Positions 1 through 64,000 of a DNA stretch of 64,000 nucleotides are shown here, one piece after another (within the stretch, counting starts at the first letter, position 1; each line of letters starts with the position of its first letter). The notes under the pieces are model-generated. The model made no database searches. It saw only the letters and a list, made by a program, of their open reading frames with translations, and was not told where the DNA came from. A program made the translations under genes and the position numbers. The DNA comes from Falsiroseomonas tokyonensis (lineage in GTDB: Bacteria > Pseudomonadota > Alphaproteobacteria > Acetobacterales > Acetobacteraceae): assembly GCF_019024325.1 (NCBI RefSeq), contig NZ_JAFNJS010000001.1, positions 682,001 to 746,000 on the forward strand, given 5' to 3'.

Positions 1-1767
1 GCCACCACGCTGACGCTGGCCTCCGTCTACCTGCCGCTGGGCCTGGTCCCCGGGCTGCTGGGCAGCCTGTTCCGCGAATTCGCCTTCACGCTGGCCGCCG
101 GCGTGTTGCTCTCGGGCTTCGTCTCCCGCACCCTGTCGCCGATGATGTGCTCGCGGCTGCTGCGCGCGAAGCGGCCGGGTGGCGTGGCGATGCGGCTGGA
201 TGCGCTGTTTGCGCGGCTTTCGGCCGGCTATGCGCGGCTGCTGCGGCGGCTGCTGCGGCATCGGCGGCTCTTGGCGCTGGCGGGCGTTCTGCTGTTCCTC
301 GCCGGCATCACGGCGATGTCGAAGCTGCCGGCGGAATTCGCGCCGGGCGACGACGCCGGCTACCTGATGGTGAAATTTACCGCGCCGCAGGACTCCACCA
401 ATACCTACATGGATTCCATCGCCGCCCGCGTGCAGACGGTGTTCGAGGACGTCTCCGAACGCCGCGGCAGCATGATCATGAATGGGCTGACCGCGCCGAA
501 CGAAGGCCTGGCCTTCCTCATGCTGCGCCCCTGGGCGGATCGCGCGGCAACCGCCGCCGAGATCGGCGCCCGCATCCTGCCGGCGCTCACCAACATCCCC
601 GGCGCCCGCTTCAACCTGCTGGACCCCAACCCGCTGGCCGGTGGCAGCGTGCCGCCGGTGCAGCTGGTGGTGAAATCCACCGGCAGCTACGAGGACCTGG
701 CCCGGCTGATGGCCCCGCTCGCCAGCTATGCCCGCGCCCATCCCGGCATCACCGCGCCGGCGGTCGATCTCGACCTGAACACGCGGCGCATCGACGTGCT
801 GATGGACCGCGCCATGGCGGCGGTGCTGGGCATCGAGATCGACCGCATCGGCCAGACCATCAACGTGTTCCTCGGCGGCCAGCAGGTGGGCTTCCTCGGC
901 TTCGGGGGGGAGCAGTACAAGGTGATGGTGCAGGTGGACGAGGCCGACCGGCGCGACACCAGCATCCTGTCCAATATCAACCTGCGCACCGCAGCCGGCG
1001 ACCTGGTACCGCTGGCGCAGATTGTGACGCTGCGGGAGACGGTCGGCGCCTCCTCCCTGCCGCGCTTCCAGCAACTGCGCTCCGCCCGCATCGGCGCCTC
1101 CGTCGCGCCGGGCTGGACCCTGGGGCAGGTGATTGCCGATCTGGAGGCCGAAGCCGCGCGGGTGCTGCCGCCGGGAACGCAGCTGGATTTCGATGGGCCG
1201 ACGCGGGCGCTGAAGCAGGCGGATGCCGCGGTGCTGATCGTCTTCGTCCTGGCGCTGGTTTTTATCTACCTCGTGCTTTCGGCGCAGTTCGAAAGCTTCC
1301 GCGATCCCTTCATCGTGCTGTCCGTCGTGCCGCTGGCCATGGTGGGGGCAGGGCTCGGGCTGCTCGCGGTGGGGGGCACGCTGAACGCCTACAGCTTCAT
1401 CGGGCTGGTCACGCTGATCGGGCTGGTGGCGAAGAACGGCATCCTGATCACCGAATTCGCCAACCAGCTGCGCGACCAGGGCCGCGCCATGGAGGAGGCG
1501 GTGGTGGAAGCCGCCGCCACGCGGCTACGGCCGATCCTCATGACGACGGTGGCCACCAGCCTCGGCGCGGTGCCACTGCTGCTGACCGTCGGGCCCGGCG
1601 CGCGGTCGCGCGAGGATCTCGGCGCCGTCGTGGTCGGCGGCATGACGCTGGGGCTGCTGGTCTCCCTGGTGCTGGTGCCGGCCTGCTACCTGATGCTGTC
1701 GCGCCGGGAGCGGCCGGAACTGGTCTCGCCGCCGCTGGACCAGGGCCTGCCGCATGGGGCGGATTGA
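1..1767 (+). CDS. RND multidrug/export pump, inner-membrane permease (3' part)
   Basis: The reading frame is open from the first base of the window, so the 5' part of the gene lies outside; 588 residues are visible of a family that is usually about 1,030 long. What is present is the second half of an AcrB/MexB-type proton-driven efflux permease: the TM5/TM6 region at the start, the second periplasmic porter region (visible residues about 100-400), then five C-terminal membrane segments. The loop with KNGILITEFA and the following RLRPILMTT stretch is typical of TM10-TM11 in this family. The substrate cannot be told from sequence. The gene ends 4 bp from the convergent phosphopantetheinyl transferase gene. 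With the acyltransferases that follow, export of a polyketide product is possible, but this is inference. Confidence 0.93.
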   Translation, partial: ATTLTLASVYLPLGLVPGLLGSLFREFAFTLAAGVLLSGFVSRTLSPMMCSRLLRAKRPGGVAMRLDALFARLSAGYARLLRRLLRHRRLLALAGVLLFLAGITAMSKLPAEFAPGDDAGYLMVKFTAPQDSTNTYMDSIAARVQTVFEDVSERRGSMIMNGLTAPNEGLAFLMLRPWADRAATAAEIGARILPALTNIPGARFNLLDPNPLAGGSVPPVQLVVKSTGSYEDLARLMAPLASYARAHPGITAPAVDLDLNTRRIDVLMDRAMAAVLGIEIDRIGQTINVFLGGQQVGFLGFGGEQYKVMVQVDEADRRDTSILSNINLRTAAGDLVPLAQIVTLRETVGASSLPRFQQLRSARIGASVAPGWTLGQVIADLEAEAARVLPPGTQLDFDGPTRALKQADAAVLIVFVLALVFIYLVLSAQFESFRDPFIVLSVVPLAMVGAGLGLLAVGGTLNAYSFIGLVTLIGLVAKNGILITEFANQLRDQGRAMEEAVVEAAATRLRPILMTTVATSLGAVPLLLTVGPGARSREDLGAVVVGGMTLGLLVSLVLVPACYLMLSRRERPELVSPPLDQGLPHGAD

Positions 1768-1771
1768 GTCC

Positions 1772-2443
1772 TCAGCGGCGGCGCAGCGCCAGCGCCAGGA
1801 TATGGCGCGGCGTCGGCTGCCATTGCAGGAAGCGCCAGCCCGCCACGCCGCCCGGCGCGAAGGCCAGGCGCGGCGGGTCCAGCGTGAAGCCGAAACTGTC
1901 GAGGCCGGCGCCGATGCCCTCCCCGGTCGCCTTCACATAGGCCTCCTTCAGCGTCCAGATCCGCAGGAAGCCGGCATGGCGGTCGGCCGGCGGCATGGCG
2001 GACAGCAGCGCCGCCTCGGCCGGCGCGAAGTAGCGTTCCGCGAGGCCCGGACCGGCTTCGCGACGCGCGAGATCTTCCACATCGAGGCCCAGATCATCCA
2101 CGGCGGTGACGGCGCAGGCCACCAGGCTGCGGGTGTGGGACAGGTTGAAGCGCAGCCAGGGCAAGCCATGCGCAGCCGCCACTTCCGGCTTGCCGTGCCG
2201 GCCGATGTCAAAGGTCCAGTCCTCCGCCGGCAGGCCGCCCGCCTCGGCCAGCATCTCGCGGGCCAGGGCATGGGCGGCGATATAGGCGCGGCGATCGGCG
2301 TCGAAATGGAAGCGCGCAGCGGTGGCGCGTTCCGCCGCGCTGAGGCGCGCGTGCCAGGCTTCCAGGGTCGGCGCATCGGCGCTCTCCGGCAGAAGCCAGC
2401 GCAGGCGCACCAGATTGCGCGCGGAAGAAGGGACTTCGGGCAT
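1772..2443 (-). CDS. 4'-phosphopantetheinyl transferase, Sfp type
   Basis: The protein has 223 residues, usual for Sfp/Gsp-type enzymes, which move 4'-phosphopantetheine from CoA to the serine of acyl or peptidyl carrier proteins. The core motifs are visible: LGLDVED near residues 118-124, with the Mg-binding Asp121 and Glu123, and WTLKEA at 163-168, with Lys166 and Glu167. The ATG at 2443 is chosen because the protein family begins here; the frame stays open upstream but runs antisense through the acyltransferase genes and makes no sense there. It is divergent from the acyltransferase at 2453, with only 9 bp between the starts. The Sfp type (rather than AcpS) and this setting point to activation of secondary-metabolite carrier proteins. 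Confidence 0.9.
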   Translation of the reverse strand: MPEVPSSARNLVRLRWLLPESADAPTLEAWHARLSAAERATAARFHFDADRRAYIAAHALAREMLAEAGGLPAEDWTFDIGRHGKPEVAAAHGLPWLRFNLSHTRSLVACAVTAVDDLGLDVEDLARREAGPGLAERYFAPAEAALLSAMPPADRHAGFLRIWTLKEAYVKATGEGIGAGLDSFGFTLDPPRLAFAPGGVAGWRFLQWQPTPRHILALALRRR

Positions 2444-2452
2444 GGCGGGACG

Positions 2453-3427
2453 ATGACGGCAGGCATGGGCGCGGGCAATGGCCGCACGGTGATGATGTTC
2501 GCGGGCCAGGGCGCGCAATACTACCAGATGGGGCGGGAGCTGTTCGGCGCGGATCCGGTCTTCCGCGCCGCCATGCTGCGCTGCGACCAGGCCGCCGGCC
2601 CGATCGAGGGTCGCAGCATCACCGAAATCATCTACGGCCGTCCGATGGCGGAAAGCGAGAGCTTCGACCGGCAGATGGAAACCGCGCCGGCGCTGCTGGC
2701 GGTGGGCTGGTCCCTGGCGCAGGTGCTTTTCGCGCGCGGGATCCAGCCGGAGCTGCTGCTCGGCTACAGCCTGGGCGAGACCATCGCCGCCACCGTCGCC
2801 GGCGTGCTGCCGCTGGAAGACGCCTTCGCGCTGCTGTTCGAGAATGCGCGGATCATCGAGGCCATGCTGCCACCGGCCGCCATGCTGGCGGTGCTGGAGG
2901 GCGCCGCGCGTGTCGCGGCCTTGCCCGCCGTGCGCAAAGCCGGCGCCGAGGTGGCGGCGGAGAACTCCGACCGTCACTGCGTGCTGACCCTGCCGCGCGC
3001 CGCCCTGCCGGCGCTGCGCGCGGCGCTGGAGGCCGAAGGGCTGATCGTCGCGCTGGTGCCGGTACGGCACGGCTTTCATTCCTCGCTGCTGGCGCCGGCG
3101 GAATCCGCGTTGCAGGCCGCAGCATCCCGCCGGGCCTTCGCGCCGCCGCGCTACAGGCTGGTCTCCTGCGCCACGACTGAAATCCTGCCCGGGCTGACGG
3201 CCGCGCATCTCTGGCAGGTCGCGCGCGGGCCGATCCTTTTCGCCGAGACGCTGCGCAAGCTGGTGGCGGAAGGCACGCCGCTGCGCTTCGTGGAAGCGGG
3301 GCCCACCGGCACGCTCGCCACCTTCACCCGCCAGGTGCTGGGCCCCAAAACCCTGGCGCTGCCCGCCATCAACCAGTTCGGCCAGGACCTGCGCAGCCTG
3401 GAGATCCTCGAGGAGCGGTTCGGATGA
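2453..3427 (+). CDS. Free-standing acyltransferase, trans-AT acyl-hydrolase-like
   Basis: This is a 324-residue stand-alone FabD-fold protein. The N-terminal FAGQGAQYYQMGREL resembles the PksD/PedC-type proteins of trans-AT polyketide clusters, which act mainly as proofreading acyl hydrolases. The nucleophile elbow is GYSLGE with Ser106, where Tyr replaces the usual His before Ser, and the catalytic His is His209 in GFHS. Where the next gene has QRRG, supplying the arginine that binds the malonyl carboxylate, this one reads ENAR, so malonyl specificity looks lost. It overlaps the next acyltransferase by ATGA. A role in clearing stalled acyl units from carrier proteins fits, but no PKS module is visible in the window. 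The start at 2453 leaves a plausible short leader; Met5 or Met14 are alternatives. Confidence 0.82.
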   Translation: MTAGMGAGNGRTVMMFAGQGAQYYQMGRELFGADPVFRAAMLRCDQAAGPIEGRSITEIIYGRPMAESESFDRQMETAPALLAVGWSLAQVLFARGIQPELLLGYSLGETIAATVAGVLPLEDAFALLFENARIIEAMLPPAAMLAVLEGAARVAALPAVRKAGAEVAAENSDRHCVLTLPRAALPALRAALEAEGLIVALVPVRHGFHSSLLAPAESALQAAASRRAFAPPRYRLVSCATTEILPGLTAAHLWQVARGPILFAETLRKLVAEGTPLRFVEAGPTGTLATFTRQVLGPKTLALPAINQFGQDLRSLEILEERFG

Positions 3428-4293
3428 CGCTGATCCATATCTTTCCGGGACAGGGTTCACAGCAGCGCGGCATGGGGCGGGACCTGTTCCCGCGCTTTCC
3501 CGATCTGGTGGCCCAGGCGGACGCGATCCTCGGTACCAGCATTGCAGCCCTTTGCCTGGAGGATGCGGAGGGCAGGCTGCGCCGCACCGAATGGACCCAG
3601 CCGGCGCTCTATGTGGTGGAGGCGCTGGGCCATCTGGCGCGGGTCGAGGATAGCGGCCGCACGCCGGATTTCGTCGCCGGCCACAGCCTCGGCGAATATG
3701 CCGCGCTGTTTGCCGCCGAGGCCTTCGATTTCGCCACCGGCCTGCGCCTGGTGCAGCGCCGCGGCGCGCTGATGGGGGCGATGACCGGCGGCGGCATGGC
3801 CGCGGTGCTGGGGCTGGAACGGGCGCGGCTGGAGGCGGCGCTGGCGGGCCAGACGTCGCTGGATTTCGCGAATCTCAACGCGCCAACGCAGACCGTGCTC
3901 TCCGGCCCCGCCACGGCGCTGGAGGCGGCGCAGCCCCTAGTGGAGGCTGCCGGCGGCCGCTGGTTCCCGATCAATGTCGCGACCGCCTTCCACTCCCGCC
4001 ACATGCAGCCCGTGCGGCTGGATTTTGCCGAATTCCTGGCCGGCATCACCTTCCAGCCGCTGATGCTGCCGGTGATCGCCAATGCCACCGCCCTGCCCTA
4101 CCGGGACGGGGAGGTGGCGCATCTCCTGGCCCGGCAGATCGACAGCCCCGTGCGCTGGGTGGAGACCGTGCAGTATCTGCTGGACGAGCCCGAGCCCGAA
4201 TTTGTGGAAATCGGCCCCGGCCAGGTGCTGACGCGGTTGGTGGCGGAGATCAGCCGGCAGCCGGTGCCGGCGAATATCGCACGGCGTCTCTGA
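3424..4293 (+). CDS. Malonyl-CoA:ACP acyltransferase (FabD/trans-AT type)
   Basis: The protein has 289 residues and all catalytic features of a malonyl acyltransferase: FPGQGSQ at residues 7-13, GHSLGEYAAL with nucleophile Ser88, the arginine region QRRG near 111-114, and AFHSRHM with His190. It loads malonyl units from malonyl-CoA onto carrier-protein phosphopantetheine. It overlaps the upstream acyltransferase by 4 bp (ATGA). Housekeeping fabD normally sits with fabG/acpP/fabF, which are absent here, so a dedicated trans-acting AT for a polyketide synthase is more likely than the fatty-acid enzyme; this is inference. Its 3' end overlaps the convergent soxG gene by 44 bp. Confidence 0.85.
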   Translation: MTLIHIFPGQGSQQRGMGRDLFPRFPDLVAQADAILGTSIAALCLEDAEGRLRRTEWTQPALYVVEALGHLARVEDSGRTPDFVAGHSLGEYAALFAAEAFDFATGLRLVQRRGALMGAMTGGGMAAVLGLERARLEAALAGQTSLDFANLNAPTQTVLSGPATALEAAQPLVEAAGGRWFPINVATAFHSRHMQPVRLDFAEFLAGITFQPLMLPVIANATALPYRDGEVAHLLARQIDSPVRWVETVQYLLDEPEPEFVEIGPGQVLTRLVAEISRQPVPANIARRL

Positions 4294-4738
4294 CCCTTAG
4301 GTTCCGCCCCCGCCCGGCCGCCTGCAGCGCCGCAGCCAGGCTGTCGCCGTAGCTGCGGGCGCAGGACAGGTGGAAGGTCTCGCCATCGAGCCAGAGCAGC
4401 AGCGGCAGGTGCGCGCCCAGCGTCGCCGCCGCGGCGCCCGGTGGGAAGGCGCGCGGATGCAGGTCCAGCGGCAGGATTGTTGCCAGCAGCTCGCGCACCA
4501 GCGGGCCGCGCAGGGCAAACAGGCTGCGCGCGCCATCCATCGGCGTGCGCTGCGCGGGCGCCACGGGCAGCACCAGGCCCGGCGCGTGGAAGCACAGCCA
4601 CTGCCGCGGCGCCGTCCAGACCGCAGTGGCACCCGCCACCGGCGCCCAGCCCGGGCGCTGCGGCAATCCCGGAAGCAGGTCCGGCGGACCATGCAGCGCC
4701 GTCAGGCCGATGCCGCAAAAGGGCTGAAGCTCAACCAC
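4250..4738 (-). CDS. soxG: Sarcosine oxidase gamma subunit
   Basis: This is the last gene of soxBDAG, a 162-residue small subunit of heterotetrameric sarcosine oxidase. It follows soxA with a GTG start at 4738 that overlaps the soxA stop, the usual close coupling of these subunits; an ATG at 4798 lies deep inside soxA and is less likely. The sequence is weakly conserved but shows the typical opening VELQPFCGIG, a central WLCFHAP segment and a C-terminal LRVRDA. In the complex the gamma subunit packs against the folate-handling half of alpha. Its end runs 44 bp antisense into the malonyl acyltransferase gene. Confidence 0.82.
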   Translation of the reverse strand: MVELQPFCGIGLTALHGPPDLLPGLPQRPGWAPVAGATAVWTAPRQWLCFHAPGLVLPVAPAQRTPMDGARSLFALRGPLVRELLATILPLDLHPRAFPPGAAAATLGAHLPLLLWLDGETFHLSCARSYGDSLAAALQAAGRGRNLRVRDAVRYSPAPAAG

Positions 4739-7628
4739 GGGTGCGCGTGCCTTCCGGGTCGATGAAGACAGGGGCCGCCACCTCCGCCTCCCCGTCATGG
4801 CCGCGCAGCGCGTCGAAGACGCGGATGCGCGTGCCTATGCGGTCGCGCCCCTCCGCCAGCAGCGCCAGGCCGATGGTCTGCTGCAGGTTTGGCGACCAGC
4901 AGGCCGCCGTGACATGGCCGAGGTCATTCTCCGTCACCGCCGCCGCCCCCGGCGCCAGCAGATGCGCCCCCGTGCGCAGCCCCGCGCCACGCAGCCCCAC
5001 CAGCACCGGCCGCGCCGGATCCACCAGCGCCGGCCGCTGCGCCAGGGCACGACCGATGAAGTCCTTCGTGGTGGACAGCATGCGGCCGAGGCCGAGGTCG
5101 CCGGCCGTGGTCTGGCCATTCAGCTCGCCGCCGCCGGCATGGCCCTTCTCGATGCGCAGCACGCCGAGCGCCTCCGTCCCATAGGGCACGGCGCCGGCCG
5201 CCAGCAGCCGGTCCGCCAGCGCCTCCGCCGCTTCGGGCGGCACGCCGATCTCGTAGGCGAGCTCGCCGGAGAAGGAGATCCGGTACAGCCGCCCGCGCAG
5301 CCCGCCCACGAATGCTGCGTCCAGGCAGGCCATATGCGGCAGTGCGGCGTTGGAAACATCGGCTTGCGTGACCTGCGCCAGCACGTCGCGCGCCTGCGGT
5401 CCGGCGAGCGCGATCTGCGCCCAGGCCTCGGTGACGGAGAGGATGGCGACATCCAGCTCCGGCCGCAGCACCTGATGCGCATATTCCAGATGCTGCATCA
5501 CGCGCGCCGCATTGGCCGTCGTCGTGGTGACGAAGAAGCGATCCTTCGCCAGCCGTGCGCAGGTTCCGTCATCGAGAACAAAACCGTCCTCACGCAGCAT
5601 GATGCCGTAACGGATGCGGCCGGGCTTCAGCGTCGACATGGTATTGGCATAGACGAAGTCGAGCAGCGCCGCGGCGTCCGGCCCCACCACCTCGATCTTT
5701 CCCAGGGTCGAGACATCGCAGAAGCCGGCCGCGCGGCGCACCTGCAGCACCTCGCGATCCACGCTGTCGCGCCAGCCCGTCTCGCCCGGCCGCGCATACC
5801 ATTCCGCGCGCTGCCAGGCGCCGCTGTCCACAAAACTCGCGCCGTGGCGGGCGGACCAGGCGTGCAGCGGCGTGCGGCGCACGGGCCGGAAATCGCGCCC
5901 CGTCTGCGCGCCGGCCAGCGCGCCGATCGTCACGGGCGTGTAGGGCGGGCGGAACATCGTGGTGCCGGTCTCGGCGATGCCGCGGCCGGTCGCCTCCGCC
6001 AGGATGGCCAGGCCCACGACATTGGCGGTGCGGCCCTGGTCGGTGGCCATGCCGAGGGTGGTGTAGCGCTTGGCATGCTCGACACTGCGAAAACCCTCGC
6101 GCGCGGCCAGCGCGATGTCGTCCACGGTGACGTCGTGCTGGAAATCCACGAAGGCTTTGCGGCCCGGCACATGGTACAGCGCGCGCAGGCCGGCGGGCTC
6201 GTCCTCCGCCTGCGGCAGGTCCAGCGGCCTGCCGTCATGCCCCGCATCGCGCGCGGCCTGAAGTCCCGCGGCGGCGCCATCGGCGAGGCAGGCGGCCAGG
6301 GTGAAGCGCCCCGCTGCGGCGCCCGCCACAACCATGCCCGGCGGCGGCGTACCTGGCAGGAAGGCAGCCTGCGCTGCGTCCCAGACCGGCCGCCCACCCT
6401 GATGGGCGGAGAGATGCAGCGTCGGGTTCCAGCCGCCGGCGACAGCGAGCACATCGGCGGCGATGCGCTCACCGCTGTCGAGCTGCACGGCCGACAGGCC
6501 GAGCCGGCCGCGCGTGCCGACAACCCGCGCGCCCGCCACCACGCGCATTCCGGGCATGGCCGGCGCCTCGGGGCGGGGATCCACCACCGTTACCTCCGCC
6601 CCCGCATCGCGCAGCGCGGTGGCCGTGCGCAGCCCATCATCGCCGGCGGTGAAGACCACCGCGTGGCGGCCTGGAAGAGCGCCGTAGCGGTGGATGTATC
6701 CGCGCACCGCCGCGGCCGACATCACGCCGGGGCGGTCGTTGCCTGGGAAGGCGATCGGTCGTTCCACCGCGCCGGCCGCCAGAACCACGCGCTTCGCGAC
6801 GATGGTCCAGCCGCGTTGGCGCGGCATGTCTGGCGGCGGCTCCGGCAGATGGTCCGCCACGCGCTGCACCGCGCCATAGGTGCCGTGGTCGAAGGCGCCA
6901 AAGACGGTGGTGCGCGGCAGCAGCGTGACCTCCGGCAGGTTCTGGAGTTCCGCCAGCACCCACGCGACCCAGTCCAGCGCCGGCGCGCCGTTGATCTCCT
7001 GCCGATCCGCCAGAAGCCGGCCGCCCAGCGCAAAATCCTCCTCCGCCAGGATCACGCGTGCGCCGCTCCGCGCGGCGGCGAGTGCGGCGGCAAGGCCCGC
7101 GGGGCCGGCGCCCACCACCAGCACATCGCAATGCGCATGCATCCGTTCATAGCGGTCCGGATCGGGCGCGGTGGCGGCGCGGCCGAGGCCGGCGGCGCGG
7201 CGGATCAGCGGCTCGTACACCTTCTCCCAGAAGGAGGACGGCCACATGAAGGTCTTGTAGTAGAAGCCTGCGGAGAGCAGCGGGCCGAACAGCCCGTTCA
7301 CCGCCATCACGTCGAAGCGCAGACTGGGCCAGCGATTCTGGCTGTGTGCCACAAGACCTTCGAACAGCTCCGCGGTCGTGGCGCGCGTATTGGGCTCCTG
7401 CCGGCCGCCCGCGCGCAGCTCCACCAGCGCGTTCGGCTCCTCGCTGCCCAGGCCCCAGATGCCGCGGGGGCGATGATACTTGAAGGACCGCCCGACCAAG
7501 CGCAGGCCATTGGCCAGCAGCGCGGAGGCCAGCGTGTCGCCTGCATAGCCCTGATAGCCGCGGCCATCGAAGGTGAAGCGCCGCGGTTGCATGCGGTCGA
7601 TCAGCCCGCCGGTGGCGAGGCGCGTCAT
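4731..7628 (-). CDS. soxA: Sarcosine oxidase alpha subunit
   Basis: A 965-residue large subunit of heterotetrameric sarcosine oxidase, which converts sarcosine, O2 and tetrahydrofolate to glycine, H2O2 and methylene-tetrahydrofolate. Domains in order: an N-terminal ferredoxin-like fold (about 15-100) with no cysteines, as usual where the iron-sulfur cluster has been lost; an NAD-binding Rossmann domain with VVGAGPAG at 171-178; and a C-terminal GcvT-like aminomethyltransferase and folate-binding half from about residue 590 on. The ATG at 7628 overlaps the soxD stop as ATGA. Upstream in-frame residues are antisense-like low-complexity sequence and were excluded. Confidence 0.95.
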   Translation of the reverse strand: MTRLATGGLIDRMQPRRFTFDGRGYQGYAGDTLASALLANGLRLVGRSFKYHRPRGIWGLGSEEPNALVELRAGGRQEPNTRATTAELFEGLVAHSQNRWPSLRFDVMAVNGLFGPLLSAGFYYKTFMWPSSFWEKVYEPLIRRAAGLGRAATAPDPDRYERMHAHCDVLVVGAGPAGLAAALAAARSGARVILAEEDFALGGRLLADRQEINGAPALDWVAWVLAELQNLPEVTLLPRTTVFGAFDHGTYGAVQRVADHLPEPPPDMPRQRGWTIVAKRVVLAAGAVERPIAFPGNDRPGVMSAAAVRGYIHRYGALPGRHAVVFTAGDDGLRTATALRDAGAEVTVVDPRPEAPAMPGMRVVAGARVVGTRGRLGLSAVQLDSGERIAADVLAVAGGWNPTLHLSAHQGGRPVWDAAQAAFLPGTPPPGMVVAGAAAGRFTLAACLADGAAAGLQAARDAGHDGRPLDLPQAEDEPAGLRALYHVPGRKAFVDFQHDVTVDDIALAAREGFRSVEHAKRYTTLGMATDQGRTANVVGLAILAEATGRGIAETGTTMFRPPYTPVTIGALAGAQTGRDFRPVRRTPLHAWSARHGASFVDSGAWQRAEWYARPGETGWRDSVDREVLQVRRAAGFCDVSTLGKIEVVGPDAAALLDFVYANTMSTLKPGRIRYGIMLREDGFVLDDGTCARLAKDRFFVTTTTANAARVMQHLEYAHQVLRPELDVAILSVTEAWAQIALAGPQARDVLAQVTQADVSNAALPHMACLDAAFVGGLRGRLYRISFSGELAYEIGVPPEAAEALADRLLAAGAVPYGTEALGVLRIEKGHAGGGELNGQTTAGDLGLGRMLSTTKDFIGRALAQRPALVDPARPVLVGLRGAGLRTGAHLLAPGAAAVTENDLGHVTAACWSPNLQQTIGLALLAEGRDRIGTRIRVFDALRGHDGEAEVAAPVFIDPEGTRTRG

Positions 7629-7876
7629 CGCCGGCAGGCCTCCGCGCCGGCCACCACATGCGTGCGCGTGTCGCGCATCACCCGCAGCCATTGACGGCAG
7701 CCATGGATGTGCTGCCAGAGCTCCGCATGCAGCCCGGCGGGATTGTCGCGCAGATGCACGTAGTCGTGCCACGCCGCCATCGGCGCATCCGCCGCAGGGC
7801 GCGGCGGCGGCGCGCTGCCAATTGTCAAAAATTCGGCGGCGTCGCGTTCGCCGCAGAAGGGGCAGGGAATGCGCAT
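7625..7876 (-). CDS. soxD: Sarcosine oxidase delta subunit
   Basis: An 83-residue zinc-binding subunit. It opens with CPFCGERD (Cys5 and Cys8) and has HIHGC at 56-60, giving the CxxC plus His/Cys zinc site known from SoxD structures. The conserved YVHLRDNPAG and QWLRVMRDTRTH segments are present. The gene overlaps soxB upstream (TGATG, one base shared) and soxA downstream (ATGA), so all four subunits are likely translated in coupled fashion. Confidence 0.93.
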   Translation of the reverse strand: MRIPCPFCGERDAAEFLTIGSAPPPRPAADAPMAAWHDYVHLRDNPAGLHAELWQHIHGCRQWLRVMRDTRTHVVAGAEACRR

Positions 7877-9126
7877 CAGTGCAGGTTCGCCTGGGCGCCG
7901 GCGCCCTTCTCGTCGATCACATGGCCCGTCGCAAAACGGTCGAGCCGAAAGGCCGCGTTCAACGCATGTGGCTGACCCGTGGCGATGGTATGCGCGAAGC
8001 ACCAGCCGCTGGCCGGCGTCGCCTTGAAGCCGCCATAGCACCAGCCGCAGTTGAGGAAGAGGCCATCCACCGGCGTGCGATCGATGATCGGCGATCCGTC
8101 CATCGACATGTCCATGATGCCGCCCCATTGCCGCAGGTATCGCAGGCGCGACATGGAAGGGAACAGCTGCACCGCGCATTCCATCACGTCGTGGACCACA
8201 GGCAGATTGCCGCGCTGGGCGTAGGAGTTGTAGCCGTCGATATCGCCGCCGAAGACCAGCCCGCCCTTGTCGGACTGGCTGACATACAAATGGCCGGCGC
8301 CATAGGTGACGACGGTGTCGATCATCGGCTTCACCGCCTCCGAGACGAAGGCCTGCAGCACATGGCTTTCGATCGGCAGTCGCAGCCCCGCCATGGCCGC
8401 GACGCGGGAGGTGTTGCCCGCCACCGCCAGGCCCACGCGCTTCGCGCCGATGAAGCCGCGCGTGGTCTCCACGCCCAGCACGCGGCCGCGCTCGATGCGG
8501 ATGCCGGTCACTTCCGTGTTCTGCAGCAGGTCCACGCCGAGCTGGTCCGCCGCGCGCGCAAAACCCCAGGCGACGGCATCATGCCGCGCGGTGCCGCCGC
8601 GCCGCTGCAGCAGCCCGCCTTTTACCGGGAAGCGCTGGCTGTCCAGGTTCAGCCCCGGCACCATGGCACGCACCTGCGCCGCATCCAGCAGCTCCGCATC
8701 CACGCCCGCCAGGCGCATGGCATTGCCGCGCCGCGCATAGGCATCGCGCTGGCTGTCCGAATGGAACAGGTTCAGGACGCCGCGCTGGCTGACCATCGCA
8801 TTGTAGTTCAGGTCCTGCTCCAGCCCTTCCCAGAGCTGCATGGACTTCTCGTAGAAGGGCGTGTTGCCGGGCAGCAGGTAGTTGGAGCGGATGATGGTGG
8901 TGTTGCGGCCGACATTGCCGCCGCCGAGCCAGCCCTTCTCCAGCACCGCGACATCCGTGATGCCGTGGTTCTTCGCTAGGTAGTGCGCCGTGGCCAGGCC
9001 GTGCCCGCCGCCGCCGACGATCAGCGTGTCATAGGCGGCCTTCGGCGCCGGATCGCGCCAGGACGGCGCCCAGGACCGGTTGCCGGTCAGCGCATGGCGC
9101 AGCAAGGCGAGGGCGGAATGGCGCAT
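7876..9126 (-). CDS. soxB: Sarcosine oxidase beta subunit
   Basis: A 416-residue flavoprotein subunit that carries the FAD site where sarcosine is oxidised and holds the covalent FMN shared with alpha. It shows a dinucleotide motif GGGGHG at 38-43, the GGGNVGRNTTIIRSNY segment that follows the Rossmann fold, and RHDAVAWG with His181, the candidate for histidyl linkage to FMN. It is the first gene of soxBDAG. Full-length match to the family supports the ATG at 9126. The intact operon implies growth on sarcosine, or on glycine betaine or creatine through sarcosine. Confidence 0.95.
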   Translation of the reverse strand: MRHSALALLRHALTGNRSWAPSWRDPAPKAAYDTLIVGGGGHGLATAHYLAKNHGITDVAVLEKGWLGGGNVGRNTTIIRSNYLLPGNTPFYEKSMQLWEGLEQDLNYNAMVSQRGVLNLFHSDSQRDAYARRGNAMRLAGVDAELLDAAQVRAMVPGLNLDSQRFPVKGGLLQRRGGTARHDAVAWGFARAADQLGVDLLQNTEVTGIRIERGRVLGVETTRGFIGAKRVGLAVAGNTSRVAAMAGLRLPIESHVLQAFVSEAVKPMIDTVVTYGAGHLYVSQSDKGGLVFGGDIDGYNSYAQRGNLPVVHDVMECAVQLFPSMSRLRYLRQWGGIMDMSMDGSPIIDRTPVDGLFLNCGWCYGGFKATPASGWCFAHTIATGQPHALNAAFRLDRFATGHVIDEKGAGAQANLH

Positions 9127-9213
9127 CCGCGCAGGATGGCAGGCTGGCAGTCGTGCATTTGCCTGAGAGCGACATGGGCTGGTCTTCCCGCGACGATCTT
9201 TGCGAGCCGGGTT
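9127..9213 (-). promoter_or_regulatory. soxB 5' leader with glycine-riboswitch-like CTCTCAGGCAAA
   Basis: The 87-bp gap before soxB contains, on the coding strand, CTCTCAGGCAAA (9158-9169), which matches the strongly conserved 3' segment of glycine aptamers. GTCG/CGAC arms around it could form a short closing stem. The other core element of that aptamer, CCGAAGG, is not found, and the distance to a 5' GGAGAG-like element is too short, so a working glycine riboswitch is not supported. A weaker hairpin with a GGATAAAACC loop region lies at the 3' end of the upstream gene. Confidence 0.2.
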
Positions 9214-10011
9214 TTATCCGGGCTCCTGCAGCAGGAAGTCCACCATCATCTCCCGCCCCGCCGCATACATGCCGAGGCCGGTCTGGGTGCCGCAGCCCAG
9301 CGCGCGCGCCGCGGCCAGCAGCGGCGTCACCTCCGGGCTCGTGACCACATCGGCCACGAAGCTGTCGGGCGAAAGCCGGTTCACCCGGACCGGCAGCGCA
9401 TCGCCCGGCCGCATGCCGGCCGGCGTGGCATTGGCGACAAGGTCCTGGCCCGCGGGATCGTCGCTGCCCGCCGCGAGCACCGCGCCGCGCCCTTCCAGCC
9501 GCGCCAGCAGCAGGTCGCGCCGCGCCGCATCCGCATCATGGATGGCCAAGGCCGCGACGCCGGCCTCGACCAGCGCCAGCGCCATGGCGGTGCCGGCACC
9601 GCCCGCGCCCACCAGCAGTGCGCGCTTTCCTTCCGGCGCGAAGCCGGCCTGGCGCAGCCCGTCGATGAAAGCCGCGCCATCCGTCATGTCGCCATGCCAG
9701 CTGCCATCCGAATTGCGCCGCAGGACGTTCACCGAGCGCAGGAAGCCGGCGCGCGGCGTGGTCGTCCTGCAATGCGCGAAGGCCGCGAATTTGTGCGGCA
9801 CCGTCGCCACGATGCCGTCGAGGTTGCCCACCCGCGACAGGCCGCGCATCACCTCATCCAGCTCGGCCGCCGCCACCTGCATCGGCACCAGCACCGCATT
9901 GTGCCCGCGCGCGACGAAGGCACGGGTCAGGCTGCCGGGCGACTGCACCTGGGCGATCGGGTCGCCCAGGATGACGAAAAGCCGCGTGGCGCCGCTGAGC
10001 GCTTCGAGCAT
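9214..10011 (-). CDS. Shikimate dehydrogenase-like protein (AroE family)
   Basis: A 265-residue AroE-family oxidoreductase. The substrate domain has GDPIAQVQSPG near 16-26 and IVATVPHK, whose Lys is the catalytic residue of shikimate and quinate dehydrogenases; the NADP domain has GAGGAGTA and NATPAGM. It probably reduces 3-dehydroshikimate or a related cyclic keto acid in the cytoplasm. It is not next to coaE or dnaQ, which often accompany the true biosynthetic aroE, so it may be a paralogue (quinate/shikimate or YdiB/AroE-like) rather than the aromatic-pathway enzyme. The ATG at 10011 gives the expected N-terminus. Confidence 0.8.
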   Translation of the reverse strand: MLEALSGATRLFVILGDPIAQVQSPGSLTRAFVARGHNAVLVPMQVAAAELDEVMRGLSRVGNLDGIVATVPHKFAAFAHCRTTTPRAGFLRSVNVLRRNSDGSWHGDMTDGAAFIDGLRQAGFAPEGKRALLVGAGGAGTAMALALVEAGVAALAIHDADAARRDLLLARLEGRGAVLAAGSDDPAGQDLVANATPAGMRPGDALPVRVNRLSPDSFVADVVTSPEVTPLLAAARALGCGTQTGLGMYAAGREMMVDFLLQEPG

Positions 10012-10073
10012 GGCTGTTCCCTCCGCCCCGAAGCTGACCACGGCGCCGCGCGCCTGGCCACCGCGCGGCAGTG

Positions 10074-10892
10074 TCAGGCGGCGATTTCCACCAGCACCGG
10101 CACGTGGTCCGAGGCCTGGGTCCAGCCGCGCGCATCCTTCAGCACGGTATGGCTGACCAGCCCACCGGCGAGGTCCGGCGAGACCCAGACATGGTCCAGC
10201 CTGCGTCCCCGGTCCGAGGCGCGCCAATCGGCGGCGCGATAGGACCACCAGGTATAGAGCTTCTGGTCCGCCGGCACGAAGTGGCGCAGCGCGTCATGCC
10301 AGGCGCCCGCCTTCATCATGGCGGTCAGCGCCTCGGTCTCCACCGGCGTGTGGGAGACGATTTTCAAAAGCTGCTTGTGCGACCAGACGTCGTGTTCCAG
10401 CGGCGCGATGTTCAGGTCGCCGACCAGCACGGCCCGCCGAAAACCGCCGGCGGCGGCGCGCGCGGCGGACCAGGCGGTGGCCTCGGCCACGAAGTCCAGC
10501 TTGTGGGCGAATTTCGGGTTCAGCTCCCGGTCGGGAATGTCGCCGCCGGCGGGGATGTAGAAGTCGTGCAGTTCCACCGGGCCGCCGGGGGCATCGAGCT
10601 CCACCGCGATATGCCGGCAGTCGCCCTTGGCGCACCAATCGGGGTCGACGCCGTCGCGCCGCGCGAAGGGCAGCTTGGAAAGAATGGCGACGCCGTTGTA
10701 GCCCTTCATGCCGCGCACCGCGCGGTGTTCGAAGCCGAGCGCGGCCACGCCCTCATGCGGGAAGAGTTCGTCGGGGCACTTGGTCTCCTGCAGGCAGATC
10801 ACGTCGGGGCGCAGCGTGGAGACGAGATCGGCCAGCAGCGGCAGGCGCAGCCGGACGGAATTGATGTTCCAGGTGACGATGCGGAGGGTCAT
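10074..10892 (-). CDS. xth: Exodeoxyribonuclease III (AP endonuclease)
   Basis: A 272-residue member of the ExoIII/APE1 family, which cleaves DNA at abasic sites and removes 3' blocking groups in base excision repair. Family motifs are visible in order: VTWNINSVR at the N-terminus, CLQETKCPD with the metal-binding Glu, FYIPAGGD, VGDLNIAP, and the C-terminal RLDHVWVS and TQASDHVPV with the catalytic Asp-His pair. The length matches bacterial XthA. It is transcribed leftward behind the FAH-family gene, separated from it by a strong hairpin. Confidence 0.93.
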   Translation of the reverse strand: MTLRIVTWNINSVRLRLPLLADLVSTLRPDVICLQETKCPDELFPHEGVAALGFEHRAVRGMKGYNGVAILSKLPFARRDGVDPDWCAKGDCRHIAVELDAPGGPVELHDFYIPAGGDIPDRELNPKFAHKLDFVAEATAWSAARAAAGGFRRAVLVGDLNIAPLEHDVWSHKQLLKIVSHTPVETEALTAMMKAGAWHDALRHFVPADQKLYTWWSYRAADWRASDRGRRLDHVWVSPDLAGGLVSHTVLKDARGWTQASDHVPVLVEIAA

Positions 10893-10937
10893 GCGGCCTT
10901 CGTGCGAGATGGGAGCGGTGGCTTGCCCCCACCCCGA

Positions 10938-10961
10938 CCCTCCCCCGTGAACGGGGGAGGG
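10938..10961. terminator. Strong G/C stem-loop between FAH and xth genes
   Basis: A perfect inverted repeat, CCCTCCCCCG then TGAA then CGGGGGAGGG, lies 8 bp past the stop of the FAH-family gene. No T-run follows on the coding strand, so it could act as a weak or Rho-assisted terminator or as an mRNA-stabilising hairpin. Similar C-rich/G-rich intergenic palindromes recur in GC-rich proteobacteria, so a dispersed repeat is also possible. Confidence 0.5.
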
Positions 10962-10969
10962 GGATTCAC

Positions 10970-11653
10970 TTAGACGATCTTGACGGTGACTGTGCCGACG
11001 CCCTCGACCATGCCTTCCAGCAGGTCGCCCTTGTTCACGGCGGCGACGCCTTCCGGCGTGCCGGTCATGATCAGGTCGCCCGGCTCCAGCTTCACCAGGC
11101 CGGAGAGGTTCGCGATCACCTCCGGCACCGACCAGATCAGCTTGGACAGGTCGGAGGTCTGCGTGACCTTGCCGTTCACCTTCAGCTCGATCTTGCCCTT
11201 GGAGGGGTCGAAGTCGCCGGCCGGTACCAGCAGGCCCATGGGGGCGGAGTGGTCGAAGCCCTTGCCCATGTCCCAGGGGCGGCCGGTCTTCTTCGCCTCG
11301 TTCTGCAGGTCGCGGCGGGTCATGTCGAGGCCGCAGCAATAGCCCCAGACATGCTTCAGCGCATCGGCCTGGCTGATGTCCTTGCCGCCGGTGCCAATGG
11401 CGACCACCAGCTCCATCTCATGGTGCAGGGACTTGCTGGCGGGCGGATAGGGCATGTCGGCGTCGTTGATGACGACGGCATCGGCCGGCTTGGTGAAGTA
11501 GAAGGGCGGCTCGCGGGTCGGGTCGCTGCCCATCTCGATGGCGTGTTCCGCGTAGTTGCGGCCGACGCAGAAGATGCGGCGAACGGGGAAGGACCCGCCG
11601 CCCTTCACCGGGATGAAGGCCTGGGCGGGCGGCGGAATCACGTAGTCGGCCAT
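10970..11653 (-). CDS. Fumarylacetoacetate hydrolase family protein
   Basis: A 227-residue FAH-fold hydrolase/isomerase. The metal-binding [11 protein letters not shown] segment, the preceding CVGRNYAEH, and the C-terminal [11 protein letters not shown] are all present, placing it with acylpyruvase/2-hydroxyhepta-2,4-diene-dioate isomerase relatives (YcgM type) that cleave or isomerise beta-diketo acids. The exact substrate cannot be deduced. An AAGGAAG ribosome-binding site lies just before the ATG at 11653. It is a single-domain protein, about the standard length. Confidence 0.88.
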
Positions 11654-11723
11654 GCTGATGCTTCCTTGGGAACGCGATGCGCGGGACCATAGCCCCGCCC
11701 GGCCGGCTGGCAAGGGTGCCCGG

Positions 11724-12593
11724 CTACCCGATGGTCACCCGCCACATGAAGCTGCGGCTTTCCCCCGCCCCAAGCATCTGCATCCCCGGCTTGGCCCAGA
11801 TATCGCCCCAGAACTGCGCCGGGTCGGCATAACCCGCCCAGGGCTCGATGCAGAGGAAGTCCGCGCCCGGCCGCATCCACAGGCCAAGTTCGGAAAAACC
11901 CTGCCAGGTGATCTCCAGCCCCGGCGCGCCCGGCGCGGCATACCGCAGGCGGCGGCTGGCGGGGTTCAGCAGGATCATGGCGGAGGGGCGGAACAGATCC
12001 TCCCGCAGGCCCAGGTTGCGGCCATGCACGGGCAAGGGCTGGGGCGTGGCGTCGATCAGCCCGTTCTCATCCAGCCGCCAGACCGGCCCGGCCTCCTCCT
12101 GCTCGAATTCGATCCGGTGCGCGGCCTTGCCGCCGGCGCCGGGCAGCGGCCAGCGGAAGGCGGGATGCGCGCCGACCGAGAAGGGCAGCGTGCCCTCGCC
12201 AGGGTTGTGCACGGTGGTGGTGACGGTCAGCGACGCGCCATGCAGCGCATAGGCCTGTTCCAGCCGGAAGCCGAAGGGATAGACGGCGCGGGTTGCGGCG
12301 CTGTCCGCCAGCAGGAAGCGGCAGCTCTCGGCGCCCTGCTCCACCAGCTCGAAGCGGCTGTCGCGCGCAAAACCGTGCTGGCCCATGGGATAGACCTCGT
12401 GGCCGATGCGCAGCGTGTCGTCGCGCAGCCGGCCGACGAAGGGGAACAGCACCGGCGCATGCCGCGGCCATTCCGGCCCGGCCTGCCACAGGAATTCGCG
12501 CCCGGCCGAATCCTTCAGGCTGGCGAGTTCCGCGCCCTGCGGCTTCACCGCGATGCGGAGCTGGTCCGAGGCAAGGGTCACCAGGTCGGTCAC
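11724..12593 (-). CDS. Aldose 1-epimerase family protein
   Basis: A 289-residue galactose mutarotase-fold protein. [23 protein letters not shown] and [12 protein letters not shown] carry the conserved Arg and His positions, and the late Glu is in [10 protein letters not shown]. This subgroup (YihR/LacX/YeaD-like) interconverts anomers of hexoses or related sugars, often with broad or unknown specificity. It overlaps the downstream end of the ketopantoate-reductase-like gene as ATGA at 12590-12593, so the two are likely co-transcribed. Confidence 0.85.
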
Positions 12594-13516
12594 GGCAGCC
12601 GCCCCGCCGCACGCCGCTGGTCATAGGCACGCGCATGCAGATGGGCCAAGTCATGCACCTCCGCCGGAAGGCCGGCCTGTCGCGCCGCGGCGCAGAGGAA
12701 GCCCAGGATATGGTCCGCCTCGGTCCGCCCGCCCGCTTCCAGGTCCCGCAGCATGGAAGCGGTGTAGGCGCTGGCGGGGTCGGCGAACAGCTTTCGGTAA
12801 TTGGCGAGGAAGGCCTCCGTCATCGGATGCCCCTGCGCCGCGGCAATGGCCGCATTCCGCTCCAGCAGGCCGAGGAGAAAATCCGTGCCGCCAGCCCGGA
12901 CGATCTCGCCGACGCTGGCGCGCATCAGCACGCTGGCGGCGGCGACGGTGCCGAGATGCACCAGCTTTTGCCACATGCGCCGCTGGATATCCGGCACCGC
13001 CTCCGCCACCAGCCCCGGCGCCTGGCCGAGTGCCGCGGCCAGCGCGGCGGCGCGCCCATCCATCCGGCCGTCCTGCTCGCCAAAGGTCAGCCAGTGCCAG
13101 TCGCCGAGATGCTGCACCACGCCCTCCGGCGTCAGCGTCGCCGCGCATTTGGCGAGGCCGCCCCAGACGCGTTCGGCGCCGAAGGCGGCGTTCAGCGTGG
13201 CAATGTGCGAAAGCCCGTTGAGGATCGGCAGCACGCAGGCCCCGCCCTCGACGGCCGGGCGAATGGAAGCAATGGCGCTGTCCAGGTCATAGGCCTTGCA
13301 GGACAGCAGCACGACATCGAAGCCGGGCCCCGCCGCCAGGGTGGTGTCCACGGGGCGGTCGATATCGCCAAAGCCGCTGCGCACCCGCAGCCCGTCGCGC
13401 GCCAGCACCGCGGCGCGGCCGGGCCGCACCAGGAAGGTGACCGGAAGCCCGCGCTCCAGTGCCCGCCCACCAAAATAGCCGCCGAGCGCGCCCGCGCCCA
13501 GAACCAGCATCCGCAT
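12590..13516 (-). CDS. 2-dehydropantoate 2-reductase-like protein (PanE/ApbA family)
   Basis: About 308 residues. The N-terminal GAGALGGYFGG is the NADP-binding loop of ketopantoate reductases; LSCKAYDLDSAI, ILNGLSH and WQKLVHLGTVAA (with the likely catalytic Lys) follow in the usual order. It would reduce 2-dehydropantoate to pantoate for CoA biosynthesis, although many genomes carry several paralogues with other keto-acid substrates. Two ATGs six bases apart (13516 and 13510) fit the N-terminus equally well. It is the first gene of a pair with the aldose-epimerase-like gene. Confidence 0.85.
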   Translation of the reverse strand: MRMLVLGAGALGGYFGGRALERGLPVTFLVRPGRAAVLARDGLRVRSGFGDIDRPVDTTLAAGPGFDVVLLSCKAYDLDSAIASIRPAVEGGACVLPILNGLSHIATLNAAFGAERVWGGLAKCAATLTPEGVVQHLGDWHWLTFGEQDGRMDGRAAALAAALGQAPGLVAEAVPDIQRRMWQKLVHLGTVAAASVLMRASVGEIVRAGGTDFLLGLLERNAAIAAAQGHPMTEAFLANYRKLFADPASAYTASMLRDLEAGGRTEADHILGFLCAAARQAGLPAEVHDLAHLHARAYDQRRAAGRLP

Positions 13517-13586
13517 CCTGTCGATCCCCGCTTTGGCCGGGAACAATCCCGACAAGTGGTCCGCTGTCCAGCCCAGGTCTGGGTGG

Positions 13587-13622
13587 AAAAGCGACCGCCG
13601 CCGTGCGGCAGCACGGCGGCGG
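13587..13622 (-). terminator. Rho-independent terminator after the DUF4394 gene
   Basis: A perfect 12-bp stem (13595-13606 with 13611-13622) and a 4-base loop are followed on the minus strand by TCGC and then TTTT. It lies 52 bp past the stop of the DUF4394 gene and before the ketopantoate-reductase-like gene, so it likely separates the two leftward transcription units. Confidence 0.7.
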
Positions 13623-13674
13623 CTTCGGGCGGCATGCGCCGGGCGTGCGGGGAACGCGCAGGCCGCCGAAGGGG

Positions 13675-14508
13675 TCAGCGCATGGCAGCGATGTCGATCA
13701 CCTCGGCCTCCGGCAGGCCCGCCACGGCGCCCTGGGCCATCAGGCGGCCGGTCGCGAGGTCGATGCCATGCAGCGTGCCGCCGGCCAGGACGAAGCCGGT
13801 ATTGCCGCCCTGGCCATCCGACAGCACGTCGAAGCCCAGCGCCACCGGCACGCTCATGCCCAGCATGCCCTTCACCTGCTGCACGCCGTCATTCGGCGGC
13901 GCCTGCAGGTTGTAGGTGCCGAGCAGCGTATCGATCGTATAGAGCGCGGTGCTCGGCGCGCCGGGCTGGCCGGCGGCGGGGGCGCCGGCGGGCGGGGCGA
14001 CGCTGTTGGTATAAGCGCCGGCGGTGATGCGCGGCGTGGTGCCGGCCTGCGGCGAGCCGTCCATGTACTTCTGCGTCCCGTCGCGGACCACCTCGCCGGT
14101 CTCCACATTGACGCGGAAGTTCACGCCGCTCATGCCCATCAGGCGCAGGCGGTTGGCCACCGGGTTGAAGTCCACCACGGCGCGGCCGCCGCTTTCGAAG
14201 GGCATGTTCAGGCGCGAGACCTGCGTGGCGCGGCCGCTCATCGGGTCGATGCGGACGATCTGGCCGCTTTCCGTCACGCCATACAGCCCGCCATCCTGCG
14301 GCCGCTGGTCGATGCCGAGCAGCCGGCCATCGGCGCCGGTCACGCGCATCGGCGCCTCGGCACGGCGCGTCTCGCTGTCGATGCGGATCAGCCGGTTGTC
14401 GGCGGTCAGGCCGAGGAGCGTGGCGGCCTGCGCCCCGACGGGGGCCGCAAGGGCACCGCCGGCGATCAGGGCGGCGGCGGCAAGGGCGGTGCGAGCGGTC
14501 TTCGGCAT
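13675..14508 (-). CDS. Secreted DUF4394 domain protein
   Basis: 277 residues. A clear signal peptide (about residues 1-28, ending GAQA) is followed by a single DUF4394 domain made of repeated beta-strand units such as LLGLTADNRLIRID, LLGIDQRPQDGGLYGVTESGQIVRID and FNPVANRLRLM. This is a propeller-like extracytoplasmic fold of unknown role. The gene lies just downstream of a sigma factor/anti-sigma pair reading the same way, a setting that suggests it is a target of that regulator. A candidate ECF-type promoter is present upstream. Confidence 0.82.
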   Translation of the reverse strand: MPKTARTALAAAALIAGGALAAPVGAQAATLLGLTADNRLIRIDSETRRAEAPMRVTGADGRLLGIDQRPQDGGLYGVTESGQIVRIDPMSGRATQVSRLNMPFESGGRAVVDFNPVANRLRLMGMSGVNFRVNVETGEVVRDGTQKYMDGSPQAGTTPRITAGAYTNSVAPPAGAPAAGQPGAPSTALYTIDTLLGTYNLQAPPNDGVQQVKGMLGMSVPVALGFDVLSDGQGGNTGFVLAGGTLHGIDLATGRLMAQGAVAGLPEAEVIDIAAMR

Positions 14509-14556
14509 CGGCGTTTCTCCATCTTCCAGGGCAGGCCTTGAGGCCTTGCTGCTGGC

Positions 14557-14584
14557 GTTACGGAGGGCGGATGCGACTGGATGC
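14557..14584 (-). promoter_or_regulatory. Candidate ECF-type promoter for the DUF4394 gene
   Basis: On the minus strand GCATCC (14584-14579) and CGTAAC (14562-14557) are spaced by 16 bp, resembling ECF promoters of the CCATCC-N16/17-CGTA/CCGAAT kind used by SigK/RskA-type systems. It would place the transcript start about 40 nt before the ATG. CGTAAC also occurs upstream of the sigma gene, but without a convincing -35 there. This is pattern matching only. Confidence 0.3.
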
Positions 14585-14655
14585 GGGCTGGGCCGAAAAA
14601 TTCGCGCGGCCCAGCGTCCCGTGGCCCGGCTTCGGGCGGCTCAGATTCCGGCGGC

Positions 14656-15363
14656 TCAGGTTCCGGCGGCGGGGGACAGGCGGCCGATGAACAGGATCGG
14701 CCCGGTCGGGCGGCCGATCGGCGACCCACCCGGCGGCTCCACCGTGATCTCGATCAGCATGCCGGGGCTCGGCCGGATGGTCGTGGGCGCGACGTTGATG
14801 CGGCCCTCCGCCGGGATCAGACCGAGCGAGGTCGGCGCCGTCGCGCCCTGCGGCAGCGCCCAGAGCTGCAGCGCGCGGCCTTCCGGCGCCGGGCGTGGAT
14901 TCACGGAGGCCAGGCGCAGCCCGCCGCCATCGGCCTCCACCAGCCAGGCCGGCTGGTCGCGCTCGCTCAGCAGCACGGTCATCAGCCGCGGCTCGGGCTC
15001 CGGCCGCAGCAGGATGAAGGCCGCGAGGCCAGCCGCCAGCGCGGTGCCGCCGATGGCGCCCATCCGCCAGGGGTCGCGCAGCCCCGCCCACCAGGGACGT
15101 TTGGCGGGGGCGGGTGCCCGGGTGGGCGTCGGATCCAGCGCCGCGGCGATGCGGTCCCAGAGGCCGGGCGGCGGGGCCTCGGGCGGGGCGAGGGCGATGA
15201 GCGGCGCCAGCCGCGCCTCCCATTCCGCCACCGCCTCGGCCAGTGCGGCATCGCTGTCCAGCGCCGCCGCGACCGCCTGGGCCTCCCGCGCCTCCAGCGT
15301 GCCGAGCACATATTCGGCGGCCAGCGCCTCGCGCTCCTCCGGTGTCAGGCTGGCGGGGATCAC
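14656..15363 (-). CDS. Anti-sigma factor, RskA type
   Basis: 235 residues from a GTG at 15363, chosen because it overlaps the sigma-factor stop as GTGA and has GGGAG eight bases upstream; a GTG at 15372 is the alternative. The cytoplasmic N-terminus has the zinc-less anti-sigma fold with EYVLGTLEAREAQAV and WEARLAPL. One membrane segment follows around residues 98-118, then a periplasmic RskA domain containing LQLWALPQG. It should hold the adjacent ECF sigma factor at the membrane until an outside signal triggers release or proteolysis. Confidence 0.88.
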   Translation of the reverse strand: MIPASLTPEEREALAAEYVLGTLEAREAQAVAAALDSDAALAEAVAEWEARLAPLIALAPPEAPPPGLWDRIAAALDPTPTRAPAPAKRPWWAGLRDPWRMGAIGGTALAAGLAAFILLRPEPEPRLMTVLLSERDQPAWLVEADGGGLRLASVNPRPAPEGRALQLWALPQGATAPTSLGLIPAEGRINVAPTTIRPSPGMLIEITVEPPGGSPIGRPTGPILFIGRLSPAAGT

Positions 15364-15899
15364 GTCAGGCACTCCCGCAGGCGCAGCAGACCACGGCGGA
15401 TCCAGGCCTTCACCGTGCCCAGCGGCAATTCCATCTTCGCCGCGATCTGCGCATGGCTCAGCCCATGCACGAAGGCCAGCACGATGCCGCGCCGGTTGCG
15501 TTCCTCCAGCGTCGCCAGGCAGTTGCGCAGGCGGCGGCCCTCGGCATCGGCGGAAACCCGTTCCAGCGCCTCCGGCTCCACCGGCTGGTCGCCCAGCGCC
15601 GGATCGTCGCTGGGAATTTCCCGGCCCCGCGCGCGCGCCATGTCGAGCGCCGCATAGCGCACGATCGCCGCCAGCCAGGCTTCCGGCGCACCGCGGGAGG
15701 CATCGAACTGATGCGCGCGATGGGCAATCCGCAAGAAGGCGTCCTGCAGCGCATCGGCGGCGGCGTCGCGGTCGCGCAGGATGGCATTGGCGACGCCGAA
15801 GAGCCGCGTCGATTGCCGCTCATAGATCGCGCGCAGGGCGATCCGGTCACCGCCGGCGACGGCGGAGAGCAGGGGGGTTAGGTCAGCGGCGGCGTCCAT
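15360..15899 (-). CDS. ECF RNA polymerase sigma factor
   Basis: 179 residues with only sigma regions 2 and 4. Region 2 includes the DALQDAFLRIA stretch (about 49-59) that binds core polymerase and the -10 element; region 4 carries the helix-turn-helix GLSHAQIAAKMELPLGTVKAWIRRGL near the C-terminus. The direct overlap with an RskA-type anti-sigma gene places it in a SigK-like ECF group, often tied to envelope or oxidative stress. The start at 15899 gives a normal N-terminus. Its probable regulon includes itself and the DUF4394 gene. Confidence 0.92.
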   Translation of the reverse strand: MDAAADLTPLLSAVAGGDRIALRAIYERQSTRLFGVANAILRDRDAAADALQDAFLRIAHRAHQFDASRGAPEAWLAAIVRYAALDMARARGREIPSDDPALGDQPVEPEALERVSADAEGRRLRNCLATLEERNRRGIVLAFVHGLSHAQIAAKMELPLGTVKAWIRRGLLRLRECLT

Positions 15900-16336
15900 C
15901 GGGCGGCAGGATGACCACGCCCTGCGCGGCGGGGCAACCCATTTCGGGAAGGTTACGCAGGCCGTTGCGCTACCGTGCCTGTCGTGCTTCCCGCGCCGCG
16001 CCGGCTGCTTGGAAGGCAGGCAGCGCGCCGGCGGAGTGCCGAAAGCTTCGCCAGAGCCCGGCGGAGGCTGGTGGCGCGCCCGGGCCCGGGCGCTGGCATG
16101 GGGCTTGCCAGGCCTGCCTGGCATGACGCGCTGGCCCCCCTTTCGCAACGCCGCCGCCGGACGACCAGGCTCTACCCCTGGGCGTCCCGGCCGGCCGCCG
16201 CGTTCGCATGGCCTGGCGCGCGCCCGCGGGCGGTGGCGACCAGCCGGCTGATCCAGCGCCGTCGCGTCCCGCCGCGGGACGCGCGGATGGATCGCCGCGT
16301 CCTGTTCCCCACCCTCCCCCACCGGCGGAGCCCTGC
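15900..16336. other. 437-bp divergent intergenic region, regulatory
   Basis: No convincing gene is seen here; the open frames are low-complexity GC-rich translations. The region separates the leftward sigma-factor operon from the rightward nine-gene catabolic operon, so it must carry both promoters. It holds two perfect 18-bp dyads (16076-16093 and 16106-16123). A GGAG motif lies at 16327-16330, in front of the GTG start at 16337. Confidence 0.6.
16076..16123. promoter_or_regulatory. Two adjacent dyads, candidate operator of the catabolic operon
   Basis: The first is an uninterrupted 18-bp palindrome centred on CCCGGGCCCGGG (16076-16093). The second is TGCCAGG-CCTG-CCTGGCA (16106-16123). They lie about 30 bp apart centre to centre, close to three helical turns, and 214-260 bp before the operon start. 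Such spacing suits a dimeric regulator, but no regulator gene lies in the operon and random palindromes are common at this GC content. Confidence 0.3.
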
Positions 16337-17773
16337 GTGACCGAACCCACCTCCCTGGCCGAGCTGGAGCGCCAGCTGGCGCATCAGATGGCGCTGCTCG
16401 CCTATCCCGCCGCGCCCTGGGTCGCCCCGCTGCCCGCGCCGGATGGGGCGGAGGCGCTGGATTGCGCCATCATCGGCGGCGGCATGTACGGCCTGGCCAC
16501 CGCCGCGGCCCTCCGGCGCGAAAGGGTCACGCGCCTCGCCGTCTTCGATGCCTCCCCGCCCGGGCGTGAGGGCCCCTGGGTCAGCTTCGCCCGCATGGCC
16601 ATGCTGCGCACGCCCAAGGACCTGACCGGCCCCGATGGCGGCCTGCCAGCCGCCAGCTTCCGGGCCTGGTGGGAAGCCCAGCACGGCGCCGCGGGCTGGG
16701 CCGCGATGTATCGCGTGCCGCGCACCGCCTGGATGGACTACCTGCGCTGGTTCCGCCGCGTGATGGACCTGCCCGTGCAGAACCATTCTCGGCTGGTCGC
16801 GATGGAGCCCAGCGCGGACGGCACGCTGCTGCAACTGCGCTTCGAGACGCCGGCCGGCCCCGTGCTGCATCATGCGCGCAGCGTGGTGATGGCCACCGGC
16901 TCCGGCGGCAGCGGCGGCCATGCCATTCCGCCGGAGATCGCACAGGCGTTGCCGGCGGGCCGCGTGCTGCATGCGAACGACCTGATCGACCCCGCCTGCT
17001 TCCAGGGGGAGCGCGTGGGTGTGCTGGGTGCCGGCGCCACCGCCTTCGATATCGCCATCACCGCGCTGCAGTCCGGCGCCGCCAGTGCCACCATCTGCAT
17101 CCGCCGCCCCGAAGTGCCGCGCGACAATCCGCGCCGCTGGATGGAGAATGCCGGCTTCCTCGCGCATTACGTGGACCTGCCGGATGCGGTGAAGTGGGAC
17201 TACGCCCTGCGCCTGCGCCGCATCGGCCAGCCGCCACCGCAGCCCACATTCGATGCCGCCATCGCCCTGCCCGGTTTTCGGCTCGCCACCGGCATGCCCT
17301 GGGAGGCCGTGCGTTGGACGGGCGGGGAGATTTTGGTGGAGGGCAATGGGCGCCGCCAGGTTTTCGATCGGTTGGTGATCGCGACGGGCTTCCTCTCCGA
17401 CCTCTCGCTCTGCCCGGAATATGCGGCGCTGCTGCCGGAGATCGCGCTGTGGCGCGACCGCTTTGCGCCCGAGGTCGCGGAGCCGCGGCTCGGCCGACAG
17501 CCCTATCTGGACCGCATGGGCGGCTTCCAGCAGCGCGTGCCGGGCGCGGCGCCCTGGGTGGAGCGGGTCTTCAGCATCACCGGCGCCGCCTCGCTCAGCC
17601 TTGGCCCCATCGCCGCCAGTGTCAGCGGCATGAAATACGCCCTGCCGCGGCTGGTGGAGGGGGTGAAGCGCCGCCTCTTCCTGGATCAGCAGGAGGCCGA
17701 CTGGGCGCATTTCGTGGCCGGCGACCATGCCGAACTCGCCCCCTTCACCCTGCCCGAAAGCGCCGCCGCATGA
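16337..17773 (+). CDS. FAD/NAD(P)-dependent oxidoreductase, flavin monooxygenase-like (copy 1)
   Basis: 478 residues from a GTG at 16337 with GGAG six bases upstream. The FAD site GGGMYGLAT lies near residues 48-56 and the second dinucleotide motif GAGATAFD around 234-241, an arrangement like class B flavin monooxygenases and L-ornithine/lysine N-hydroxylases. The protein resembles the product of the gene at 20400 along its full length (shared RTPK..TGP, NP.RWME, QPPPQ.TF, IALWRDRFAP). It probably oxygenates the pathway substrate or an intermediate. It is the first gene of the nine-gene operon and overlaps the next by ATGA. Confidence 0.78.
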   Translation: MTEPTSLAELERQLAHQMALLAYPAAPWVAPLPAPDGAEALDCAIIGGGMYGLATAAALRRERVTRLAVFDASPPGREGPWVSFARMAMLRTPKDLTGPDGGLPAASFRAWWEAQHGAAGWAAMYRVPRTAWMDYLRWFRRVMDLPVQNHSRLVAMEPSADGTLLQLRFETPAGPVLHHARSVVMATGSGGSGGHAIPPEIAQALPAGRVLHANDLIDPACFQGERVGVLGAGATAFDIAITALQSGAASATICIRRPEVPRDNPRRWMENAGFLAHYVDLPDAVKWDYALRLRRIGQPPPQPTFDAAIALPGFRLATGMPWEAVRWTGGEILVEGNGRRQVFDRLVIATGFLSDLSLCPEYAALLPEIALWRDRFAPEVAEPRLGRQPYLDRMGGFQQRVPGAAPWVERVFSITGAASLSLGPIAASVSGMKYALPRLVEGVKRRLFLDQQEADWAHFVAGDHAELAPFTLPESAAA

Positions 17774-18246
17774 CGACAATTCCCGTCACGCCCCTGGCCG
17801 CGACCCCGGAGGCCATCGCCCCCTATGGCACGCTGGTGCTGCCGGGCGCGGATGGCACGCCCTTTGGCCCGCAGGATGCGACGCTGGACCTGACCCAGGG
17901 CCGGACGCGCCTCACCATCATGCGCCTGCCGCATCGGCCGCTGCTGATCCGCGGCATCACGCGGCACCTGCGCGTCACGCAATGCCTGGCCTCCGCCGAT
18001 GGCGCGGCGTGGTTCATCGGCCTGGCGCGTGCCGATGCGCCGCTGACGGCGGATGCCATCGCCTGCTTCCGCATCCCCGGCGGCACCGCGCTGGCCCTGC
18101 ATCGCGGCACCTGGCACGCCGGCCCCTTCTTCAACGCGACGCAGCAGGACTTCTTCAACCTGGAACTGTCCGACACCAACGAGACGGACCACGACACGGT
18201 GCGGATCGACGAGACCTTCGGTGTCGCCCTGGCGATCGCCGCCTGA
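17770..18246 (+). CDS. Ureidoglycolate lyase (AllA)-like cupin
   Basis: 158 residues, the size of AllA, which splits ureidoglycolate to glyoxylate and urea at the end of allantoin breakdown. The opening VTPLAATPEAIAPYGTLV is typical of the family, and the cupin-like half shows RHLRVTQCL, IACFRIPGGTALALHRGTWHAGPF and the closing FFNLELSDTNETDH. It may therefore act on a ureido- or amido-hydroxy acid. It is coupled on both sides (ATGA upstream, TGATG downstream). True AllA function is not assured, because no allantoicase or urate genes lie here. Confidence 0.75.
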   Translation: MTTIPVTPLAATPEAIAPYGTLVLPGADGTPFGPQDATLDLTQGRTRLTIMRLPHRPLLIRGITRHLRVTQCLASADGAAWFIGLARADAPLTADAIACFRIPGGTALALHRGTWHAGPFFNATQQDFFNLELSDTNETDHDTVRIDETFGVALAIAA

Positions 18247-19118
18247 TGCGCCAGCACGGACGCTACGCCTTCTCCGCCATCGCGCGCCGTCCGGTCTGGG
18301 ACTGGCCGAATGGCACGCGGCTGGCTGTGCATGTCGCGGTGAACCTCGAGGCCTTTCCCTTCGCCGAGGGCTTGGGGATTCCGCTGGTGAACCCGCTGCC
18401 CGAACCCGATGTGCAGAACTACGGATTTCGCGACTGGGGCAACCGCGTCGGCGTCTGGAACCTGCTGGATGCGCTGGATGAGCATGCGATTCCGGCGGCG
18501 GCCTTGCTCAACACCGCGATCTACGACCTGTGCCCGGACGTCGCGCAGGCCTTTCGCGCACGCGGCGATGAATTCGTGGGCCATGGCCGCACCAATGCCG
18601 AACGCCAGTCCGACATGGACGAGGCAACCGAGCGCGCGATGATCGCCGCCTGTCGCGACCGCATCGCGCAGGAGGAAGGCGCCGCGCCGCGCGGCTGGAT
18701 GGGCCCCTGGGTCTCCGAAACCCACGCCACGCCGGACCTGCTGGCGGAGGCGGGCTTCGACTACTGCATGGACTGGACACATGACGACCAGCCGACGCTT
18801 CTGGCCACCCGCGCCGGCCTGCTGGTGACCGTCCCCTATTCGCGCCCAACCAACGACATTCCTGCGCTGCACGCCGCCAAATGGCCGCCCTCGGTCTGGG
18901 CCGACATCCTGATCGACCAGTTCGAGGAACAGCTGCGCCTGTCCCAAAAATGGCCGCTGGTCTTCAACCTGTCGCTGCATCCCTTCCTCGTCGGCCATCC
19001 CTTCCGGTTGCGGCATTTGCGGCGCGTGCTGGCGCATCTCGCCGCGGCGCGGTCGCGCATCTGGCTCTGCCGGCCCGGTGAGATCGCGGCCGATGCGCGC
19101 AAGGTTCTGGCGGCATGA
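18246..19118 (+). CDS. Polysaccharide deacetylase-fold hydrolase, allantoinase (PuuE)-like
   Basis: 290 residues with the NodB/polysaccharide deacetylase fold. The form without classic sugar-deacetylase catalytic spacing, together with NYGFRDWGNRVGVWNLLDALDEH, resembles PuuE-type allantoinases and related cyclic-amide hydrolases. FVGHGRTNAERQ and LSLHPFLVGHPFRL supply the His residues expected to hold the metal. It overlaps the AllA-like gene by one base and the amidohydrolase gene by ATGA. Next to an AllA-like protein, a ring-opening step on an N-heterocycle is a fair guess. Confidence 0.75.
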   Translation: MRQHGRYAFSAIARRPVWDWPNGTRLAVHVAVNLEAFPFAEGLGIPLVNPLPEPDVQNYGFRDWGNRVGVWNLLDALDEHAIPAAALLNTAIYDLCPDVAQAFRARGDEFVGHGRTNAERQSDMDEATERAMIAACRDRIAQEEGAAPRGWMGPWVSETHATPDLLAEAGFDYCMDWTHDDQPTLLATRAGLLVTVPYSRPTNDIPALHAAKWPPSVWADILIDQFEEQLRLSQKWPLVFNLSLHPFLVGHPFRLRHLRRVLAHLAAARSRIWLCRPGEIAADARKVLAA

Positions 19119-20383
19119 CCCGTCTCGCGAGGCCCCTGCTGTTCCGCGGCGCCACGCTGCTTCCCGGCGGCGCCGACTGGGCGCCCCGCGCGCCCATCGA
19201 CCTGCTGGTGGCCGGGGGCCGCGTCGCCGCCATCGGCGCGGCGCTGGAGGTGACGGAGGCGGAGGAGATCGGCGCACACCACCTGCTGCTGCTGCCCGCC
19301 TTCGTCAACGCGCATACCCATTCGCCGGAGGCGCTGGCGCGTGGCCGGGCGCCCATGGCGCGGCTGGATGAATGGCTCGCCGCTGAATATGCCGATGGCC
19401 AGGATGCGCTGCCGGAAGCGCGCATCCGCCAGGCCATCCTGGTCTCCGCGGCGGAGGCGATCCGCGGTGGCGCCGTGCAGGTCACCGATCATTTCCGGCA
19501 GATCCCGCCGAATGTGGAGTCGGTGGCCATCGCCGCCGCCGCCTGGGCGGAGGGCGGCATCCGCGGCCGCATCGCCATGATGCTGCGCGACCTGCCCTCA
19601 CCCTCGGCCAGCTTCACCCCGCCGAGCACGGAGACGGCCTTGACGGTGGCGGAGGCGCTGGTGAAGGCGCCGCCGAAGGGTGCGGAAATCGGCCTCGGCC
19701 CCTCCGCGCCACAGCGTTGCAGCGATGCGCTGCTGAGCGGCCTCGGTGCCCTGGCGCGGCAGCATGGCGCCCTCCTGCATCTGCATCTCTGCGAGACGGC
19801 GAAGGACGCCGCGGATTGCCGCACGCGCTTCGGCACGGATCCGGTGGCGCATCTGCAGGCGCTGGGTCTCACCGGTTCGCACGCCGAATTCGCCCATTGC
19901 GTACATCTGACGGATGCCGAGCTGGATCGCATGGCCGCGACCGGCACGCTGATGGTGCACAACCCGCTGGCCAATCTCCGCCTCGGCAGCGGCATCGCGC
20001 CGGTGGCCCGCGCCCTGGCGCGCGGCGTGCGCCTCGCGATCGGCTCCGACGGTCCCGGCAGCAACGACACGCAGGACATGCTGGAGGCCGCGAAATTCGC
20101 GCTGCTGCTGCCGCGCGCCGGCCGCCCCGATGCCGAATGGCCGACACCCGCGCAGGTGCTGGCCATGGCTACCGGCGGCGCGGTGCTGGCGCCCGGCGCG
20201 CGGGCGGATCTGCTGGCCTTCGACCTGCGCGCGGCCGCCTTCACCGCTGCGAAGGCGGAGGAGCTGGCGCCGCGCCTGCTGATGGCGGCCCGGCCGCGCG
20301 ACCTGAAGCATGTGATGGCAGACGGCGCCTTCCTGATGCGCGACGGCGCGCTTCTGCCGCCGGCGCTGGCGGCCTGCGCATGA
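19115..20383 (+). CDS. Amidohydrolase superfamily metal-dependent hydrolase/deaminase
   Basis: 422 residues, within the size range of SsnA/TrzN/guanine-deaminase-like enzymes. The metal ligands are visible: FVNAHTHS near residue 67, LHLHLCET around 220, HCVHL near 260 and the late GSDGPGSND near 310. The protein has the usual N-terminal beta-sandwich start and a C-terminal return to it. It should hydrolyse an amine or amide on a heterocycle such as a purine, pyrimidine or triazine. It overlaps the upstream hydrolase by ATGA and is followed after 16 bp by the second monooxygenase-like gene. Confidence 0.82.
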   Translation: MTRLARPLLFRGATLLPGGADWAPRAPIDLLVAGGRVAAIGAALEVTEAEEIGAHHLLLLPAFVNAHTHSPEALARGRAPMARLDEWLAAEYADGQDALPEARIRQAILVSAAEAIRGGAVQVTDHFRQIPPNVESVAIAAAAWAEGGIRGRIAMMLRDLPSPSASFTPPSTETALTVAEALVKAPPKGAEIGLGPSAPQRCSDALLSGLGALARQHGALLHLHLCETAKDAADCRTRFGTDPVAHLQALGLTGSHAEFAHCVHLTDAELDRMAATGTLMVHNPLANLRLGSGIAPVARALARGVRLAIGSDGPGSNDTQDMLEAAKFALLLPRAGRPDAEWPTPAQVLAMATGGAVLAPGARADLLAFDLRAAAFTAAKAEELAPRLLMAARPRDLKHVMADGAFLMRDGALLPPALAACA

Positions 20384-20399
20384 ACACGAAGGGCTGAGC

Positions 20400-21842
20400 A
20401 TGGACGCACTTCCACCACCCGATGCGCTGACGCGGCTGGAGCGTCGCCTGGAATGGGAGCTGGAGACGCTGGCCTATCCGGCGCGGCCCTGGGTGCGACC
20501 GGTCACGCATCCGGACGGGCCGGTGCTGGATGTGCTGGTGGTCGGCGGCGGGCAATGCGGCCTGGCCACCGCCTTCGCCCTGAAGCGCGCGCGCATCGAG
20601 AATATCGCGGTGCTGGAGGCGGAGCCCACGGGCCAGGCCGGCGTCTGGACGCGCTTCGCCCGCATGCACACGCTGCGCACGCCGAAGCATGTGACGGGGC
20701 CGGAGCTGGGCCTGCCCTCGCTGTCCATCCGCGCCTGGTACGAGGCCCAGTACGGCGAAGCGGCCTGGGCGGCGCTGCACAAGATCGGGCGGGAGGACTG
20801 GCAGGCCTATCTCACCTGGCTGCAGCGCGTGCTGGCGCTGCCGGTGCGGCATGGCTGGCGCGTCACCGGCATCACGCCGGAAGGGGACGCGCTGCTGGCG
20901 GTGCAGGCCGTGCATGCGGATGGGACGGCGCAGCGGCTGCTGGCGCGGCAGGTGGTGCTGGCCACGGGGCTGGATGGCTGTGGCGGCTGGCAAGTGCCGG
21001 CGATGATCGCCCAGGCGCTGCCCGCCACGCATTACGCCCATACCGCGCAGCCCATCGACTTTGCCCGGCTGGCGGGTCGGCGCGTGGCGATTCTCGGCGC
21101 CGGCGCCTCGGCCTTCGACAATGCGGCAACGGCGCTGGAGGCCGGCGCCGTGCGCGTCGATCTGCTGGCGCGTCGCCCGGTGCTGCCATCCGTCAACCCA
21201 AACCGCTGGATGGAATTCTTCGGTTTCCTGCACCACTTCGCCGATCTGCCGGACGCGCAAAAATGGCGCTTCATGCAAACGCTGTTTGCCCTGAACCAGC
21301 CACCGCCTCAGGAGACGTTTTCGCGATGCGCGGCACATGATCGCTTCTTCCTGCATCTGGGAGCGCCGCTGACCACGCTCGGCATGATGGGCGAGACGAT
21401 CCGGCTGGAGACGCCGCGCGCGACGCTGGAGGTCGACTTCCTGATCGTCGGCACCGGGCTGGTGGTGGACCTCACGCTGCGGCCCGAACTTGCGGGGCTG
21501 GCGCAGCACATAGCCCTGTGGCGCGACCGCTTTGCGCCGGCGGCGGAGGACCGGCTGCTGGGCGCCTATCCCTATCTCAACGACAGCTTCGCCTTCACCG
21601 AACGCCACCCGGGCGCCGCGCCGTGGCTGGCGCGGCTGCGCTCCTCCTCCTTCGCCGCCATGCCCTCCACCGCCTCCTCCGCCGGCATCTCAACCCTGCG
21701 ACCAACGGTAGAGCGCATCGCGCGCGGCATCGCCCGGGATCTGTTCTGCGAGCAGTCCGGCGCGGATTACGACTCGCTATGTGCTTATGACGAGGCGGAG
21801 CTCGTGGACCTCCGCCTCGCCTCCGACAGGAGCCCGGCATGA
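20400..21842 (+). CDS. FAD/NAD(P)-dependent oxidoreductase, flavin monooxygenase-like (copy 2)
   Basis: 480 residues; FAD motif GGGQCGLAT near 49-57 and second motif GAGASAFDNA around 234. It is a paralogue of the operon's first gene, with matching length and conserved blocks throughout, so the pair arose by duplication or forms a heteromeric or sequential enzyme set. It overlaps the HpaB-like gene by ATGA. The enzyme may act as an oxygenase, or as a flavin reductase partner for the HpaB-type protein, which needs reduced FAD; no separate HpaC-type reductase is seen in the operon. Confidence 0.78.
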   Translation: MDALPPPDALTRLERRLEWELETLAYPARPWVRPVTHPDGPVLDVLVVGGGQCGLATAFALKRARIENIAVLEAEPTGQAGVWTRFARMHTLRTPKHVTGPELGLPSLSIRAWYEAQYGEAAWAALHKIGREDWQAYLTWLQRVLALPVRHGWRVTGITPEGDALLAVQAVHADGTAQRLLARQVVLATGLDGCGGWQVPAMIAQALPATHYAHTAQPIDFARLAGRRVAILGAGASAFDNAATALEAGAVRVDLLARRPVLPSVNPNRWMEFFGFLHHFADLPDAQKWRFMQTLFALNQPPPQETFSRCAAHDRFFLHLGAPLTTLGMMGETIRLETPRATLEVDFLIVGTGLVVDLTLRPELAGLAQHIALWRDRFAPAAEDRLLGAYPYLNDSFAFTERHPGAAPWLARLRSSSFAAMPSTASSAGISTLRPTVERIARGIARDLFCEQSGADYDSLCAYDEAELVDLRLASDRSPA

Positions 21843-23299
21843 TCAAGGACGGTGCCGCCCATCTGCGCAGCCTGCGGGACGAGCGCACCATCTTCATCGA
21901 TGGCCGGCGCGTGCAGGATGTCACCATCGACCCCGCCTTCGCCGGCGCCGTCGCCTCCGCCGCTTCGCTCTACGACTACCAGGCGCAGCACCCCGACGAG
22001 ATGACCTTCGTGACCGAGACCGGCGCGCGCGTGAATCGCGCCTGGTCCCTGCCACGCAACCACACGGAACTGGTCATCCGCCGCCGCGCCATGGAGCGCT
22101 GGGCGAAGCAGAGCTGCGGCATGATCGGCCGCTCACCCGACCACGTCGCCTCCACTTTTGTTGGCTTCATGATGGGTCTGCACGCCTATGAAGCCCCGCG
22201 CGCCGCCGCGCTGGCAGACTACTTCCGGGGGGCGCGCGACGCGGATCGCTTCCTGTCCTACGTCATCGTCAATCCACAGGCGGACAAGTCCCGCTCCGCT
22301 GGCAACCAGCCCGGCGGCGGCCTGGTCGCCAGCGTGGTGGATGAGGACAGCCACGGCATCACGATCCGCGGCGCCAAGATGCTGGCCACAAGCGGCATCA
22401 TGGCGAACGACCTGATGGTCTCCGGCTTCGCGGCGCTCGCCCCGGGCGACGAGGCCTACGCCTTCACCGCCGTCACGCCCATGGCGACGCGCGGCCTGAA
22501 GCTGCACTCGCGCCGCAGCTACCAGGCCGCCGCCACCTCCACCTTCGACTACCCCCTCTCCTCCCGCTTCGATGAGAACGACGCCGTGGTGGTCTTCGAG
22601 GACGTAAAGATCCCCTGGGACTGCGTCTTCGTCCACAAGGATTTGCGGATGGCCCAGGCGCAGTGGCATGAGACGCGGGCGCATGTGATGCAGAACTACC
22701 AATGCATCGTCCGCCTGATGGTGAAGCTGCGTTTTCTTCTTGGCCTCGCCCACAAGGTGGCCGAGGTGAACGGCATTCTGGGCTTTCCCCAGACCCGCGA
22801 AACGCTGGGGCTGCTGGCGGCGAAATCGCAAAATATCGAGGCGCTGGTCGTCGCCATGGAAGCGGCCGGCGAATCCTTCCACGGCTACTTCGTGCCCAAC
22901 CGCCCGATGCTCGTCACCGCGCAGGTGATTGCCCAAACCACCTATCCCGAGTTCATCGAGGCGATCCGCGGCCTGGCCGGCGGCGGCGTCATCATGGTGC
23001 CCTCCTCCGCCGCCGATTTCGATGGCGGCGAGATCGAGGGGCTGATCCGCGCCGCGCAACGCTCCCCCGTCACGGATAGCGAAGGCCGCGTGAAACTGAT
23101 GAAGCTGGCCTGGGACGCCATCGGTTCCGAATTCGGATCGCGCCATCTGCAATACGAGATGTTCTATTCTGGCGCGCCCTTCGTGACGCGCGGCAACAGC
23201 TACCGCTTTCACGACTGGGCGCGCGACACCGGCTTTGTCGACGCCTTCATGACCAGCTACGCCCTGGACCGCAGCAACCAAAAGGCCGCCGCAGAATGA
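21839..23299 (+). CDS. 4-hydroxyphenylacetate 3-hydroxylase (HpaB)-family monooxygenase
   Basis: 486 residues, full length for HpaB-type flavin-dependent monooxygenases, which use free FADH2 and O2 to hydroxylate phenols and, in some members, N-heterocycles such as pyrroles. HPDEMTFVTETG, IVNPQADKSR, ITIRGAKMLATSG and the late VMVPSSAADF-like segment are in the expected order and fold (acyl-CoA dehydrogenase-like). It overlaps its neighbours on both sides by ATGA. The substrate is unknown; the setting favours a nitrogen-containing ring over 4-hydroxyphenylacetate, since no other hpa genes are present. Confidence 0.86.
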   Translation: MIKDGAAHLRSLRDERTIFIDGRRVQDVTIDPAFAGAVASAASLYDYQAQHPDEMTFVTETGARVNRAWSLPRNHTELVIRRRAMERWAKQSCGMIGRSPDHVASTFVGFMMGLHAYEAPRAAALADYFRGARDADRFLSYVIVNPQADKSRSAGNQPGGGLVASVVDEDSHGITIRGAKMLATSGIMANDLMVSGFAALAPGDEAYAFTAVTPMATRGLKLHSRRSYQAAATSTFDYPLSSRFDENDAVVVFEDVKIPWDCVFVHKDLRMAQAQWHETRAHVMQNYQCIVRLMVKLRFLLGLAHKVAEVNGILGFPQTRETLGLLAAKSQNIEALVVAMEAAGESFHGYFVPNRPMLVTAQVIAQTTYPEFIEAIRGLAGGGVIMVPSSAADFDGGEIEGLIRAAQRSPVTDSEGRVKLMKLAWDAIGSEFGSRHLQYEMFYSGAPFVTRGNSYRFHDWARDTGFVDAFMTSYALDRSNQKAAAE

Positions 23300-24465
23300 C
23301 GCCCGAGCAAATCCGCGCCAGCGCCTTCGTGGCGCATGGCGACATCCGCATCGAGGGCGCCCCCAGCGGCCCGCTCGCCGGGCTCACCTTTGCGGCGAAG
23401 GACCTGTTCGATGTGGCCGGCACACGCAGCGGCTGGGGCAATCCGGATCGGCTGCGCGATGCGCCCGTCTCGCTCACCACCGCCTCCGCTCTGCTGCCGG
23501 CGCTGGATGCCGGCGCGACGCTGATCGGCAAGACGCATACGGATGAGATCGCGAGCGGCCTGTTCGGCGAGAACCCGCATTACGGCGCGCCGATCAATCC
23601 GCGCGCGCCGGATCGCGTGCCGGGTGGTTCCTCCTCCGGCTCCGCCTCCGCGGTCGCCGGGGGGCTGTGTGACTTCGCCTTCGGCACGGATACCGGCGGC
23701 TCCGTCCGCGTACCCTCCTCCTTCTGCGGCCTCTACGGCATCCGCACCACGCATGGCCGCGTCTCGGTCGCCGGCGTCATGCCCATGGCGCCGAGCATCG
23801 ACACGGTGGGCTGGTTCGCGCGCGACGCCGCGCTGCTGCGCCGCATCGGCGAGGTCTTCTTCGGCCCCGCCCCCGCGACCGCGCCGCGCCTGCTGATCGC
23901 CGAGGATGCCTTCGAGATTCCGCAACCCACCCTTGGCGCCGCGCTTCGCGACGCGGCCCAGGGCCTCGGCGCGGCGCAGAGCGTGACGCTGTATGAGGAA
24001 GGCGCCGCGCATTGGCTCGACACCTTCCGGCCGCTGCAATTGGGGGAGCTCTGGACCACCCACGGCACCTGGGCGCGCGAGCCCGGCCGCCGCCTCAGCC
24101 CCGCCGTGGCGGACCGGCTGGAACTCGCCGCCACCGTCACGCCGCAGGCCATCGCCACCGCCTGGCGCGAACGCGAAAGGCTCACGGCACGCCTGCATGC
24201 GCTGCTCGGCACCGATGGGGTGCTCATCCTCCCGACGGCGCATGACCTGCCGCCGCTGCGCGATGCCCCCGTCTCCGCACAGATGGCCTTCCGGGATCGC
24301 ACCCTGGCGCTGACCTGCGTCGCCAGCCTGTGCCGCCTGCCGCAGGTGAACATCCCCGCGGGCACGCTGGATGGCATTCCCATCGGCCTGTCGCTGATCG
24401 GTGGCTCCTACCAGGACGCCGCCCTGCTGGCCGCCGCCGAGACCCTGGGAGCGCGCCTCGCATGA
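23296..24465 (+). CDS. Amidase signature family hydrolase
   Basis: 389 residues, somewhat shorter than the common 460-500. The Ser-cisSer-Lys machinery is visible: the Lys in FAAKDLFDVAG near residues 31-41, the glycine/serine-rich VPGGSSSGSASAVAGG near 108-123, and FGTDTGGSVRVPSSFCG with the nucleophile Ser. It resembles the AtzE/AtzF and small-amidase subgroups that cleave carbamoyl or amide groups in ring-cleavage products. It overlaps the HpaB-like gene and the next gene by ATGA, and fits a late deamidation step. Confidence 0.85.
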   Translation: MTPEQIRASAFVAHGDIRIEGAPSGPLAGLTFAAKDLFDVAGTRSGWGNPDRLRDAPVSLTTASALLPALDAGATLIGKTHTDEIASGLFGENPHYGAPINPRAPDRVPGGSSSGSASAVAGGLCDFAFGTDTGGSVRVPSSFCGLYGIRTTHGRVSVAGVMPMAPSIDTVGWFARDAALLRRIGEVFFGPAPATAPRLLIAEDAFEIPQPTLGAALRDAAQGLGAAQSVTLYEEGAAHWLDTFRPLQLGELWTTHGTWAREPGRRLSPAVADRLELAATVTPQAIATAWRERERLTARLHALLGTDGVLILPTAHDLPPLRDAPVSAQMAFRDRTLALTCVASLCRLPQVNIPAGTLDGIPIGLSLIGGSYQDAALLAAAETLGARLA

Positions 24466-25439
24466 GCCTGCACCTCACCATAGGCGTCTCCGACTGCGAT
24501 CGTGCCCGTGCCCTGGCTGAGGGTCGCGTGCCCATCGCGGGCGTGGCGGCGGAGACGACGGTCATGCCGCTGCAGCCGCTGTTCAACCTGCAGATGACGC
24601 AACACCGCTTCGACTGCTGCGAATTCCCCATCGCCACCTGGCTGCGGCATTTCGACAGGCCGCAGCAGGATTACGTCGGCATCCCCGTCTTCCCCTCCCG
24701 CCATTTCCGCTTCTCCTGCGTCTTCGTGAACAAGGCGAAGGGATTCACAAAACCGTCCGATCTGGCAGGGCGCCGCATCGGCACCATGGTCTGGGACATG
24801 GCCGCCGCCGTCTGGCTGCGCGGCATTTTCGATGAGCACTACGGGCTGCACTGGCGATCACCGATCTACGTCAATGCCGGGCTGAACGAGGCCCGCGCCG
24901 GCGAGGATCACCCCCAGCAATATCCGGAGGGCGTCGCCATCGAGCACGTCACCGATCGCAGCCTGTCTGAGATGCTGGAAACAGGCGAGATCGACGCCCT
25001 CTACACCGCCCGCGCGCCCGACAGTTTTTTCAGCGCCCCCGACAAGGTCGGTCGCCTCTTCGCCGATCCCATGGCCGCGGAGCTCGACTATTTTGCGCGC
25101 ACAAGGATCTTCCCGCCGATGCACCTCATCGCCGTGAAGCGCCGCTTCGTGGACGAAAATCCCTGGCTGCCGCGCGCGCTGTTTGACGCCTTCGTGGAGT
25201 CGCAGCGCCTGGCGCGGCTGCGGCTGCATGACAGTGCGACGCTCGCCGTTGGCCTGCCCTTCCTGGCGCAGCAGCTGGAGGAAACGGAGCGCCGGCTCGG
25301 CCCCGCCTTCTGGTCCGCGGGCTTCACCGCCAATCGCGAGGTTTTTGCGACCCTCATCCGCTACCTCCGCGCCGAGGGCCTGCTGGCCCGCAACCTGGCG
25401 CCGGAGGACCTGTTCCTCGCTTCCCTGCTGGAGACCTGA
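24462..25439 (+). CDS. 4,5-dihydroxyphthalate decarboxylase-like protein (PBP2 fold)
   Basis: 325 residues related to the Dhp decarboxylase/NMT1-like group, which has the fold of periplasmic binding proteins. It begins MSLHLTIGVSDCDRARAL with no signal peptide, so it is cytoplasmic and more likely an enzyme than a transport receptor. FNLQMTQHRFDCCEFPIATWL and IGTMVWDMAAAVWLRGIF are typical of the decarboxylase branch. A decarboxylation of a hydroxylated ring acid would follow the monooxygenases logically. It is three bases from the next gene. Confidence 0.75.
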   Translation: MSLHLTIGVSDCDRARALAEGRVPIAGVAAETTVMPLQPLFNLQMTQHRFDCCEFPIATWLRHFDRPQQDYVGIPVFPSRHFRFSCVFVNKAKGFTKPSDLAGRRIGTMVWDMAAAVWLRGIFDEHYGLHWRSPIYVNAGLNEARAGEDHPQQYPEGVAIEHVTDRSLSEMLETGEIDALYTARAPDSFFSAPDKVGRLFADPMAAELDYFARTRIFPPMHLIAVKRRFVDENPWLPRALFDAFVESQRLARLRLHDSATLAVGLPFLAQQLEETERRLGPAFWSAGFTANREVFATLIRYLRAEGLLARNLAPEDLFLASLLET

Positions 25440-25442
25440 CGC

Positions 25443-26471
25443 ATGGTCACCACCGACGACCGAGCGCAGCGCCTGCTGGAATCCGCCGCGAAGTTTCGCG
25501 CGCCCTTCACGCTGGACCCGACGCTCGCGCTGTATTCGCCGCAGGACAATGTGGATGCGCTCAAACATCCCCGCATCGCGGCCTGGATGCGCTTTGTCGG
25601 GCAGGACTACGTGCCGAGCCTGCCCGAGGCCCGGGAACACGTGCTGCTGCTGCTGCCCTGCACGCGCACCAAGCCGTACATCCTCTCGACTGAGCATCGC
25701 CGCATCAACGCCGCGCTGCTCGCCGCCGGTTTCGCGCCCACCGCGCCCGCCGAGCCGCGTCTGCTGGCTTTCCGGACGGCGGAGGAGCCGGAGGCGCTGT
25801 TCAGCCTGGCGCCGCTGACACACCCCTATGGCGTGGTGGTGCATCGCGCCGTGATCAGCGAGCCGCTCGGCCTGGTGCCCTACGAACATATGCTGGACTA
25901 CCCGGGCGGCACCTCGCCCGCCGTGCTCTACGACGACCCCGGCCTCTTCGAGGATCGCGGCAATGCCGTCTCCCCCTGGCGGGCGGATTCCACCGCGCTG
26001 CGCGTCTCCGCCGCGCGCTGGAAATGGGGCCCCAACGAGAAGCGCGCCTATGTCGAGATGCACAATGCCATGGCCACCGCGGTGGCGGAGGCGCTGGGAC
26101 GCTTCGGCCATCTGTACACGCGCCGCATCTCATGGGTCGCGCCCGGTCTGACCCATCGCAGTTTCGTCGTGGCGAAGGCGGAGCGCGCGGCGCATGGCAT
26201 CGTGGCGACGCGGCAGGTGGGGACGGAGCGTCTCGCCTTGACCGGCGCCAACGACCTTCTGGCGCCGGAGCTCGCCCTCACCGCGCTGCCGACGCGGCTG
26301 CAATGCGCCGAGGCGCTGGCGCGGCTGGCCACGCGCCTCGGCCGCAGCCAGGCGGAGGCCGCCGGCCATTTCGGCCGCGGCGGCGGCGATGCGACGCCGC
26401 TGGCCCTGCCCGAATTGCTGGAGGATCTGTTGGCGGCGGTGCTGCCGGTGAGGGTTGCGAAGGCGGCGTAG
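25443..26471 (+). CDS. ArcS-like (DUF5591-type) protein with PC-X3-KPY-X2-S-X2-H motif
   Basis: 342 residues. Residues 72-85 (PCTRTKPYILSTEH) fit exactly the PC-X3-KPY-X2-S-X2-H motif described for archaeosine synthase ArcS/TgtA2, where it marks the domain that modifies preQ0 in tRNA. Here there is no PUA RNA-binding domain and no TGT-like domain, only the core plus a C-terminal helical part (about 235-342). It is the last gene of a catabolic operon in a bacterium, which does not make archaeosine. A role on a free deazaguanine-like or other heterocyclic nitrile/amidine compound is possible but unproven. The family link is by motif recall; a profile search would settle it. Confidence 0.6.
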   Translation: MVTTDDRAQRLLESAAKFRAPFTLDPTLALYSPQDNVDALKHPRIAAWMRFVGQDYVPSLPEAREHVLLLLPCTRTKPYILSTEHRRINAALLAAGFAPTAPAEPRLLAFRTAEEPEALFSLAPLTHPYGVVVHRAVISEPLGLVPYEHMLDYPGGTSPAVLYDDPGLFEDRGNAVSPWRADSTALRVSAARWKWGPNEKRAYVEMHNAMATAVAEALGRFGHLYTRRISWVAPGLTHRSFVVAKAERAAHGIVATRQVGTERLALTGANDLLAPELALTALPTRLQCAEALARLATRLGRSQAEAAGHFGRGGGDATPLALPELLEDLLAAVLPVRVAKAA

Positions 26472-26501
26472 CCCGGCGCAGGCCCCCTCACCGAGCCCCG
26501 A

Positions 26502-28025
26502 TCAGGTTTCCAGCATCCGGCGCAGCAGCTCGACATCTTCCGCAAACGCGCTGTCGGCCTGCATCAGCTCGGCCACGCGGCTGACGGCGTGCATCACGGT
26601 GGTGTGGTCGCGCCCACCAAAACGGCGGCCGATCTCGGGCAGGGAACGGCTGGTGAGCTGCTTCGCCAGATACATCGCCACCTGCCGCGGCCGCGCCACG
26701 GCCCGCGCGCGGCGGGGGGAGGACATGTCGGTCAGGCGGATATTGTAGTGTTCCGCCACCCGCTTCTGGATTTCCTCGATCGTCACCCGGCGGTCATGCG
26801 CGCGCAGGATGTCGTGCAGCACCTCCTGCGCGCCTTCCAGAGTCACCGGGCGGCCGAAGAGATTGGCGTGGGCGATCAGCCGGTTCAGCGCGCCTTCCAG
26901 CTCCCGCACGTTGGAGGTGATCTTGTGGGCCAGGAACTCCATCACCTTGACCGGCACCGGCACGCCCTGGGTCTGCGCCTTGGCCTGCAGGATGGAGATG
27001 CGCAGCTCATAGGTGGTGGCATGCAGGTCGGCCACCATCCCGCAGCCCAGCCGGGTGCGCAGGCGGTCCTCGATGCCGGAAAGGTCGGAGGGCGACTTGT
27101 CGGCGGATACAATAATCTGTTTGCCGGCATCGATGAGTGCATTGAAGGTATGGAAGAATTCTTCCTGGGTATTGTCCTTGCCGATCAGGAACTGCAGATC
27201 GTCGATCAGCAGCACATCGACGGAGCGCAGGGATTCCTTGAACTCCATGGTGCTCTGGCTGCGCAGCGCCGCGATGAAGCGGTACATGAACTTCTCGGCG
27301 GACATATAGGCGACGGTCAGCGGCGGCCGTCCATCGGCCACCGCATGTTCGCGGATCGCCCAGGCGCTGGCATGCATCAGGTGCGTCTTGCCCAGCCCAA
27401 CGCCGCCATAGAGGAACAGCGGATTGAAGCCCGGGCTGGCCGGGCGTTCCGCCACGCGCCGCGCGCAGGCATGGGCGAATTCGTTGGGCTTGCCCACCAC
27501 GAAGCTGTCGAAGGTGAAGCGCGGATCCAGCGGCGCGGACCAGTCGCCCCGGCCCTCTGCGGCGCGCGGCTCGGCCGGCCGGCCCAGCGGCTCCGCCAGG
27601 CCCGCGGCCTCCACCGGCTCGGCCAGCTGGCGTGCCGTGATGCGCGCGGATTTACCAGCGTTTTCCGTGGCTTCCATGTCGTGCGCCAGGCCATTCCGCG
27701 GGTCCGTCACGGCCGGCGTCCGTGGCTCCGGCGCGCGGTTTTCCGGCATCACGCGGAAGTCGAGGCGGCGGATGGAGGGCAGTTCGGCCTGCCACAGCGC
27801 GCGCAGCCGGTCGCCGTAATGGCCACGCACCCAGTCGCGCAGGAAGCGGGTGGGCAGCAGGATGATGGCTTCCTCGCCCTGCACGGAGGCAAGCGTCATC
27901 TGCCGCAGCCAGGTGCGGTATTCGACCTCACCCACCTCTTCCTTCAGCCTACCCCGGATGCGTGCCCAGACCTCCGCCAGCTGCGTGGGGGAGGAAGGAG
28001 ACGACGGGCCGACCGCATTCTCCAT
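26502..28025 (-). CDS. dnaA: Chromosomal replication initiator DnaA
   Basis: 507 residues from the ATG at 28025; a GTG nine bases earlier would add three residues. The order is N-terminal oligomerisation domain (EYRTWLRQM, FLRDWVRGHYGDRL), a variable linker of about 70 residues, the AAA+ domain with Walker A GGVGLGKTHL near 207-216 and Walker B VLLIDDLQFL, and the C-terminal DNA-binding domain ending in the DnaA signature GGRDHTTVMHAV. It binds DnaA boxes and opens the origin. It follows rpsT, as in many Alphaproteobacteria, but dnaN is 24 kb away. It is convergent with the catabolic operon. Confidence 0.97.
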   Translation of the reverse strand: MENAVGPSSPSSPTQLAEVWARIRGRLKEEVGEVEYRTWLRQMTLASVQGEEAIILLPTRFLRDWVRGHYGDRLRALWQAELPSIRRLDFRVMPENRAPEPRTPAVTDPRNGLAHDMEATENAGKSARITARQLAEPVEAAGLAEPLGRPAEPRAAEGRGDWSAPLDPRFTFDSFVVGKPNEFAHACARRVAERPASPGFNPLFLYGGVGLGKTHLMHASAWAIREHAVADGRPPLTVAYMSAEKFMYRFIAALRSQSTMEFKESLRSVDVLLIDDLQFLIGKDNTQEEFFHTFNALIDAGKQIIVSADKSPSDLSGIEDRLRTRLGCGMVADLHATTYELRISILQAKAQTQGVPVPVKVMEFLAHKITSNVRELEGALNRLIAHANLFGRPVTLEGAQEVLHDILRAHDRRVTIEEIQKRVAEHYNIRLTDMSSPRRARAVARPRQVAMYLAKQLTSRSLPEIGRRFGGRDHTTVMHAVSRVAELMQADSAFAEDVELLRRMLET

Positions 28026-28370
28026 GTGATGCACCTGCCAACCTCGTGGGCCCTTGCGGGGCGATGTGCATTTGACCGATCGGCTGCGGAGGATCCGGCC
28101 GCGAAAGACAGGCGCGCGGCTCCTGGGGGATGAGCGCGACTGGTCCGAAGTTACCGCGACGCGCTTGGCCGGCGCAAATGATTACTGGTGGATTCGAAGA
28201 TCGCCTCGCGGCCAATCCAAGTAGTCACGCACCCGCAGCGATGACATTTCGAAACAGAAACAGCAAGCAGCCCGCTATCTCTGCAGGTTGCTTGTCATTC
28301 GTGTCAAAATCTTGAAAGCTGGAGAGGGCCCGTGGTCCCGCCGCACCAGGCGGCGGGCCGGACGGCCTGG
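28026..28370. other. 345-bp rpsT-dnaA intergenic region
   Basis: This stretch should contain the rpsT terminator and the dnaA promoter. On the minus strand a TTGACA hexamer ends at 28302, but no good -10 follows at 16-18 bp. I see no TTATCCACA-type DnaA boxes, no AT-rich unwinding element and no CtrA TTAA-N7-TTAA site, so an origin is not supported. The part at 28180-28320 is less GC-rich than its surroundings, as expected for a promoter. Confidence 0.5.
28337..28357 (-). terminator. rpsT terminator-like hairpin
   Basis: A perfect 8-bp stem CCCGCCGC/GCGGCGGG with a 5-base loop lies 14 bp past the rpsT stop. No immediate T-run follows; TTTC and ATTTT appear only 20-30 bases further on. It is probably a terminator or a 3'-end stabiliser for the short rpsT mRNA. 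Confidence 0.45.
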
Positions 28371-28649
28371 TCAGGCCTGAGCGGTCGCGCCCAGCGCCTT
28401 GATGCGCGCCGAAAGCCGGGACAGCTTGCGGGCGACGGTATTGTCGTGGAAGACGCCCTTGTCGGCGGCGCGCTGCAGCTCGGGCTGCGCCGCGCGGAAG
28501 GCTTCCTGCGCGACCGTCTTGTCACCGCCGGCGATCGCCAGCTCGACCTTGCGCAGGAAACCGCGAACGCGCGAGCGGCGCGCGCGATTGCGCTCCGTGC
28601 GCTTTTCGGTCTGGCGGATGCGCTTGCGCGCGGAAGCCGTGTTCGCCAT
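28371..28649 (-). CDS. rpsT: 30S ribosomal protein S20
   Basis: 92 residues, very basic, starting [17 protein letters not shown] and ending in the KALGATAQA tail, all typical of S20, which binds the 5' domain of 16S rRNA early in 30S assembly. The ATG at 28649 is chosen because S20 begins with MAN; in-frame upstream residues are leader. A consensus-like promoter and a short hairpin (28687-28702) lie in the 5' leader. Confidence 0.97.
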
Positions 28650-28715
28650 GGCGTCTTGTTCTGACCAGTCAAAAGTTTCGGAGGCCGGTGGCACGCGCCA
28701 CCAGCGAAGGCCGGG

Positions 28716-28745
28716 TTACTACCCTTTGGGCCGCGCGGGAGTCAA
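28716..28745 (-). promoter_or_regulatory. Putative sigma-70-type promoter of rpsT
   Basis: On the minus strand TTGACT (28745-28740) and TAGTAA (28721-28716) are spaced by 18 bp, upstream of rpsT with room for a 60-nt leader. The -35 is near consensus and the -10 is weak, which is common in GC-rich alphaproteobacteria. Confidence 0.4.
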
Positions 28746-28781
28746 TGCACGGCTTTCGCGAGCCACCCGGCCGGCCGGATT

Positions 28782-29558
28782 CTAGCGGTTGCGGAAGGCC
28801 GGCTTCCGCTTCTCGGCGAAGGCGGACATGCCTTCCTTCTGGTCGTCGGTGGCGAAAAGGGACTGGAACAGCCGGCGCTCCAGCCGCACGCCCTCGCGCA
28901 GCGTCGTCTCGAAGGCGGCGTTCACTGCCTCCTTCGCCATGGCGACGGAGGGGGCGGAGAGGCTGGCGATCTTCTCACCCATCTTCAGCGCCTCCGGAAG
29001 CAGGTCGGCCACCGGCACCACGCGGGCCACCAGGTTGGCGCGCTCCGCCTCCGCCGCATCCATCATGCGGGCGGTCAGGATCATCTCCATGGCCTTGGAC
29101 TTGCCGATGGCGCGTGTCAGGCGCTGGCTGCCGCCGGCGCCGGGGATGACGCCCAGGTTGATCTCCGGCTGGCCGAATTTCGCGTTGTCGGCGGCCAGGA
29201 TCAGGTCGCACATCATGGCCAGCTCGCAGCCGCCACCCAGGGCGAAGCCCGCCACCGCGGCGATCACCGGCTTCTGGATGCGCAGCACATCCTCCCACCG
29301 CTTGCCGATGAAATCGTCGAAGTAGATCGCGGGGAAGTCGCGGTCTTTCATCTCCTTGATATCCGCGCCGGCGGCAAAAGCCTTCTCGGAGCCCGTGACG
29401 ACGATGGCGCCCACCGCGGGGTCCGCATCGTAGGCCCGCAGCGCCTCGCCCAGCTCCGTCATCAGCTGGTCGCAGAGCGCATTCAGCGCCTTGGGGCGGT
29501 TCAGGGTGATGACACCGACCCGGCCCTGCGTCTCGACCAGGATCATCTCATAGGCCAT
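28782..29558 (-). CDS. Enoyl-CoA hydratase (short-chain, crotonase family)
   Basis: 258 residues, the exact size of short-chain enoyl-CoA hydratases of beta-oxidation. The oxyanion-hole segment [10 protein letters not shown] and the [15 protein letters not shown] block are intact. The two catalytic glutamates are in place: one in [10 protein letters not shown]-type context and one in [13 protein letters not shown]. It hydrates trans-2-enoyl-CoA to L-3-hydroxyacyl-CoA. It lies between rpsT and mutM and probably has its own promoter upstream of 29558. Confidence 0.93.
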
Positions 29559-29609
29559 GCGCCATCTCCCCCGCTTGCCCTTAAGCGGTAGCGCACCCGG
29601 CGAAACCGC

Positions 29610-30509
29610 TCAACGCTGCGTGCGCGCGCAATAGAAGGTGCTGCGCCCGGACTGCACGATGCGGGACACGCCCGCGCAGCCGGCCCCCGGCCCGGGGCAG
29701 AGCGGGCAGGGCTGGCCCTCCCGGTCATAGACGGAAAAGCGGTCCTGGAACCGGCCGAGTTCCCCATCCGCCCGCACATAATCCCGCAGGCTGGACCCGC
29801 CAGCGCCGATCGCCTCCTCCAGCACCGCCTTGATGGCCGGCGCCAAGCGCTGCGCCCGGGCGCCCGGCACCGTCGCGGCCTCCCGCCTCGGGGAGATCCG
29901 CGCCCGGAACAGCGCCTCCGCCACATAGATATTGCCGAGGCCCGCCACCACGCGCTGGTCCAGCAGCGCCGCCTTGATCGGCGTCCGCTTGCCCACCAGC
30001 GACGCCGCCAGGCTCGCCGCCGTGAAGTCCGGCTCCAGGGGCTCCGGCCCCATCCCGGCCAGCAGCTTGTGAGCATCCTCGGCGGCCGTCGGCACCAGGT
30101 CGACACTGCCGAAGCGGCGCGGATCGACGAAGCCGACGCGGGTGCCGTCCTCCGTCTCCATCACCAGGTGCTCATGCGCCTCCGGCGGCTGGTTGTGGCC
30201 CCGGGCGTCCGAGAACACGCCCTGCGGCCCCATGAAGGGCACCACGGGCCCCGCCACCGGCCGCGCCACCATCCGCCCCGACATGCCGAGATGGATCAGC
30301 AGGCTTTCGGCCGTATCCAGCCGCGCCAGCATGTATTTGCCGCGCCGCCGGAAGCCGGTGACCCGCGCCCCCGTCAGACGCCCCGCCAGCCCCGCCGGAA
30401 AGGGCCAGCGCAGCCCCTCCCGGTTCGTCTCGGCCCTGCTGATGCGCCGCCCCTCGAGCACCGCCCGAAGCCCCCGCATCACCGTCTCCACCTCCGGCAA
30501 TTCCGGCAT
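29610..30509 (-). CDS. mutM: Formamidopyrimidine-DNA glycosylase (Fpg)
   Basis: 299 residues. It starts [10 protein letters not shown], giving the N-terminal proline nucleophile and Glu3 after Met removal. The conserved RRGKYML lysine, the [10 protein letters not shown] region and helix-two-turn-helix ([12 protein letters not shown]) are present, and the C-terminal zinc finger CPLC...FYCARTQR is complete. It excises 8-oxoguanine and formamidopyrimidines. It is slightly longer than usual because of a glycine/proline-rich insert near residues 85-105 ([13 protein letters not shown]). It is divergent from ubiE, an arrangement conserved in alphaproteobacteria. Confidence 0.96.
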
Positions 30510-30635
30510 TTTTTCCTCGGGCTGCCGCGGTCGTGAGGCACAGCGGGGCGCTGCATCCTGGAGCGGCGATGCCATCTGTCATCGCGCTGGGGCGTGCTAC
30601 TGGCAAGGCTGCCGCCAAAGGGGCAAGGTGCGACG

Positions 30636-31373
30636 ATGAGCGACACAACCGATTTCGGCTTCCGCGAGGTGCCCCGCACCCAGAAGGCCTCCATGGTGCG
30701 GGAGGTCTTCGAAAGCGTGGCCCCCCGCTACGACCTGATGAACGACCTGATGTCGCTGGGCATCCACCGCATCTGGAAGCGGATCTTTGTTAATTCCATC
30801 GCGGCCTCGCCGCGGGAGACGCTGCTGGATCTGGCCGGCGGCACGGGCGACATCGCCTTCGGCGCGCTGGCCCGCGGCGCCAAGCGGGTGATCCTGACCG
30901 ACGTGAACCCGGCCATGCTGGAGGTCGCCCAGAAGCGGGCGCTGGACCGCGGCATCACCACCGGCCTCGACTTCGCCGTGGTGGATGCCGAGCACATCCC
31001 GCTGCCGGACCGCTCGGTGGAGAAGGTCTCCATCGCCTTCGGCCTGCGTAACTGCACGGACAAGTCCGCGGTGCTGCGCGAGGCCCGCCGCGTGCTGCGC
31101 CCCGGCGGCCGCTTCCACTGCCTGGAATTCTCGAAAGTCGCGATCGAGCCGCTGGCGAAAGTCTACGATGTCTGGTCGTTCAAGGTGCTGCCCGAGATCG
31201 GCGCCCGCGTCGCCAAGGACCGCGACAGCTACGAATACCTGGCCGAATCCATCCGCCGCTTCCCGGACCAGGAAACGCTGGAAGACATGATGCGCGACGC
31301 CGGGCTGGAACGCGTGGCGCATCGCAACCTCTCGGGTGGCATTGTCGCCATCCATTCAGGATGGCGCCTGTAG
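30636..31373 (+). CDS. ubiE: Ubiquinone/menaquinone C-methyltransferase
   Basis: 245 residues, a class I SAM methyltransferase that C-methylates the demethylated benzoquinol intermediate in ubiquinone biosynthesis. VAPRYDLMNDLMSLGIHRIWK is the family N-terminal signature, LDLAGGTGDIA is the SAM loop, and FGLRNCTDK and the C-terminal NLSGGIVAIHSGWR are typical. The ATG at 30636 is preceded by GGGGCAAGG. In most relatives ubiB follows; here a thioesterase gene overlaps its end by 13 bp. Confidence 0.96.
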   Translation: MSDTTDFGFREVPRTQKASMVREVFESVAPRYDLMNDLMSLGIHRIWKRIFVNSIAASPRETLLDLAGGTGDIAFGALARGAKRVILTDVNPAMLEVAQKRALDRGITTGLDFAVVDAEHIPLPDRSVEKVSIAFGLRNCTDKSAVLREARRVLRPGGRFHCLEFSKVAIEPLAKVYDVWSFKVLPEIGARVAKDRDSYEYLAESIRRFPDQETLEDMMRDAGLERVAHRNLSGGIVAIHSGWRL

Positions 31374-31813
31374 TGCAGCCGCGGGACCCGGAGTTCCGGG
31401 CCCGCATCGCGGCCGCCTTCGCCGCCCAGGGGCTGATGGCCACGCTGGGCGGCCGCCTGGTGGCCATGGAGCCCGGCCGCTGCACCATCGAGGCCGATTT
31501 CGCCCCCGGCCTGACCCAGCATCACGGCCTGTTCCATGCCGGCGTACTGACCACCCTGGCCGACAATGCCTGCGGCTTCGCCGCCATGTCCCTGCTGCCG
31601 CCGGGCGGGGAGGTGCTGAGCGTGGAATTTAAGACCAGCTTCCTGCGCCCCGCCTCCGGCCTGGTGGCGGTGGCGCGCGGCGAGGTGCTGAAGCCCGGCC
31701 GCACCCTCACCTTCTGCCGCGCGGACATTTTTGTGCGCGATGCTGCCGGGGCGGAAACGCTCGTGGCGACCATGCTCGCCACCATGATCGCCGCGGCGCC
31801 CGAGGCCCGTTGA
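31361..31813 (+). CDS. PaaI-family hotdog-fold thioesterase
   Basis: 150 residues with the hotdog fold. LTQHHGLFHAGVLTTLADNACG holds the HGG-like motif and catalytic acidic residue of PaaI/YbgC-type acyl-CoA thioesterases, and VEFKTSFLRPA is the family's second block. It hydrolyses an acyl-CoA or aryl-CoA. The start overlaps the end of ubiE by 13 bp, so it depends on ubiE transcription. It ends 3 bp from the convergent Bug protein gene. Confidence 0.88.
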   Translation: MAPVVQPRDPEFRARIAAAFAAQGLMATLGGRLVAMEPGRCTIEADFAPGLTQHHGLFHAGVLTTLADNACGFAAMSLLPPGGEVLSVEFKTSFLRPASGLVAVARGEVLKPGRTLTFCRADIFVRDAAGAETLVATMLATMIAAAPEAR

Positions 31814-31816
31814 GCG

Positions 31817-32785
31817 CTATTCCAGCCGCAGCCCGATGCGCCGGATCACCGGCTCCCAGGTCGCCCGCTCCGCCGCCAGGTACTGCGCCAGATGCGCGGG
31901 ACCGCTGCGCGCCGGCAGGGCGCCGATGCGGGCGAGCGCGCCGCGCACCTGTTCGTCTGTCAGCGCCTCCGCCACCGCCTCCGACAGGCGCTCCAAAATG
32001 GCTTGCGGGGTGCCGGCCGGGGCCAGCAGCGCCTGGAAGTTCCGCACCACCAGCGCCGGATAGCCGAGCTCCGCCGTGGTCGGGATGGCGGGCGCCAGTG
32101 GCAGCCGCGCATCGGAGGTGACGGCCAGCGCCCGCACCCGCCCCGCCTCCACCAGCGGCAGCACGGCGGAGACATCGCCGAACAGCGCCTCGATCTTGCC
32201 GCCGACCAGGTCCGGCAGGGCGGCGCCGGTGCCCCGATAGGGCACATGTTCCAGCCGGATGCCGGCGAGCTCGGAAAACAGTTCCAGCGCCAGGTGCGGC
32301 GTGGTGCCGATGCCGGCGGAGCCCAGGTTCAGCGCCCCCGGCCGCGCCTTGGCCAGGGCTACGAAGCCCGCCAGGTCCGCCGCCGGCAGGTCCTTTGTCA
32401 CCGCCAGGATCTGCGGGCTGTCGGCGATCAAGGCCACCGGCGCCAGCGCCCGCAGCGGGTCCGGCGCATCCGCCGCGCCGGCCGCCGGCGCGATCACCAG
32501 TGGGCCGGGCGAGCCGACCAGCAGCGTATAGCCATCCGGCCGCGCCGCCGCGACGACGCGGGCGCCGACCAGCCCGCCGGCGCCTGCGCGGTTCTCCACC
32601 ACCACCGCCTGGCCGAGCCGCCGGCGCATTCCCTCCGCCACCGGCCGCGCCACATTGTCCACGGGGCCGCCCGGGGCAAAAGGCACCACCAGCACGATGG
32701 GCCGCTGCGGCCAGGCCTCCTGGGCCCGCGCGACAAGGGGCGTGGTCAGCGTCGCCGCCAGGATGCCGCGCCGGGTGATCTGCAT
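31817..32785 (-). CDS. Bug/TctC-family periplasmic binding protein (1)
   Basis: 322 residues with a twin-arginine leader (ITRRGILAA..ARAQ) for export. The mature part begins WPQRPIVLVVPFAPGG, the standard Bug start, and carries GGLVGARVV, VPYRGTGAALPDLVGG and PTTAELGYPAL, the loops that clamp a small carboxylate by water-mediated contacts. It is the last gene of the leftward operon starting at the GST gene. No TctA/TctB membrane subunits lie in the window, so it either shares a distant permease or works as a sensor. Confidence 0.88.
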   Translation of the reverse strand: MQITRRGILAATLTTPLVARAQEAWPQRPIVLVVPFAPGGPVDNVARPVAEGMRRRLGQAVVVENRAGAGGLVGARVVAAARPDGYTLLVGSPGPLVIAPAAGAADAPDPLRALAPVALIADSPQILAVTKDLPAADLAGFVALAKARPGALNLGSAGIGTTPHLALELFSELAGIRLEHVPYRGTGAALPDLVGGKIEALFGDVSAVLPLVEAGRVRALAVTSDARLPLAPAIPTTAELGYPALVVRNFQALLAPAGTPQAILERLSEAVAEALTDEQVRGALARIGALPARSGPAHLAQYLAAERATWEPVIRRIGLRLE

Positions 32786-32796
32786 GGCTCTTCTCC

Positions 32797-33567
32797 TCAG
32801 CGCCCCTTGAAGACAGGCTTGCGCTTCTCCGCGAAGGCGCGCAGCGCCTCCTGCGTATCCTCGGTCGAGGCCAGCGCCACGGTCTGCGACTGCTCGTAGC
32901 GATAGCCCTCATGCAGCGGCAGGTCCTCGGTCACCTGGAAACTCCGCTTCGCCGCCCGCACCGCCAGCGGCACCTTTTGGGCGATCTCCGCGGCGATGCC
33001 TTGGGCCGCTTCCACTACCTTCTCGCGCGGCACGCAGACGGAAGCCGCGTTCATCCGGTACAGCTCCGGCCCGGTGATGCGGCGCGCGGTATAGATCATC
33101 AGCCGCGCATCGGATTCACCGAGGTGCCGGCGGACATGCTTCACGCCACCGGCCAGGCCCACATCGACCTCGGTCATGGACAAAAAGGATTCCTCGGCGA
33201 CGACCAGGATGTCGCAGCACAGCGCCAGCACGCAGCCGGCACCGATGGCCGCGCCATTCACCGCGGCGATCACCGGCTTCTCGCATTCCAGCACGCAGTC
33301 GAAGCCCGCGCGCACCAGGCGGTTGTGGCGCGGGAAGGCGCCGGGCGCGCTGCGATCCGGCCGATCCTTCAGATCCGCCCCGGCGGAAAACGTCTTGCCC
33401 GCGCCGGTCAGCACGATCGCGCGCACATCGTCCCGGTCGTGGAGCTCGTCGAAGATCCGGACAATCTCCTCCCGGAAGGCGCCGTTCTGCGCATTCACCG
33501 GGGCGCGATCGATGGTCACCGTCGCGACGAAATCCGCCACGTCCAGGCGCAAAGTCGAAAAGCTCAT
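32797..33567 (-). CDS. Enoyl-CoA hydratase/isomerase family protein
   Basis: 256 residues, crotonase fold. TFSAGADLKDR and NGAAIGAGCVLALCCDI form the oxyanion hole. Where the usual hydratase has Glu in GGGCEL, this one reads IGAGCVLAL, lacking that catalytic glutamate; SMTEVDVGLAGGVKHV still supplies the second one. It is therefore more likely an isomerase, hydrolase or lyase of the superfamily than a plain hydratase. It is flanked by Bug protein genes, overlapping the upstream one by ATGA, which ties it to breakdown of the acid they bind. Confidence 0.85.
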   Translation of the reverse strand: MSFSTLRLDVADFVATVTIDRAPVNAQNGAFREEIVRIFDELHDRDDVRAIVLTGAGKTFSAGADLKDRPDRSAPGAFPRHNRLVRAGFDCVLECEKPVIAAVNGAAIGAGCVLALCCDILVVAEESFLSMTEVDVGLAGGVKHVRRHLGESDARLMIYTARRITGPELYRMNAASVCVPREKVVEAAQGIAAEIAQKVPLAVRAAKRSFQVTEDLPLHEGYRYEQSQTVALASTEDTQEALRAFAEKRKPVFKGR

Positions 33568-34541
33568 TCCACGCGTATCCCTGCCGCCTCGATCACCTGT
33601 TTCCACCGCGCGCTTTCCGCGCGGATCGTCGCGGCCAGCGCCTCGGGCGAGGAGGGTGTCGCCTCCTCGCCCAGCTCCTCCATCCGCGCCAGATAGTCCG
33701 GGCGGCGCAGGATGCCGACGATCACCTCGTTCAGCCGCGCCACCACCGGCGCGGGCGTGCCGCCGGTCGCGGCGATGTAGTTGAAGGGCGCGGCATCGAA
33801 GCCCGCCAGCGTCTCTGCAATCGCCGGGATTTCCGGCGCCAGCTTGGACCGCTCCGGCGTGGTGACGCCCAGCGCCCGCAGCCGCCCGTCGCGCGCCTGC
33901 GGCAGAAGGACGGAGAGCGTGTCCAGCGCCATGGAGACGGTGCCCCCCAGCAGGTCCGTCATCGCCGCGGAGGTGCCGCGATAGGGCACATGGGTGATGT
34001 CGATCTGCGCCATGTATTTCAGCAGCTCCCCCGCCAGGTGCGAGGAGGAGCCGACGCCGGAGGAGGCGAAGGTCAGCGTGCCCGGCCGCGCCTTGGCCAG
34101 CGCGATCAGCTCCGCCAGGTTGCGCGCGGGGACAGAGGGATGCACCACCAGCAGGTTCGGCGCGCGCTTGTAGCCGGAGACCGGCGCGAAATCCTTGATC
34201 GGGTCATAGGGCACGCTGCGCATCAGATGCGGGCTGATGATCTGCGGCGCCGGCGTGCCGTAGAGCAGCGTATGCCCATCCGCCGCGGCGCGTGCCACCG
34301 CCTGCGCGCCGATGGTCGCCGCCCCGCCCGGGCGGTTTTCCACCACCACGGGCTGGCCCAGCGGCCCGGCCATGGCCTCCGCCAGCTGGCGGGCGGAGGC
34401 GTCGGCGGAACCGCCGGCCGCATAGGGCACGATCATCCGCAGCGGACGGTTCGGGAAGGCCTGGGCCCTGGCGGCAGGGCCGAGGAAGGGCGTGGCCAGG
34501 CCGGCGGCGAGCGCGGCGCGACGGGTGATGGCGGGGCTCAT
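33564..34541 (-). CDS. Bug/TctC-family periplasmic binding protein (2)
   Basis: 325 residues. The twin-arginine leader ITRRAALAAGLATPFLG ends at ARAQ. FPNRPLRMIVPYAAGGSAD, VENRPGGAATIGAQAVA and HVPYRGTSAAMTDLLGG are the ligand-binding loops. It overlaps the enoyl-CoA hydratase-like gene downstream and the next Bug gene upstream, each as ATGA. It is one of three consecutive Bug genes, which suggests binding proteins for related acids rather than redundant copies. Confidence 0.88.
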   Translation of the reverse strand: MSPAITRRAALAAGLATPFLGPAARAQAFPNRPLRMIVPYAAGGSADASARQLAEAMAGPLGQPVVVENRPGGAATIGAQAVARAAADGHTLLYGTPAPQIISPHLMRSVPYDPIKDFAPVSGYKRAPNLLVVHPSVPARNLAELIALAKARPGTLTFASSGVGSSSHLAGELLKYMAQIDITHVPYRGTSAAMTDLLGGTVSMALDTLSVLLPQARDGRLRALGVTTPERSKLAPEIPAIAETLAGFDAAPFNYIAATGGTPAPVVARLNEVIVGILRRPDYLARMEELGEEATPSSPEALAATIRAESARWKQVIEAAGIRVE

Positions 34542-35503
34542 TGCAGCCGGATCCCGCCGCGCTCGATCACCGGGCCCCAGCGATCATGCTCCGCCCGCAC
34601 CATGGCCTCCAGCGCCTGCGGCGTGCCGCCCAGCTTCTCGATGCCCAGGATCTCGAAGCGGCTGGTCAGCGCCGGCGAATCCAGGATCTCGTTCAGCACC
34701 GTGTTCAGCCGCGCGATGATCTCGGGCGGCGTGCCCGCCGGGGCCAGCAGGTAGTTGAAGCTGGCATCGTGGAAGCCCGGCAGGGTGCGGCCGATCGGCG
34801 GCAGTTCGGGCGCGGCGGCCGCCGGGTCCGCCGTGCTGACGCCCAAAGCCTTCATGCGGCCATCGCGCACCAGCGGCAGCAAGGTCGCGATATTGTCCAT
34901 CATGAAGTCGACGCGCCCGGCCATCACATCCTGCGTCGCCGGCGCGGTGCCGCGGAACGGGATGTGCAGCATCTCCAGCCCCGCCATCTGCCCGAACATG
35001 GCCGCGGCCAGGTGGCCAGAGGAGGCGACGCCGGCGCTGGCATAGGTCAGCCCATCCGGCTTCGACTTGCCGAGCGCGATCAGCCCCGCCACGTCCTGCG
35101 CCGGGAAGTCCGGCCGCACCACCAGCAGTTTCGGCGCCCGCAGGATGGCGATGACGGGCGTAAAATCCTTCTGCGGATCGTAGGGCAGGCTGCGCATCAG
35201 ATGCGGGTTCAGGATCTGCACATTCGGCGTGGCGTAGAGCAGCGTCAGCCCATCCGGCGCCGAGCGTGCCACCGCCTGCGCGCCTATGGTGGTGCCGCCG
35301 CCGGGGCGGTTGTCGATGGTCACCGTCTGGCCCAGCGCCGTGCCCAGCGGTTCCGCCAGCAGCCGGCCCACCGTATCCGCCGCGCCGCCGGGGGCGAAGG
35401 GCACCACCAGGCGCATCGACCGGGTGGGCGCCCATCCTTGCGCGTGGGCCGCCGAAGCAAAACCCAGCGCGGCGCCGGCGAGCAGAAGGGAACGTCGCTG
35501 CAT
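34538..35503 (-). CDS. Bug/TctC-family periplasmic binding protein (3)
   Basis: 321 residues from the ATG at 35503; a TTG nine bases upstream overlaps the preceding stop but is a poorer start. The leader MQRRSLLLAGAALGFASAAHAQ is Tat-like. RLVVPFAPGGAADTVGRLL, NRPGGGTTIGAQAV and IPFRGTAPATQDVMAG mark the binding cleft. It is more like gene 2 than gene 1 in these loops (shared TTIGAQAVAR type block), consistent with tandem duplication inside the operon. Confidence 0.88.
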   Translation of the reverse strand: MQRRSLLLAGAALGFASAAHAQGWAPTRSMRLVVPFAPGGAADTVGRLLAEPLGTALGQTVTIDNRPGGGTTIGAQAVARSAPDGLTLLYATPNVQILNPHLMRSLPYDPQKDFTPVIAILRAPKLLVVRPDFPAQDVAGLIALGKSKPDGLTYASAGVASSGHLAAAMFGQMAGLEMLHIPFRGTAPATQDVMAGRVDFMMDNIATLLPLVRDGRMKALGVSTADPAAAAPELPPIGRTLPGFHDASFNYLLAPAGTPPEIIARLNTVLNEILDSPALTSRFEILGIEKLGGTPQALEAMVRAEHDRWGPVIERGGIRLQ

Positions 35504-35508
35504 GGCGC

Positions 35509-36483
35509 TCAATCCAGCTTGATGTTGTTGGCGCGCACGACCTCGCCCCAGGTGGTGGAGGTCTGCCGGATGAAGTTCGCGAAATCCTCGGGATTGCTGC
35601 CCACGATGCGCCCGCCCTGGGCGATCAGCGCGTCCCGCGTTTGCGTGTCCCGCAGCGCCGCCTGCGCGGCCTCGGCCAGGATGCGCAGCCGGTCCGCCGG
35701 GATGCCGGATGGGCCGAGCAGCCCGTACCAGGTCTCGCTGACCATGCCCGGCACGCCGGCCTCGATGGCGGTGGGCAGGTTGGGCAGGATGCCGAGCCGC
35801 TGCTCCGCCGTCACCGCCAAGGCAGGCACGGAACCGCCCTGCACATGCGGCAGCAGCGCCGGCACATCGGCCGCCAGCATCTGGATACGGCCGGCCAGCA
35901 GGTCCGTCACCGCCGGCGCGGCGCCGCGATAGGGGATATGCACGATGTCGATGCCGGCTCGGATCTTCAGCAATTCGCCGGCCATGTGCAGGGACGAGCC
36001 GACGCCGGCGGAGCCGAAGGACAGCGCGCCCGGCCGCGCCTTGGCCATGGCCACCAGCTCCGCCAGGTTTTTCGGGCCGAGGTTCGGCGCGATGGCGATG
36101 ATCTGCGGCACCGCCAGCACCTGGGTGATCGGCGCCAGGTCCTTCTGCGGGTCGTAGGGCATGCTGGCCTGCAGATGTGGCAGGATGACGATGGCGCCCG
36201 AGCTCGCCATGACGATGGTATGCCCATCCGGCCGCGCCTTGGCCGCCGCATCCACGCCGATGGCGCCGCCGGCGCCGGCACGGGCTTCCACCACGATCGG
36301 CTTGCCGAGGCGTTCCGACATCACCCGCGCCGTGACGCGCGCGATCAGATCCGCGGGGCCGCCGGCGGCGAAGGGCACGATCATGCGGATCGGCTGGTCG
36401 GGGAAGGTTTGCGCCCGCGCCAGGCGCGGCGCGGCCAGCGGCAAGGCGAGGGCACCGATTGCGGCGCGGCGGGTGATGTTCAT
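35509..36483 (-). CDS. Bug/TctC-family periplasmic binding protein (4)
   Basis: 324 residues from MNITRRAAIGAL at 36483; an ATG at 36501 would add six charged residues before the leader and is less likely. The leader is Tat-like and ends ARAQ. FPDQPIRMIVPFAAGGPADL, GGAIGVDAAAK and HIPYRGAAPAVTDLLAG are the cleft segments. It is the first of the three tandem Bug genes and lies 69 bp after the carboxymuconolactone-decarboxylase-family gene, so a secondary promoter is possible. Confidence 0.88.
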   Translation of the reverse strand: MNITRRAAIGALALPLAAPRLARAQTFPDQPIRMIVPFAAGGPADLIARVTARVMSERLGKPIVVEARAGAGGAIGVDAAAKARPDGHTIVMASSGAIVILPHLQASMPYDPQKDLAPITQVLAVPQIIAIAPNLGPKNLAELVAMAKARPGALSFGSAGVGSSLHMAGELLKIRAGIDIVHIPYRGAAPAVTDLLAGRIQMLAADVPALLPHVQGGSVPALAVTAEQRLGILPNLPTAIEAGVPGMVSETWYGLLGPSGIPADRLRILAEAAQAALRDTQTRDALIAQGGRIVGSNPEDFANFIRQTSTTWGEVVRANNIKLD

Positions 36484-36552
36484 TTTCTTCGTTTCCTCCA
36501 TGTCGATTGTCCCGGCGTCAGTCGTGGCGCGCCGGGTGTCTTGGGGGCCTGG

Positions 36553-37149
36553 TCACGCCGCGGCCTCCGGCAGGGTGAACAGGCCGCGCTCCGGCGCCGT
36601 CAGCGGCGGCACCTCGCCATCGGGCAGCGGGATGCCGTGGGCGTTCAGGGTCATGGAGACCATGGTGTAGTAGCCCACCAGCGCCGTCAGCTCGACCACG
36701 CCGCGCACGCCAAAGGCCTCGACGCCGGCGGCGTAGATCGCATCCGGCACGCGGCCTTCCTGCTGCAGCGCGCGGGCGAATTCATAGACGAGCTTTTCGT
36801 CCGCTTTGTCGAAGACCGGCGGCCGGCCCTCGCGCATCGCATCCAGGATTGCGGGCGAAATGCCGTTCTGCTCGGCGGTGCGCGCATGCACGAACCACTC
36901 TACCTGCGCGCTCCAGCGGCGGCCCGTCACGCAGATGGCGAGTTCGGACAGGCGCTTCGGCAGGCTGGTGGAGAAGCGCAGGGATTCGCCCAGCGCGGAC
37001 CAGCGCCCGGCGAGCTCCGCATTGTGGATCGCGGCCCGCAGCGGGCCGATGACCTGGCCGCGCGGGCCGGAGACCACCTTGTCCCAGACTTCGCGCTGCG
37101 CCGCGTCGAGCTCCTCGCGACCGGGGAGGGGAATGCGGGGCTTCGTCAT
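36553..37149 (-). CDS. Carboxymuconolactone decarboxylase-family protein
   Basis: 198 residues with the AhpD/CMD helical fold. The stretch LPKRLSELAICVTGRRWSAQVEWFVHAR corresponds to the CMD core, but with only one cysteine (ICVTG) rather than the CxxC of AhpD-type peroxidase partners, so it belongs to the decarboxylase-like or uncharacterised branch. It starts by ATGA overlap with the end of the CaiB-type gene. Acting beside a CoA-transferase and hydratase, it may handle a lactone or unsaturated acid intermediate. Confidence 0.83.
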   Translation of the reverse strand: MTKPRIPLPGREELDAAQREVWDKVVSGPRGQVIGPLRAAIHNAELAGRWSALGESLRFSTSLPKRLSELAICVTGRRWSAQVEWFVHARTAEQNGISPAILDAMREGRPPVFDKADEKLVYEFARALQQEGRVPDAIYAAGVEAFGVRGVVELTALVGYYTMVSMTLNAHGIPLPDGEVPPLTAPERGLFTLPEAAA

Positions 37150-38348
37150 GTCACGCCACTTTCGGCCAGGGCCGCACGCGCGGCGTCATCCAAACCCAGT
37201 TCCGCCAGAACCTCCGCCGTATGCTGGCCGAGCAGCGGGGGCGGGCGGTTGAATTCGAGCGGGGCATCCTGCAGGCGGATCGGGCTGACCACCTGCGGCA
37301 CTTCGCCATGCGGATGCGGCAGTTTGCGCAGCATCTTGCGGTGCACCACCTGCGGATCCGCAAAGACATCCGGCACGGTGTTGATGGGACCGCAGGGCAC
37401 GCCGGCCGCGTCCAGCAGCGCGGTGAGATCGCTGCGGGTGAATTCGGCAAAACGCTCGGTCAGCAGCGGCGTCAGCAGGGATTCGTTCTTCACGCGATCC
37501 GCATTGCGGATGAAGCGCGCATCCTTGGCCCAGTCCGGCCGCCCGATCGCCTCGCACAACTTTGCGAATTGCCCGTCATTGCCGACGGCCAGCACGATGA
37601 ACCCGTCCGACACCGGAAAGACATCCTGCGGCTGGATATTCGGATGCCGATTGCCCGCCCGCTGCGGCACGCGGCCACCGACAAAATGGTTCATCGCCTG
37701 GTTGGCCAGGAAGGCGGCCTGCACGTCCAGCATGGCGAGGTCGATCGTTTCCCCCTGCCCGGTCTCCGCCCGCCGCGCCACGGCGGCCAGGATGGCGACG
37801 GTGGCGTACATGCCGGTCATCAGGTCGACGATGGGCACGCCCACTTTCTGCGGCGGCGTTTCCGGCGCGCCTGTCACGCTCATCAGCCCGCCCATGGCCT
37901 GGATCATGAAGTCATAGGCCGCCTGGTCGGCGCGCGGTCCGTCCTGGCCGAAGCCGGTGACGGAACAGCAGATCAGGCTCGGCTTCAGGGCGCGGAGCGT
38001 CGCGGCATCCAGCCCGTATTTGGCCAGCGCGCCGGCCTTGAAATTCTCCACCACGATATCGGCGGTTTGCGCGATCTGCCGCACCACCGCCTGGCCCTCG
38101 GGCTTGGTGATATCGATGGTAACGGAACGCTTGCCGCGATTCACGGCGAGGAAATAGCCGGCTTCCTTCGTCGGATTGCCCGCTGAGTCCTTCAGGAAGG
38201 GCGGGCCCCAGGCGCGCGTGTCGTCGCCCACGCCCGGGCGCTCGATCTTGATCACGTCGGCGCCGAGATCGGCCAGGATCTGCGTGGACCAGGGCGCCGC
38301 CATGATGCGGCCGAGGTCGAGGACCCGCAGATGCGAGAGCGGGCCCAT
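37146..38348 (-). CDS. CaiB/BaiF family CoA-transferase
   Basis: 400 residues, class III CoA-transferase. The N-terminal LRVLDLGRIMAAPW and GADVIKIERP are family hallmarks. The catalytic aspartate is Asp175 in VPIVDLMTGMYA, and YDFMIQAMGGLMSVTG is intact. It moves CoA between carboxylic acids by a covalent acyl anhydride/thioester route, activating the operon's substrate acid. The gene is coupled to GST upstream (TGATG, one base shared) and the CMD-family gene downstream (ATGA). Confidence 0.94.
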   Translation of the reverse strand: MGPLSHLRVLDLGRIMAAPWSTQILADLGADVIKIERPGVGDDTRAWGPPFLKDSAGNPTKEAGYFLAVNRGKRSVTIDITKPEGQAVVRQIAQTADIVVENFKAGALAKYGLDAATLRALKPSLICCSVTGFGQDGPRADQAAYDFMIQAMGGLMSVTGAPETPPQKVGVPIVDLMTGMYATVAILAAVARRAETGQGETIDLAMLDVQAAFLANQAMNHFVGGRVPQRAGNRHPNIQPQDVFPVSDGFIVLAVGNDGQFAKLCEAIGRPDWAKDARFIRNADRVKNESLLTPLLTERFAEFTRSDLTALLDAAGVPCGPINTVPDVFADPQVVHRKMLRKLPHPHGEVPQVVSPIRLQDAPLEFNRPPPLLGQHTAEVLAELGLDDAARAALAESGVT

Positions 38349-38947
38349 CAGCCCTCCGTCACCAGCGTGGCCTGCATCGAGGGCCGCTTCTCGAATTCCG
38401 CATGAAAGGCGGCGAAGCGCGGGCAGTTCGCGCGCCAGTCGAGATCGGCGAAACGGAAGTCGAGGTAGCTGCCGAGCACCGCGAAGGTGAATTGCGCCAG
38501 CCCGCGCGGCACGCTGTCGATCTCCGCCTCCACCGCGGCCAGCGCCGCCTTGGTCTTCACCGCGAAGGCATCCATCATCGGCTGCAGCGGCTGCGCGCGG
38601 TCCCGCTCGTTCCGCCAGAGGATCAGCAGGTCGAGGAAGCCGGTGCCCAGCGCATGGCGGCGGAGTTCGAGAAAGCGCGCCGGGCCTTCCGCCGGGATCA
38701 GCCGCGGGCCGCCATGCAGCGTGTCGAGATACTCGCAGATGACATAGCTGTCGTAGAGCACGCTGCCATCCTCGAGCCGCAGCGTCGGGATCTTGCTCAG
38801 CGGGTTTTCCGTCATCAGCCCCGCATGCGGCGCCAGCATGGCGACCGGCGTGCGGGTGGTGGTGATGCGGTCGGCCAGGCCGGTCTCATGCGCGAAGATC
38901 ATCACCTTGCGCACGAAGGGCGAGCGCGGCGACCAGTGCAGCAGCAT
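38348..38947 (-). CDS. Glutathione S-transferase family protein
   Basis: 199 residues. The thioredoxin-like N-terminal domain has LLHWSPRSPFVRKV, where the serine of SPRSP can activate glutathione, followed by the cis-Pro block NPLSKIPTLRLEDGSVLYDSYVICEYLD. A short helical C-terminal domain follows. It is the first gene of the eight-gene operon and has a strong GGAGGAAA site upstream. It may conjugate or isomerise a reactive pathway intermediate (maleylacetoacetate-isomerase-like or dehalogenating activities are options). The MITE-like element begins 29 bp upstream. Confidence 0.9.
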   Translation of the reverse strand: MLLHWSPRSPFVRKVMIFAHETGLADRITTTRTPVAMLAPHAGLMTENPLSKIPTLRLEDGSVLYDSYVICEYLDTLHGGPRLIPAEGPARFLELRRHALGTGFLDLLILWRNERDRAQPLQPMMDAFAVKTKAALAAVEAEIDSVPRGLAQFTFAVLGSYLDFRFADLDWRANCPRFAAFHAEFEKRPSMQATLVTEG

Positions 38948-38976
38948 GGACAATTTGTTTCCTCCGAAACGGCTCA

Positions 38977-39161
38977 GAGCCCGTTTGAGAATGCCGGCGG
39001 CTGAGGGCCCGCAGGCGATTTTTTGTCCCTGCCAGGCGCCGGATGCGGCCGATGCTGGTTGCATCGGCAAATCCGGCGTCGTGCGAGCAGCGCGCCCTAG
39101 GCGCGACGCAGGGGCGGAAAAGCGCCGCGGGACCGACCCGCCGGTGTTCTCAAACGGTCTC
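38977..39161. mobile_element. MITE-like palindromic element, about 185 bp
   Basis: The ends are inverted copies: GAGCCCGTTTGAGAATGCCG at the left and, read on the other strand, GAGACCGTTTGAGAACACCG at the right (19-20 matching positions continue into CGG). Similarity between the arms goes on inward for about 50 bp (GGCG.TTTT..G.CCCTGC), and the centre is a near-perfect nested hairpin at 39037-39078 with 8-bp plus 8-bp stems. There is no coding capacity. The flanking triplets are TCA and TTA, which resembles but does not exactly match a TNA target duplication of IS5-type elements. It sits between the hydroxyacid dehydrogenase and GST genes. Confidence 0.6.
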
Positions 39162-39204
39162 TTAGGTCACTCCTATGACCTTAAGCCGGTTCGGCGCGCC
39201 AAGT

Positions 39205-40143
39205 CTATCCCCGGGTGGCGTCGTGATGCGGCCGGCCGGCCTGGAAGGCGCCGATGCCCTCCACGATCATCCGCACGATATCGACCCGGGTCTCGCGGGT
39301 GAGGGAGGCGTAGTGCGGCGCCACCACCATGTTCGGCGCCGCCAGCATCGCCGGGTCGGGCACCGGCTCGGACTGGAACACATCGGTGCCGGCGCCGCGG
39401 ATGGTGCCGTCGCGCAGCGCCGCCACCAGCGCCGCCTCATCCACCACCGAGCCGCGGGCGATATTGATTAGGAAGCCCGCCGCCCCGAGTTTCTGGAGGA
39501 TCCCGGCATTCACGATGCCCGCCGTCTCCGCCCCGCCGGGGCAGCACATCACCAGCACGTCGGATTTTTCGGCGAGCTCGGCGAGGCTCGGCACATAGCC
39601 CCAGGGCGCCTCCGGCTTCGGCCGCGGCCCGGACCACAGCACCTTCATGCCGATGCCCTGCGCGCGGCGGGCCACGGCGGCGCCGATGCGGCCGAGCCCG
39701 AAGATGCCGCAGGTCTTGCCGAAGAGCCGCGTGCCGCTCTCCGGCCGCCCCTTGGTCCAGGCGCCGGAGCGCACGAAGGCATCCGCATAGACCACCCGCC
39801 GGGCGATGCCGTAGAGCAGGGCAATGGCGTAGTCCGCCGTATCCTCGGTCAGCACATCCGGCGTGTTCAGCACCGCGCAGCCCGCGGCACGCGCCGCATC
39901 CAGGTCGATCCGGTCCAGACCCGTGCCGGTGCTGGCCAGCAGCTTCATGCCCTGGATGCGGGAAAACATCGCGGCATCGCAGCCCGCCATGGCGCTGGTC
40001 ACGCCGATCCGAAAGCCGGTCACCGGCCCCGGCGGCTGGCTGGACAGATCCACCAGCCGATGGCCATCCGCCTCCAGCGCCTGCCGCAGGTCCGCGGGCA
40101 CCGCGGTCATGACCAGAAGGGATTCGCCTTGGGTGGCTTGCAT
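39205..40143 (-). CDS. D-2-hydroxyacid dehydrogenase (NAD-dependent)
   Basis: 312 residues, two-domain D-isomer-specific dehydrogenase. GIFGLGRIGAAVARRAQGIGMKV is the NAD-binding loop. The catalytic Arg lies in INIARGSVVDEAALVAAL, the Glu in the DVFQSEPVPDPAM block, and the usual catalytic His in VAPHYASLTRETR. It reduces 2-keto acids (hydroxypyruvate, glyoxylate or similar) to D-2-hydroxy acids. It is divergent from the tartrate dehydratase genes, so hydroxy-acid metabolism is a plausible common theme. The ATG at 40143 starts at MQATQGESLLVM. Confidence 0.9.
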   Translation of the reverse strand: MQATQGESLLVMTAVPADLRQALEADGHRLVDLSSQPPGPVTGFRIGVTSAMAGCDAAMFSRIQGMKLLASTGTGLDRIDLDAARAAGCAVLNTPDVLTEDTADYAIALLYGIARRVVYADAFVRSGAWTKGRPESGTRLFGKTCGIFGLGRIGAAVARRAQGIGMKVLWSGPRPKPEAPWGYVPSLAELAEKSDVLVMCCPGGAETAGIVNAGILQKLGAAGFLINIARGSVVDEAALVAALRDGTIRGAGTDVFQSEPVPDPAMLAAPNMVVAPHYASLTRETRVDIVRMIVEGIGAFQAGRPHHDATRG

Positions 40144-40170
40144 GGGACGTGTCCTATGGGGCTTGGAACC

Positions 40171-40264
40171 GGTTCGCCGTGCAAGCGCACGGCAAACCGA
40201 CACCAAGCGTGTTGTTGATCGCATTTTCCGAGTCGTCGGGCGTTCCCGCCCGACTTGAAAATGC
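40171..40264. promoter_or_regulatory. Two strong dyads in the divergent dehydrogenase/dehydratase promoter region
   Basis: Dyad A (40171-40198): GGTT-c-GCCGTGC, loop AAGC, GCACGGC-a-AACC. Dyad B (40221-40264): outer arms GCATTTTC/GAAAATGC around inner arms GTCGGGCG/CGCCCGAC. They fill most of the 179-bp gap between the divergent genes, so they may be operators for one regulator, or leader hairpins. Dyad B could also be a dispersed palindromic repeat. Confidence 0.4.
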
Positions 40265-40322
40265 TTAGGATACCAGAAAGGCCAGAGTAATGACCTTTTT
40301 GGGGAAGGAAAGCCTGTCCGCC

Positions 40323-41192
40323 ATGCCGATCACCCAGGAGGCCGTGAAGACTCTCTCGGCCCAGCTCTATGACTGGTCGCTGCGCCGCGTCCCCGATGAC
40401 ACCAAGGACGCCCTGCGCCGCGCCCGCGCCACGGAAACGCATGAGGGGGCGCAGCGGGTGCTGGAGATCATGCTGGGCAGCGCCATGCGCGCCGAGCAGA
40501 CCGACCGCTTCGTCTGCTCCGATGCCGGCGTGCCGGTATTTCGCGTGACCCTCGGCGCCAATGCGCGCTGGGAGGGCGACCTGAAGGCCGCCATCGTCGA
40601 GGGCTTCGACGAGCTCGTCGGCCGCATCCAGCCGCCGCTGCTGAAGCATGTGACGAACCCGCTGACCAACGAACGGGGCTACAAGGGCAAGGACATGCCC
40701 CTGGTGACCTGGGAGATGGAATCCGGCGTTGACTGGATCGAGATCGCCTGCCAGCCCAAGGCGCTCGGCTCCGGCCGCTGGGCCCAGGCGGAAACCTTCA
40801 GCTTCCCGAGCCTGGCGGATATCGAAGCCTATGTGATGAGGGCGGTGATGACCGCGGGCTCGCAGCACTGCCCGCCCGTCATCATCGGCGTCGGCATCGG
40901 CGGCAGTTTCGATGTCGCCGCGAAGATCGCCAGCAAGGCCACCTATCGCCCCATCGGCAGCGTGAACCCGGAGCCGGTGCTGGCGGCGATGGAGGAACGC
41001 CTGCTGCGCGCAGTGAACGCCACCGGTTTCGGCCCAATGGGCACCGGCGGCGACACCACCGCGCTCGCCGTGCATGTCGATTACAGCGCGGGCCATGGCT
41101 ACACGCCCGTCGCCGTCTGCTTCAACTGCTGGATCAACCGCCGTACCCGCGCGCGCATCCACGCGGATGGCAGCGTGGAGCGCATGGAATGA
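40323..41192 (+). CDS. Tartrate dehydratase/class I fumarase, alpha subunit
   Basis: 289 residues from the ATG at 40323; an ATG at 40290 would add 11 residues and also has a possible ribosome site. The three cysteines that hold the 4Fe-4S cluster in class I fumarases are in place (FVCSDAG, SQHCPPVI, CFNCWINRR). The enzyme, with the next gene's product, adds or removes water from a hydroxy-dicarboxylate such as L-tartrate or malate/fumarate. The split in two subunits of about 290 and 208 residues matches TtdA/TtdB and archaeal-type fumarases. Confidence 0.9.
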   Translation: MPITQEAVKTLSAQLYDWSLRRVPDDTKDALRRARATETHEGAQRVLEIMLGSAMRAEQTDRFVCSDAGVPVFRVTLGANARWEGDLKAAIVEGFDELVGRIQPPLLKHVTNPLTNERGYKGKDMPLVTWEMESGVDWIEIACQPKALGSGRWAQAETFSFPSLADIEAYVMRAVMTAGSQHCPPVIIGVGIGGSFDVAAKIASKATYRPIGSVNPEPVLAAMEERLLRAVNATGFGPMGTGGDTTALAVHVDYSAGHGYTPVAVCFNCWINRRTRARIHADGSVERME

Positions 41193-41815
41193 ACCTGCTC
41201 GATTATCGCCGCGTCACCATGCCGCTGTCGCGCGAGGATGCGCGCAGCCTGCGCGCCGGCGACATGGTGCTGCTGGATGGCGAGATCACCATCACCGCCG
41301 GCCTGCCGACGCATCACCGCATCCTGAAATGCATGGAGGATGGCGTCGACCCGCCCATCCCGCTGCAGGGCCAGTCCCTGCTGCATCTCGGCAGCTACAG
41401 CCAGGACACGGCCGATGGCGGGCTGGAGGTGCTGTACATGAACCCCACCACCAGCACCCGCTTCAACCCGCTGATGCCCCGCCTCATCCGCCACTTCGGC
41501 CTGACCGCGGTGGGCGGCAAGGGCGGGCTGGACGCCGCCTGCCGGGAGGCGATGGCCGAGGTCGGCTGCGTCTATTTCTCCTTCCTCGGCGGCGGCGCGC
41601 CGCTGCATTCCTCGGCCATCACTGCGGTGAAGGCGGTGGCCTGGAACGACCTGGTGGCGCATTACCGCCTGGTGCGGCTGGCCGTCAGCGGCCTCGGCCC
41701 CGTCACCGTCGGCATCGACGCCCATGGCAACAGCCTGTTCGAGACGCTGTCGCAGCAGGCCACGGACCGGATGCCGGAAATCCTGGCGCAGCTCGACCGC
41801 GACCGCGCCGGGTGA
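41189..41815 (+). CDS. Tartrate dehydratase/class I fumarase, beta subunit
   Basis: 208 residues, the C-terminal swivelling domain of class I fumarases as a separate protein. LRAGDMVLLDGEITITAGLPTHHRI, NPTTSTRFNPLMPRLI and GGKGGLD are the expected landmarks. It overlaps the alpha gene by ATGA, consistent with a stoichiometric complex. It ends directly against the stop of the convergent Bug gene, with no spacer. TtdB and FumB-like roles cannot be separated from sequence alone. Confidence 0.9.
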   Translation: MNLLDYRRVTMPLSREDARSLRAGDMVLLDGEITITAGLPTHHRILKCMEDGVDPPIPLQGQSLLHLGSYSQDTADGGLEVLYMNPTTSTRFNPLMPRLIRHFGLTAVGGKGGLDAACREAMAEVGCVYFSFLGGGAPLHSSAITAVKAVAWNDLVAHYRLVRLAVSGLGPVTVGIDAHGNSLFETLSQQATDRMPEILAQLDRDRAG

Positions 41816-42808
41816 TCACCCGGCGCTGGTGATATTGGCCTCCCGCACCACCTCGCCCCAGCGCGCGCTATCGGCCCGCAGCAGGGCGTCCAGCTCCTGC
41901 GGGGTGGAGGATTGCGCATCGGCGCCGGCCGCGGCCAGGCGGTCGCGCGTCGCGGGATCGGCCAGCGCCTGCTGCGTGGCAGCGCTCAGGCGCTGCAGGA
42001 TCGCCTCCGGCGTGCCGCGCGGCGCGAAGACCGCGCCCCAGGTCCCGGCCTCGTAGCCATCGATACCGGCTTCCTGCATCGTCGGCACGCCCGGCAGCAG
42101 CGGGTGGCGCGCCGCCGCGCACAGCGCCAGCGCGCGCAGCTGCCCGGCGCGGATCTGCGGCAGGCAGCTCGGCAGGCTGTCGAACATGGCGTCGATGCGT
42201 CCGGCCAGCAGATCCGCGAGGGCAGGGGCAGAGCCGCGATAGGGCACATGGGTCAGCTGCACGCCGGCGCGCAGGTTGAACAGGGCGCCGGCCAGATGCA
42301 GCGTGCTGCCGGTGCCGCCGGAGCCCCAATGCAGCTCCCTCGTCCGGGCCAGGGACACGAACTCGGCGACGCTGGCCGCCGGCAGCCCCGGCCGCACCAC
42401 CAGCGCCTGCTCGATCCGGAAGGCCAGGCTGACCGGCGCCAGGTCGCGCAGCGGGTCGAAGGGCAGGCCGGGATAAAGGAAGCGGTTCACCGCCACCGGC
42501 CCGTTGGAGGAGAGCAGCAGCGAGTAGCCATCGGCCAGGGACCGCACCACATTCTCGATGCCGACATTGCCGCCGGCGCCGCCGCGATTGTCCACCGCCA
42601 TGGGCTGGCCCAGCAGCTCGCTCATCTTCGTCGCATAGATCCGCGCCACCACATCGGTGCCGCCGCCGGCCGCGAAGGGCACCACCAGGCGGATAGGGCG
42701 CGTGGGCCAGGCGGGTTGCGCCAGGGCGGAGGGGGCCAGGGCGGGGGAAGCGAGCCCCGCCGCCCCTGCGGCCAGCAGCCTGCGTCGGCCAGCCGGAAAC
42801 GCTGTCAT
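41816..42808 (-). CDS. Bug/TctC-family periplasmic binding protein (5)
   Basis: 330 residues from the ATG at 42808. The leader GRRRLLAAGAAGLASPALA ends at ALAQ, Tat-like. WPTRPIRLVVPFAAGGGTDVV, GAGGNVGIENVV and HVPYRGSAPALADLLAG are the Bug cleft segments. It stands alone between the tartrate dehydratase genes and an M24 peptidase gene. Being next to tartrate dehydratase and a 2-hydroxyacid dehydrogenase, it may bind a dicarboxylate or hydroxy-acid, but it is transcribed separately (convergent). Confidence 0.88.
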   Translation of the reverse strand: MTAFPAGRRRLLAAGAAGLASPALAPSALAQPAWPTRPIRLVVPFAAGGGTDVVARIYATKMSELLGQPMAVDNRGGAGGNVGIENVVRSLADGYSLLLSSNGPVAVNRFLYPGLPFDPLRDLAPVSLAFRIEQALVVRPGLPAASVAEFVSLARTRELHWGSGGTGSTLHLAGALFNLRAGVQLTHVPYRGSAPALADLLAGRIDAMFDSLPSCLPQIRAGQLRALALCAAARHPLLPGVPTMQEAGIDGYEAGTWGAVFAPRGTPEAILQRLSAATQQALADPATRDRLAAAGADAQSSTPQELDALLRADSARWGEVVREANITSAG

Positions 42809-42872
42809 GCTGCCTGCCCCTGTGCCCATTGAATACAGGGTTGCACCGGATGACCCTGGCGTGAAGTCCGGA

Positions 42873-44120
42873 TCAGGGAAGTTCCACCAGGGCGTGCGGC
42901 AGCCCGCCCCCGGCCAGGGTCTCCGCCCCCGACCCGGTCACCAGCAGCATATCCTCCACGATGAAGCCGCCGAGGCCGTCCAGGTACCAGGGCAGTTCGA
43001 AGGCCATCACCATGCCCGGCTCCAGCACCACCTCGCTATCCGCCGCCGTATAGGGATATTCCTCCGACCAGATGGAGGCGCCGAGGCCATGGCCGAAATG
43101 GCCGCGCGCATAGCTGGGGAAGCCGGCGGCGTGCATGGCGCCGAGGCAGGCGGCGTGGATCTCGCGCAGTGCGGCGCCGGGGCGGAACAGCGCGCGGCCG
43201 ATCTCGAAGGCGTTCCGTAGCGCCGCGTGGATCTCGCGCGCCGCCGGGTGCGGCGGGCCGCAGGCGAAGGTGCGGGCGAGGTCGGCCGAATAGCCGCCGA
43301 CCACGGCGCCGACATCCACCTTCACCACATCGCCGCGCGCGATGCCGCCGGGGCTGGACCAGGGGGAGGCGCCGAAGCCGATATACTCCCAGGCCGTCAC
43401 CGCCGGCGTACCGCGCCGCTGCGCCACCTGCCGGACGAGTTCGCCGAAACGCTGGCCCAGCGCCGCCCGCGTCGCGCCTTCGCGCAACTCCGGCAGCAGG
43501 CTGAGCAGCGCAGTCTCCGTGATGAGCCCGGCCTCCCGCAGCAGGGCGATTTCGGCGGGCGATTTGTGGGCGCGCAGCCGTTCCACCATCGGCGAGGCAT
43601 CGGTGATGCGCGCGGGTGCGACGGCCGCCTCCAGCGCCGGCAGGTCGGCCGCCGGCACGGCGGAAAGCTCCACCCCCAGACGGGACTGGGAAAGACCCTG
43701 GTCGGAGAGCAGGGCGCGCAGGGCGGCCAGGCCCGCCGCGCGGTCGAAGGTGGCGGGGCGCGCGAAATGTGGGGGGCGCTGCGCCGTCGCGCGGGCAACC
43801 AGCGTGGCGGCATCCTCCGCCGTGCCTAGGAAGGGGCGCAGGTCGGCAGTTTCCGGCCAGGTGACGTGGCGGTGCAGCGGCGCGCAGCCCGCCGCCTCGG
43901 CCGCGCCGGCAAAAAGGTCGCTGACCACCGCGCCCACTGGCCGCGTGGGGTCCGCCGGCACCACGGCGATCGCCGCCCCCAGCCGCCGCCAGTTTGCCGC
44001 GACGCCGGCCGGCGCGCCGGTGGCCCAGCCAAAGCTTTCGGGCGCGGCCAGCACCAGCGCATCCAGCCCCGTTGCCTGCATCAGTCGCGCGGCACGGTCC
44101 CTGTCGATATGTCCTGCCAT
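42873..44120 (-). CDS. M24-family metallopeptidase (Xaa-Pro aminopeptidase-like)
   Basis: 415 residues. An N-terminal creatinase-like domain (1-180) precedes the pita-bread domain. The metal ligands can be seen in order: VVKVDVGAVVGGYSADLART (two Asp), GHFGHGLGASIW (His), FELPWYL (Glu) and the final GFIVEDMLLVT (Glu). It removes N-terminal residues before proline or, in creatinase-like members, cleaves C-N bonds of small guanidino or carbamoyl compounds. The ATG at 44120 gives MAGHIDRDRAA; the frame is open further upstream but runs antisense to the TRAP genes. It is divergent from the TRAP operon, 87 bp apart. Confidence 0.88.
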   Translation of the reverse strand: MAGHIDRDRAARLMQATGLDALVLAAPESFGWATGAPAGVAANWRRLGAAIAVVPADPTRPVGAVVSDLFAGAAEAAGCAPLHRHVTWPETADLRPFLGTAEDAATLVARATAQRPPHFARPATFDRAAGLAALRALLSDQGLSQSRLGVELSAVPAADLPALEAAVAPARITDASPMVERLRAHKSPAEIALLREAGLITETALLSLLPELREGATRAALGQRFGELVRQVAQRRGTPAVTAWEYIGFGASPWSSPGGIARGDVVKVDVGAVVGGYSADLARTFACGPPHPAAREIHAALRNAFEIGRALFRPGAALREIHAACLGAMHAAGFPSYARGHFGHGLGASIWSEEYPYTAADSEVVLEPGMVMAFELPWYLDGLGGFIVEDMLLVTGSGAETLAGGGLPHALVELP

Positions 44121-44207
44121 GGTTGCAATGGGCAGCGCCGGATGGATGATTGTCAATCTCCACCTCCGCCTCCTATCGTCCGCGGCAATCTGGCGGGAGT
44201 GGCGAAG

Positions 44208-45218
44208 ATGCGGAAATGGATGCTGGGCGCGATGGCCGCCCTGCTGGGCCTGGCCGGCACGGCGCGGGCGCAGAACGTGGAATGGCGCTTCCACAACAGC
44301 TACGCGCCGACGCGCATCGAGAGCCAGCATGTGCGAGAGCTGGCCGCGGACCTGCGCACGCGTACCAATGGCCGCTTCACCCTCAACGTGTTTGAGGGCA
44401 ATGCCATGAACCTGCGCGATGCCGACATGCTGCGCACCATGCAGGGCAGCACGCCGGAGATGAGCTTCATCTGGCCGCCCTTTTTGGGCCGCGACGATGC
44501 GGCGATGTCCTCCATCCTGGTCTTCGGCCTGATCCGCAATGCGGCGGAGCTGAACCGCGTGATGCCGGCGCTGCAGGAAAGCCTGAGCCAGGGCATCCGC
44601 CGCTGGAACATCGAGCCGGTGGGCTTCATGCAGCTCGGCCTGCTGGACGCCGCCCTCTTTTGCCGCAGCCCCGTCCGCACGCTGGACGAGCTGCGCCGCG
44701 TAAAACTGCGCGTCGGATCGCGGGAGCAGGTGGAGACCTTCCGGGCGCTCGGGGTCGCCGCCCAGATCGTGCCGCAGCAGGAGCTTTATGCCGCGATGCA
44801 GACCGGCGTGGTGGATTGCGCGCTGTACCCGCCGCGCATCGTTCACACGATCAGCCTGCAGGAGGTCGCGAAGCACGCCACCAGCACCGGCTTCGCCTTC
44901 CCGCCGACGCCCTATATCATCCTGGCCAACCAGGCCCGCTTCCGCGCGCTGTCCGCCGAGAACCGCAGCGCCCTGCAGGCCGCGGTCGGCGCCATGGAAC
45001 AGCGCAGCGCGCGCTTCGAGCAGGATGCGGCGGATGACGAGGCGGCGCGGGAACGCCTGCGCGGCCAAGGCGTGACCTTCCACCCCACCTTCTCCGAGGC
45101 CGAGCAGCAGGCGATCCGCACCGCCGCGATGTCCACCTGGGACACGCTGATGCGCGAGGCCGGCGGCCAGGGCCCGGCCTGGCGCACGCGCATCCAATCC
45201 GCGCTCGGCGCCAACTGA
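44208..45218 (+). CDS. TRAP transporter substrate-binding protein (DctP family)
   Basis: 336 residues with a signal peptide (about 1-22, ending ARAQ). VEWRFHNSYAP, MQGSTPEMSFIWPPFL and LRRVKLRVGSREQVETFRALG are DctP-fold elements; the conserved Arg that clamps the ligand carboxylate is in the VKLRVGSRE block. QQELYAAMQTGVVDCALYPP is the standard hinge and helix motif. It delivers an organic acid to the DctQ/DctM pair encoded next. The ligand is unknown; the divergent M24 peptidase may be functionally linked. Confidence 0.92.
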   Translation: MRKWMLGAMAALLGLAGTARAQNVEWRFHNSYAPTRIESQHVRELAADLRTRTNGRFTLNVFEGNAMNLRDADMLRTMQGSTPEMSFIWPPFLGRDDAAMSSILVFGLIRNAAELNRVMPALQESLSQGIRRWNIEPVGFMQLGLLDAALFCRSPVRTLDELRRVKLRVGSREQVETFRALGVAAQIVPQQELYAAMQTGVVDCALYPPRIVHTISLQEVAKHATSTGFAFPPTPYIILANQARFRALSAENRSALQAAVGAMEQRSARFEQDAADDEAARERLRGQGVTFHPTFSEAEQQAIRTAAMSTWDTLMREAGGQGPAWRTRIQSALGAN

Positions 45219-45219
45219 G

Positions 45220-45714
45220 TTGGAGGCGATCGACCGCGCGCTACTGGCGATCTCCCGCGCGCTGCTCGCCCTTTCGGCGGCGGCCTGCGCGGGCATATTG
45301 GGGCTGGTCGTGGCGGCGGTGGTGATGCGCTACGCCGTCGCCGCACCCTTCTGGTTCACCGAGGAACTTGCGGGGCTGCTGCTCTCGGCACTGGCCTTCC
45401 TGGCGCTGCCCTTCGCCATGGCGGGGAATGCCAATATCCGCGTGTCGCTGCTGACGGAGCGGCTGCCGCCGCTCGGCCGGCGCATCGCCTGGGTGCTCGG
45501 CCAGCTCATCATGGTCGCCTTCTGCGCGGTCTTCGCCTGGGAAAGCTACGGCCTGGCGGAATTCACCTGGCGGCTGTCGCTGATGAGCGAGCAGGCACGG
45601 CTGCCGCTCGGCCCCTGGGTGGCGCTGGCGCCCGCCGGCCTCGCCTTCACGGGGCTGGTCGCGGCCTGGGCGGCGCTGCGGCCACCGCCGGCGGAGAAGG
45701 CACAGCATCTGTGA
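45220..45714 (+). CDS. TRAP transporter small membrane subunit (DctQ family)
   Basis: 164 residues from a TTG at 45220, one base after the DctP stop; no ATG or GTG lies closer. Four membrane segments are seen (about 12-35, 45-65, 87-107, 130-150), with the family's FWFTEELAGLLL between the first two. It bridges the binding protein and DctM in sodium-driven uptake. Its stop overlaps the DctM start as GTGA. Confidence 0.9.
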   Translation: MEAIDRALLAISRALLALSAAACAGILGLVVAAVVMRYAVAAPFWFTEELAGLLLSALAFLALPFAMAGNANIRVSLLTERLPPLGRRIAWVLGQLIMVAFCAVFAWESYGLAEFTWRLSLMSEQARLPLGPWVALAPAGLAFTGLVAAWAALRPPPAEKAQHL

Positions 45715-47000
45715 TCTGGACCTTTTTGCTCGGCATGGTCACGGCGACCGTGCTCTCGGGCGCCGTGCTCGGCGCGGCGCTGGGGCTGACGGGCTTCGCC
45801 ATCCTGCATTTCTTCGCCGGCGGCTCCACGCGCATCGGCGTCCAGACCGTCTGGAACACGCTGAACGAGTTCACGCTGACGGCGATTCCGCTGTTCATCC
45901 TGCTCGGCGAATTGCTGGTGGCCTCCGGCCTCGCCCGCGGCGTCTATCGGGCGCTCGCGCCGATTTTTGCGAGATTGCCGGGCGGGCTGCTGCACACCAA
46001 TATCGCGGTCTGCACGGTCTTCGGCGCGGTCTCCGGCAGCTCCATGTCGGTGGCCGCGGCGGTGGGGTCCGTCGCCTACCCGGAGCTGAAATCGCGCGGC
46101 TATGACCGGGCGCAGACGGTGGGCACGCTGGCGGCCGGCGGCACGCTGGGGCTGCTGATTCCGCCCTCGCTCTCCCTGCTCATCTATGGCGCGCTGACCG
46201 ATACCTCCATCGGGCGGCTGTTCCTGGCGGGCCTGCTGCCGGGGCTGATGATGGCGGCGCTGTTCATGGCCTGGATCCTGGTCGCCGCCCTGCGCAACCC
46301 CGCCATCGCGCCGGCGGAAAGGCGCGTGGCGCTGGGCGAGGCGCTGCGCGGCCTGATCGGCGTGCTGCCGCTGATCGGGCTGATCGTCGCCGTGCTCGGC
46401 AGCCTCTTCGCCGGCCTGGCGACGCCCACCGAGGCCGCCGGCGTCGGCGTGGCCGCCGCGCTGCTGCTGGGCTTCACAATGGGCGAGCTGACCTGGCGCG
46501 GCTGCCTCGCCTCGCTGGTCGGCACGGTGCGCACCTTCGCCGTCATCGCCATGGTCTTCATCGGCGCCCTGGTGCTGGCCCAGGCCATCAGCCTGCTGGG
46601 CCTGCCGCAGCAATTGCTGGCGAGCGTTGCCGAATGGGGCCTGTCGCGCTGGGTGCTGCTGCTGGTCGTCGTCGCGGTCTATCTGCTGCTGGGCATGTTC
46701 TTCGACGGGCTGTCGATGATGATCATGACCCTGCCGCTGGTTTTTCCTCTATTGACCGGCGTGGGGTTCGACGCCGTGTGGCTCGGCGTGGTGGTCACGC
46801 TGATGATCGAGGTCGGCATGCTGACGCCACCCGTCGGCATGAATCTTTTTGTCCTGGTCGGCATCACCGGCGGCGAGGTGAAGCTGGGCGAGGCGGCACT
46901 GGCCGCGCTGCCCTATTGGATCGCGCTGCTGGTCGGCGTGGCGCTGCTCTGCCTCTTCCCGGGCATCGCCACCTGGCTGCCCTCCGTGGCGTTTGGCTGA
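45711..47000 (+). CDS. TRAP transporter large permease (DctM family)
   Basis: 429 residues from a GTG at 45711, with about 12 membrane segments, the transport core of a TRAP system. TAIPLFILLGELLVASGLARG, FGAVSGSSMSVAAAVGS, GTLGLLIPPSLSLLIYG and LTPPVGMNLFVLVGI are hallmark hairpin and substrate-site regions. It completes a full DctPQM set, which uses a sodium gradient to import an organic acid. It is followed after 3 bp by a convergent FAD enzyme gene. Confidence 0.94.
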   Translation: MIWTFLLGMVTATVLSGAVLGAALGLTGFAILHFFAGGSTRIGVQTVWNTLNEFTLTAIPLFILLGELLVASGLARGVYRALAPIFARLPGGLLHTNIAVCTVFGAVSGSSMSVAAAVGSVAYPELKSRGYDRAQTVGTLAAGGTLGLLIPPSLSLLIYGALTDTSIGRLFLAGLLPGLMMAALFMAWILVAALRNPAIAPAERRVALGEALRGLIGVLPLIGLIVAVLGSLFAGLATPTEAAGVGVAAALLLGFTMGELTWRGCLASLVGTVRTFAVIAMVFIGALVLAQAISLLGLPQQLLASVAEWGLSRWVLLLVVVAVYLLLGMFFDGLSMMIMTLPLVFPLLTGVGFDAVWLGVVVTLMIEVGMLTPPVGMNLFVLVGITGGEVKLGEAALAALPYWIALLVGVALLCLFPGIATWLPSVAFG

Positions 47001-47003
47001 CCC

Positions 47004-48614
47004 TCACGCATTCCGCTGCGCCAGCCGCAAACCCGCCACATGGCCCCAGGCCATGTAGGGCCCGATGGTGGTGCCGGTGCCGACGCCGCGGGTGCCGAGC
47101 GGATTGGCGCTCGACGCGCCCGCCGCAAACAGCCCGGCGATGACGCTGCCATCCGGCCGCAGTACCTCCGCCTGATCGTTCGTGCGCGGCCCGCCCTTGG
47201 TGCCGAGGATCGACCGGTTGAAGGGCATCGCCAGGAACGGCCCTTTTTCGAGCGCCTCCAGCCCGCCACGGCGGCGCTTGTCACCGCTGGCGGCGGCATC
47301 GGCAGCGGAAGGGCGGCCGAAATCGCTGTCCTTCTGAGCGGCACAGGCGGCGTTGTAGCGCGCGACGGTCGCCTCCAGCGCCGCCGGGTCCAGGCCGATC
47401 TTCTGCGCCAGCTCAGCGATGCTGGCGGCGCGGTGCAGCCAGCCCGCATCGTCCTTCGCGGCCCAGCGCGCCGGCGGCAGCCGGTCCAGCAGCCGCGCAT
47501 CGGCGATCACCCAGCAGGGCAGGTGGATCGGCTGGCCGGACGCATCGCGCGCATCCATCGCCTCGCCGATATTGAAGACCAGCTCGTTCACGAAGCGAAC
47601 GCCATGGCGGTTCACCAGGATCGCATTCGGCTCGGTGTGGAAAGGCACCGGGCGCGCCATCAGATGCCCCTCATGCCGCACCGGCACGGCCGGCGTCAGC
47701 GTCGCCTGGTCCATATGCGCCAGCGCCGCGCCGGCGGCCTGCGCCATGCGATGGCCATCCCCCTCATTGCCCGGCGGGCTGCCGAGATAGTCCACCTTCC
47801 CCGGAAAATGCTGCGCACGCAGCGCCGCATCCCATTCGAAACCGCCGGTCGCGATTACCACGCCGCGCCGCGCCGCGATGGTCAGCCGCCGGCCGCGCTG
47901 TTCCATCTCCACGCCCATCACGCTGCCCGTCTCATCCTGCAGCAGCTCGACAGCGCGGGCCGACAGCCGAAAATCCACGCCGGCATCGAGGCAGCCGCGC
48001 AGCAGGCCGGTGATCAGCGCCGTGCCCTTGCCGCGGCTGTTCACCAGCAGCCGCCAGGCCAGCCGCGCCCACAGTTTCGCCGCCGTGCGATAGGGGTGGT
48101 GATAGAGGTCCGTCTCCACCGCCTCGTGATAGGTGAAGATTTCCGGGATGGTCGATCGCCGGATGCGAAAGGCAAAGCGCCCCGCGCGCCACCGGCTGAG
48201 CGGCAGCGGCGAGAGCATCCGTCCGCGCGGCTTGGCGCCCGGCAGGTTGCGCAGCGGATCGCCCTCCGGCGTCAGCCGAAACCGCAGCGGCGAATGCGCC
48301 TCGACGAAGCGCAGCATGGCCGGCGAGGCCGTGACCAGCCGTTGCCACAACGCGTCCTCGGTCGCTTCCCAGCCTTCGGGCGCGGCCGCGCGGATATAGG
48401 CCAGCGCCTCCTCCGGACTGTCCGCGATGCCGGCCGCTGCCGCATGGTGGTTTGCCGGAACCCAGGTGCCGGCGCCGGACATGGCGCTGGTGCCGCCGAG
48501 CCTGTCGGTCTTCTCCACCACCAGCACGCGCAGCCCCGCCACCGCCGCGGTCAGCGCCGCCGTCAGCCCCGCGGCGCCGCTGCCCAGCACCACCGCGTCA
48601 TAGGTCTCGTCCAC
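47004..48614 (-). CDS. FAD-dependent oxidoreductase (fumarate reductase/ketosteroid dehydrogenase-like)
   Basis: 536 residues from a GTG at 48614. The N-terminal FAD loop is VVLGSGAAGLTAALTAA, followed by EKTDRLGGTSAMSGAGTWVP. Mid-protein GVVIATGGFEWD and the C-terminal NPLGTRGVGTGTTIGPYMAWGHVAG are typical of 3-ketosteroid-1-dehydrogenase and urocanate/fumarate-reductase flavoprotein relatives. It introduces or reduces an alpha,beta double bond in a keto or carboxylic compound; steroid activity cannot be assumed. It is the downstream partner of a Bug protein gene 3 bp away. Confidence 0.85.
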   Translation of the reverse strand: MDETYDAVVLGSGAAGLTAALTAAVAGLRVLVVEKTDRLGGTSAMSGAGTWVPANHHAAAAGIADSPEEALAYIRAAAPEGWEATEDALWQRLVTASPAMLRFVEAHSPLRFRLTPEGDPLRNLPGAKPRGRMLSPLPLSRWRAGRFAFRIRRSTIPEIFTYHEAVETDLYHHPYRTAAKLWARLAWRLLVNSRGKGTALITGLLRGCLDAGVDFRLSARAVELLQDETGSVMGVEMEQRGRRLTIAARRGVVIATGGFEWDAALRAQHFPGKVDYLGSPPGNEGDGHRMAQAAGAALAHMDQATLTPAVPVRHEGHLMARPVPFHTEPNAILVNRHGVRFVNELVFNIGEAMDARDASGQPIHLPCWVIADARLLDRLPPARWAAKDDAGWLHRAASIAELAQKIGLDPAALEATVARYNAACAAQKDSDFGRPSAADAAASGDKRRRGGLEALEKGPFLAMPFNRSILGTKGGPRTNDQAEVLRPDGSVIAGLFAAGASSANPLGTRGVGTGTTIGPYMAWGHVAGLRLAQRNA

Positions 48615-48617
48615 GCC

Positions 48618-49595
48618 CTATTGCGCCTGGATGCCGCGCGCCCGCACCACCGCGCCCCAGCGCTGATATTCCTGCGGGAACATCTCGGCGAAGGCCGCGC
48701 GGTCCCGCGTGCCGGGAATGGCGCCGAAGCCGACAATGCGCTCACGCAGCGCGGGGCTTGCGACGGCATCGCGCAGCAGCGGCACCAGGCGCTGCACCCC
48801 GGCCTCCGGCACCGTCCGCGGCGCAAACAGCGCCTGCCAGCCATCGGCCTCGATGCCCGGAAACCCCTGCTCGGCCAGGCTCGGCACATCCGGCAGCACC
48901 TCGAGCCGCGCGGAGCCCGCAATGGCCAGCGCGCGCAGCCGCCCCGCCTGGATCTGCGGCAGCACGGTGGAGAGGGTCAGAAAGCCCATCGGCACCGCGC
49001 CGTTCAGCAGGTCCGGCATCAGCACGCCCTCCCCGCGATAGACCACCGGCTCGATCCGCACCCCCGCCGCCTCGGCGAACAGCTCCGCGGTGAGGTGGGA
49101 GATGGTGCCATGGCCGCTATTCGCCGCCGCCATGCCGCCGCGGCGCGCCTCCGCCACCACATCGGCCACGCTGCGCAGCGGCGAGGTTGCGGGCACCACC
49201 AGCACGAAGGGCGTGGAGGCCACCAGCCCGAGCGGCACGAAATCCCGCACCACGTCATAGGCCAGCGGCTGCGGCTGGAGGTGCGGCACGATGGTCATGC
49301 TGACGCTGCCGAAGAGCAGCGTATGCCCGTCATTCGCCTGTGCCGCCGCCTGGGTCCCCAGGATTCCGCCCGCGCCGGCGCGGTTCTCCACCACCACGGG
49401 CTGGCCGAGCTGTGGCCCGAAAATCTCGGCCAGCATGCGGGCCAGCGCATCGGCGGGGCCGCCGGCGGCGAAGGGCACGATGATGCGGACCGGCCGCGTC
49501 GGCCAGGCATTGGCCTGCGCGAAGGCGCCGCCCGCCAGCAGCGCGCCGCCCGCCGCCAGCGCCATCCGGCGCGTGATGAGCTTCTGGTCCGTCAT
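48618..49595 (-). CDS. Bug/TctC-family periplasmic binding protein (6)
   Basis: 325 residues from the ATG at 49595, with GAGGG eight bases upstream; an earlier start at 49613 is possible. The leader LITRRMALAAGGALLAGGAFA is Tat-like. WPTRPVRIIVPFAAGGPADAL and AGAGGILGTQAA are the Bug signatures; the cleft reads VVYRGEGVLMPDLLNG, in place of the usual VPYRG. It lies between two FAD enzyme genes reading the same way, 3 bp and 14 bp apart, so the three are likely one transcription unit for one substrate. Confidence 0.87.
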   Translation of the reverse strand: MTDQKLITRRMALAAGGALLAGGAFAQANAWPTRPVRIIVPFAAGGPADALARMLAEIFGPQLGQPVVVENRAGAGGILGTQAAAQANDGHTLLFGSVSMTIVPHLQPQPLAYDVVRDFVPLGLVASTPFVLVVPATSPLRSVADVVAEARRGGMAAANSGHGTISHLTAELFAEAAGVRIEPVVYRGEGVLMPDLLNGAVPMGFLTLSTVLPQIQAGRLRALAIAGSARLEVLPDVPSLAEQGFPGIEADGWQALFAPRTVPEAGVQRLVPLLRDAVASPALRERIVGFGAIPGTRDRAAFAEMFPQEYQRWGAVVRARGIQAQ

Positions 49596-49609
49596 ATCCT
49601 GTTCCCTCC

Positions 49610-50884
49610 TCACGGCAGATGCGCGCCGGCCTGGCGCAGCGCGTCCTGCAAGCTGGCGACGTCGATCTCCGCCGGCGCCGCATTGCCCCTGGCCGCCATC
49701 GCGGCCGCGATCCCCGCCGCCTGGCCGATCGCCATGACGATCGGCATCACCCGGATCGCCGCATGCGCCTTGTGGCTGGCGGAGATGCCGCGCCCGGCCA
49801 CCAGCACATTGTCGAAGCCGCGCGGCAGCAAAGCGCGCAGCGGAATCGCATAGGCGTGGTCGGCGCCGAATCCCTCGAAGTGCAGTCCGGCGCCCTTGGC
49901 CGGATGGATGTCCATGGGATAGGCGCCCCAGGCGATGCGGTCGGCGAAGGCCTGGCCGTCGCGCAGCTCCGCCTCCTCCAGCACATGCAGGCCGTGGATG
50001 CGGCGGCTTTCGCGCACGCCCACCTGCGGCGCGAAGGCCTGGATGCGCCCCGCCGCGCAGCCCGGCACCAGGTCGCGCAGGAAGCCGGCTGCGGCGAGCG
50101 ACTGGCGCCGCCCCTCCACCTCGGCGGCGGAGAGTGCCAGCGGGTCCGTCGCATCGAAGGCGAGGCGGCCGATATTGAACCAGGCATCCGCCGTACCCTC
50201 AATGCGGCTGGCATGCAGTGCGGCGCGCGCCAGCCTTCCCTCCGCGACACCCTGCTGCGCCAGCGCGGCAAGGTCCTGGGGCGGGATGGCGTCGAAGGCG
50301 GCCAGGTCGATCGGACCGAAGCGGAACATGGCGGTGGCGGGCTGCATCACCTGGCCCGGCTGCAGCGCCAGGAAGTCGGCGCCGGCCCGAGCCAGCAGGT
50401 CGAGGTCGCCGCTGGCATCGATGACCAGGCGCGGCCTCACCCGGCACACCCCCGCCTTGGTCAGCAGATCGACGCTCGTGATGGCCCGGCCCTGGCGTTC
50501 CGCGCCCAGGATCGCGGTGTGGAACAGCAGCCGCACGCCGGCCTCCGCCGCCATGGCGTCCAGCACCGGCTTCAGCAGTTCCGGGTCGTAGCAGACGCGG
50601 TCCATGCGGTGGCCGGTAGACATGGTGAAGTGGGAATGGCCGTCGCTGGCGCCAAGCGCCTGCAGCCGCGCCACCACCTCCTCCGCCAGTCCCGCCACCA
50701 CGCGGCGCCCGGCCGCGGTTTCCCAGCCGACGAACTGGCCGACGGCCGCCGCGGTGGCGGCACCGCCCAGGAAGCCGAAGCGCTCCACCAGCAGCACATC
50801 CGCCCCGGCGCGGGCCGCGGCGATCGCCGCCATGGTGCCAGACATGCCGCCGCCGGCGACGAGAAGATCCGCTGAAAGCTCCAT
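49610..50884 (-). CDS. FAD-dependent oxidoreductase (FAD_oxidored family)
   Basis: 424 residues. The N-terminal DLLVAGGGMSGTMAAIAAARAGADVLLVER is a complete FAD-binding fold, followed by GFLGGAATAAAVGQFVG. LVIDASGDLDLLARAGAD and, near the end, FDNVLVAGRGISASHKAHAAIRVMPIVMAIGQAAGIAA are typical of the FAD_oxidored (PF12831-like) group of largely uncharacterised dehydrogenases. It is first in a three-gene unit with a Bug protein and a second FAD enzyme, an arrangement that suggests uptake followed by oxidation of one compound. Confidence 0.84.
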   Translation of the reverse strand: MELSADLLVAGGGMSGTMAAIAAARAGADVLLVERFGFLGGAATAAAVGQFVGWETAAGRRVVAGLAEEVVARLQALGASDGHSHFTMSTGHRMDRVCYDPELLKPVLDAMAAEAGVRLLFHTAILGAERQGRAITSVDLLTKAGVCRVRPRLVIDASGDLDLLARAGADFLALQPGQVMQPATAMFRFGPIDLAAFDAIPPQDLAALAQQGVAEGRLARAALHASRIEGTADAWFNIGRLAFDATDPLALSAAEVEGRRQSLAAAGFLRDLVPGCAAGRIQAFAPQVGVRESRRIHGLHVLEEAELRDGQAFADRIAWGAYPMDIHPAKGAGLHFEGFGADHAYAIPLRALLPRGFDNVLVAGRGISASHKAHAAIRVMPIVMAIGQAAGIAAAMAARGNAAPAEIDVASLQDALRQAGAHLP

Positions 50885-50934
50885 GCGGCGCTTCTACGCC
50901 GCAAGCGGACCGGCGTCAGGGGTGGCCCGCCCCG

Positions 50935-51483
50935 TTAAATCCGCCGGGCTGCCTGGACGGCGGCGGCGGAGCCACTGCCCACCAGCCAGGCCCAGCCGCG
51001 CAGCAGCAGGCCGGGCGGGGCATCGGCGGCTTCCCGTGCCTCATCGCGATGCTCCACCTCCTCCTCCTGGCAATGCGCCAGCAGGGCGCGGATCTCCGGA
51101 AAGATGCGCTCCGCATCCAGCCGGTCGATCTGCGCCTGGTAGTGGTGATCGACAAAAGTCTCGACGGCATCGATGGTGGCGTAGATGGCGCGGTTGCCGG
51201 CGAGCGCCGGCAGTGCCCCGGTCAACCAGCCCGCCACGCGCCAGATCGGCAGCAGCACGCTGCGCTGGCGCGGCGGCAGCAGCCCCTCCAGCAAATCCAG
51301 ATGCCCCTGTTCGGTCGCCCCATGCCGCGCCGCGAATTCGCGGATCTCCGGGTCGCGGGCGAAGGCCAGGATGCCGCGATAGATCATCACGGCGCCGGTC
51401 TCCCCGGCATGGTCGGAACGCAATTCGCCGACCAGCCAGTCCGGCAGGTCGGCGTTGGCAACGGGCGCTGGCATATGGGTCAT
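50935..51483 (-). CDS. coq7: Demethoxyubiquinone hydroxylase (COQ7 type)
   Basis: 182 residues. The di-iron carboxylate ligands are in order: the Glu of SDHAGETGAVMIYRG, the EQGHLD pair, the Glu of AVETFVDHHYQ and the EEVEH pair near residue 143. This is the COQ7 family, which hydroxylates 5-demethoxyubiquinol in the late aerobic ubiquinone pathway in alphaproteobacteria in place of UbiF. Together with ubiE in this window it shows ubiquinone-8/10-type respiration. It follows dnaN by 44 bp in the leftward direction. Start at 51483; MPAPV nine bases later is an alternative. Confidence 0.92.
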   Translation of the reverse strand: MTHMPAPVANADLPDWLVGELRSDHAGETGAVMIYRGILAFARDPEIREFAARHGATEQGHLDLLEGLLPPRQRSVLLPIWRVAGWLTGALPALAGNRAIYATIDAVETFVDHHYQAQIDRLDAERIFPEIRALLAHCQEEEVEHRDEAREAADAPPGLLLRGWAWLVGSGSAAAVQAARRI

Positions 51484-51527
51484 GGCCGTCCGGAGATGGT
51501 CCGGGCGGCCGTGACCGCAAGCGGTCG

Positions 51528-52655
51528 TCAGACGCGCATCGGCATCAGCACGTACAGCGCCTCCGGCTTCGCGCTATCCGCCACGATCGTCGGCGCGGAG
51601 CCATCGGAGAAGCGGAATTCCACCGTATCGGCGATCTGGTCGGTGATGTCGTTCAGGTAGCGCGCCTGGAAGCCGATCTCGAGCGGGCCGCTCTCATAGC
51701 TCACCACGTCGCCGTCCAGCTCCTCCTGCGCCTGGCCCAGCTCGGCGCTGGCGGCGGACAGCAGCAGGTGATTGCGATCGATGGACAGCTTCACGGGCCG
51801 CGACCGCTCGCTGCTGATCCCCGCCACGCGCCCCACGGCTTCCGCAAAATCCTTCTTCTGGACGCGCAGGATCTTGTCGTTGCCGCGCGGGATCACCCGC
51901 TCATACTCGGGGAAGGTGCCGTCGATCAGCTTGGAGGTCAGCTGCACCGCGCCCAGGGTGAAGCGGATCTTGGTGTCGGACAGGGCGACGGCGATTTCAT
52001 CCGTCACTTCCTCGGCCAGCTTGCGCAGCTCGTTCACCGTCTTCCGCGGCACGATCACGCCCGGCATGCTTTCGGCGCCCTCCGGCAAGGCTTCCTCGAC
52101 GCGGGCCAGGCGATGGCCGTCGGTGGCCACGGCGCGCAGCACCTTGCCGCCGCCCGATTCCGCCGCGTGGATGTAGATGCCGTTCAGGTAGTAGCGCGTC
52201 TCCTCCGTGGAGATCGCAAAGCGCGTGCTATCGATCAGCCCGCGCAGGGTGGCGGCGCCGATGGCGAAGCGGTGCGGCAGCTTGCCCTCGGTCATGGAGG
52301 GAAAATCCTCCACCGGCAGGACCGAAAGCTTCGCGTCGAAGCGGCCGGCGCGCAGCGTCATCTGCGCGTCGCCGCCGGGGTGGTCCAGCTCCAACTTGGC
52401 GCTGTCGGGCAGCTTGCGGACCAGCTCGAACAGGGTCGCGGCCGGGGCCGTGGTGCGACCGGCGCGGGCCACGGTCACGCCGGGCACATCCTCGACCACC
52501 GCGATTTCCATATCCGTCGCGGTCAGCCGCAGCCCGCCCTCCCGGGCTTCCAGCAGCACATTGGCCAGGATCGGGATGGTGTTGCGCCGCTCCACCACGC
52601 TCTGCACATGCGCGAGCGCCTTGAGCAGCACCGCCCGGTCCACCGTGAACTTCAT
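51528..52655 (-). CDS. dnaN: DNA polymerase III sliding clamp, beta subunit
   Basis: 375 residues, the usual length, in three DnaN repeats. It starts MKFTVDRAVLLKALAHVQSVVERRNTIPILAN, the classic beta-clamp N-terminus, and ends LYVLMPMRV, the conserved C-terminus that lies by the client-binding pocket. It tethers the polymerase to DNA. In this genome it is separated from dnaA by some 24 kb and is followed by coq7, not recF. Upstream 110 bp separate it from the agmatinase gene and must hold its promoter. Confidence 0.97.
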   Translation of the reverse strand: MKFTVDRAVLLKALAHVQSVVERRNTIPILANVLLEAREGGLRLTATDMEIAVVEDVPGVTVARAGRTTAPAATLFELVRKLPDSAKLELDHPGGDAQMTLRAGRFDAKLSVLPVEDFPSMTEGKLPHRFAIGAATLRGLIDSTRFAISTEETRYYLNGIYIHAAESGGGKVLRAVATDGHRLARVEEALPEGAESMPGVIVPRKTVNELRKLAEEVTDEIAVALSDTKIRFTLGAVQLTSKLIDGTFPEYERVIPRGNDKILRVQKKDFAEAVGRVAGISSERSRPVKLSIDRNHLLLSAASAELGQAQEELDGDVVSYESGPLEIGFQARYLNDITDQIADTVEFRFSDGSAPTIVADSAKPEALYVLMPMRV

Positions 52656-52768
52656 GGCACCTGGATTCCCGATTTCTGGCGGCGACAGGCCGACCCTTAC
52701 CCGCACCGCGCGGAGGGTCATTCTAACAGGCTGGAATCAGGCTTTGAAGGCCTGGACTTCCGTCCATT

Positions 52769-53821
52769 TTAACCGCGGAAGGAGGGGGCGCGCACCAGCA
52801 GGCAGAGGATCTGGAACATCGCCTGGGCGCCGATCTGGGCGGTGGCGGTGCCGGCATCGTATTGCGGCGCCACCTCCACCACATCGCCGCCCACCACATC
52901 CAGCCCGGCCAGGCCGCGCAGCAGTTGCAGCACCTGCAGGGGGGTCAGGCCGCCCACCTCCGGCGTGCCGGTGCCGGGCGCGAAGCCCGGGTCCACCGCA
53001 TCCACGTCGAAGGAGACGTAGATGGGCCCGGTCGCCACCTTCCGCGCCAGCTCCAGCACCGCGGGGATGCCCATCTCGGCGCATTCATGCATCTGGACCA
53101 GCGTCATGCCGCTGGCGGTCGAGAATTCCCACAGATAGCCCGCGCCGCCGCGGATGCCGATCTGGATGGTGCGCTCGGGGTCCAGCACGCCCTCCAGCAC
53201 CGCCTGGCGGAAGGGGCCGCCATGGTGGAAGCGGGTGCCCTCATACTCCCCGCCGGTATCGGCATGGGCGTCGATATGCACCAGGCCCAGCGGCCGCCCG
53301 GCGCCCAGCGCCTTCAGGATCGGCAGGCTGATGGAATGGTCGCCGCCGGCGGCCACCGTGCGGATGCCGGCGGTGCGCAGCGCCCGGAAATGCGCCTCGA
53401 TATCCCTGTGGCAGCTCTCCAGCGAGAAGCGCGACGCCATGGGCACGTCGCCCAGATCCGCCACCCGCGCCTCTGTCAGCGGCGCCATGTGCAGGGCCGG
53501 CTCATAGGGCCCGATCCGCTCGACGCCCCGGATCGCCCGCGGGCCGAGCCGGGCGCCCGCCCGGTTGGTGACGCCGAGATCCATCGGCACGCCGACCAGC
53601 CCGATCTCGGGCGAATTCACAAAGGGGTCGGCCTGGAAGGGCGCGCCGCAGAAGGTGGCAAGCCCGGCAAAGGGCCAGGCGCGGCGGTCGCCCTGGAACT
53701 GGGTCTCGATGATCCGGCGGAACAGCGGATCCTTTGTCTCCGCGCCGGTTCCGGCGACCGTTTCCGACCCACCGGTCGCCGCGAAGCGGGCCCGCAGCGC
53801 CGCCAGCCTGGCCTCATCCAT
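52769..53821 (-). CDS. Agmatinase/ureohydrolase family protein
   Basis: 350 residues, longer than E. coli SpeB by an N-terminal extension of about 50. The binuclear manganese site is complete: AAGGDHSIS, HIDAHADTGG and SFDVDAVDPGFAPGTGTPEVGG. It splits urea from agmatine or a related guanidino acid such as 4-guanidinobutyrate. A PuuD-like gene lies just upstream in the same direction, which supports polyamine or guanidinobutyrate breakdown. ATG at 53821 is used because the earlier in-frame start is a TTG. Confidence 0.9.
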   Translation of the reverse strand: MDEARLAALRARFAATGGSETVAGTGAETKDPLFRRIIETQFQGDRRAWPFAGLATFCGAPFQADPFVNSPEIGLVGVPMDLGVTNRAGARLGPRAIRGVERIGPYEPALHMAPLTEARVADLGDVPMASRFSLESCHRDIEAHFRALRTAGIRTVAAGGDHSISLPILKALGAGRPLGLVHIDAHADTGGEYEGTRFHHGGPFRQAVLEGVLDPERTIQIGIRGGAGYLWEFSTASGMTLVQMHECAEMGIPAVLELARKVATGPIYVSFDVDAVDPGFAPGTGTPEVGGLTPLQVLQLLRGLAGLDVVGGDVVEVAPQYDAGTATAQIGAQAMFQILCLLVRAPSFRG

Positions 53822-53843
53822 CCAACGCCTCCGCAAACGCGAA

Positions 53844-53871
53844 GCGCCCGGTCAGGGGGGTGACCGGGCGC
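53844..53871 (-). terminator. Perfect 11-bp stem-loop between PuuD-like and agmatinase genes
   Basis: GCGCCCGGTCA and TGACCGGGCGC flank a loop of six G's on the plus strand. It lies 133 bp past the PuuD-like stop and 22 bp before the agmatinase start. No T-run follows on the minus strand, so it may be a terminator of the upstream unit, an attenuator, or a leader hairpin for the agmatinase mRNA. Confidence 0.5.
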
Positions 53872-54003
53872 CAACGCTTGAACTTCCGATCGGATTGGTC
53901 GGGCGAGCCGGCAGGGGAACCGGGCTTCGTCCGCCGGCGATAGTCGGCCGGCCCGCGCATCATAGCGCGCCGCGAGCCCCGGTTGCAAAAGACGTTTGCG
54001 GGA

Positions 54004-54807
54004 TCAGGCCGCGGCCCGGCGGACGGCCTCCGGACGCTGCCCCGCCGCCCAGGCCGCGGTGGCGGCGCCGAAGGCGGTGAAGATGGCGCGGGACCGCGCA
54101 TCCTGCTCCCAGTCGTATTCCGGGTGCCATTGCACGCCCAGCACAAAGCCCGGCGCATCGGCCACGCGCACGGCCTCGATGGTGCCATCCGGCGCCCAGG
54201 CTTCCGCCACCAGGCGCGGCGCAAGGCGGCAGACGCCCTGGTTGTGCAGGGAATTCACCGGCACCGCCTCCGCCCGGAAGGGCGCGCCTGCGGCGGTCCA
54301 GATGCGCGCCAGCTGCCCATCGGGGGTGATCCGCACCGCATGCGCCTTGCCGGTGCGCACGCCGGACAGCTTCTGGTCGGAGGGGGTGGAATGGTCGATC
54401 CGTCCCGGCAGGTCCTGGATCCGCTGGTCCAGCGACCCGCCGAGCGCCACGTTCAGCTCCTGGAAGCCGCGGCAGATGGCCAGCACGGGCAGGCCGGCGG
54501 CGATGGCGGCGCGGATCAGCGGCAGGGTGGTGGAATCCCGCTGCGGGTCTTCCGGCGTGCCCTCCGCATGAGCGGGGCCGTCATAGTGGTTGGGATGCAC
54601 ATTGGACCGGCTGCCGGTCAGCATCAGCCCATCCAGGCGCGGCAGGATATCCGGCACCAGCGCCTCTCCGGCCGCGGGCAGCAGCACCGGCACGGCGCCG
54701 ATCGGCCCCAGCGAGACCCGGACATAGCTGTCCGAGGCGGCATGGTTCGGCGTGCCGAACAGGCCGAAGGCTTTCACACAGCAGGAGATACCGACCATTG
54801 CGCGCAT
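54004..54807 (-). CDS. Gamma-glutamyl-gamma-aminobutyrate hydrolase-like class I amidotransferase (PuuD)
   Basis: 267 residues. The class I glutamine amidotransferase fold shows the nucleophile Cys in VLAICRGFQELNVALGG and the catalytic His in GVQWHPEYDW, as in PuuD, which frees GABA from gamma-glutamyl-GABA in putrescine breakdown. SLDQRIQDLPGRIDHS is also typical. Starts at 54807 (MRAMVGISCC) and 54798 are both possible. With the agmatinase-like gene it suggests agmatine/putrescine use, but the rest of the puu pathway is not in the window. Confidence 0.87.
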   Translation of the reverse strand: MRAMVGISCCVKAFGLFGTPNHAASDSYVRVSLGPIGAVPVLLPAAGEALVPDILPRLDGLMLTGSRSNVHPNHYDGPAHAEGTPEDPQRDSTTLPLIRAAIAAGLPVLAICRGFQELNVALGGSLDQRIQDLPGRIDHSTPSDQKLSGVRTGKAHAVRITPDGQLARIWTAAGAPFRAEAVPVNSLHNQGVCRLAPRLVAEAWAPDGTIEAVRVADAPGFVLGVQWHPEYDWEQDARSRAIFTAFGAATAAWAAGQRPEAVRRAAA

Positions 54808-55044
54808 TCGCGAAATTTCACGCCGCGATATGGCGGGATCAAGACAATCTTTGGCCGAAGGGATGCGCGTGGCACGCATGGCAGACCGGCCCTGCCCGTT
54901 TTGGCGCCGCCCGCCGCCCGGTTTGGCGGCGAAGCGCGCGCCGTTGCCCAGCGGGGGCACATCCGGGGCGCAGCCGGGACGCATGGTTGCTGTTGCGCGG
55001 CGCACGCCAAGCCGCATGATGGCGCATCAGGACGGAGACGGGGC

Positions 55045-56016
55045 ATGCTGGGGCGTCGCGAGGTTTTGGCGGGTCTGGGGATTGCGGGGCTGGCCACGGG
55101 GGCGCGGGCCCAGGGCGCGGCCTGGCCGGACCGGCCGCTGCGCTGGATCGTCGGCTATCCGCCCGGCGGCGCATCGGATGCCTTCGCCCGGCTGATCGCA
55201 GCGCAGATGGGTCCGCGCCTCGGCCAGAACGTGGTGGTGGAGAACCGCCCCGGCGGCGGCGCCGTGCTGGCCAGCGAGATCGTCGCCCGCAGCCCGGCGG
55301 ATGGCTACACCTGGATGCATGTCGACAACGGCATCCTGGTCTACAACCCGGCGCTCTATGCGCGCCTGCCCTACAACCCGGACCGCGATTTCACCGGCGT
55401 CGGCTTCATCGGGCGCTTTCCGCTGTTCATCGTGGTGCGGCCGGATTCCCCTGTGCGGAACTTTGCGGGGCTGGTCGAGGCCTCCAAGTCGCGCGCGCCC
55501 ACCTATGGCACGCCGGCCGTCGCCTCCCCGCACCACCTGGCGATGGAACTGGTCAAGCGGCGCACCGGGCTGGCGGCGGAGCATGTGCCCTATCGCGGCG
55601 GCCCGGCGGCGATGCAGGACCTGCTGGCCGGCAATGTCGATGTGGTGGTGATCGACACCGCCACCGGCACCCCCTTCATCAAGGACAACCGCGTCCGCGC
55701 CCTGTGCGTGATGAGCGAGGCGCGCAGCGCCCTGTTCCCGGACGTGCCGACGCTGCGCGAGCTGGGCCATGCGGAGGCGGTGGCCTATGGCTGGCAGGGC
55801 ATGTCCGTGCCCGCCGGCACGCCCGCCCCGGTGGTGGAGCGCCTGGCGCAGGAGATGGTGCGCGCCATGACCTCCGCGGATATCGCCAAGCGCCTGGCCG
55901 ATCTCGGCATCGAGTACCAGCCCTGGACGCCGGCGCAATTCGCCGAATTCGTGCAGCGCGAAAATGCCGTCTGGCGGCCGCTGATCCGGGAGCTGGGCAT
56001 CCGGCTGGACGGCTGA
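55045..56016 (+). CDS. Bug/TctC-family periplasmic binding protein (7)
   Basis: 323 residues, ATG at 55045 with GGACGGAGA upstream. The leader LGRREVLAGLGIAGLATGARAQ is Tat-like. WPDRPLRWIVGYPPGGASDAF, ENRPGGGAVLASEIVA and HVPYRGGPAAMQDLLAG mark the binding cleft. It is a lone gene divergent from the PuuD-like gene across 237 bp of promoter region. Its ligand might relate to the neighbouring amine catabolism, but binding proteins of this family are often scattered far from their substrate pathways. Confidence 0.88.
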   Translation: MLGRREVLAGLGIAGLATGARAQGAAWPDRPLRWIVGYPPGGASDAFARLIAAQMGPRLGQNVVVENRPGGGAVLASEIVARSPADGYTWMHVDNGILVYNPALYARLPYNPDRDFTGVGFIGRFPLFIVVRPDSPVRNFAGLVEASKSRAPTYGTPAVASPHHLAMELVKRRTGLAAEHVPYRGGPAAMQDLLAGNVDVVVIDTATGTPFIKDNRVRALCVMSEARSALFPDVPTLRELGHAEAVAYGWQGMSVPAGTPAPVVERLAQEMVRAMTSADIAKRLADLGIEYQPWTPAQFAEFVQRENAVWRPLIRELGIRLDG

Positions 56017-56130
56017 CCCGGGGGTCAGGCGGCGGGCGCAACACCGGCTTAATCTTCCCGCGGCATAGTCGGGCCTCGGCCCCGTGCCGCGACGCCAGGA
56101 AGGCGAACCCGAACCCGGGAGCCCTTCCGC

Positions 56131-56280
56131 ATGCCCGCATCCCTCGACCTGTCCTTCGCCCCGCTCGGCTTCCGCGCCCGCAGCCCGGTGCGCGATTTCC
56201 TGCGCGGGCTACGCCGCTGGCTGACCTACCGGCCGGAGCGGCGCTACCTCGGCGGCACGCGCAAGCCCTCGGCGGGCTGA
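56131..56280 (+). CDS. Small basic hypothetical protein, 49 residues
   Basis: A short open frame starting MPASLDLSFAPLGFRARSPV and rich in Arg, including RRWLTYRPERRYLGG, which resembles the arginine-rich DUF1127 kind of small protein without matching it well. CGGGAG lies about 12 bases before the ATG. It overlaps the 3' end of the convergent ABC ATPase gene by 72 bp, so either it is real or the ABC protein's tail is longer than natural by chance. Its upstream gap contains a GCGGCA/TGCCGC hairpin (around 56060-56092) that may end the Bug gene transcript. Confidence 0.35.
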   Translation: MPASLDLSFAPLGFRARSPVRDFLRGLRRWLTYRPERRYLGGTRKPSAG

Positions 56281-56946
56281 GCCCAGCACGCCATCGGCCA
56301 TCGGCAGCACCAGATCCGCATGGGCCAGGGCGCAGCGCTCATGCGTCGCGGCCAGGATGGCGGGGCCGCCGGGGGCGCGGCGGATGTCCTCCAGCAGGCG
56401 GCACACTTCCAGCGCCGTCGCGGGGTCCAGCGCCGCGGTCGGCTCGTCCAGCAGCAGGATGCGCGGCGACAGGCAGAGCAGCCGTGCCAACGCCGCGCGC
56501 TGCCGCTGGCCGCCGGACAGGCCGGCAGGGTGCCGGTCCAGCGCCGCCGCCGGCACGCCGCAGCGGGCCAGCGCCTCCAGCGCCAGCGCATCCCGCGCCG
56601 GGCCATCCGTGCCCAGTCCGTGCAGCGCCAGCGCCGCGCGGAATTGGGGCCGCAGCGCCAGCGCCGGGTTGAAGGCACGCGCCGTGTCCTGCGGCAGCAG
56701 CAGCACGCGGCGATGCCAGGCGCGCCGCGCCGCGCCGGGCGGCGGCAGCGGCGCCCCATCCAGCGCGATGGTCCCGGCATCGGCCGCGCGCAGCCCAGCC
56801 AGCAGCCGCAGCAGCGTGGACTTGCCGCAGCCGGAGGGGCCGGCCAGCGCCACCCAGGCACCGGGCGCCACCGCCAGGCTGGCCCCATCCACCGCCGGCC
56901 GCGCGGCGCCCGGATAGCGCAGCGACAGGTTTTCCGCGCGCAGCAT
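56209..56946 (-). CDS. Peptide/nickel-type ABC transporter ATPase (DppF/OppF-like)
   Basis: 245 residues. Walker A is GPSGCGKSTLL near 38-48, the Q-loop lies in LLLPQDTARAFNPAL, and the signature LSGGQRQRAALAR and Walker B ILLLDEPTAALD follow. The last 25 or so residues are low-complexity and overlap a convergent small open frame. It is the second of two ATPases, which form the heterodimeric motor for the two permeases upstream. It overlaps the preceding ATPase gene by one base (TGATG). Confidence 0.9.
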   Translation of the reverse strand: MLRAENLSLRYPGAARPAVDGASLAVAPGAWVALAGPSGCGKSTLLRLLAGLRAADAGTIALDGAPLPPPGAARRAWHRRVLLLPQDTARAFNPALALRPQFRAALALHGLGTDGPARDALALEALARCGVPAAALDRHPAGLSGGQRQRAALARLLCLSPRILLLDEPTAALDPATALEVCRLLEDIRRAPGGPAILAATHERCALAHADLVLPMADGVLGSARRGLARAAEVAPLRPVGQPAA

Positions 56947-57707
56947 CAGGCCGCCTGGCCCAGCCGCAGCGCCGCCACCAGCTCCTGCGCCGCCTGGGAC
57001 CTCGGCGCATGGGCGAGGCGCAGCGCCGGCCCTTCCTCGGCGATCGCGCCGTCCTGCAGCACCAGCATCCGGTCACACAGCGTGGTCGCCGCCCGCAAGT
57101 CGTGGGTCACCAGCACCAGCGCCATGCCACGCGCCCGGCGGCGCTCCGCCAGCAGGCGCAGCAGCATCGCGCCGGTCGACTCGTCCAGCGCACTGGTCGG
57201 CTCATCCGCCACCAGCACGGAAGGCGACTGCGCCAGGCAGCAGGCCAGCGCGGCGCGCTGCCCCTGGCCGCCGGAGAGCCGATGCGGATGGCGCGCGGCG
57301 AATTCCGCCGGCAGGCCGACCTCCGCCAAGCAACCCGCCACGGCCGCGGCGTCGGCCCGCTGACCGGCGGCGCGCAATGTCTCCGCCACCTGGGTGCCGA
57401 TGGTCAGCTGCGGATGCAGCGCCGCGATCGCCTCCTGCGGCAGCCAGGCCACCTGCCGCGCCAGGCCACGCCGCCGCGCCTGGGCCACCGGGGCCGCGCC
57501 GCCCGGCCAGGCCAGCTCCCCCGAAAGCCGCGCGCCCGGCACCGGCAGCCCGGCCAGCATGCGGCCGAGCGTGGTCTTGCCGCAGCCGGACCGTCCGACC
57601 ACCGCGAGCGCCTCGCCCGGCGCCAAGGCCAGCGAAACGCCACGCAGCGCCAGCAGCCCGGGATAAGCGGCGGCCAGGTCGCGCGCCGAGAGGATGGGGT
57701 CGGTCAC
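56946..57707 (-). CDS. Peptide/nickel-type ABC transporter ATPase (DppD/OppD-like)
   Basis: 253 residues from a GTG at 57707 overlapping the methyltransferase stop. Walker A GRSGCGKTTLGRML, Q-loop WLPQEAIAALHPQL, signature LSGGQGQRAALA (Gly in place of the usual Arg/Lys after LSGGQ) and Walker B VLVADEPTSALDE are visible, and the D-loop and switch His (VTHDL) are intact. It lacks the C-terminal oligopeptide-binding iron-sulfur extension of longer OppD/DppD proteins, a feature of the nickel/metallophore subgroup. Confidence 0.9.
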   Translation of the reverse strand: MTDPILSARDLAAAYPGLLALRGVSLALAPGEALAVVGRSGCGKTTLGRMLAGLPVPGARLSGELAWPGGAAPVAQARRRGLARQVAWLPQEAIAALHPQLTIGTQVAETLRAAGQRADAAAVAGCLAEVGLPAEFAARHPHRLSGGQGQRAALACCLAQSPSVLVADEPTSALDESTGAMLLRLLAERRRARGMALVLVTHDLRAATTLCDRMLVLQDGAIAEEGPALRLAHAPRSQAAQELVAALRLGQAA

Positions 57708-58384
57708 GCCTCGGCGCGGGTCGCGACGACCAGATAGCGCTCATGCTTCGGCGCCTGGGTCCAGAGCGCGGGGTCCATCAGCGGCACCACCTGCGGCGCG
57801 GCGAAGCCGGCCTCGATCAGCGGCGCGGCCAGCTGCTCCGCCGGGCGGCCGCCGAACAGCGGCAGCGCGGCATGGATCGAGGCATATTCGTCCCGCGCCT
57901 GCATGTCCCACCAGGCCCCCTCCACCAGCGCCACGCGGCCACCCGGGCGCAACAGGTCGCGCCAGGCGCGCAGGGCGCGGGCCGGGTCGGGCAGGGTCCA
58001 GAGCACATGCCGCTCCACCACGAGGTCGAAGCTGTTTGCCGGCAGGCCGGGCGCCTCGGCATCCGCCGCCAGGAAGGGCACGTCCAGGCCGCGCGCCGCG
58101 GCCTTGGGTCGGGCGATGGCCAGCATCTCCTCGGCCAGGTCGATGCCGGTGGCGCGGTGGCTGGCCTCGGCCAGCAGCAGCGCCAGGAAGCCGGTGCCGC
58201 AGCCGACATCCAGCACGTCCAGCGCCGGCGTGGCGGGAGCCAGTTGGGCCATCACCGCCCGCCAGGCGGCATCCTGCGCCGGGTTCAGCAGGCCATGCGT
58301 CGGGCCCGCGTCGAAATCCGCCGCGCGGCGGTTCCAATGCGCGATGACCGCGGCCTTGGTGGGCTCGAGGGTGGTGTTGCTCAT
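57704..58384 (-). CDS. Class I SAM-dependent methyltransferase in ABC operon
   Basis: 226 residues. LDVGCGTGFLALLLAE is the SAM-binding loop, TGIDLAEEML and FDLVVERHVLWTLPDP complete the Rossmann-like core. The HVLWTLPDP block is like methyltransferases in metal- or metallophore-transport clusters, though this is not diagnostic. It is placed between the permease and ATPase genes, overlapping both (ATGA and GTGA), so its product is made together with the transporter. It may modify the transported ligand or an intracellular chelator. Confidence 0.87.
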   Translation of the reverse strand: MSNTTLEPTKAAVIAHWNRRAADFDAGPTHGLLNPAQDAAWRAVMAQLAPATPALDVLDVGCGTGFLALLLAEASHRATGIDLAEEMLAIARPKAAARGLDVPFLAADAEAPGLPANSFDLVVERHVLWTLPDPARALRAWRDLLRPGGRVALVEGAWWDMQARDEYASIHAALPLFGGRPAEQLAAPLIEAGFAAPQVVPLMDPALWTQAPKHERYLVVATRAEA

Positions 58385-59184
58385 GATCCGCTCCGTCGGG
58401 TGGGATGGGGCATCAGGCCGAGATGGCCGCGCAGGCTGGCGGCCAGGGTGGAGGCCAGCAGCAGGCTGGCGGCGATGGCGCCGGCGGGGGCGGCCAGCAG
58501 CCAGGGCGCATCCAGGAACCAGTCCCGCGCCTCCGCCGCCATGCCGCCCCAGGAGGGGGCGGGCGGCGCCGCGCCGAGGCCGAGGAAGGCCAGCGTGGCC
58601 AGCAGCACCACCGCCGCGCGGAGTTTGACCAGTCCGAGCCACAACAACGGCCCGGCCAGATTGGGCAGCACCTCCCGCGCCAGGATCGCCGTCGGCCCAA
58701 AGCCAATCGCGCGGGCGCCCTCCACAAAAGGCTCGGCCAGCACGCGCCGCGCCTCGCCGCGCAGGATCCAGTGCAGATCAGCCCAGAGCACCAGCGCCAC
58801 GCACAAAACCTGCGCGCCGGCGCCGCGCCCGGCGAGCGCCAGCACCACCAGAGGCAGCCAGAGCGGCGGGAAGGAGAGCAGCGCCTGCGCCGTGCCGCAG
58901 AGGGCGCGCCCGGCCGGGCGGCCATCCAGCCAGGCGGCGGGCAGGGCGGTGGCCAGCGCCAGAGCGAGGCCGGCGCCGAGCCCCGCCAGCGCCAGGCCCA
59001 GGCTGCCCGGCGCGGCCGCCAGCAGCCGCGCCGCCACGTCACGGCCCAGCGGATCGGTGCCCAGGGGATGATCCAGGCTGGGCGGCAGCAGCCGGTGCGG
59101 CGACAGCGCGAGGGGATCCGGCAACAGCCAGGCAGCCAGCCCCGCGAGCGCCAGCAGCCCCAGCCAGGGCAGGGCCCGGATCAC
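58381..59184 (-). CDS. Peptide/nickel-type ABC transporter permease (DppC-like)
   Basis: 267 residues from a GTG at 59184 that overlaps the preceding stop as GTGA. An N-terminal membrane segment is followed by HPLGTDPLGRDVAARLL, the DppC/NikC family hallmark. About five further segments follow, and the cytoplasmic EAA loop is in EGARAIGFGPTAILAREVLPN. It pairs with the DppB-like protein to form the channel. No separate ATG fits better than the GTG. Confidence 0.88.
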   Translation of the reverse strand: MIRALPWLGLLALAGLAAWLLPDPLALSPHRLLPPSLDHPLGTDPLGRDVAARLLAAAPGSLGLALAGLGAGLALALATALPAAWLDGRPAGRALCGTAQALLSFPPLWLPLVVLALAGRGAGAQVLCVALVLWADLHWILRGEARRVLAEPFVEGARAIGFGPTAILAREVLPNLAGPLLWLGLVKLRAAVVLLATLAFLGLGAAPPAPSWGGMAAEARDWFLDAPWLLAAPAGAIAASLLLASTLAASLRGHLGLMPHPTRRSGS

Positions 59185-60089
59185 GCGATGCGCGCCGCGG
59201 TCGGGCGCGGGTCGAGCGCCGCCTGCGCCGCCTCCGCGACAAAACGGGCGACCAGGAAGCCGGTGCCAGCGGCCAGCATGGCGGCGCGCAGCAGCGGCAG
59301 GTCGCCATGCTGCAAGGCCAGCACCGCCAGCCTGCCGAGGCCGGGCAGGGCAAAAACCGTCTCCATCACCAGCGCCCCGCCCAGCAGATAGCCCGCCTGC
59401 AGCGCCCCGAAGCGTGCCAGCAGGGCGGAGGCCGGCAGCAGGCGGTAGGCGAGCAGGCGGCGCGTGGCGGAAAGGCCGCGCGCCTCGGCGAAGATGGCAA
59501 AGGGCTCGGTCGCGATGGCGCGCAGCCCGTCCTGCAGGATCAGCGCCAGCTTCACCGCCAGCGCGCCGGCCAGCAGCGCCGCCGGCAGCAGCAGCGACCG
59601 CAGCCCGGCATAGCCCGCCGCTGGCACCCAGCCGAGGCCGACGGCAAAGACCTCCACCGCCACCACCGCCACCACGAAGCCGGGCACCGCCAGCAGCAGC
59701 AGCGGCAGCCGCGCCAGGCGGGCCGGCAGCGCGGCCAGCGCCAGGCCCAGCGCCGCACCGGCCGCGAGGCCGACCGGCCAGGCCAGCAGGGCGAGGCGCA
59801 GCGTCACCCCCAGCGCCTCCGCCACCGCTTCGCCCGCCGGGCGGCGGAGCCAGGAGGAGGTGCCGAGATCGCCCCGGAACAGGTCCAGCATCGGCCGCAG
59901 CACCCGCTCCAGCCAGGGCGCATCCAGGCCGAGGGCGGCGCGCAGCGCGGCGCTGGCGGCGGCATCGCCTTCCGGTCCGATCTGCCGGCTGACCGGATCG
60001 CCCAGCAGATCGGCCGCCAGGCCGAGCACCAGCAGCGCCACCAGCAGCGCCAGCGCGCCGCCGAGCAGGCTGCGCAGGGCGGAGGTCAC
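59181..60089 (-). CDS. Peptide/nickel-type ABC transporter permease (DppB-like)
   Basis: 302 residues from a GTG at 60089. Six membrane segments are seen, with the DppB-type early part DPVSRQIGPEGDAAA and RGDLGTSSWLRRPAGEAV between TM1 and TM2. The EAA-like loop is in EARGLSATRRLLAYRLLPAS, and LGGALVMETVFALPGLGRL is a family mark. It overlaps both the solute-binding protein gene (GTGA) and the DppC-like gene. Confidence 0.88.
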   Translation of the reverse strand: MTSALRSLLGGALALLVALLVLGLAADLLGDPVSRQIGPEGDAAASAALRAALGLDAPWLERVLRPMLDLFRGDLGTSSWLRRPAGEAVAEALGVTLRLALLAWPVGLAAGAALGLALAALPARLARLPLLLLAVPGFVVAVVAVEVFAVGLGWVPAAGYAGLRSLLLPAALLAGALAVKLALILQDGLRAIATEPFAIFAEARGLSATRRLLAYRLLPASALLARFGALQAGYLLGGALVMETVFALPGLGRLAVLALQHGDLPLLRAAMLAAGTGFLVARFVAEAAQAALDPRPTAARIA

Positions 60090-61603
60090 GCCGCGCGCGG
60101 GCGCAGCGCCGCGAAGTCCAGCCTTCCATGCGCGGTGCGCGGCATCTCGACGCCCGCCGCCACGCCATAGGCGGCCTTGGGGAAGGCGAGGAAGCTGGCC
60201 GGTGCATCGGCCTTGGCCACCGCCATCAGCGCTTCCGCCGCGCGCAGCCGGGCCGCCGCATCGCCCTCCGCCATATAGGCCGAGAGCAGCGCGGCCATCC
60301 GGGCATCCGGCTTGTAGCCCATGCTGCCCTTGAGAAAGCCGTTCTCGGCGTAGAAGGCGGTGAAGGGGCGCACCGCGTCATGCGCGTGGTTGTCGAGCGC
60401 GGTCACCACGAACATCCGCCCGCGCTCCTGCGCCGCCAGGCGGCGCGCATCGAAGGCCGCGGCGATGCTTTCGAGCGGGTTGATGCGCACGGCAAAGCCG
60501 CCGCGGGCGAGCTGCGCCTGCAGCACCTGGGCGGCCTGGATCTCGGCCGGCGGCGTGTCCAGCTCGACGGCCAGGGGCGTGGTGATCCCGGCCTCCCGCA
60601 GCAGGGCGCGGGCGCGGTCCGGATCGTGGTCGGACAGGGGGAAGGCCTCGGTGTAGCCGCCGAAGCCGGTGGGTACGACGCCGGTCGCCACATCGGCAAA
60701 CGCGCCCCAGGTGGCCTCGGCCAGGGCCTTGCGGTCGATGGCGTGATGCACGGCCAGCCGCACCCGCGCATCGTCGAAGGGCGGGCGGAACCAGAAGGAG
60801 AGGTATTGGGTGCGCGCGCCCGGCTGCATCACCAGCCGCGCGCCGCGCGCCACCCGGGCGGCGAGGCCCGGCGGGATATCGCCCGCGATCTGCGCGCCGC
60901 CCGACAGAAGATCCGCCACGCGGGTCGAGGCTTCCGGCACCGCGCGCACGGTGATGCGGCCGAAGCCGGGCGCGGGCATCGCCCAATGCGCGCCGGTCGC
61001 CTCCAGCTCCACCCGCTCCCCCGGCCGCCAGGCGGCCAGGCGCCAGGGGCCGGAGCCGATCGGGCGGGTGCGGAAGGGCGCATCGGGGGCGGCGAGCTGC
61101 GCGGCGGAGAGCACCGGCACCGCGCCCACGATCTGCGGCAGCAGGCCGGTCGGCACCGAGGTGTGCAGCAGCAGCGTGGTGTCGTCCGGCGCCTCCGCCC
61201 GCTGCATCGGCTGCACCTGAAGGCGCAGGCCGGAGCGGTTGGCGGGGTCCAGCAGGAAGGCGAAGGTGGCCGCCGCATCCCGCGCCGTCAGCAGGCTGCC
61301 GTCATGGAAGCGCGCATCGCCACGGATGGTGAAGCGCCAGGTGGTCGGCGCCACGCGCTCCCAGGCCGTGGCCAGCGCCGGCACCAGATGCCCCTCGGCG
61401 TCACGCTCCAGCAGCGGGTCGAAGATCAGGCTGGTGGGGATGGTGAAGTCCAGGCTGCGCATCGGGTCGATCGCCGAGAGGTCGCGGGTCTCGGAGAACT
61501 GGCTGACGGTCAGCGTGGCGGGCGCGCCCTGCGCCAGCGGATGGCGGGGCAAGGCCCCGGACGCGGCCAGGGCGAGCAGCAGGGACCGGCGGGACAGATG
61601 CAT
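60086..61603 (-). CDS. ABC transporter substrate-binding protein, family 5 (peptide/nickel)
   Basis: 505 residues with a twin-arginine-like leader (LSRRSLLLALAASGALPRHPLAQ). The mature part starts ATLTVSQFSETRDLSAIDPM; FDPLLERDAEGHLVPALATAWERV, FTIRGDARFHDGS and the C-terminal half fit DppA/OppA/NikA-type receptors. It is first in the operon, so it sets the substrate: peptide, opine-like metallophore or nickel chelate. A Fur-like inverted repeat sits 38 bp upstream, which favours a metal-linked ligand; this is inference. Confidence 0.9.
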   Translation of the reverse strand: MHLSRRSLLLALAASGALPRHPLAQGAPATLTVSQFSETRDLSAIDPMRSLDFTIPTSLIFDPLLERDAEGHLVPALATAWERVAPTTWRFTIRGDARFHDGSLLTARDAAATFAFLLDPANRSGLRLQVQPMQRAEAPDDTTLLLHTSVPTGLLPQIVGAVPVLSAAQLAAPDAPFRTRPIGSGPWRLAAWRPGERVELEATGAHWAMPAPGFGRITVRAVPEASTRVADLLSGGAQIAGDIPPGLAARVARGARLVMQPGARTQYLSFWFRPPFDDARVRLAVHHAIDRKALAEATWGAFADVATGVVPTGFGGYTEAFPLSDHDPDRARALLREAGITTPLAVELDTPPAEIQAAQVLQAQLARGGFAVRINPLESIAAAFDARRLAAQERGRMFVVTALDNHAHDAVRPFTAFYAENGFLKGSMGYKPDARMAALLSAYMAEGDAAARLRAAEALMAVAKADAPASFLAFPKAAYGVAAGVEMPRTAHGRLDFAALRPRAA

Positions 61604-61640
61604 CGAGGGCCTCCAGGGCGGCCCGATGCCCTACTGCACC

Positions 61641-61655
61641 TGCAACTCAGTCGCA
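61641..61655 (-). promoter_or_regulatory. Fur-like 7-1-7 inverted repeat before the ABC operon
   Basis: On the minus strand TGCGACT-G-AGTTGCA forms a 7-1-7 dyad with one mismatch, the form taken by Fur-type boxes in many alphaproteobacteria (TTGCGA.T...TTGCA). It is 38 bp before the receptor gene's ATG, a sensible promoter position. Zur or Mur would be alternatives. Confidence 0.5.
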
Positions 61656-61668
61656 AATGAAAGCGCGG

Positions 61669-62109
61669 TTAGGTGGAGACCGGCGCCAGGTGGATGACCG
61701 GCAGGCCCACCGCCTCCGCCACCAGGGTCCGGTGGCATTGGGCGGGGTCGGCTTCCAGGCAGAGCAGGCAGATGGGCTCCGCCCGCGCCTGGGCGGACAG
61801 CGCGGCGAGTGCCGCCTGGCCCTCCGTCCCCGCCAGCTTCGCCCCGAAAATGCGGCGCATCTCCGCCGGGCGGCCGGCGCGCACGGCGGCGCGGCCTTCC
61901 GCCGGCGTGCCCAGCGCCGGCACATGCTGGTAGGCGATCCCGGCCTCGGCCAGCGCCGCCGAAAGCGCGCGCTTGGCGAAGCCGGGCTTGCGGCTGTTCG
62001 CCAGGGCCCGGACATCGACCAGCGTCACGATGCCCTGGGCCTTGAGGGCGGCGATCAGCCGGTCCGGCGTCGCCTCCTCATAGCCGATGGTGAAGACGCG
62101 TTGGGTCAT
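61669..62109 (-). CDS. DUF488 family protein
   Basis: 146 residues. VFTIGYEEATPDRLIAALKAQGIVTLVDVRALANSRKPGFAK is the standard N-terminal half, and LLCLEADPAQCHR, with its Cys-x2-Cys...Cys-His set, the C-terminal one. The role of DUF488 proteins is unknown; the conserved cysteines and the Rossmann-like fold have led to ideas of nucleic-acid or metal handling. It follows the malic enzyme gene by one base, so it is probably co-transcribed with it. Confidence 0.9.
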   Translation of the reverse strand: MTQRVFTIGYEEATPDRLIAALKAQGIVTLVDVRALANSRKPGFAKRALSAALAEAGIAYQHVPALGTPAEGRAAVRAGRPAEMRRIFGAKLAGTEGQAALAALSAQARAEPICLLCLEADPAQCHRTLVAEAVGLPVIHLAPVST

Positions 62110-62110
62110 C

Positions 62111-64000
62111 TCACTTCGGCAGCGCCGCATGGGCGGCGAGGCAGGCAATGTCCAGGATCTGGTTCACCCCCGCCTCCATGCCGACGATCTGCACCGGCGC
62201 CGACAGCCCCATCAGCAACGGCCCGATGGTCTGGGCGGAGGTCAGCCGCGGCGCCGCCTTGGTGAGGATATGCGCGGCATGCAGGCCGGGCATCACCAGC
62301 ACATTGGCCGGGCCGGTCAGGCGGCAGAAGGGATAGAGCGCGGCGCGCAGGCCAGGGTCCAGCGCCACATCGGCGGCCATCTCGCCGTCATACTCGAAAT
62401 CCACCTGGCGCTGGTCCAGCAGCTTCACCGCATCCCGCACATTGCCCGGGATGCTGCCCTTGGGATCGCCGAAGGTGGAGAAGGCGAGGAAGGCGACGCG
62501 CGGCTCATGCCCCAGCCGGCGCGCGGCGGCCGCGGCCCGCGTCGCGATCTCCGCCAGCGTCGCCGCATCCGGGCGCTCATGGATCGCGGTATCGGCCACC
62601 AGCACGGTGCCGGACCGGCGCGCCAGCATCAGCGTCAGGCCGAACAGCACCGTGCCCGGCGCCGGGTCGATCGCCGTCAGCACGCCTTCCAGCGTCGCCG
62701 CATAGCTGCGCGTCGCGCCGGTGACCATCGCATCCGCATCGCCGGCGGCCACCATGCAGGCGGCAAACACGTTGCGATCCAGGTTCACCAGCCGCTGGCA
62801 GTCGCGCTGCAGGAAGCCCTCGCGCTGCTTCTTGGCATAGAGCCATTCGGCATAGGCGGTGTTGCGGTCCGACAGCCGCGCATTGTGGATCTCGATCCCC
62901 TCCGGCATGGCGATGCCGAGGCCAGCCACCACCGCATTCACCCGATCCTCCCGCCCCACCAGTATGGGCGTGCCGTAGCCGGCATTGCGGAAGGCGATGG
63001 CGGCGCGGATCACGCGCTCCTCCTCGCCTTCGGCGAAGACCACGCGGCGCGGGTTCGCCTGCACGCGCTCCGCGATCGCCTCCATCGCATGGGCGGTGGA
63101 ATCGAGGCGCCCGGCCAGGTCGCGCGCATAGCGATGCAGGTCCATGATCGGCTTGCGCGCGACGCCGCTTTCCATCGCCGCCTTGGCGACGGCGGGCGGG
63201 ATGCGGCTGATCAGGCGCGGGTCGAAGGCGTTCGGGATGATGTAGTCCGGCCCGAAGCGCAGGGACTTGCCGGCGCCGGCGCCCGCCACCTCCTCCGGCA
63301 CATGTTCGCGCGCCAGCAGCGCCAGGGCATGGGCGGCGGCCACCTTCATCGGGTCGTTGATCGTGCTGGCCCGCACATCCAGCGCGCCCCGGAAGATGAA
63401 GGGAAAGCCGAGGACGTTGTTCACCTGGTTCGGATAGTCGCTGCGCCCGGTGGCGATGATGCAGTCCGGCCGCACCGCCCGCGCCTCATCCGGCGTGATT
63501 TCGGGGTCGGGGTTCGCCATGGCGAAGATGATCGGGTGGGCTGCCATGCTGCGCACCATTTCGGGCGTCACCGCGCCCTTCACGGACAGGCCCATGAAGC
63601 AGTCGGCACCCTCCATCGCCTGGGCCAGGGTGCGGCAATTCGTGTCGGCGGCATGCGCCGACTTCCACTGGTTCATGCCCTCCGTCCGGCCGCGATAGAT
63701 GACGCCCTTGGTATCGGCCAGGATCACATGCTGCGGGTGGATGCCCATGGCCTTCACCAGCTCGGCACAGGCCACCGCCGCCGCACCGGCGCCGTTGATC
63801 ACCAGCTTGACGGATTTCAGGTCGCGGCCTGTCAGGTGGCAGGCATTGATCAGCCCGGCGGCGGCGACAATCGCCGTGCCGTGCTGGTCGTCATGGAAGA
63901 CGGGAATGTCCATCAGCTCGCGCAGCCGCTGCTCGATGACGAAGCATTCCGGCGCCTTGATGTCCTCCAGGTTGATGCCGCCGAAGGACGGGCCGAGGTA
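62111..64000 (-). CDS. maeB: NADP-dependent malic enzyme with phosphotransacetylase-like domain (5' end missing)
   Basis: The frame runs on past the right edge, so the N-terminus (about 130 residues, including the catalytic Tyr and Lys) lies outside; 629 residues are visible of roughly 760. SFGGINLEDIKAPECFVIEQRL and DIPVFHDDQHGTAIV, with the metal ligands, open the visible part. The NADP domain follows (VINGAGAAAVACAEL), then from about visible residue 340 a PTA-like domain ending MEAGVNQILDIACLAAHAAL. It converts malate to pyruvate, CO2 and NADPH, with the PTA-like part acting as an acetyl-CoA-responsive regulator in MaeB. Confidence 0.95.
   Translation of the reverse strand, partial: YLGPSFGGINLEDIKAPECFVIEQRLRELMDIPVFHDDQHGTAIVAAAGLINACHLTGRDLKSVKLVINGAGAAAVACAELVKAMGIHPQHVILADTKGVIYRGRTEGMNQWKSAHAADTNCRTLAQAMEGADCFMGLSVKGAVTPEMVRSMAAHPIIFAMANPDPEITPDEARAVRPDCIIATGRSDYPNQVNNVLGFPFIFRGALDVRASTINDPMKVAAAHALALLAREHVPEEVAGAGAGKSLRFGPDYIIPNAFDPRLISRIPPAVAKAAMESGVARKPIMDLHRYARDLAGRLDSTAHAMEAIAERVQANPRRVVFAEGEEERVIRAAIAFRNAGYGTPILVGREDRVNAVVAGLGIAMPEGIEIHNARLSDRNTAYAEWLYAKKQREGFLQRDCQRLVNLDRNVFAACMVAAGDADAMVTGATRSYAATLEGVLTAIDPAPGTVLFGLTLMLARRSGTVLVADTAIHERPDAATLAEIATRAAAAARRLGHEPRVAFLAFSTFGDPKGSIPGNVRDAVKLLDQRQVDFEYDGEMAADVALDPGLRAALYPFCRLTGPANVLVMPGLHAAHILTKAAPRLTSAQTIGPLLMGLSAPVQIVGMEAGVNQILDIACLAAHAALPK

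Follow-up and report, generated by a model that had tools for sequence, protein, structure and literature searches.

What does the nine-gene run between positions 16337 and 26471 of the window, the 64-kb stretch of Falsiroseomonas tokyonensis DNA analyzed here, break down? A preliminary description had read it as a catabolic operon for an N-heterocycle of some kind, and this general reading is well supported by gene sets that recur together across loci. We consider it about an even bet (probability roughly 0.5) that the operon degrades a purine-like base, in which a pyrimidinone ring has a second N-heterocycle fused to it, and that its pathway was adapted from the breakdown of urate. The most likely single substrate class would be 7-substituted 7-deazaguanines of the preQ0/preQ1 type, a tentative choice that stands well short of even odds.

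Layout of the operon and its surroundings

All nine open frames were found on the + strand, and the run joined mostly by overlaps of 1–4 bp that had been proposed is borne out by its eight junctions (-4, -1, -4, +16, -4, -4, -4, and +3 bp). Ka/Ks values against the related genome G001 range from 0.09 to 0.34 across the nine genes, all of which are under purifying selection. The 6.16 Mb genome holds five FMO matches and 14 PuuE-family matches, and the Poisson chance of finding two FMOs and one PuuE within a 10.1-kb stretch is ~8e-7, a rough figure because the operon's own copies are included in both counts. Downstream and outside the operon lies a convergent dnaA (26502..28034, - strand; TIGR00362, 530 bits), whose position relative to the operon is kept in L040 and L042–L045, but not in L041. 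A divergent ECF sigma factor (15360..16322, - strand), with an anti-sigma gene beside it (14656–15372), is kept upstream of the operon in L016–L021 and is a possible operon regulator. Its frame as called probably begins too early. No tRNA was found in the 64-kb window.

Enzyme families encoded by the nine genes

The family names given in the preliminary description hold broadly on Pfam, NCBIfam, and PDB matches, gene 3 being far under the allantoinase cut-off. Gene 1 (FMOa; 16337..17773, + strand) encodes a FAD/NAD(P)H monooxygenase-like protein with matches to Pfam FAD/NAD(P)-binding families and GxGxx[GA] motifs, and gene 5 (FMOb; 20400..21842, + strand) is its paralogue, with 45% identity. 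Elsewhere, relatives of this pair are found directly adjoining HIUase (PF00576) in L033, L034, L091, L097, L098, and L099, and OHCU decarboxylase (PF09349) adjoins the FMO in L097–L099 and lies one gene farther off in L091. A HIUase–FMO pair was also located from coordinates in G019:C8, and XDH-type subunits adjoin the FMO in L089. HIUase is present in 6 of 15 FMO contexts and absent from the other 9, a count that is biased, since L097–L099 were picked for the resemblance of their FMO to the Priestia FMO. FMOa and FMOb are thus members of a family in which some other proteins occupy the urate-hydroxylase position. The earlier statement that urate genes are lacking therefore stands for the operon itself, where a Pfam and NCBIfam profile search found neither HIUase nor OHCU decarboxylase, but it does not extend to the FMO family.

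Genes 2 to 4 resemble hydrolases of purine breakdown. Gene 2 (17770..18246, + strand) is AllA-like, a distant ureidoglycolate-lyase paralogue whose weak PF04115 match is limited to positions 67–159 of 162, so that its activity is only predicted; the match scores 27.4 bits in the gene's own frame and 22.0 in an over-long one (gathering cut-off 23). Gene 3 (18246..19118, + strand), which starts at an ATG within a TGATG overlap, encodes a PuuE-like hydrolase of the polysaccharide-deacetylase superfamily, a distant allantoinase paralogue with 78–90% identity in seven relatives. It scores well under the PuuE cut-off (TIGR03212, 83.7 bits against 424.6). PuuE-like proteins can be cyclic-imide hydrolases. 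The idea that genes 2 and 3 are this genome's canonical allantoin genes was rejected: a canonical PuuE (TIGR03212, 434.9 bits) and a canonical AllA (PF04115, 111 bits) are encoded elsewhere, as are two HIUases. Gene 4 (19115..20383, + strand) belongs to the amidohydrolase superfamily (AHS; PF01979, 135 bits, HTH motif) and is deaminase-like, of the TRZ/ATZ or 8-oxoguanine-deaminase-like kind; its score for 8-oxoguanine deaminase lies under the cut-off (NF006055/PRK08203, 183.6 vs 532). A further deaminase, AHS3, passes that cut-off in Parvibaculum (617.7 vs 532); the window's genome contains no close orthologue of it, the best match having 30% identity.

Gene 6 (21839..23299, + strand) encodes the oxygenase part of an HpaB-type two-component flavin monooxygenase, matches each of the two HpaB Pfam domains over its whole length (PF11794, 247.2 bits; PF03241, 188.6 bits), and scores under the HpaB-1 equivalog TIGR02309 (278.8 vs 480). 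Unlike known HpaB systems, which it resembles also in the flavin reductase found in some relatives' clusters, the operon contains neither other hpa genes nor a reductase. Gene 7 (23296..24465, + strand) is an amidase-signature amidase that passes PRK08310 (NF006169, 463.7 vs 391). Gene 8 (24462..25439, + strand) matches the 4,5-dihydroxyphthalate decarboxylase of PDB 9jp7 over nearly its full length (residues 3–325, E 1.3e-56), a homology from which its activity is predicted; judged by eye, it has no signal peptide. The operon differs from 4,5-dihydroxyphthalate (DHP) degradation in having no phthalate genes, and gene 8 adjoins gene 9. Relatives of HpaB and of DHP decarboxylase act on phenolic or aromatic acids.

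Gene 9 (25443..26471, + strand) encodes a stand-alone ArcS-type (DUF5591) protein of 342 aa. Its DUF5591 match is short (31.9 vs 26), and it lies far under the ArcS equivalog NF040592 (30.6 vs 440; model length 575). The motif PCx3KPYx2Sx2H, which we take to be a mark of ArcS, is present in gene 9 and 49 homologues and is also seen in AF0587. Sequence and context support gene 9 as a free-standing protein related to the domain of archaeosine synthase. Gene 9 differs from ArcS and AF0587 in being bacterial and in standing alone within a catabolic operon. The substrate of ArcS is preQ0 in tRNA or nucleosides. According to the accessible part of one paper, ArcS transfers lysine to preQ0 (PMC11298593). 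The gene is rare, occurring in 3 of 385 alphaproteobacterial genomes (its own included), and it is also found in MAGs titled Actinomycetota and Chloroflexi. At one locus, L094, a homologue (DUF5591, 27.1 vs 26) sits within a urate island comprising urate oxidase (PF06181), HIUase, a PuuE–OHCU decarboxylase fusion, allantoicase, and AllA, together with Xan_ur_permease, a Mo-hydroxylase, and AtzD/TrzD. Other neighbours of gene 9 include AtzD/TrzD (L069), a Mo-hydroxylase (L066), and a protein with the cytidine-deaminase fold (L060); at further loci it is accompanied by DUF1989, isochorismatase, or PnrA-like (Bmp) genes.

Conservation, modules, and transporters

Gene 8 is also carried by 34 of 50 other gene-9 loci; at 31 of these 34 the two genes are no more than 200 bp apart. 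The 50-locus count left out L093, L095, and L096 (repeats of L060, L066, and L065), L037–L039 (without gene 9), and L016–L035, several of which repeat L040–L052. Far from being only rarely together, the genes of this half of the operon co-occur at nearly all of the 34 loci (HpaB at 31, amidase at 32, FMOb at 31), and AHS3 is present at 15. Neighbour labels came from tblastn matches at E 1e-8 that covered 40% or more of the query, a threshold that leaves some of them weak (<35% identity), namely flavin reductase in L042–L045, AHS2 in L046, L048, and L050, NMT1 in L058 and L064, ALDH in L041, and AraC in L067. Several neighbour genes take their class names from superfamily matches, and these superfamilies include enzymes for other substrates as well.

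Across loci the operon resolves into two modules, FMOa–AllA–PuuE–AHS and FMOb–HpaB–amidase–gene 8–gene 9. The two are joined in the window and in six other members of the genus (L016–L021) and adjacent in L023/L046, with those of G006 lying next to each other on the same strand but in the opposite order; in G009 they are on separate contigs (L022 and L035). That all nine genes serve one pathway is less certain than had been implied. Most Rhizobiales and Rhodobacterales loci have the second module only, plus other genes. Within the stretches compared, FMOa occurs with only AllA in L024 and L025 and with only PuuE in L022 and L026. In Parvibaculum (L055), two genes at the end of the module-2 cluster encode an FMO that is 44% identical to FMOa and an AllA-like protein (46%; PF04115, 43.6 bits); this FMO groups with the Priestia FMO and not with FMOa. 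In some Rhizobiales the cluster also contains genes for a class III aminotransferase, an ALDH, and an amidohydrolase of the histone-deacetylase family (PF00850, 282 bits), an addition that would suit a substrate with an aminomethyl or amide side chain. Searched at the Rfam gathering threshold, 7 of 48 loci (L054–L059 and L061) gave no match and thus contain no known riboswitch.

The operon had been described as having no transporter, which holds for the window but not for its close relatives, in which an ABC permease (BPD_transp_1), an ATPase, and a family-3 binding protein are encoded inside the same operon, in some cases with an NMT1/THI5-like binding protein. No close copy of the ABC permease or of the NMT1-like protein was found in the window's genome; the ABC-transporter genes have been lost from this operon.

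Candidate substrates

Under the purine-like reading, the amidohydrolase (gene 4) would strip a ring amine, and hydroxylation and dearomatisation of the ring would be the work of the two FMOs and the HpaB-type enzyme, the latter with a flavin reductase that would have to be supplied from elsewhere in the genome. Next, a lactam or imide would be opened by the PuuE-like enzyme and the ureido acid split by the AllA-like one, gene 8 would decarboxylate, and the amidase would release ammonia, while gene 9 may act on a nitrile, amide, or amidine substituent. A dedicated pathway for 7-deazaguanines (preQ0-, preQ1-, or queuine-derived bases) is a speculative but coherent version of this scheme: ArcS-derived gene 9 would convert the nitrile, amide, or amidine at C7 of the free base, the C7 carboxylate so formed would be taken off by gene 8, and the urate-hydroxylase-like FMOs together with the HpaB-type enzyme would oxidise the pyrrole ring. 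Weighing against the purine-like reading are the separate contigs of G009, the loci with module 2 alone, the lack of a close AHS3 orthologue in this genome, the phenolic or aromatic acid substrates of HpaB and DHP-decarboxylase relatives, the absence of Rfam matches at the 7 loci searched, and the short length and low ArcS equivalog score of gene 9. A search of the open-access literature, which probed preQ0/preQ1 only lightly, showed no catabolic pathway for 7-deazaguanine, queuine, or deazapurines, nor one for pyrrole-2-carboxylate with an amidase or for a cyclic-imide hydrolase with a polysaccharide deacetylase.

The modules may instead be independent units lying side by side, each with its own substrate, module 1 with a family-3-type ABC transporter and module 2 with an NMT1-type binding protein. 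The separate contigs of G009, FMOa accompanied by AllA or PuuE alone, and the many loci with module 2 alone make this a real, if minority, possibility; it has to be set against the FMO of one family in both modules, their fusion or adjacency in the genus members and L023/L046, and the Parvibaculum cluster, even though its FMO groups with the Priestia one. The neighbouring modules of G006 lower its odds slightly. Ordinary purine catabolism, in the form of an alternative urate/8-oxoguanine operon, would draw on the FMO family context and the PuuE-, AllA-, and deaminase-like genes, and its flavin urate hydroxylase would be of the HpyO kind. The available portion of a paper on HpyO (PMC4562309) describes a urate hydroxylase that depends on FAD and NAD(P)H and belongs to a different family from HpxO. 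The operon's likeness to HpxO/HpyO-type catabolism is one of gene context and enzyme families. Canonical genes lie elsewhere in the genome while genes 2 and 3 score far lower, the operon lacks HIUase and OHCU decarboxylase (PF09349 was absent from all six genomes searched), and HpaB, amidase, gene 8, and gene 9 come on top of the urate set, all of which makes ordinary purine catabolism improbable. No place in urate catabolism is known for HpaB, gene 8, or gene 9.

A pyridine- or pyrrole-type N-heteroaromatic acid, hydroxylated by HpaB, decarboxylated by gene 8, and converted through ring opening and amidase to a C4 dicarboxylate, would account for HpaB, gene 8, and the amidase. Clear flavin reductase matches and an EutA/arylmalonate-decarboxylase-like protein, each at 11 of 34 loci, are consistent with it, as are distant HpaB relatives (53%) that adjoin flavin reductase, cupin, amidase, DUF2848, and Liv-type ABC genes. 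We nevertheless regard it as rather unlikely: the EutA-like protein is under both NCBIfam cut-offs (75 vs 318 and 61 vs 225), and the FMO family, the PuuE- and AllA-like proteins, the deaminases, and gene 9 are left unexplained. Pterins, or other bicyclic aminopyrimidinones whose second ring is six-membered, would suit the purine/aminopyrimidinone-type deaminases and the PnrA and NMT1/THI5-type transporters of the clusters, but gene 9 links to 7-deazaguanine chemistry and the FMOs to urate, and this class of substrate is distinctly unlikely. The lumichrome (riboflavin) lum cluster offers a related case, with hydrolytic removal of a pyrimidine ring expected in both; its pathway was rejected, as the enzyme types named in the accessible part of the source (P450, TPP decarboxylase, xanthine-oxidase-like, Rieske, and catechol dioxygenase; PMC12746152) differ from the operon's. 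From the candidate list first proposed, the FMO and gene-9 contexts would favour the purine-like or pyrimidine-fused rings, a simple pyrrole or nicotinate being less favoured.

The cluster recurs across Acetobacteraceae, Rhizobiales, and Rhodobacterales, and it points to a route for purine-like rings that has yet to be described. It places DUF5591, a domain known from tRNA modification, in a bacterial catabolic context, and the FMO family offers flavin urate-hydroxylase candidates that can be tested. Should the substrate prove to be a 7-deazaguanine, the operon would explain how these widespread bases come to be mineralised.

Operon layout, conservation and transporter genes

The nine-gene operon (16337-26471, + strand), delineated by open frames and family matches, is tightly packed, with junctions of -4, -1, -4, +16, -4, -4, -4 and +3 bp from gene 1 to gene 9 and a TGATG overlap as the start of gene 3. 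Genes 1 and 5, which share 45% identity, are paralogues whose products resemble FAD/NAD(P)-binding monooxygenases (FMO). Gene 2 is a real, if weakly matching, relative of ureidoglycolate lyase (27.4 against 23), and profile matches place gene 3 as a distant relative of PuuE. Gene 4 belongs with the amidohydrolases of TRZ/ATZ and 8-oxoguanine-deaminase type but falls below all equivalog cut-offs among 25 of its 30 matched families. Gene 6 carries two HpaB domains and scores well below the HpaB equivalog cut-off, gene 7 scores above the PRK08310 amidase cut-off, and gene 8 aligns over residues 3-325 with a solved 4,5-dihydroxyphthalate decarboxylase (E 1.3e-56). Gene 9 is ArcS/DUF5591-like.

Purifying selection acts on all nine genes, with Ka/Ks values of 0.09-0.34 (nine genes) and 0.18-0.35 (seven genes compared) against the congeneric genomes G001 and G003, respectively. 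Upstream, on the opposite strand (13675-16322), the sequence contains genes for an ECF sigma factor, an anti-sigma factor and a DUF4394 protein; downstream lies a convergent dnaA. The ECF sigma gene is also found upstream of the operon in same-genus loci L016-L021 (82-89% identity), and dnaA lies directly 3' in L040 and L042-L045 (86%), with no dnaA match downstream in L041 in this flank comparison. As these flanks are mostly shared with relatives, the operon's position is largely retained, which fits vertical inheritance. Elsewhere in the window, sarcosine oxidase alpha- and beta-type genes (4731-9126, - strand) lie alongside a shikimate-dehydrogenase-like gene (9214-10248).

The preliminary description had noted that the operon lacks a transporter. 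This holds for the window, whose genome has only distant permease (best copy 39%, versus 100% in G001 and 90% in G007) and NMT1-like copies (43%; G007, at 41%, is likewise without a close copy). It does not extend to close relatives. Their operon additionally encodes a permease (BPD_transp_1) and an ATPase of ABC type together with a binding protein of family 3 (polar-amino-acid type), and in some of them it also includes an NMT1/THI5-like one. The absence from the window's operon is a local loss. TctC-type solute receptors are encoded at 31817-34541 (- strand) and 53983-56016 (+ strand), the latter a 677-aa frame in which the TctC match begins only at residue 402.

Distribution of gene 9 and its partners

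Within the genus (the window's own genome plus 14 others), gene 9 is present in at least eight of the others: G001, G003, G005 (scored via L042), G006, G007, G009, G012 and G013. In wider samples, gene 9 was found in 3 of 385 genomes of an even class-wide sample and 2 of 150 of the family (own genome included in both), and in 3 of 24 in the order of G332. Scanning named genome contigs with two peptide patterns, which miss divergent members, yielded 48 loci; adding L036 (Rhizobium sp. ACO-34A), the sole plasmid record in a plasmid search, and L094 gave a set of 50.

Gene 8 is present in 34 of these, within 200 bp of gene 9 in 31; going by record titles, they come from Acetobacteraceae, from other Alphaproteobacteria (genera of Rhizobiales and Rhodobacterales) and from a few MAGs without placement. 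Also encoded at these 34 loci are the amidase (32), HpaB (31) and FMOb, the gene 5 type (31), along with the amidohydrolases/deaminases AHS2 (26, 3 weak) and AHS3 (15), the PuuE-type PuuE2 (21) and PuuE3 (9), flavin reductase (15, 4 weak), AraC (12, 1 weak), EutA-like (11), aminotransferase (11), ALDH (10, 1 weak), NMT1-like (10, 2 weak), HDAC-like (8), CobW (8) and asparaginase (6) genes. HpaB relatives (53%) of Thioclava and Caballeronia (L037:11454-15993, L038:11439-17224) form another kind of cluster, with flavin reductase, cupin, amidase, DUF2848 and Liv-type ABC genes.

The 16 loci without gene 8 contain DUF1989 (9), class II aldolase (9), isochorismatase (8), AA_synth (7), PnrA-like (Bmp) ABC genes (4) and a putative enamidase-like amidohydrolase (8; judged by eye, Amidohydro_1 in Pfam). 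L060, L065, L066 and L069 have none of these; they encode a cytidine-deaminase-fold protein, a Rieske oxygenase, a Mo-hydroxylase and AtzD/TrzD, respectively. A second kind of gene-9 cluster (L075 and L077-L087 except L081), from MAGs of Actinomycetota, Chloroflexi and some Alphaproteobacteria, combines varying subsets of DUF1989, AA_synth, isochorismatase, enamidase-like amidohydrolase, class II aldolase and PnrA-/NMT1-type ABC genes.

Purine-related contexts

Among the loci without gene 8, L094 is the clearest case: gene 9 neighbours urate oxidase, HIUase, a PuuE-OHCU decarboxylase fusion, allantoicase, AllA, Xan_ur_permease, a Mo-hydroxylase and a ring-opening AtzD/TrzD amidohydrolase. The stretch L094:109-18261 holds a urate-to-ureidoglycolate set with isochorismatase, a Rieske protein and the gene-9 homologue.

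In 15 FMO contexts outside gene-9 loci (L027-L034, L089-L092, L097-L099), HIUase adjoins the FMO in six (L091:4641-8323; L097, L098 and L099, ~4200-7760; L033:8497-10389; L034:8803-10568) and was not seen in nine; the rate of HIUase neighbours is biased upwards, as L097-L099 were picked by resemblance to a Priestia FMO. OHCU decarboxylase adjoins the FMO in L097-L099, where a PuuE-like gene is also near, and lies one gene farther off in L091; at all six sites with HIUase the FMO occupies the place of a urate oxidase. Coordinates indicate an additional HIUase-FMO pair on G019:C8. XDH-type subunits adjoin the FMO in L089, and an M20 hydrolase (L034) or Amidohydro_1 protein (L032) lies beside it. 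The FMO relatives at the six sites are candidate flavin urate hydroxylases that may resemble HpyO, a urate hydroxylase dependent on FAD and NAD(P)H that PMC4562309 assigns to a different family than HpxO.

The window's genome has 14 PuuE-family matches, one of them (435 bits) above the cut-off, an AllA scoring 111 bits and two HIUases; the above-cut-off PuuE, AllA and HIUases all lie outside the operon. Since these canonical copies are located elsewhere, genes 2 and 3 are paralogues and probably act on another substrate. A search of six genomes, this one among them, gave no match to the OHCU decarboxylase domain. On contig C45 of the window's genome (431958-433198), a PuuE-family gene (283 bits) adjoins a HIUase gene.

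Candidate substrate

From the observed conservation, families and contexts we infer the substrate and all reactions: with a probability of roughly one half, the operon would act on a purine-like ring, opened after flavin hydroxylation. The main rival holds that genes 1-4 and 5-9 form separate pathways, as their location on different contigs in G009 would suggest; against this, six members of the genus have the halves fused, and in G006 they are neighbours, though in reverse order. The enzyme families are already known, and we could not find the assembled gene set in the open-access literature searched.

For a purine-like substrate, 7-deazaguanines are the leading single class, a tentative candidate with perhaps a minority chance of being correct, because of the ArcS-type gene 9, the adjacent decarboxylase and the guanine-type deaminases, and because of the aminotransferase, ALDH and histone-deacetylase-family amidohydrolase of the Rhizobiales loci, which would be in keeping with an aminomethyl or amide side chain.
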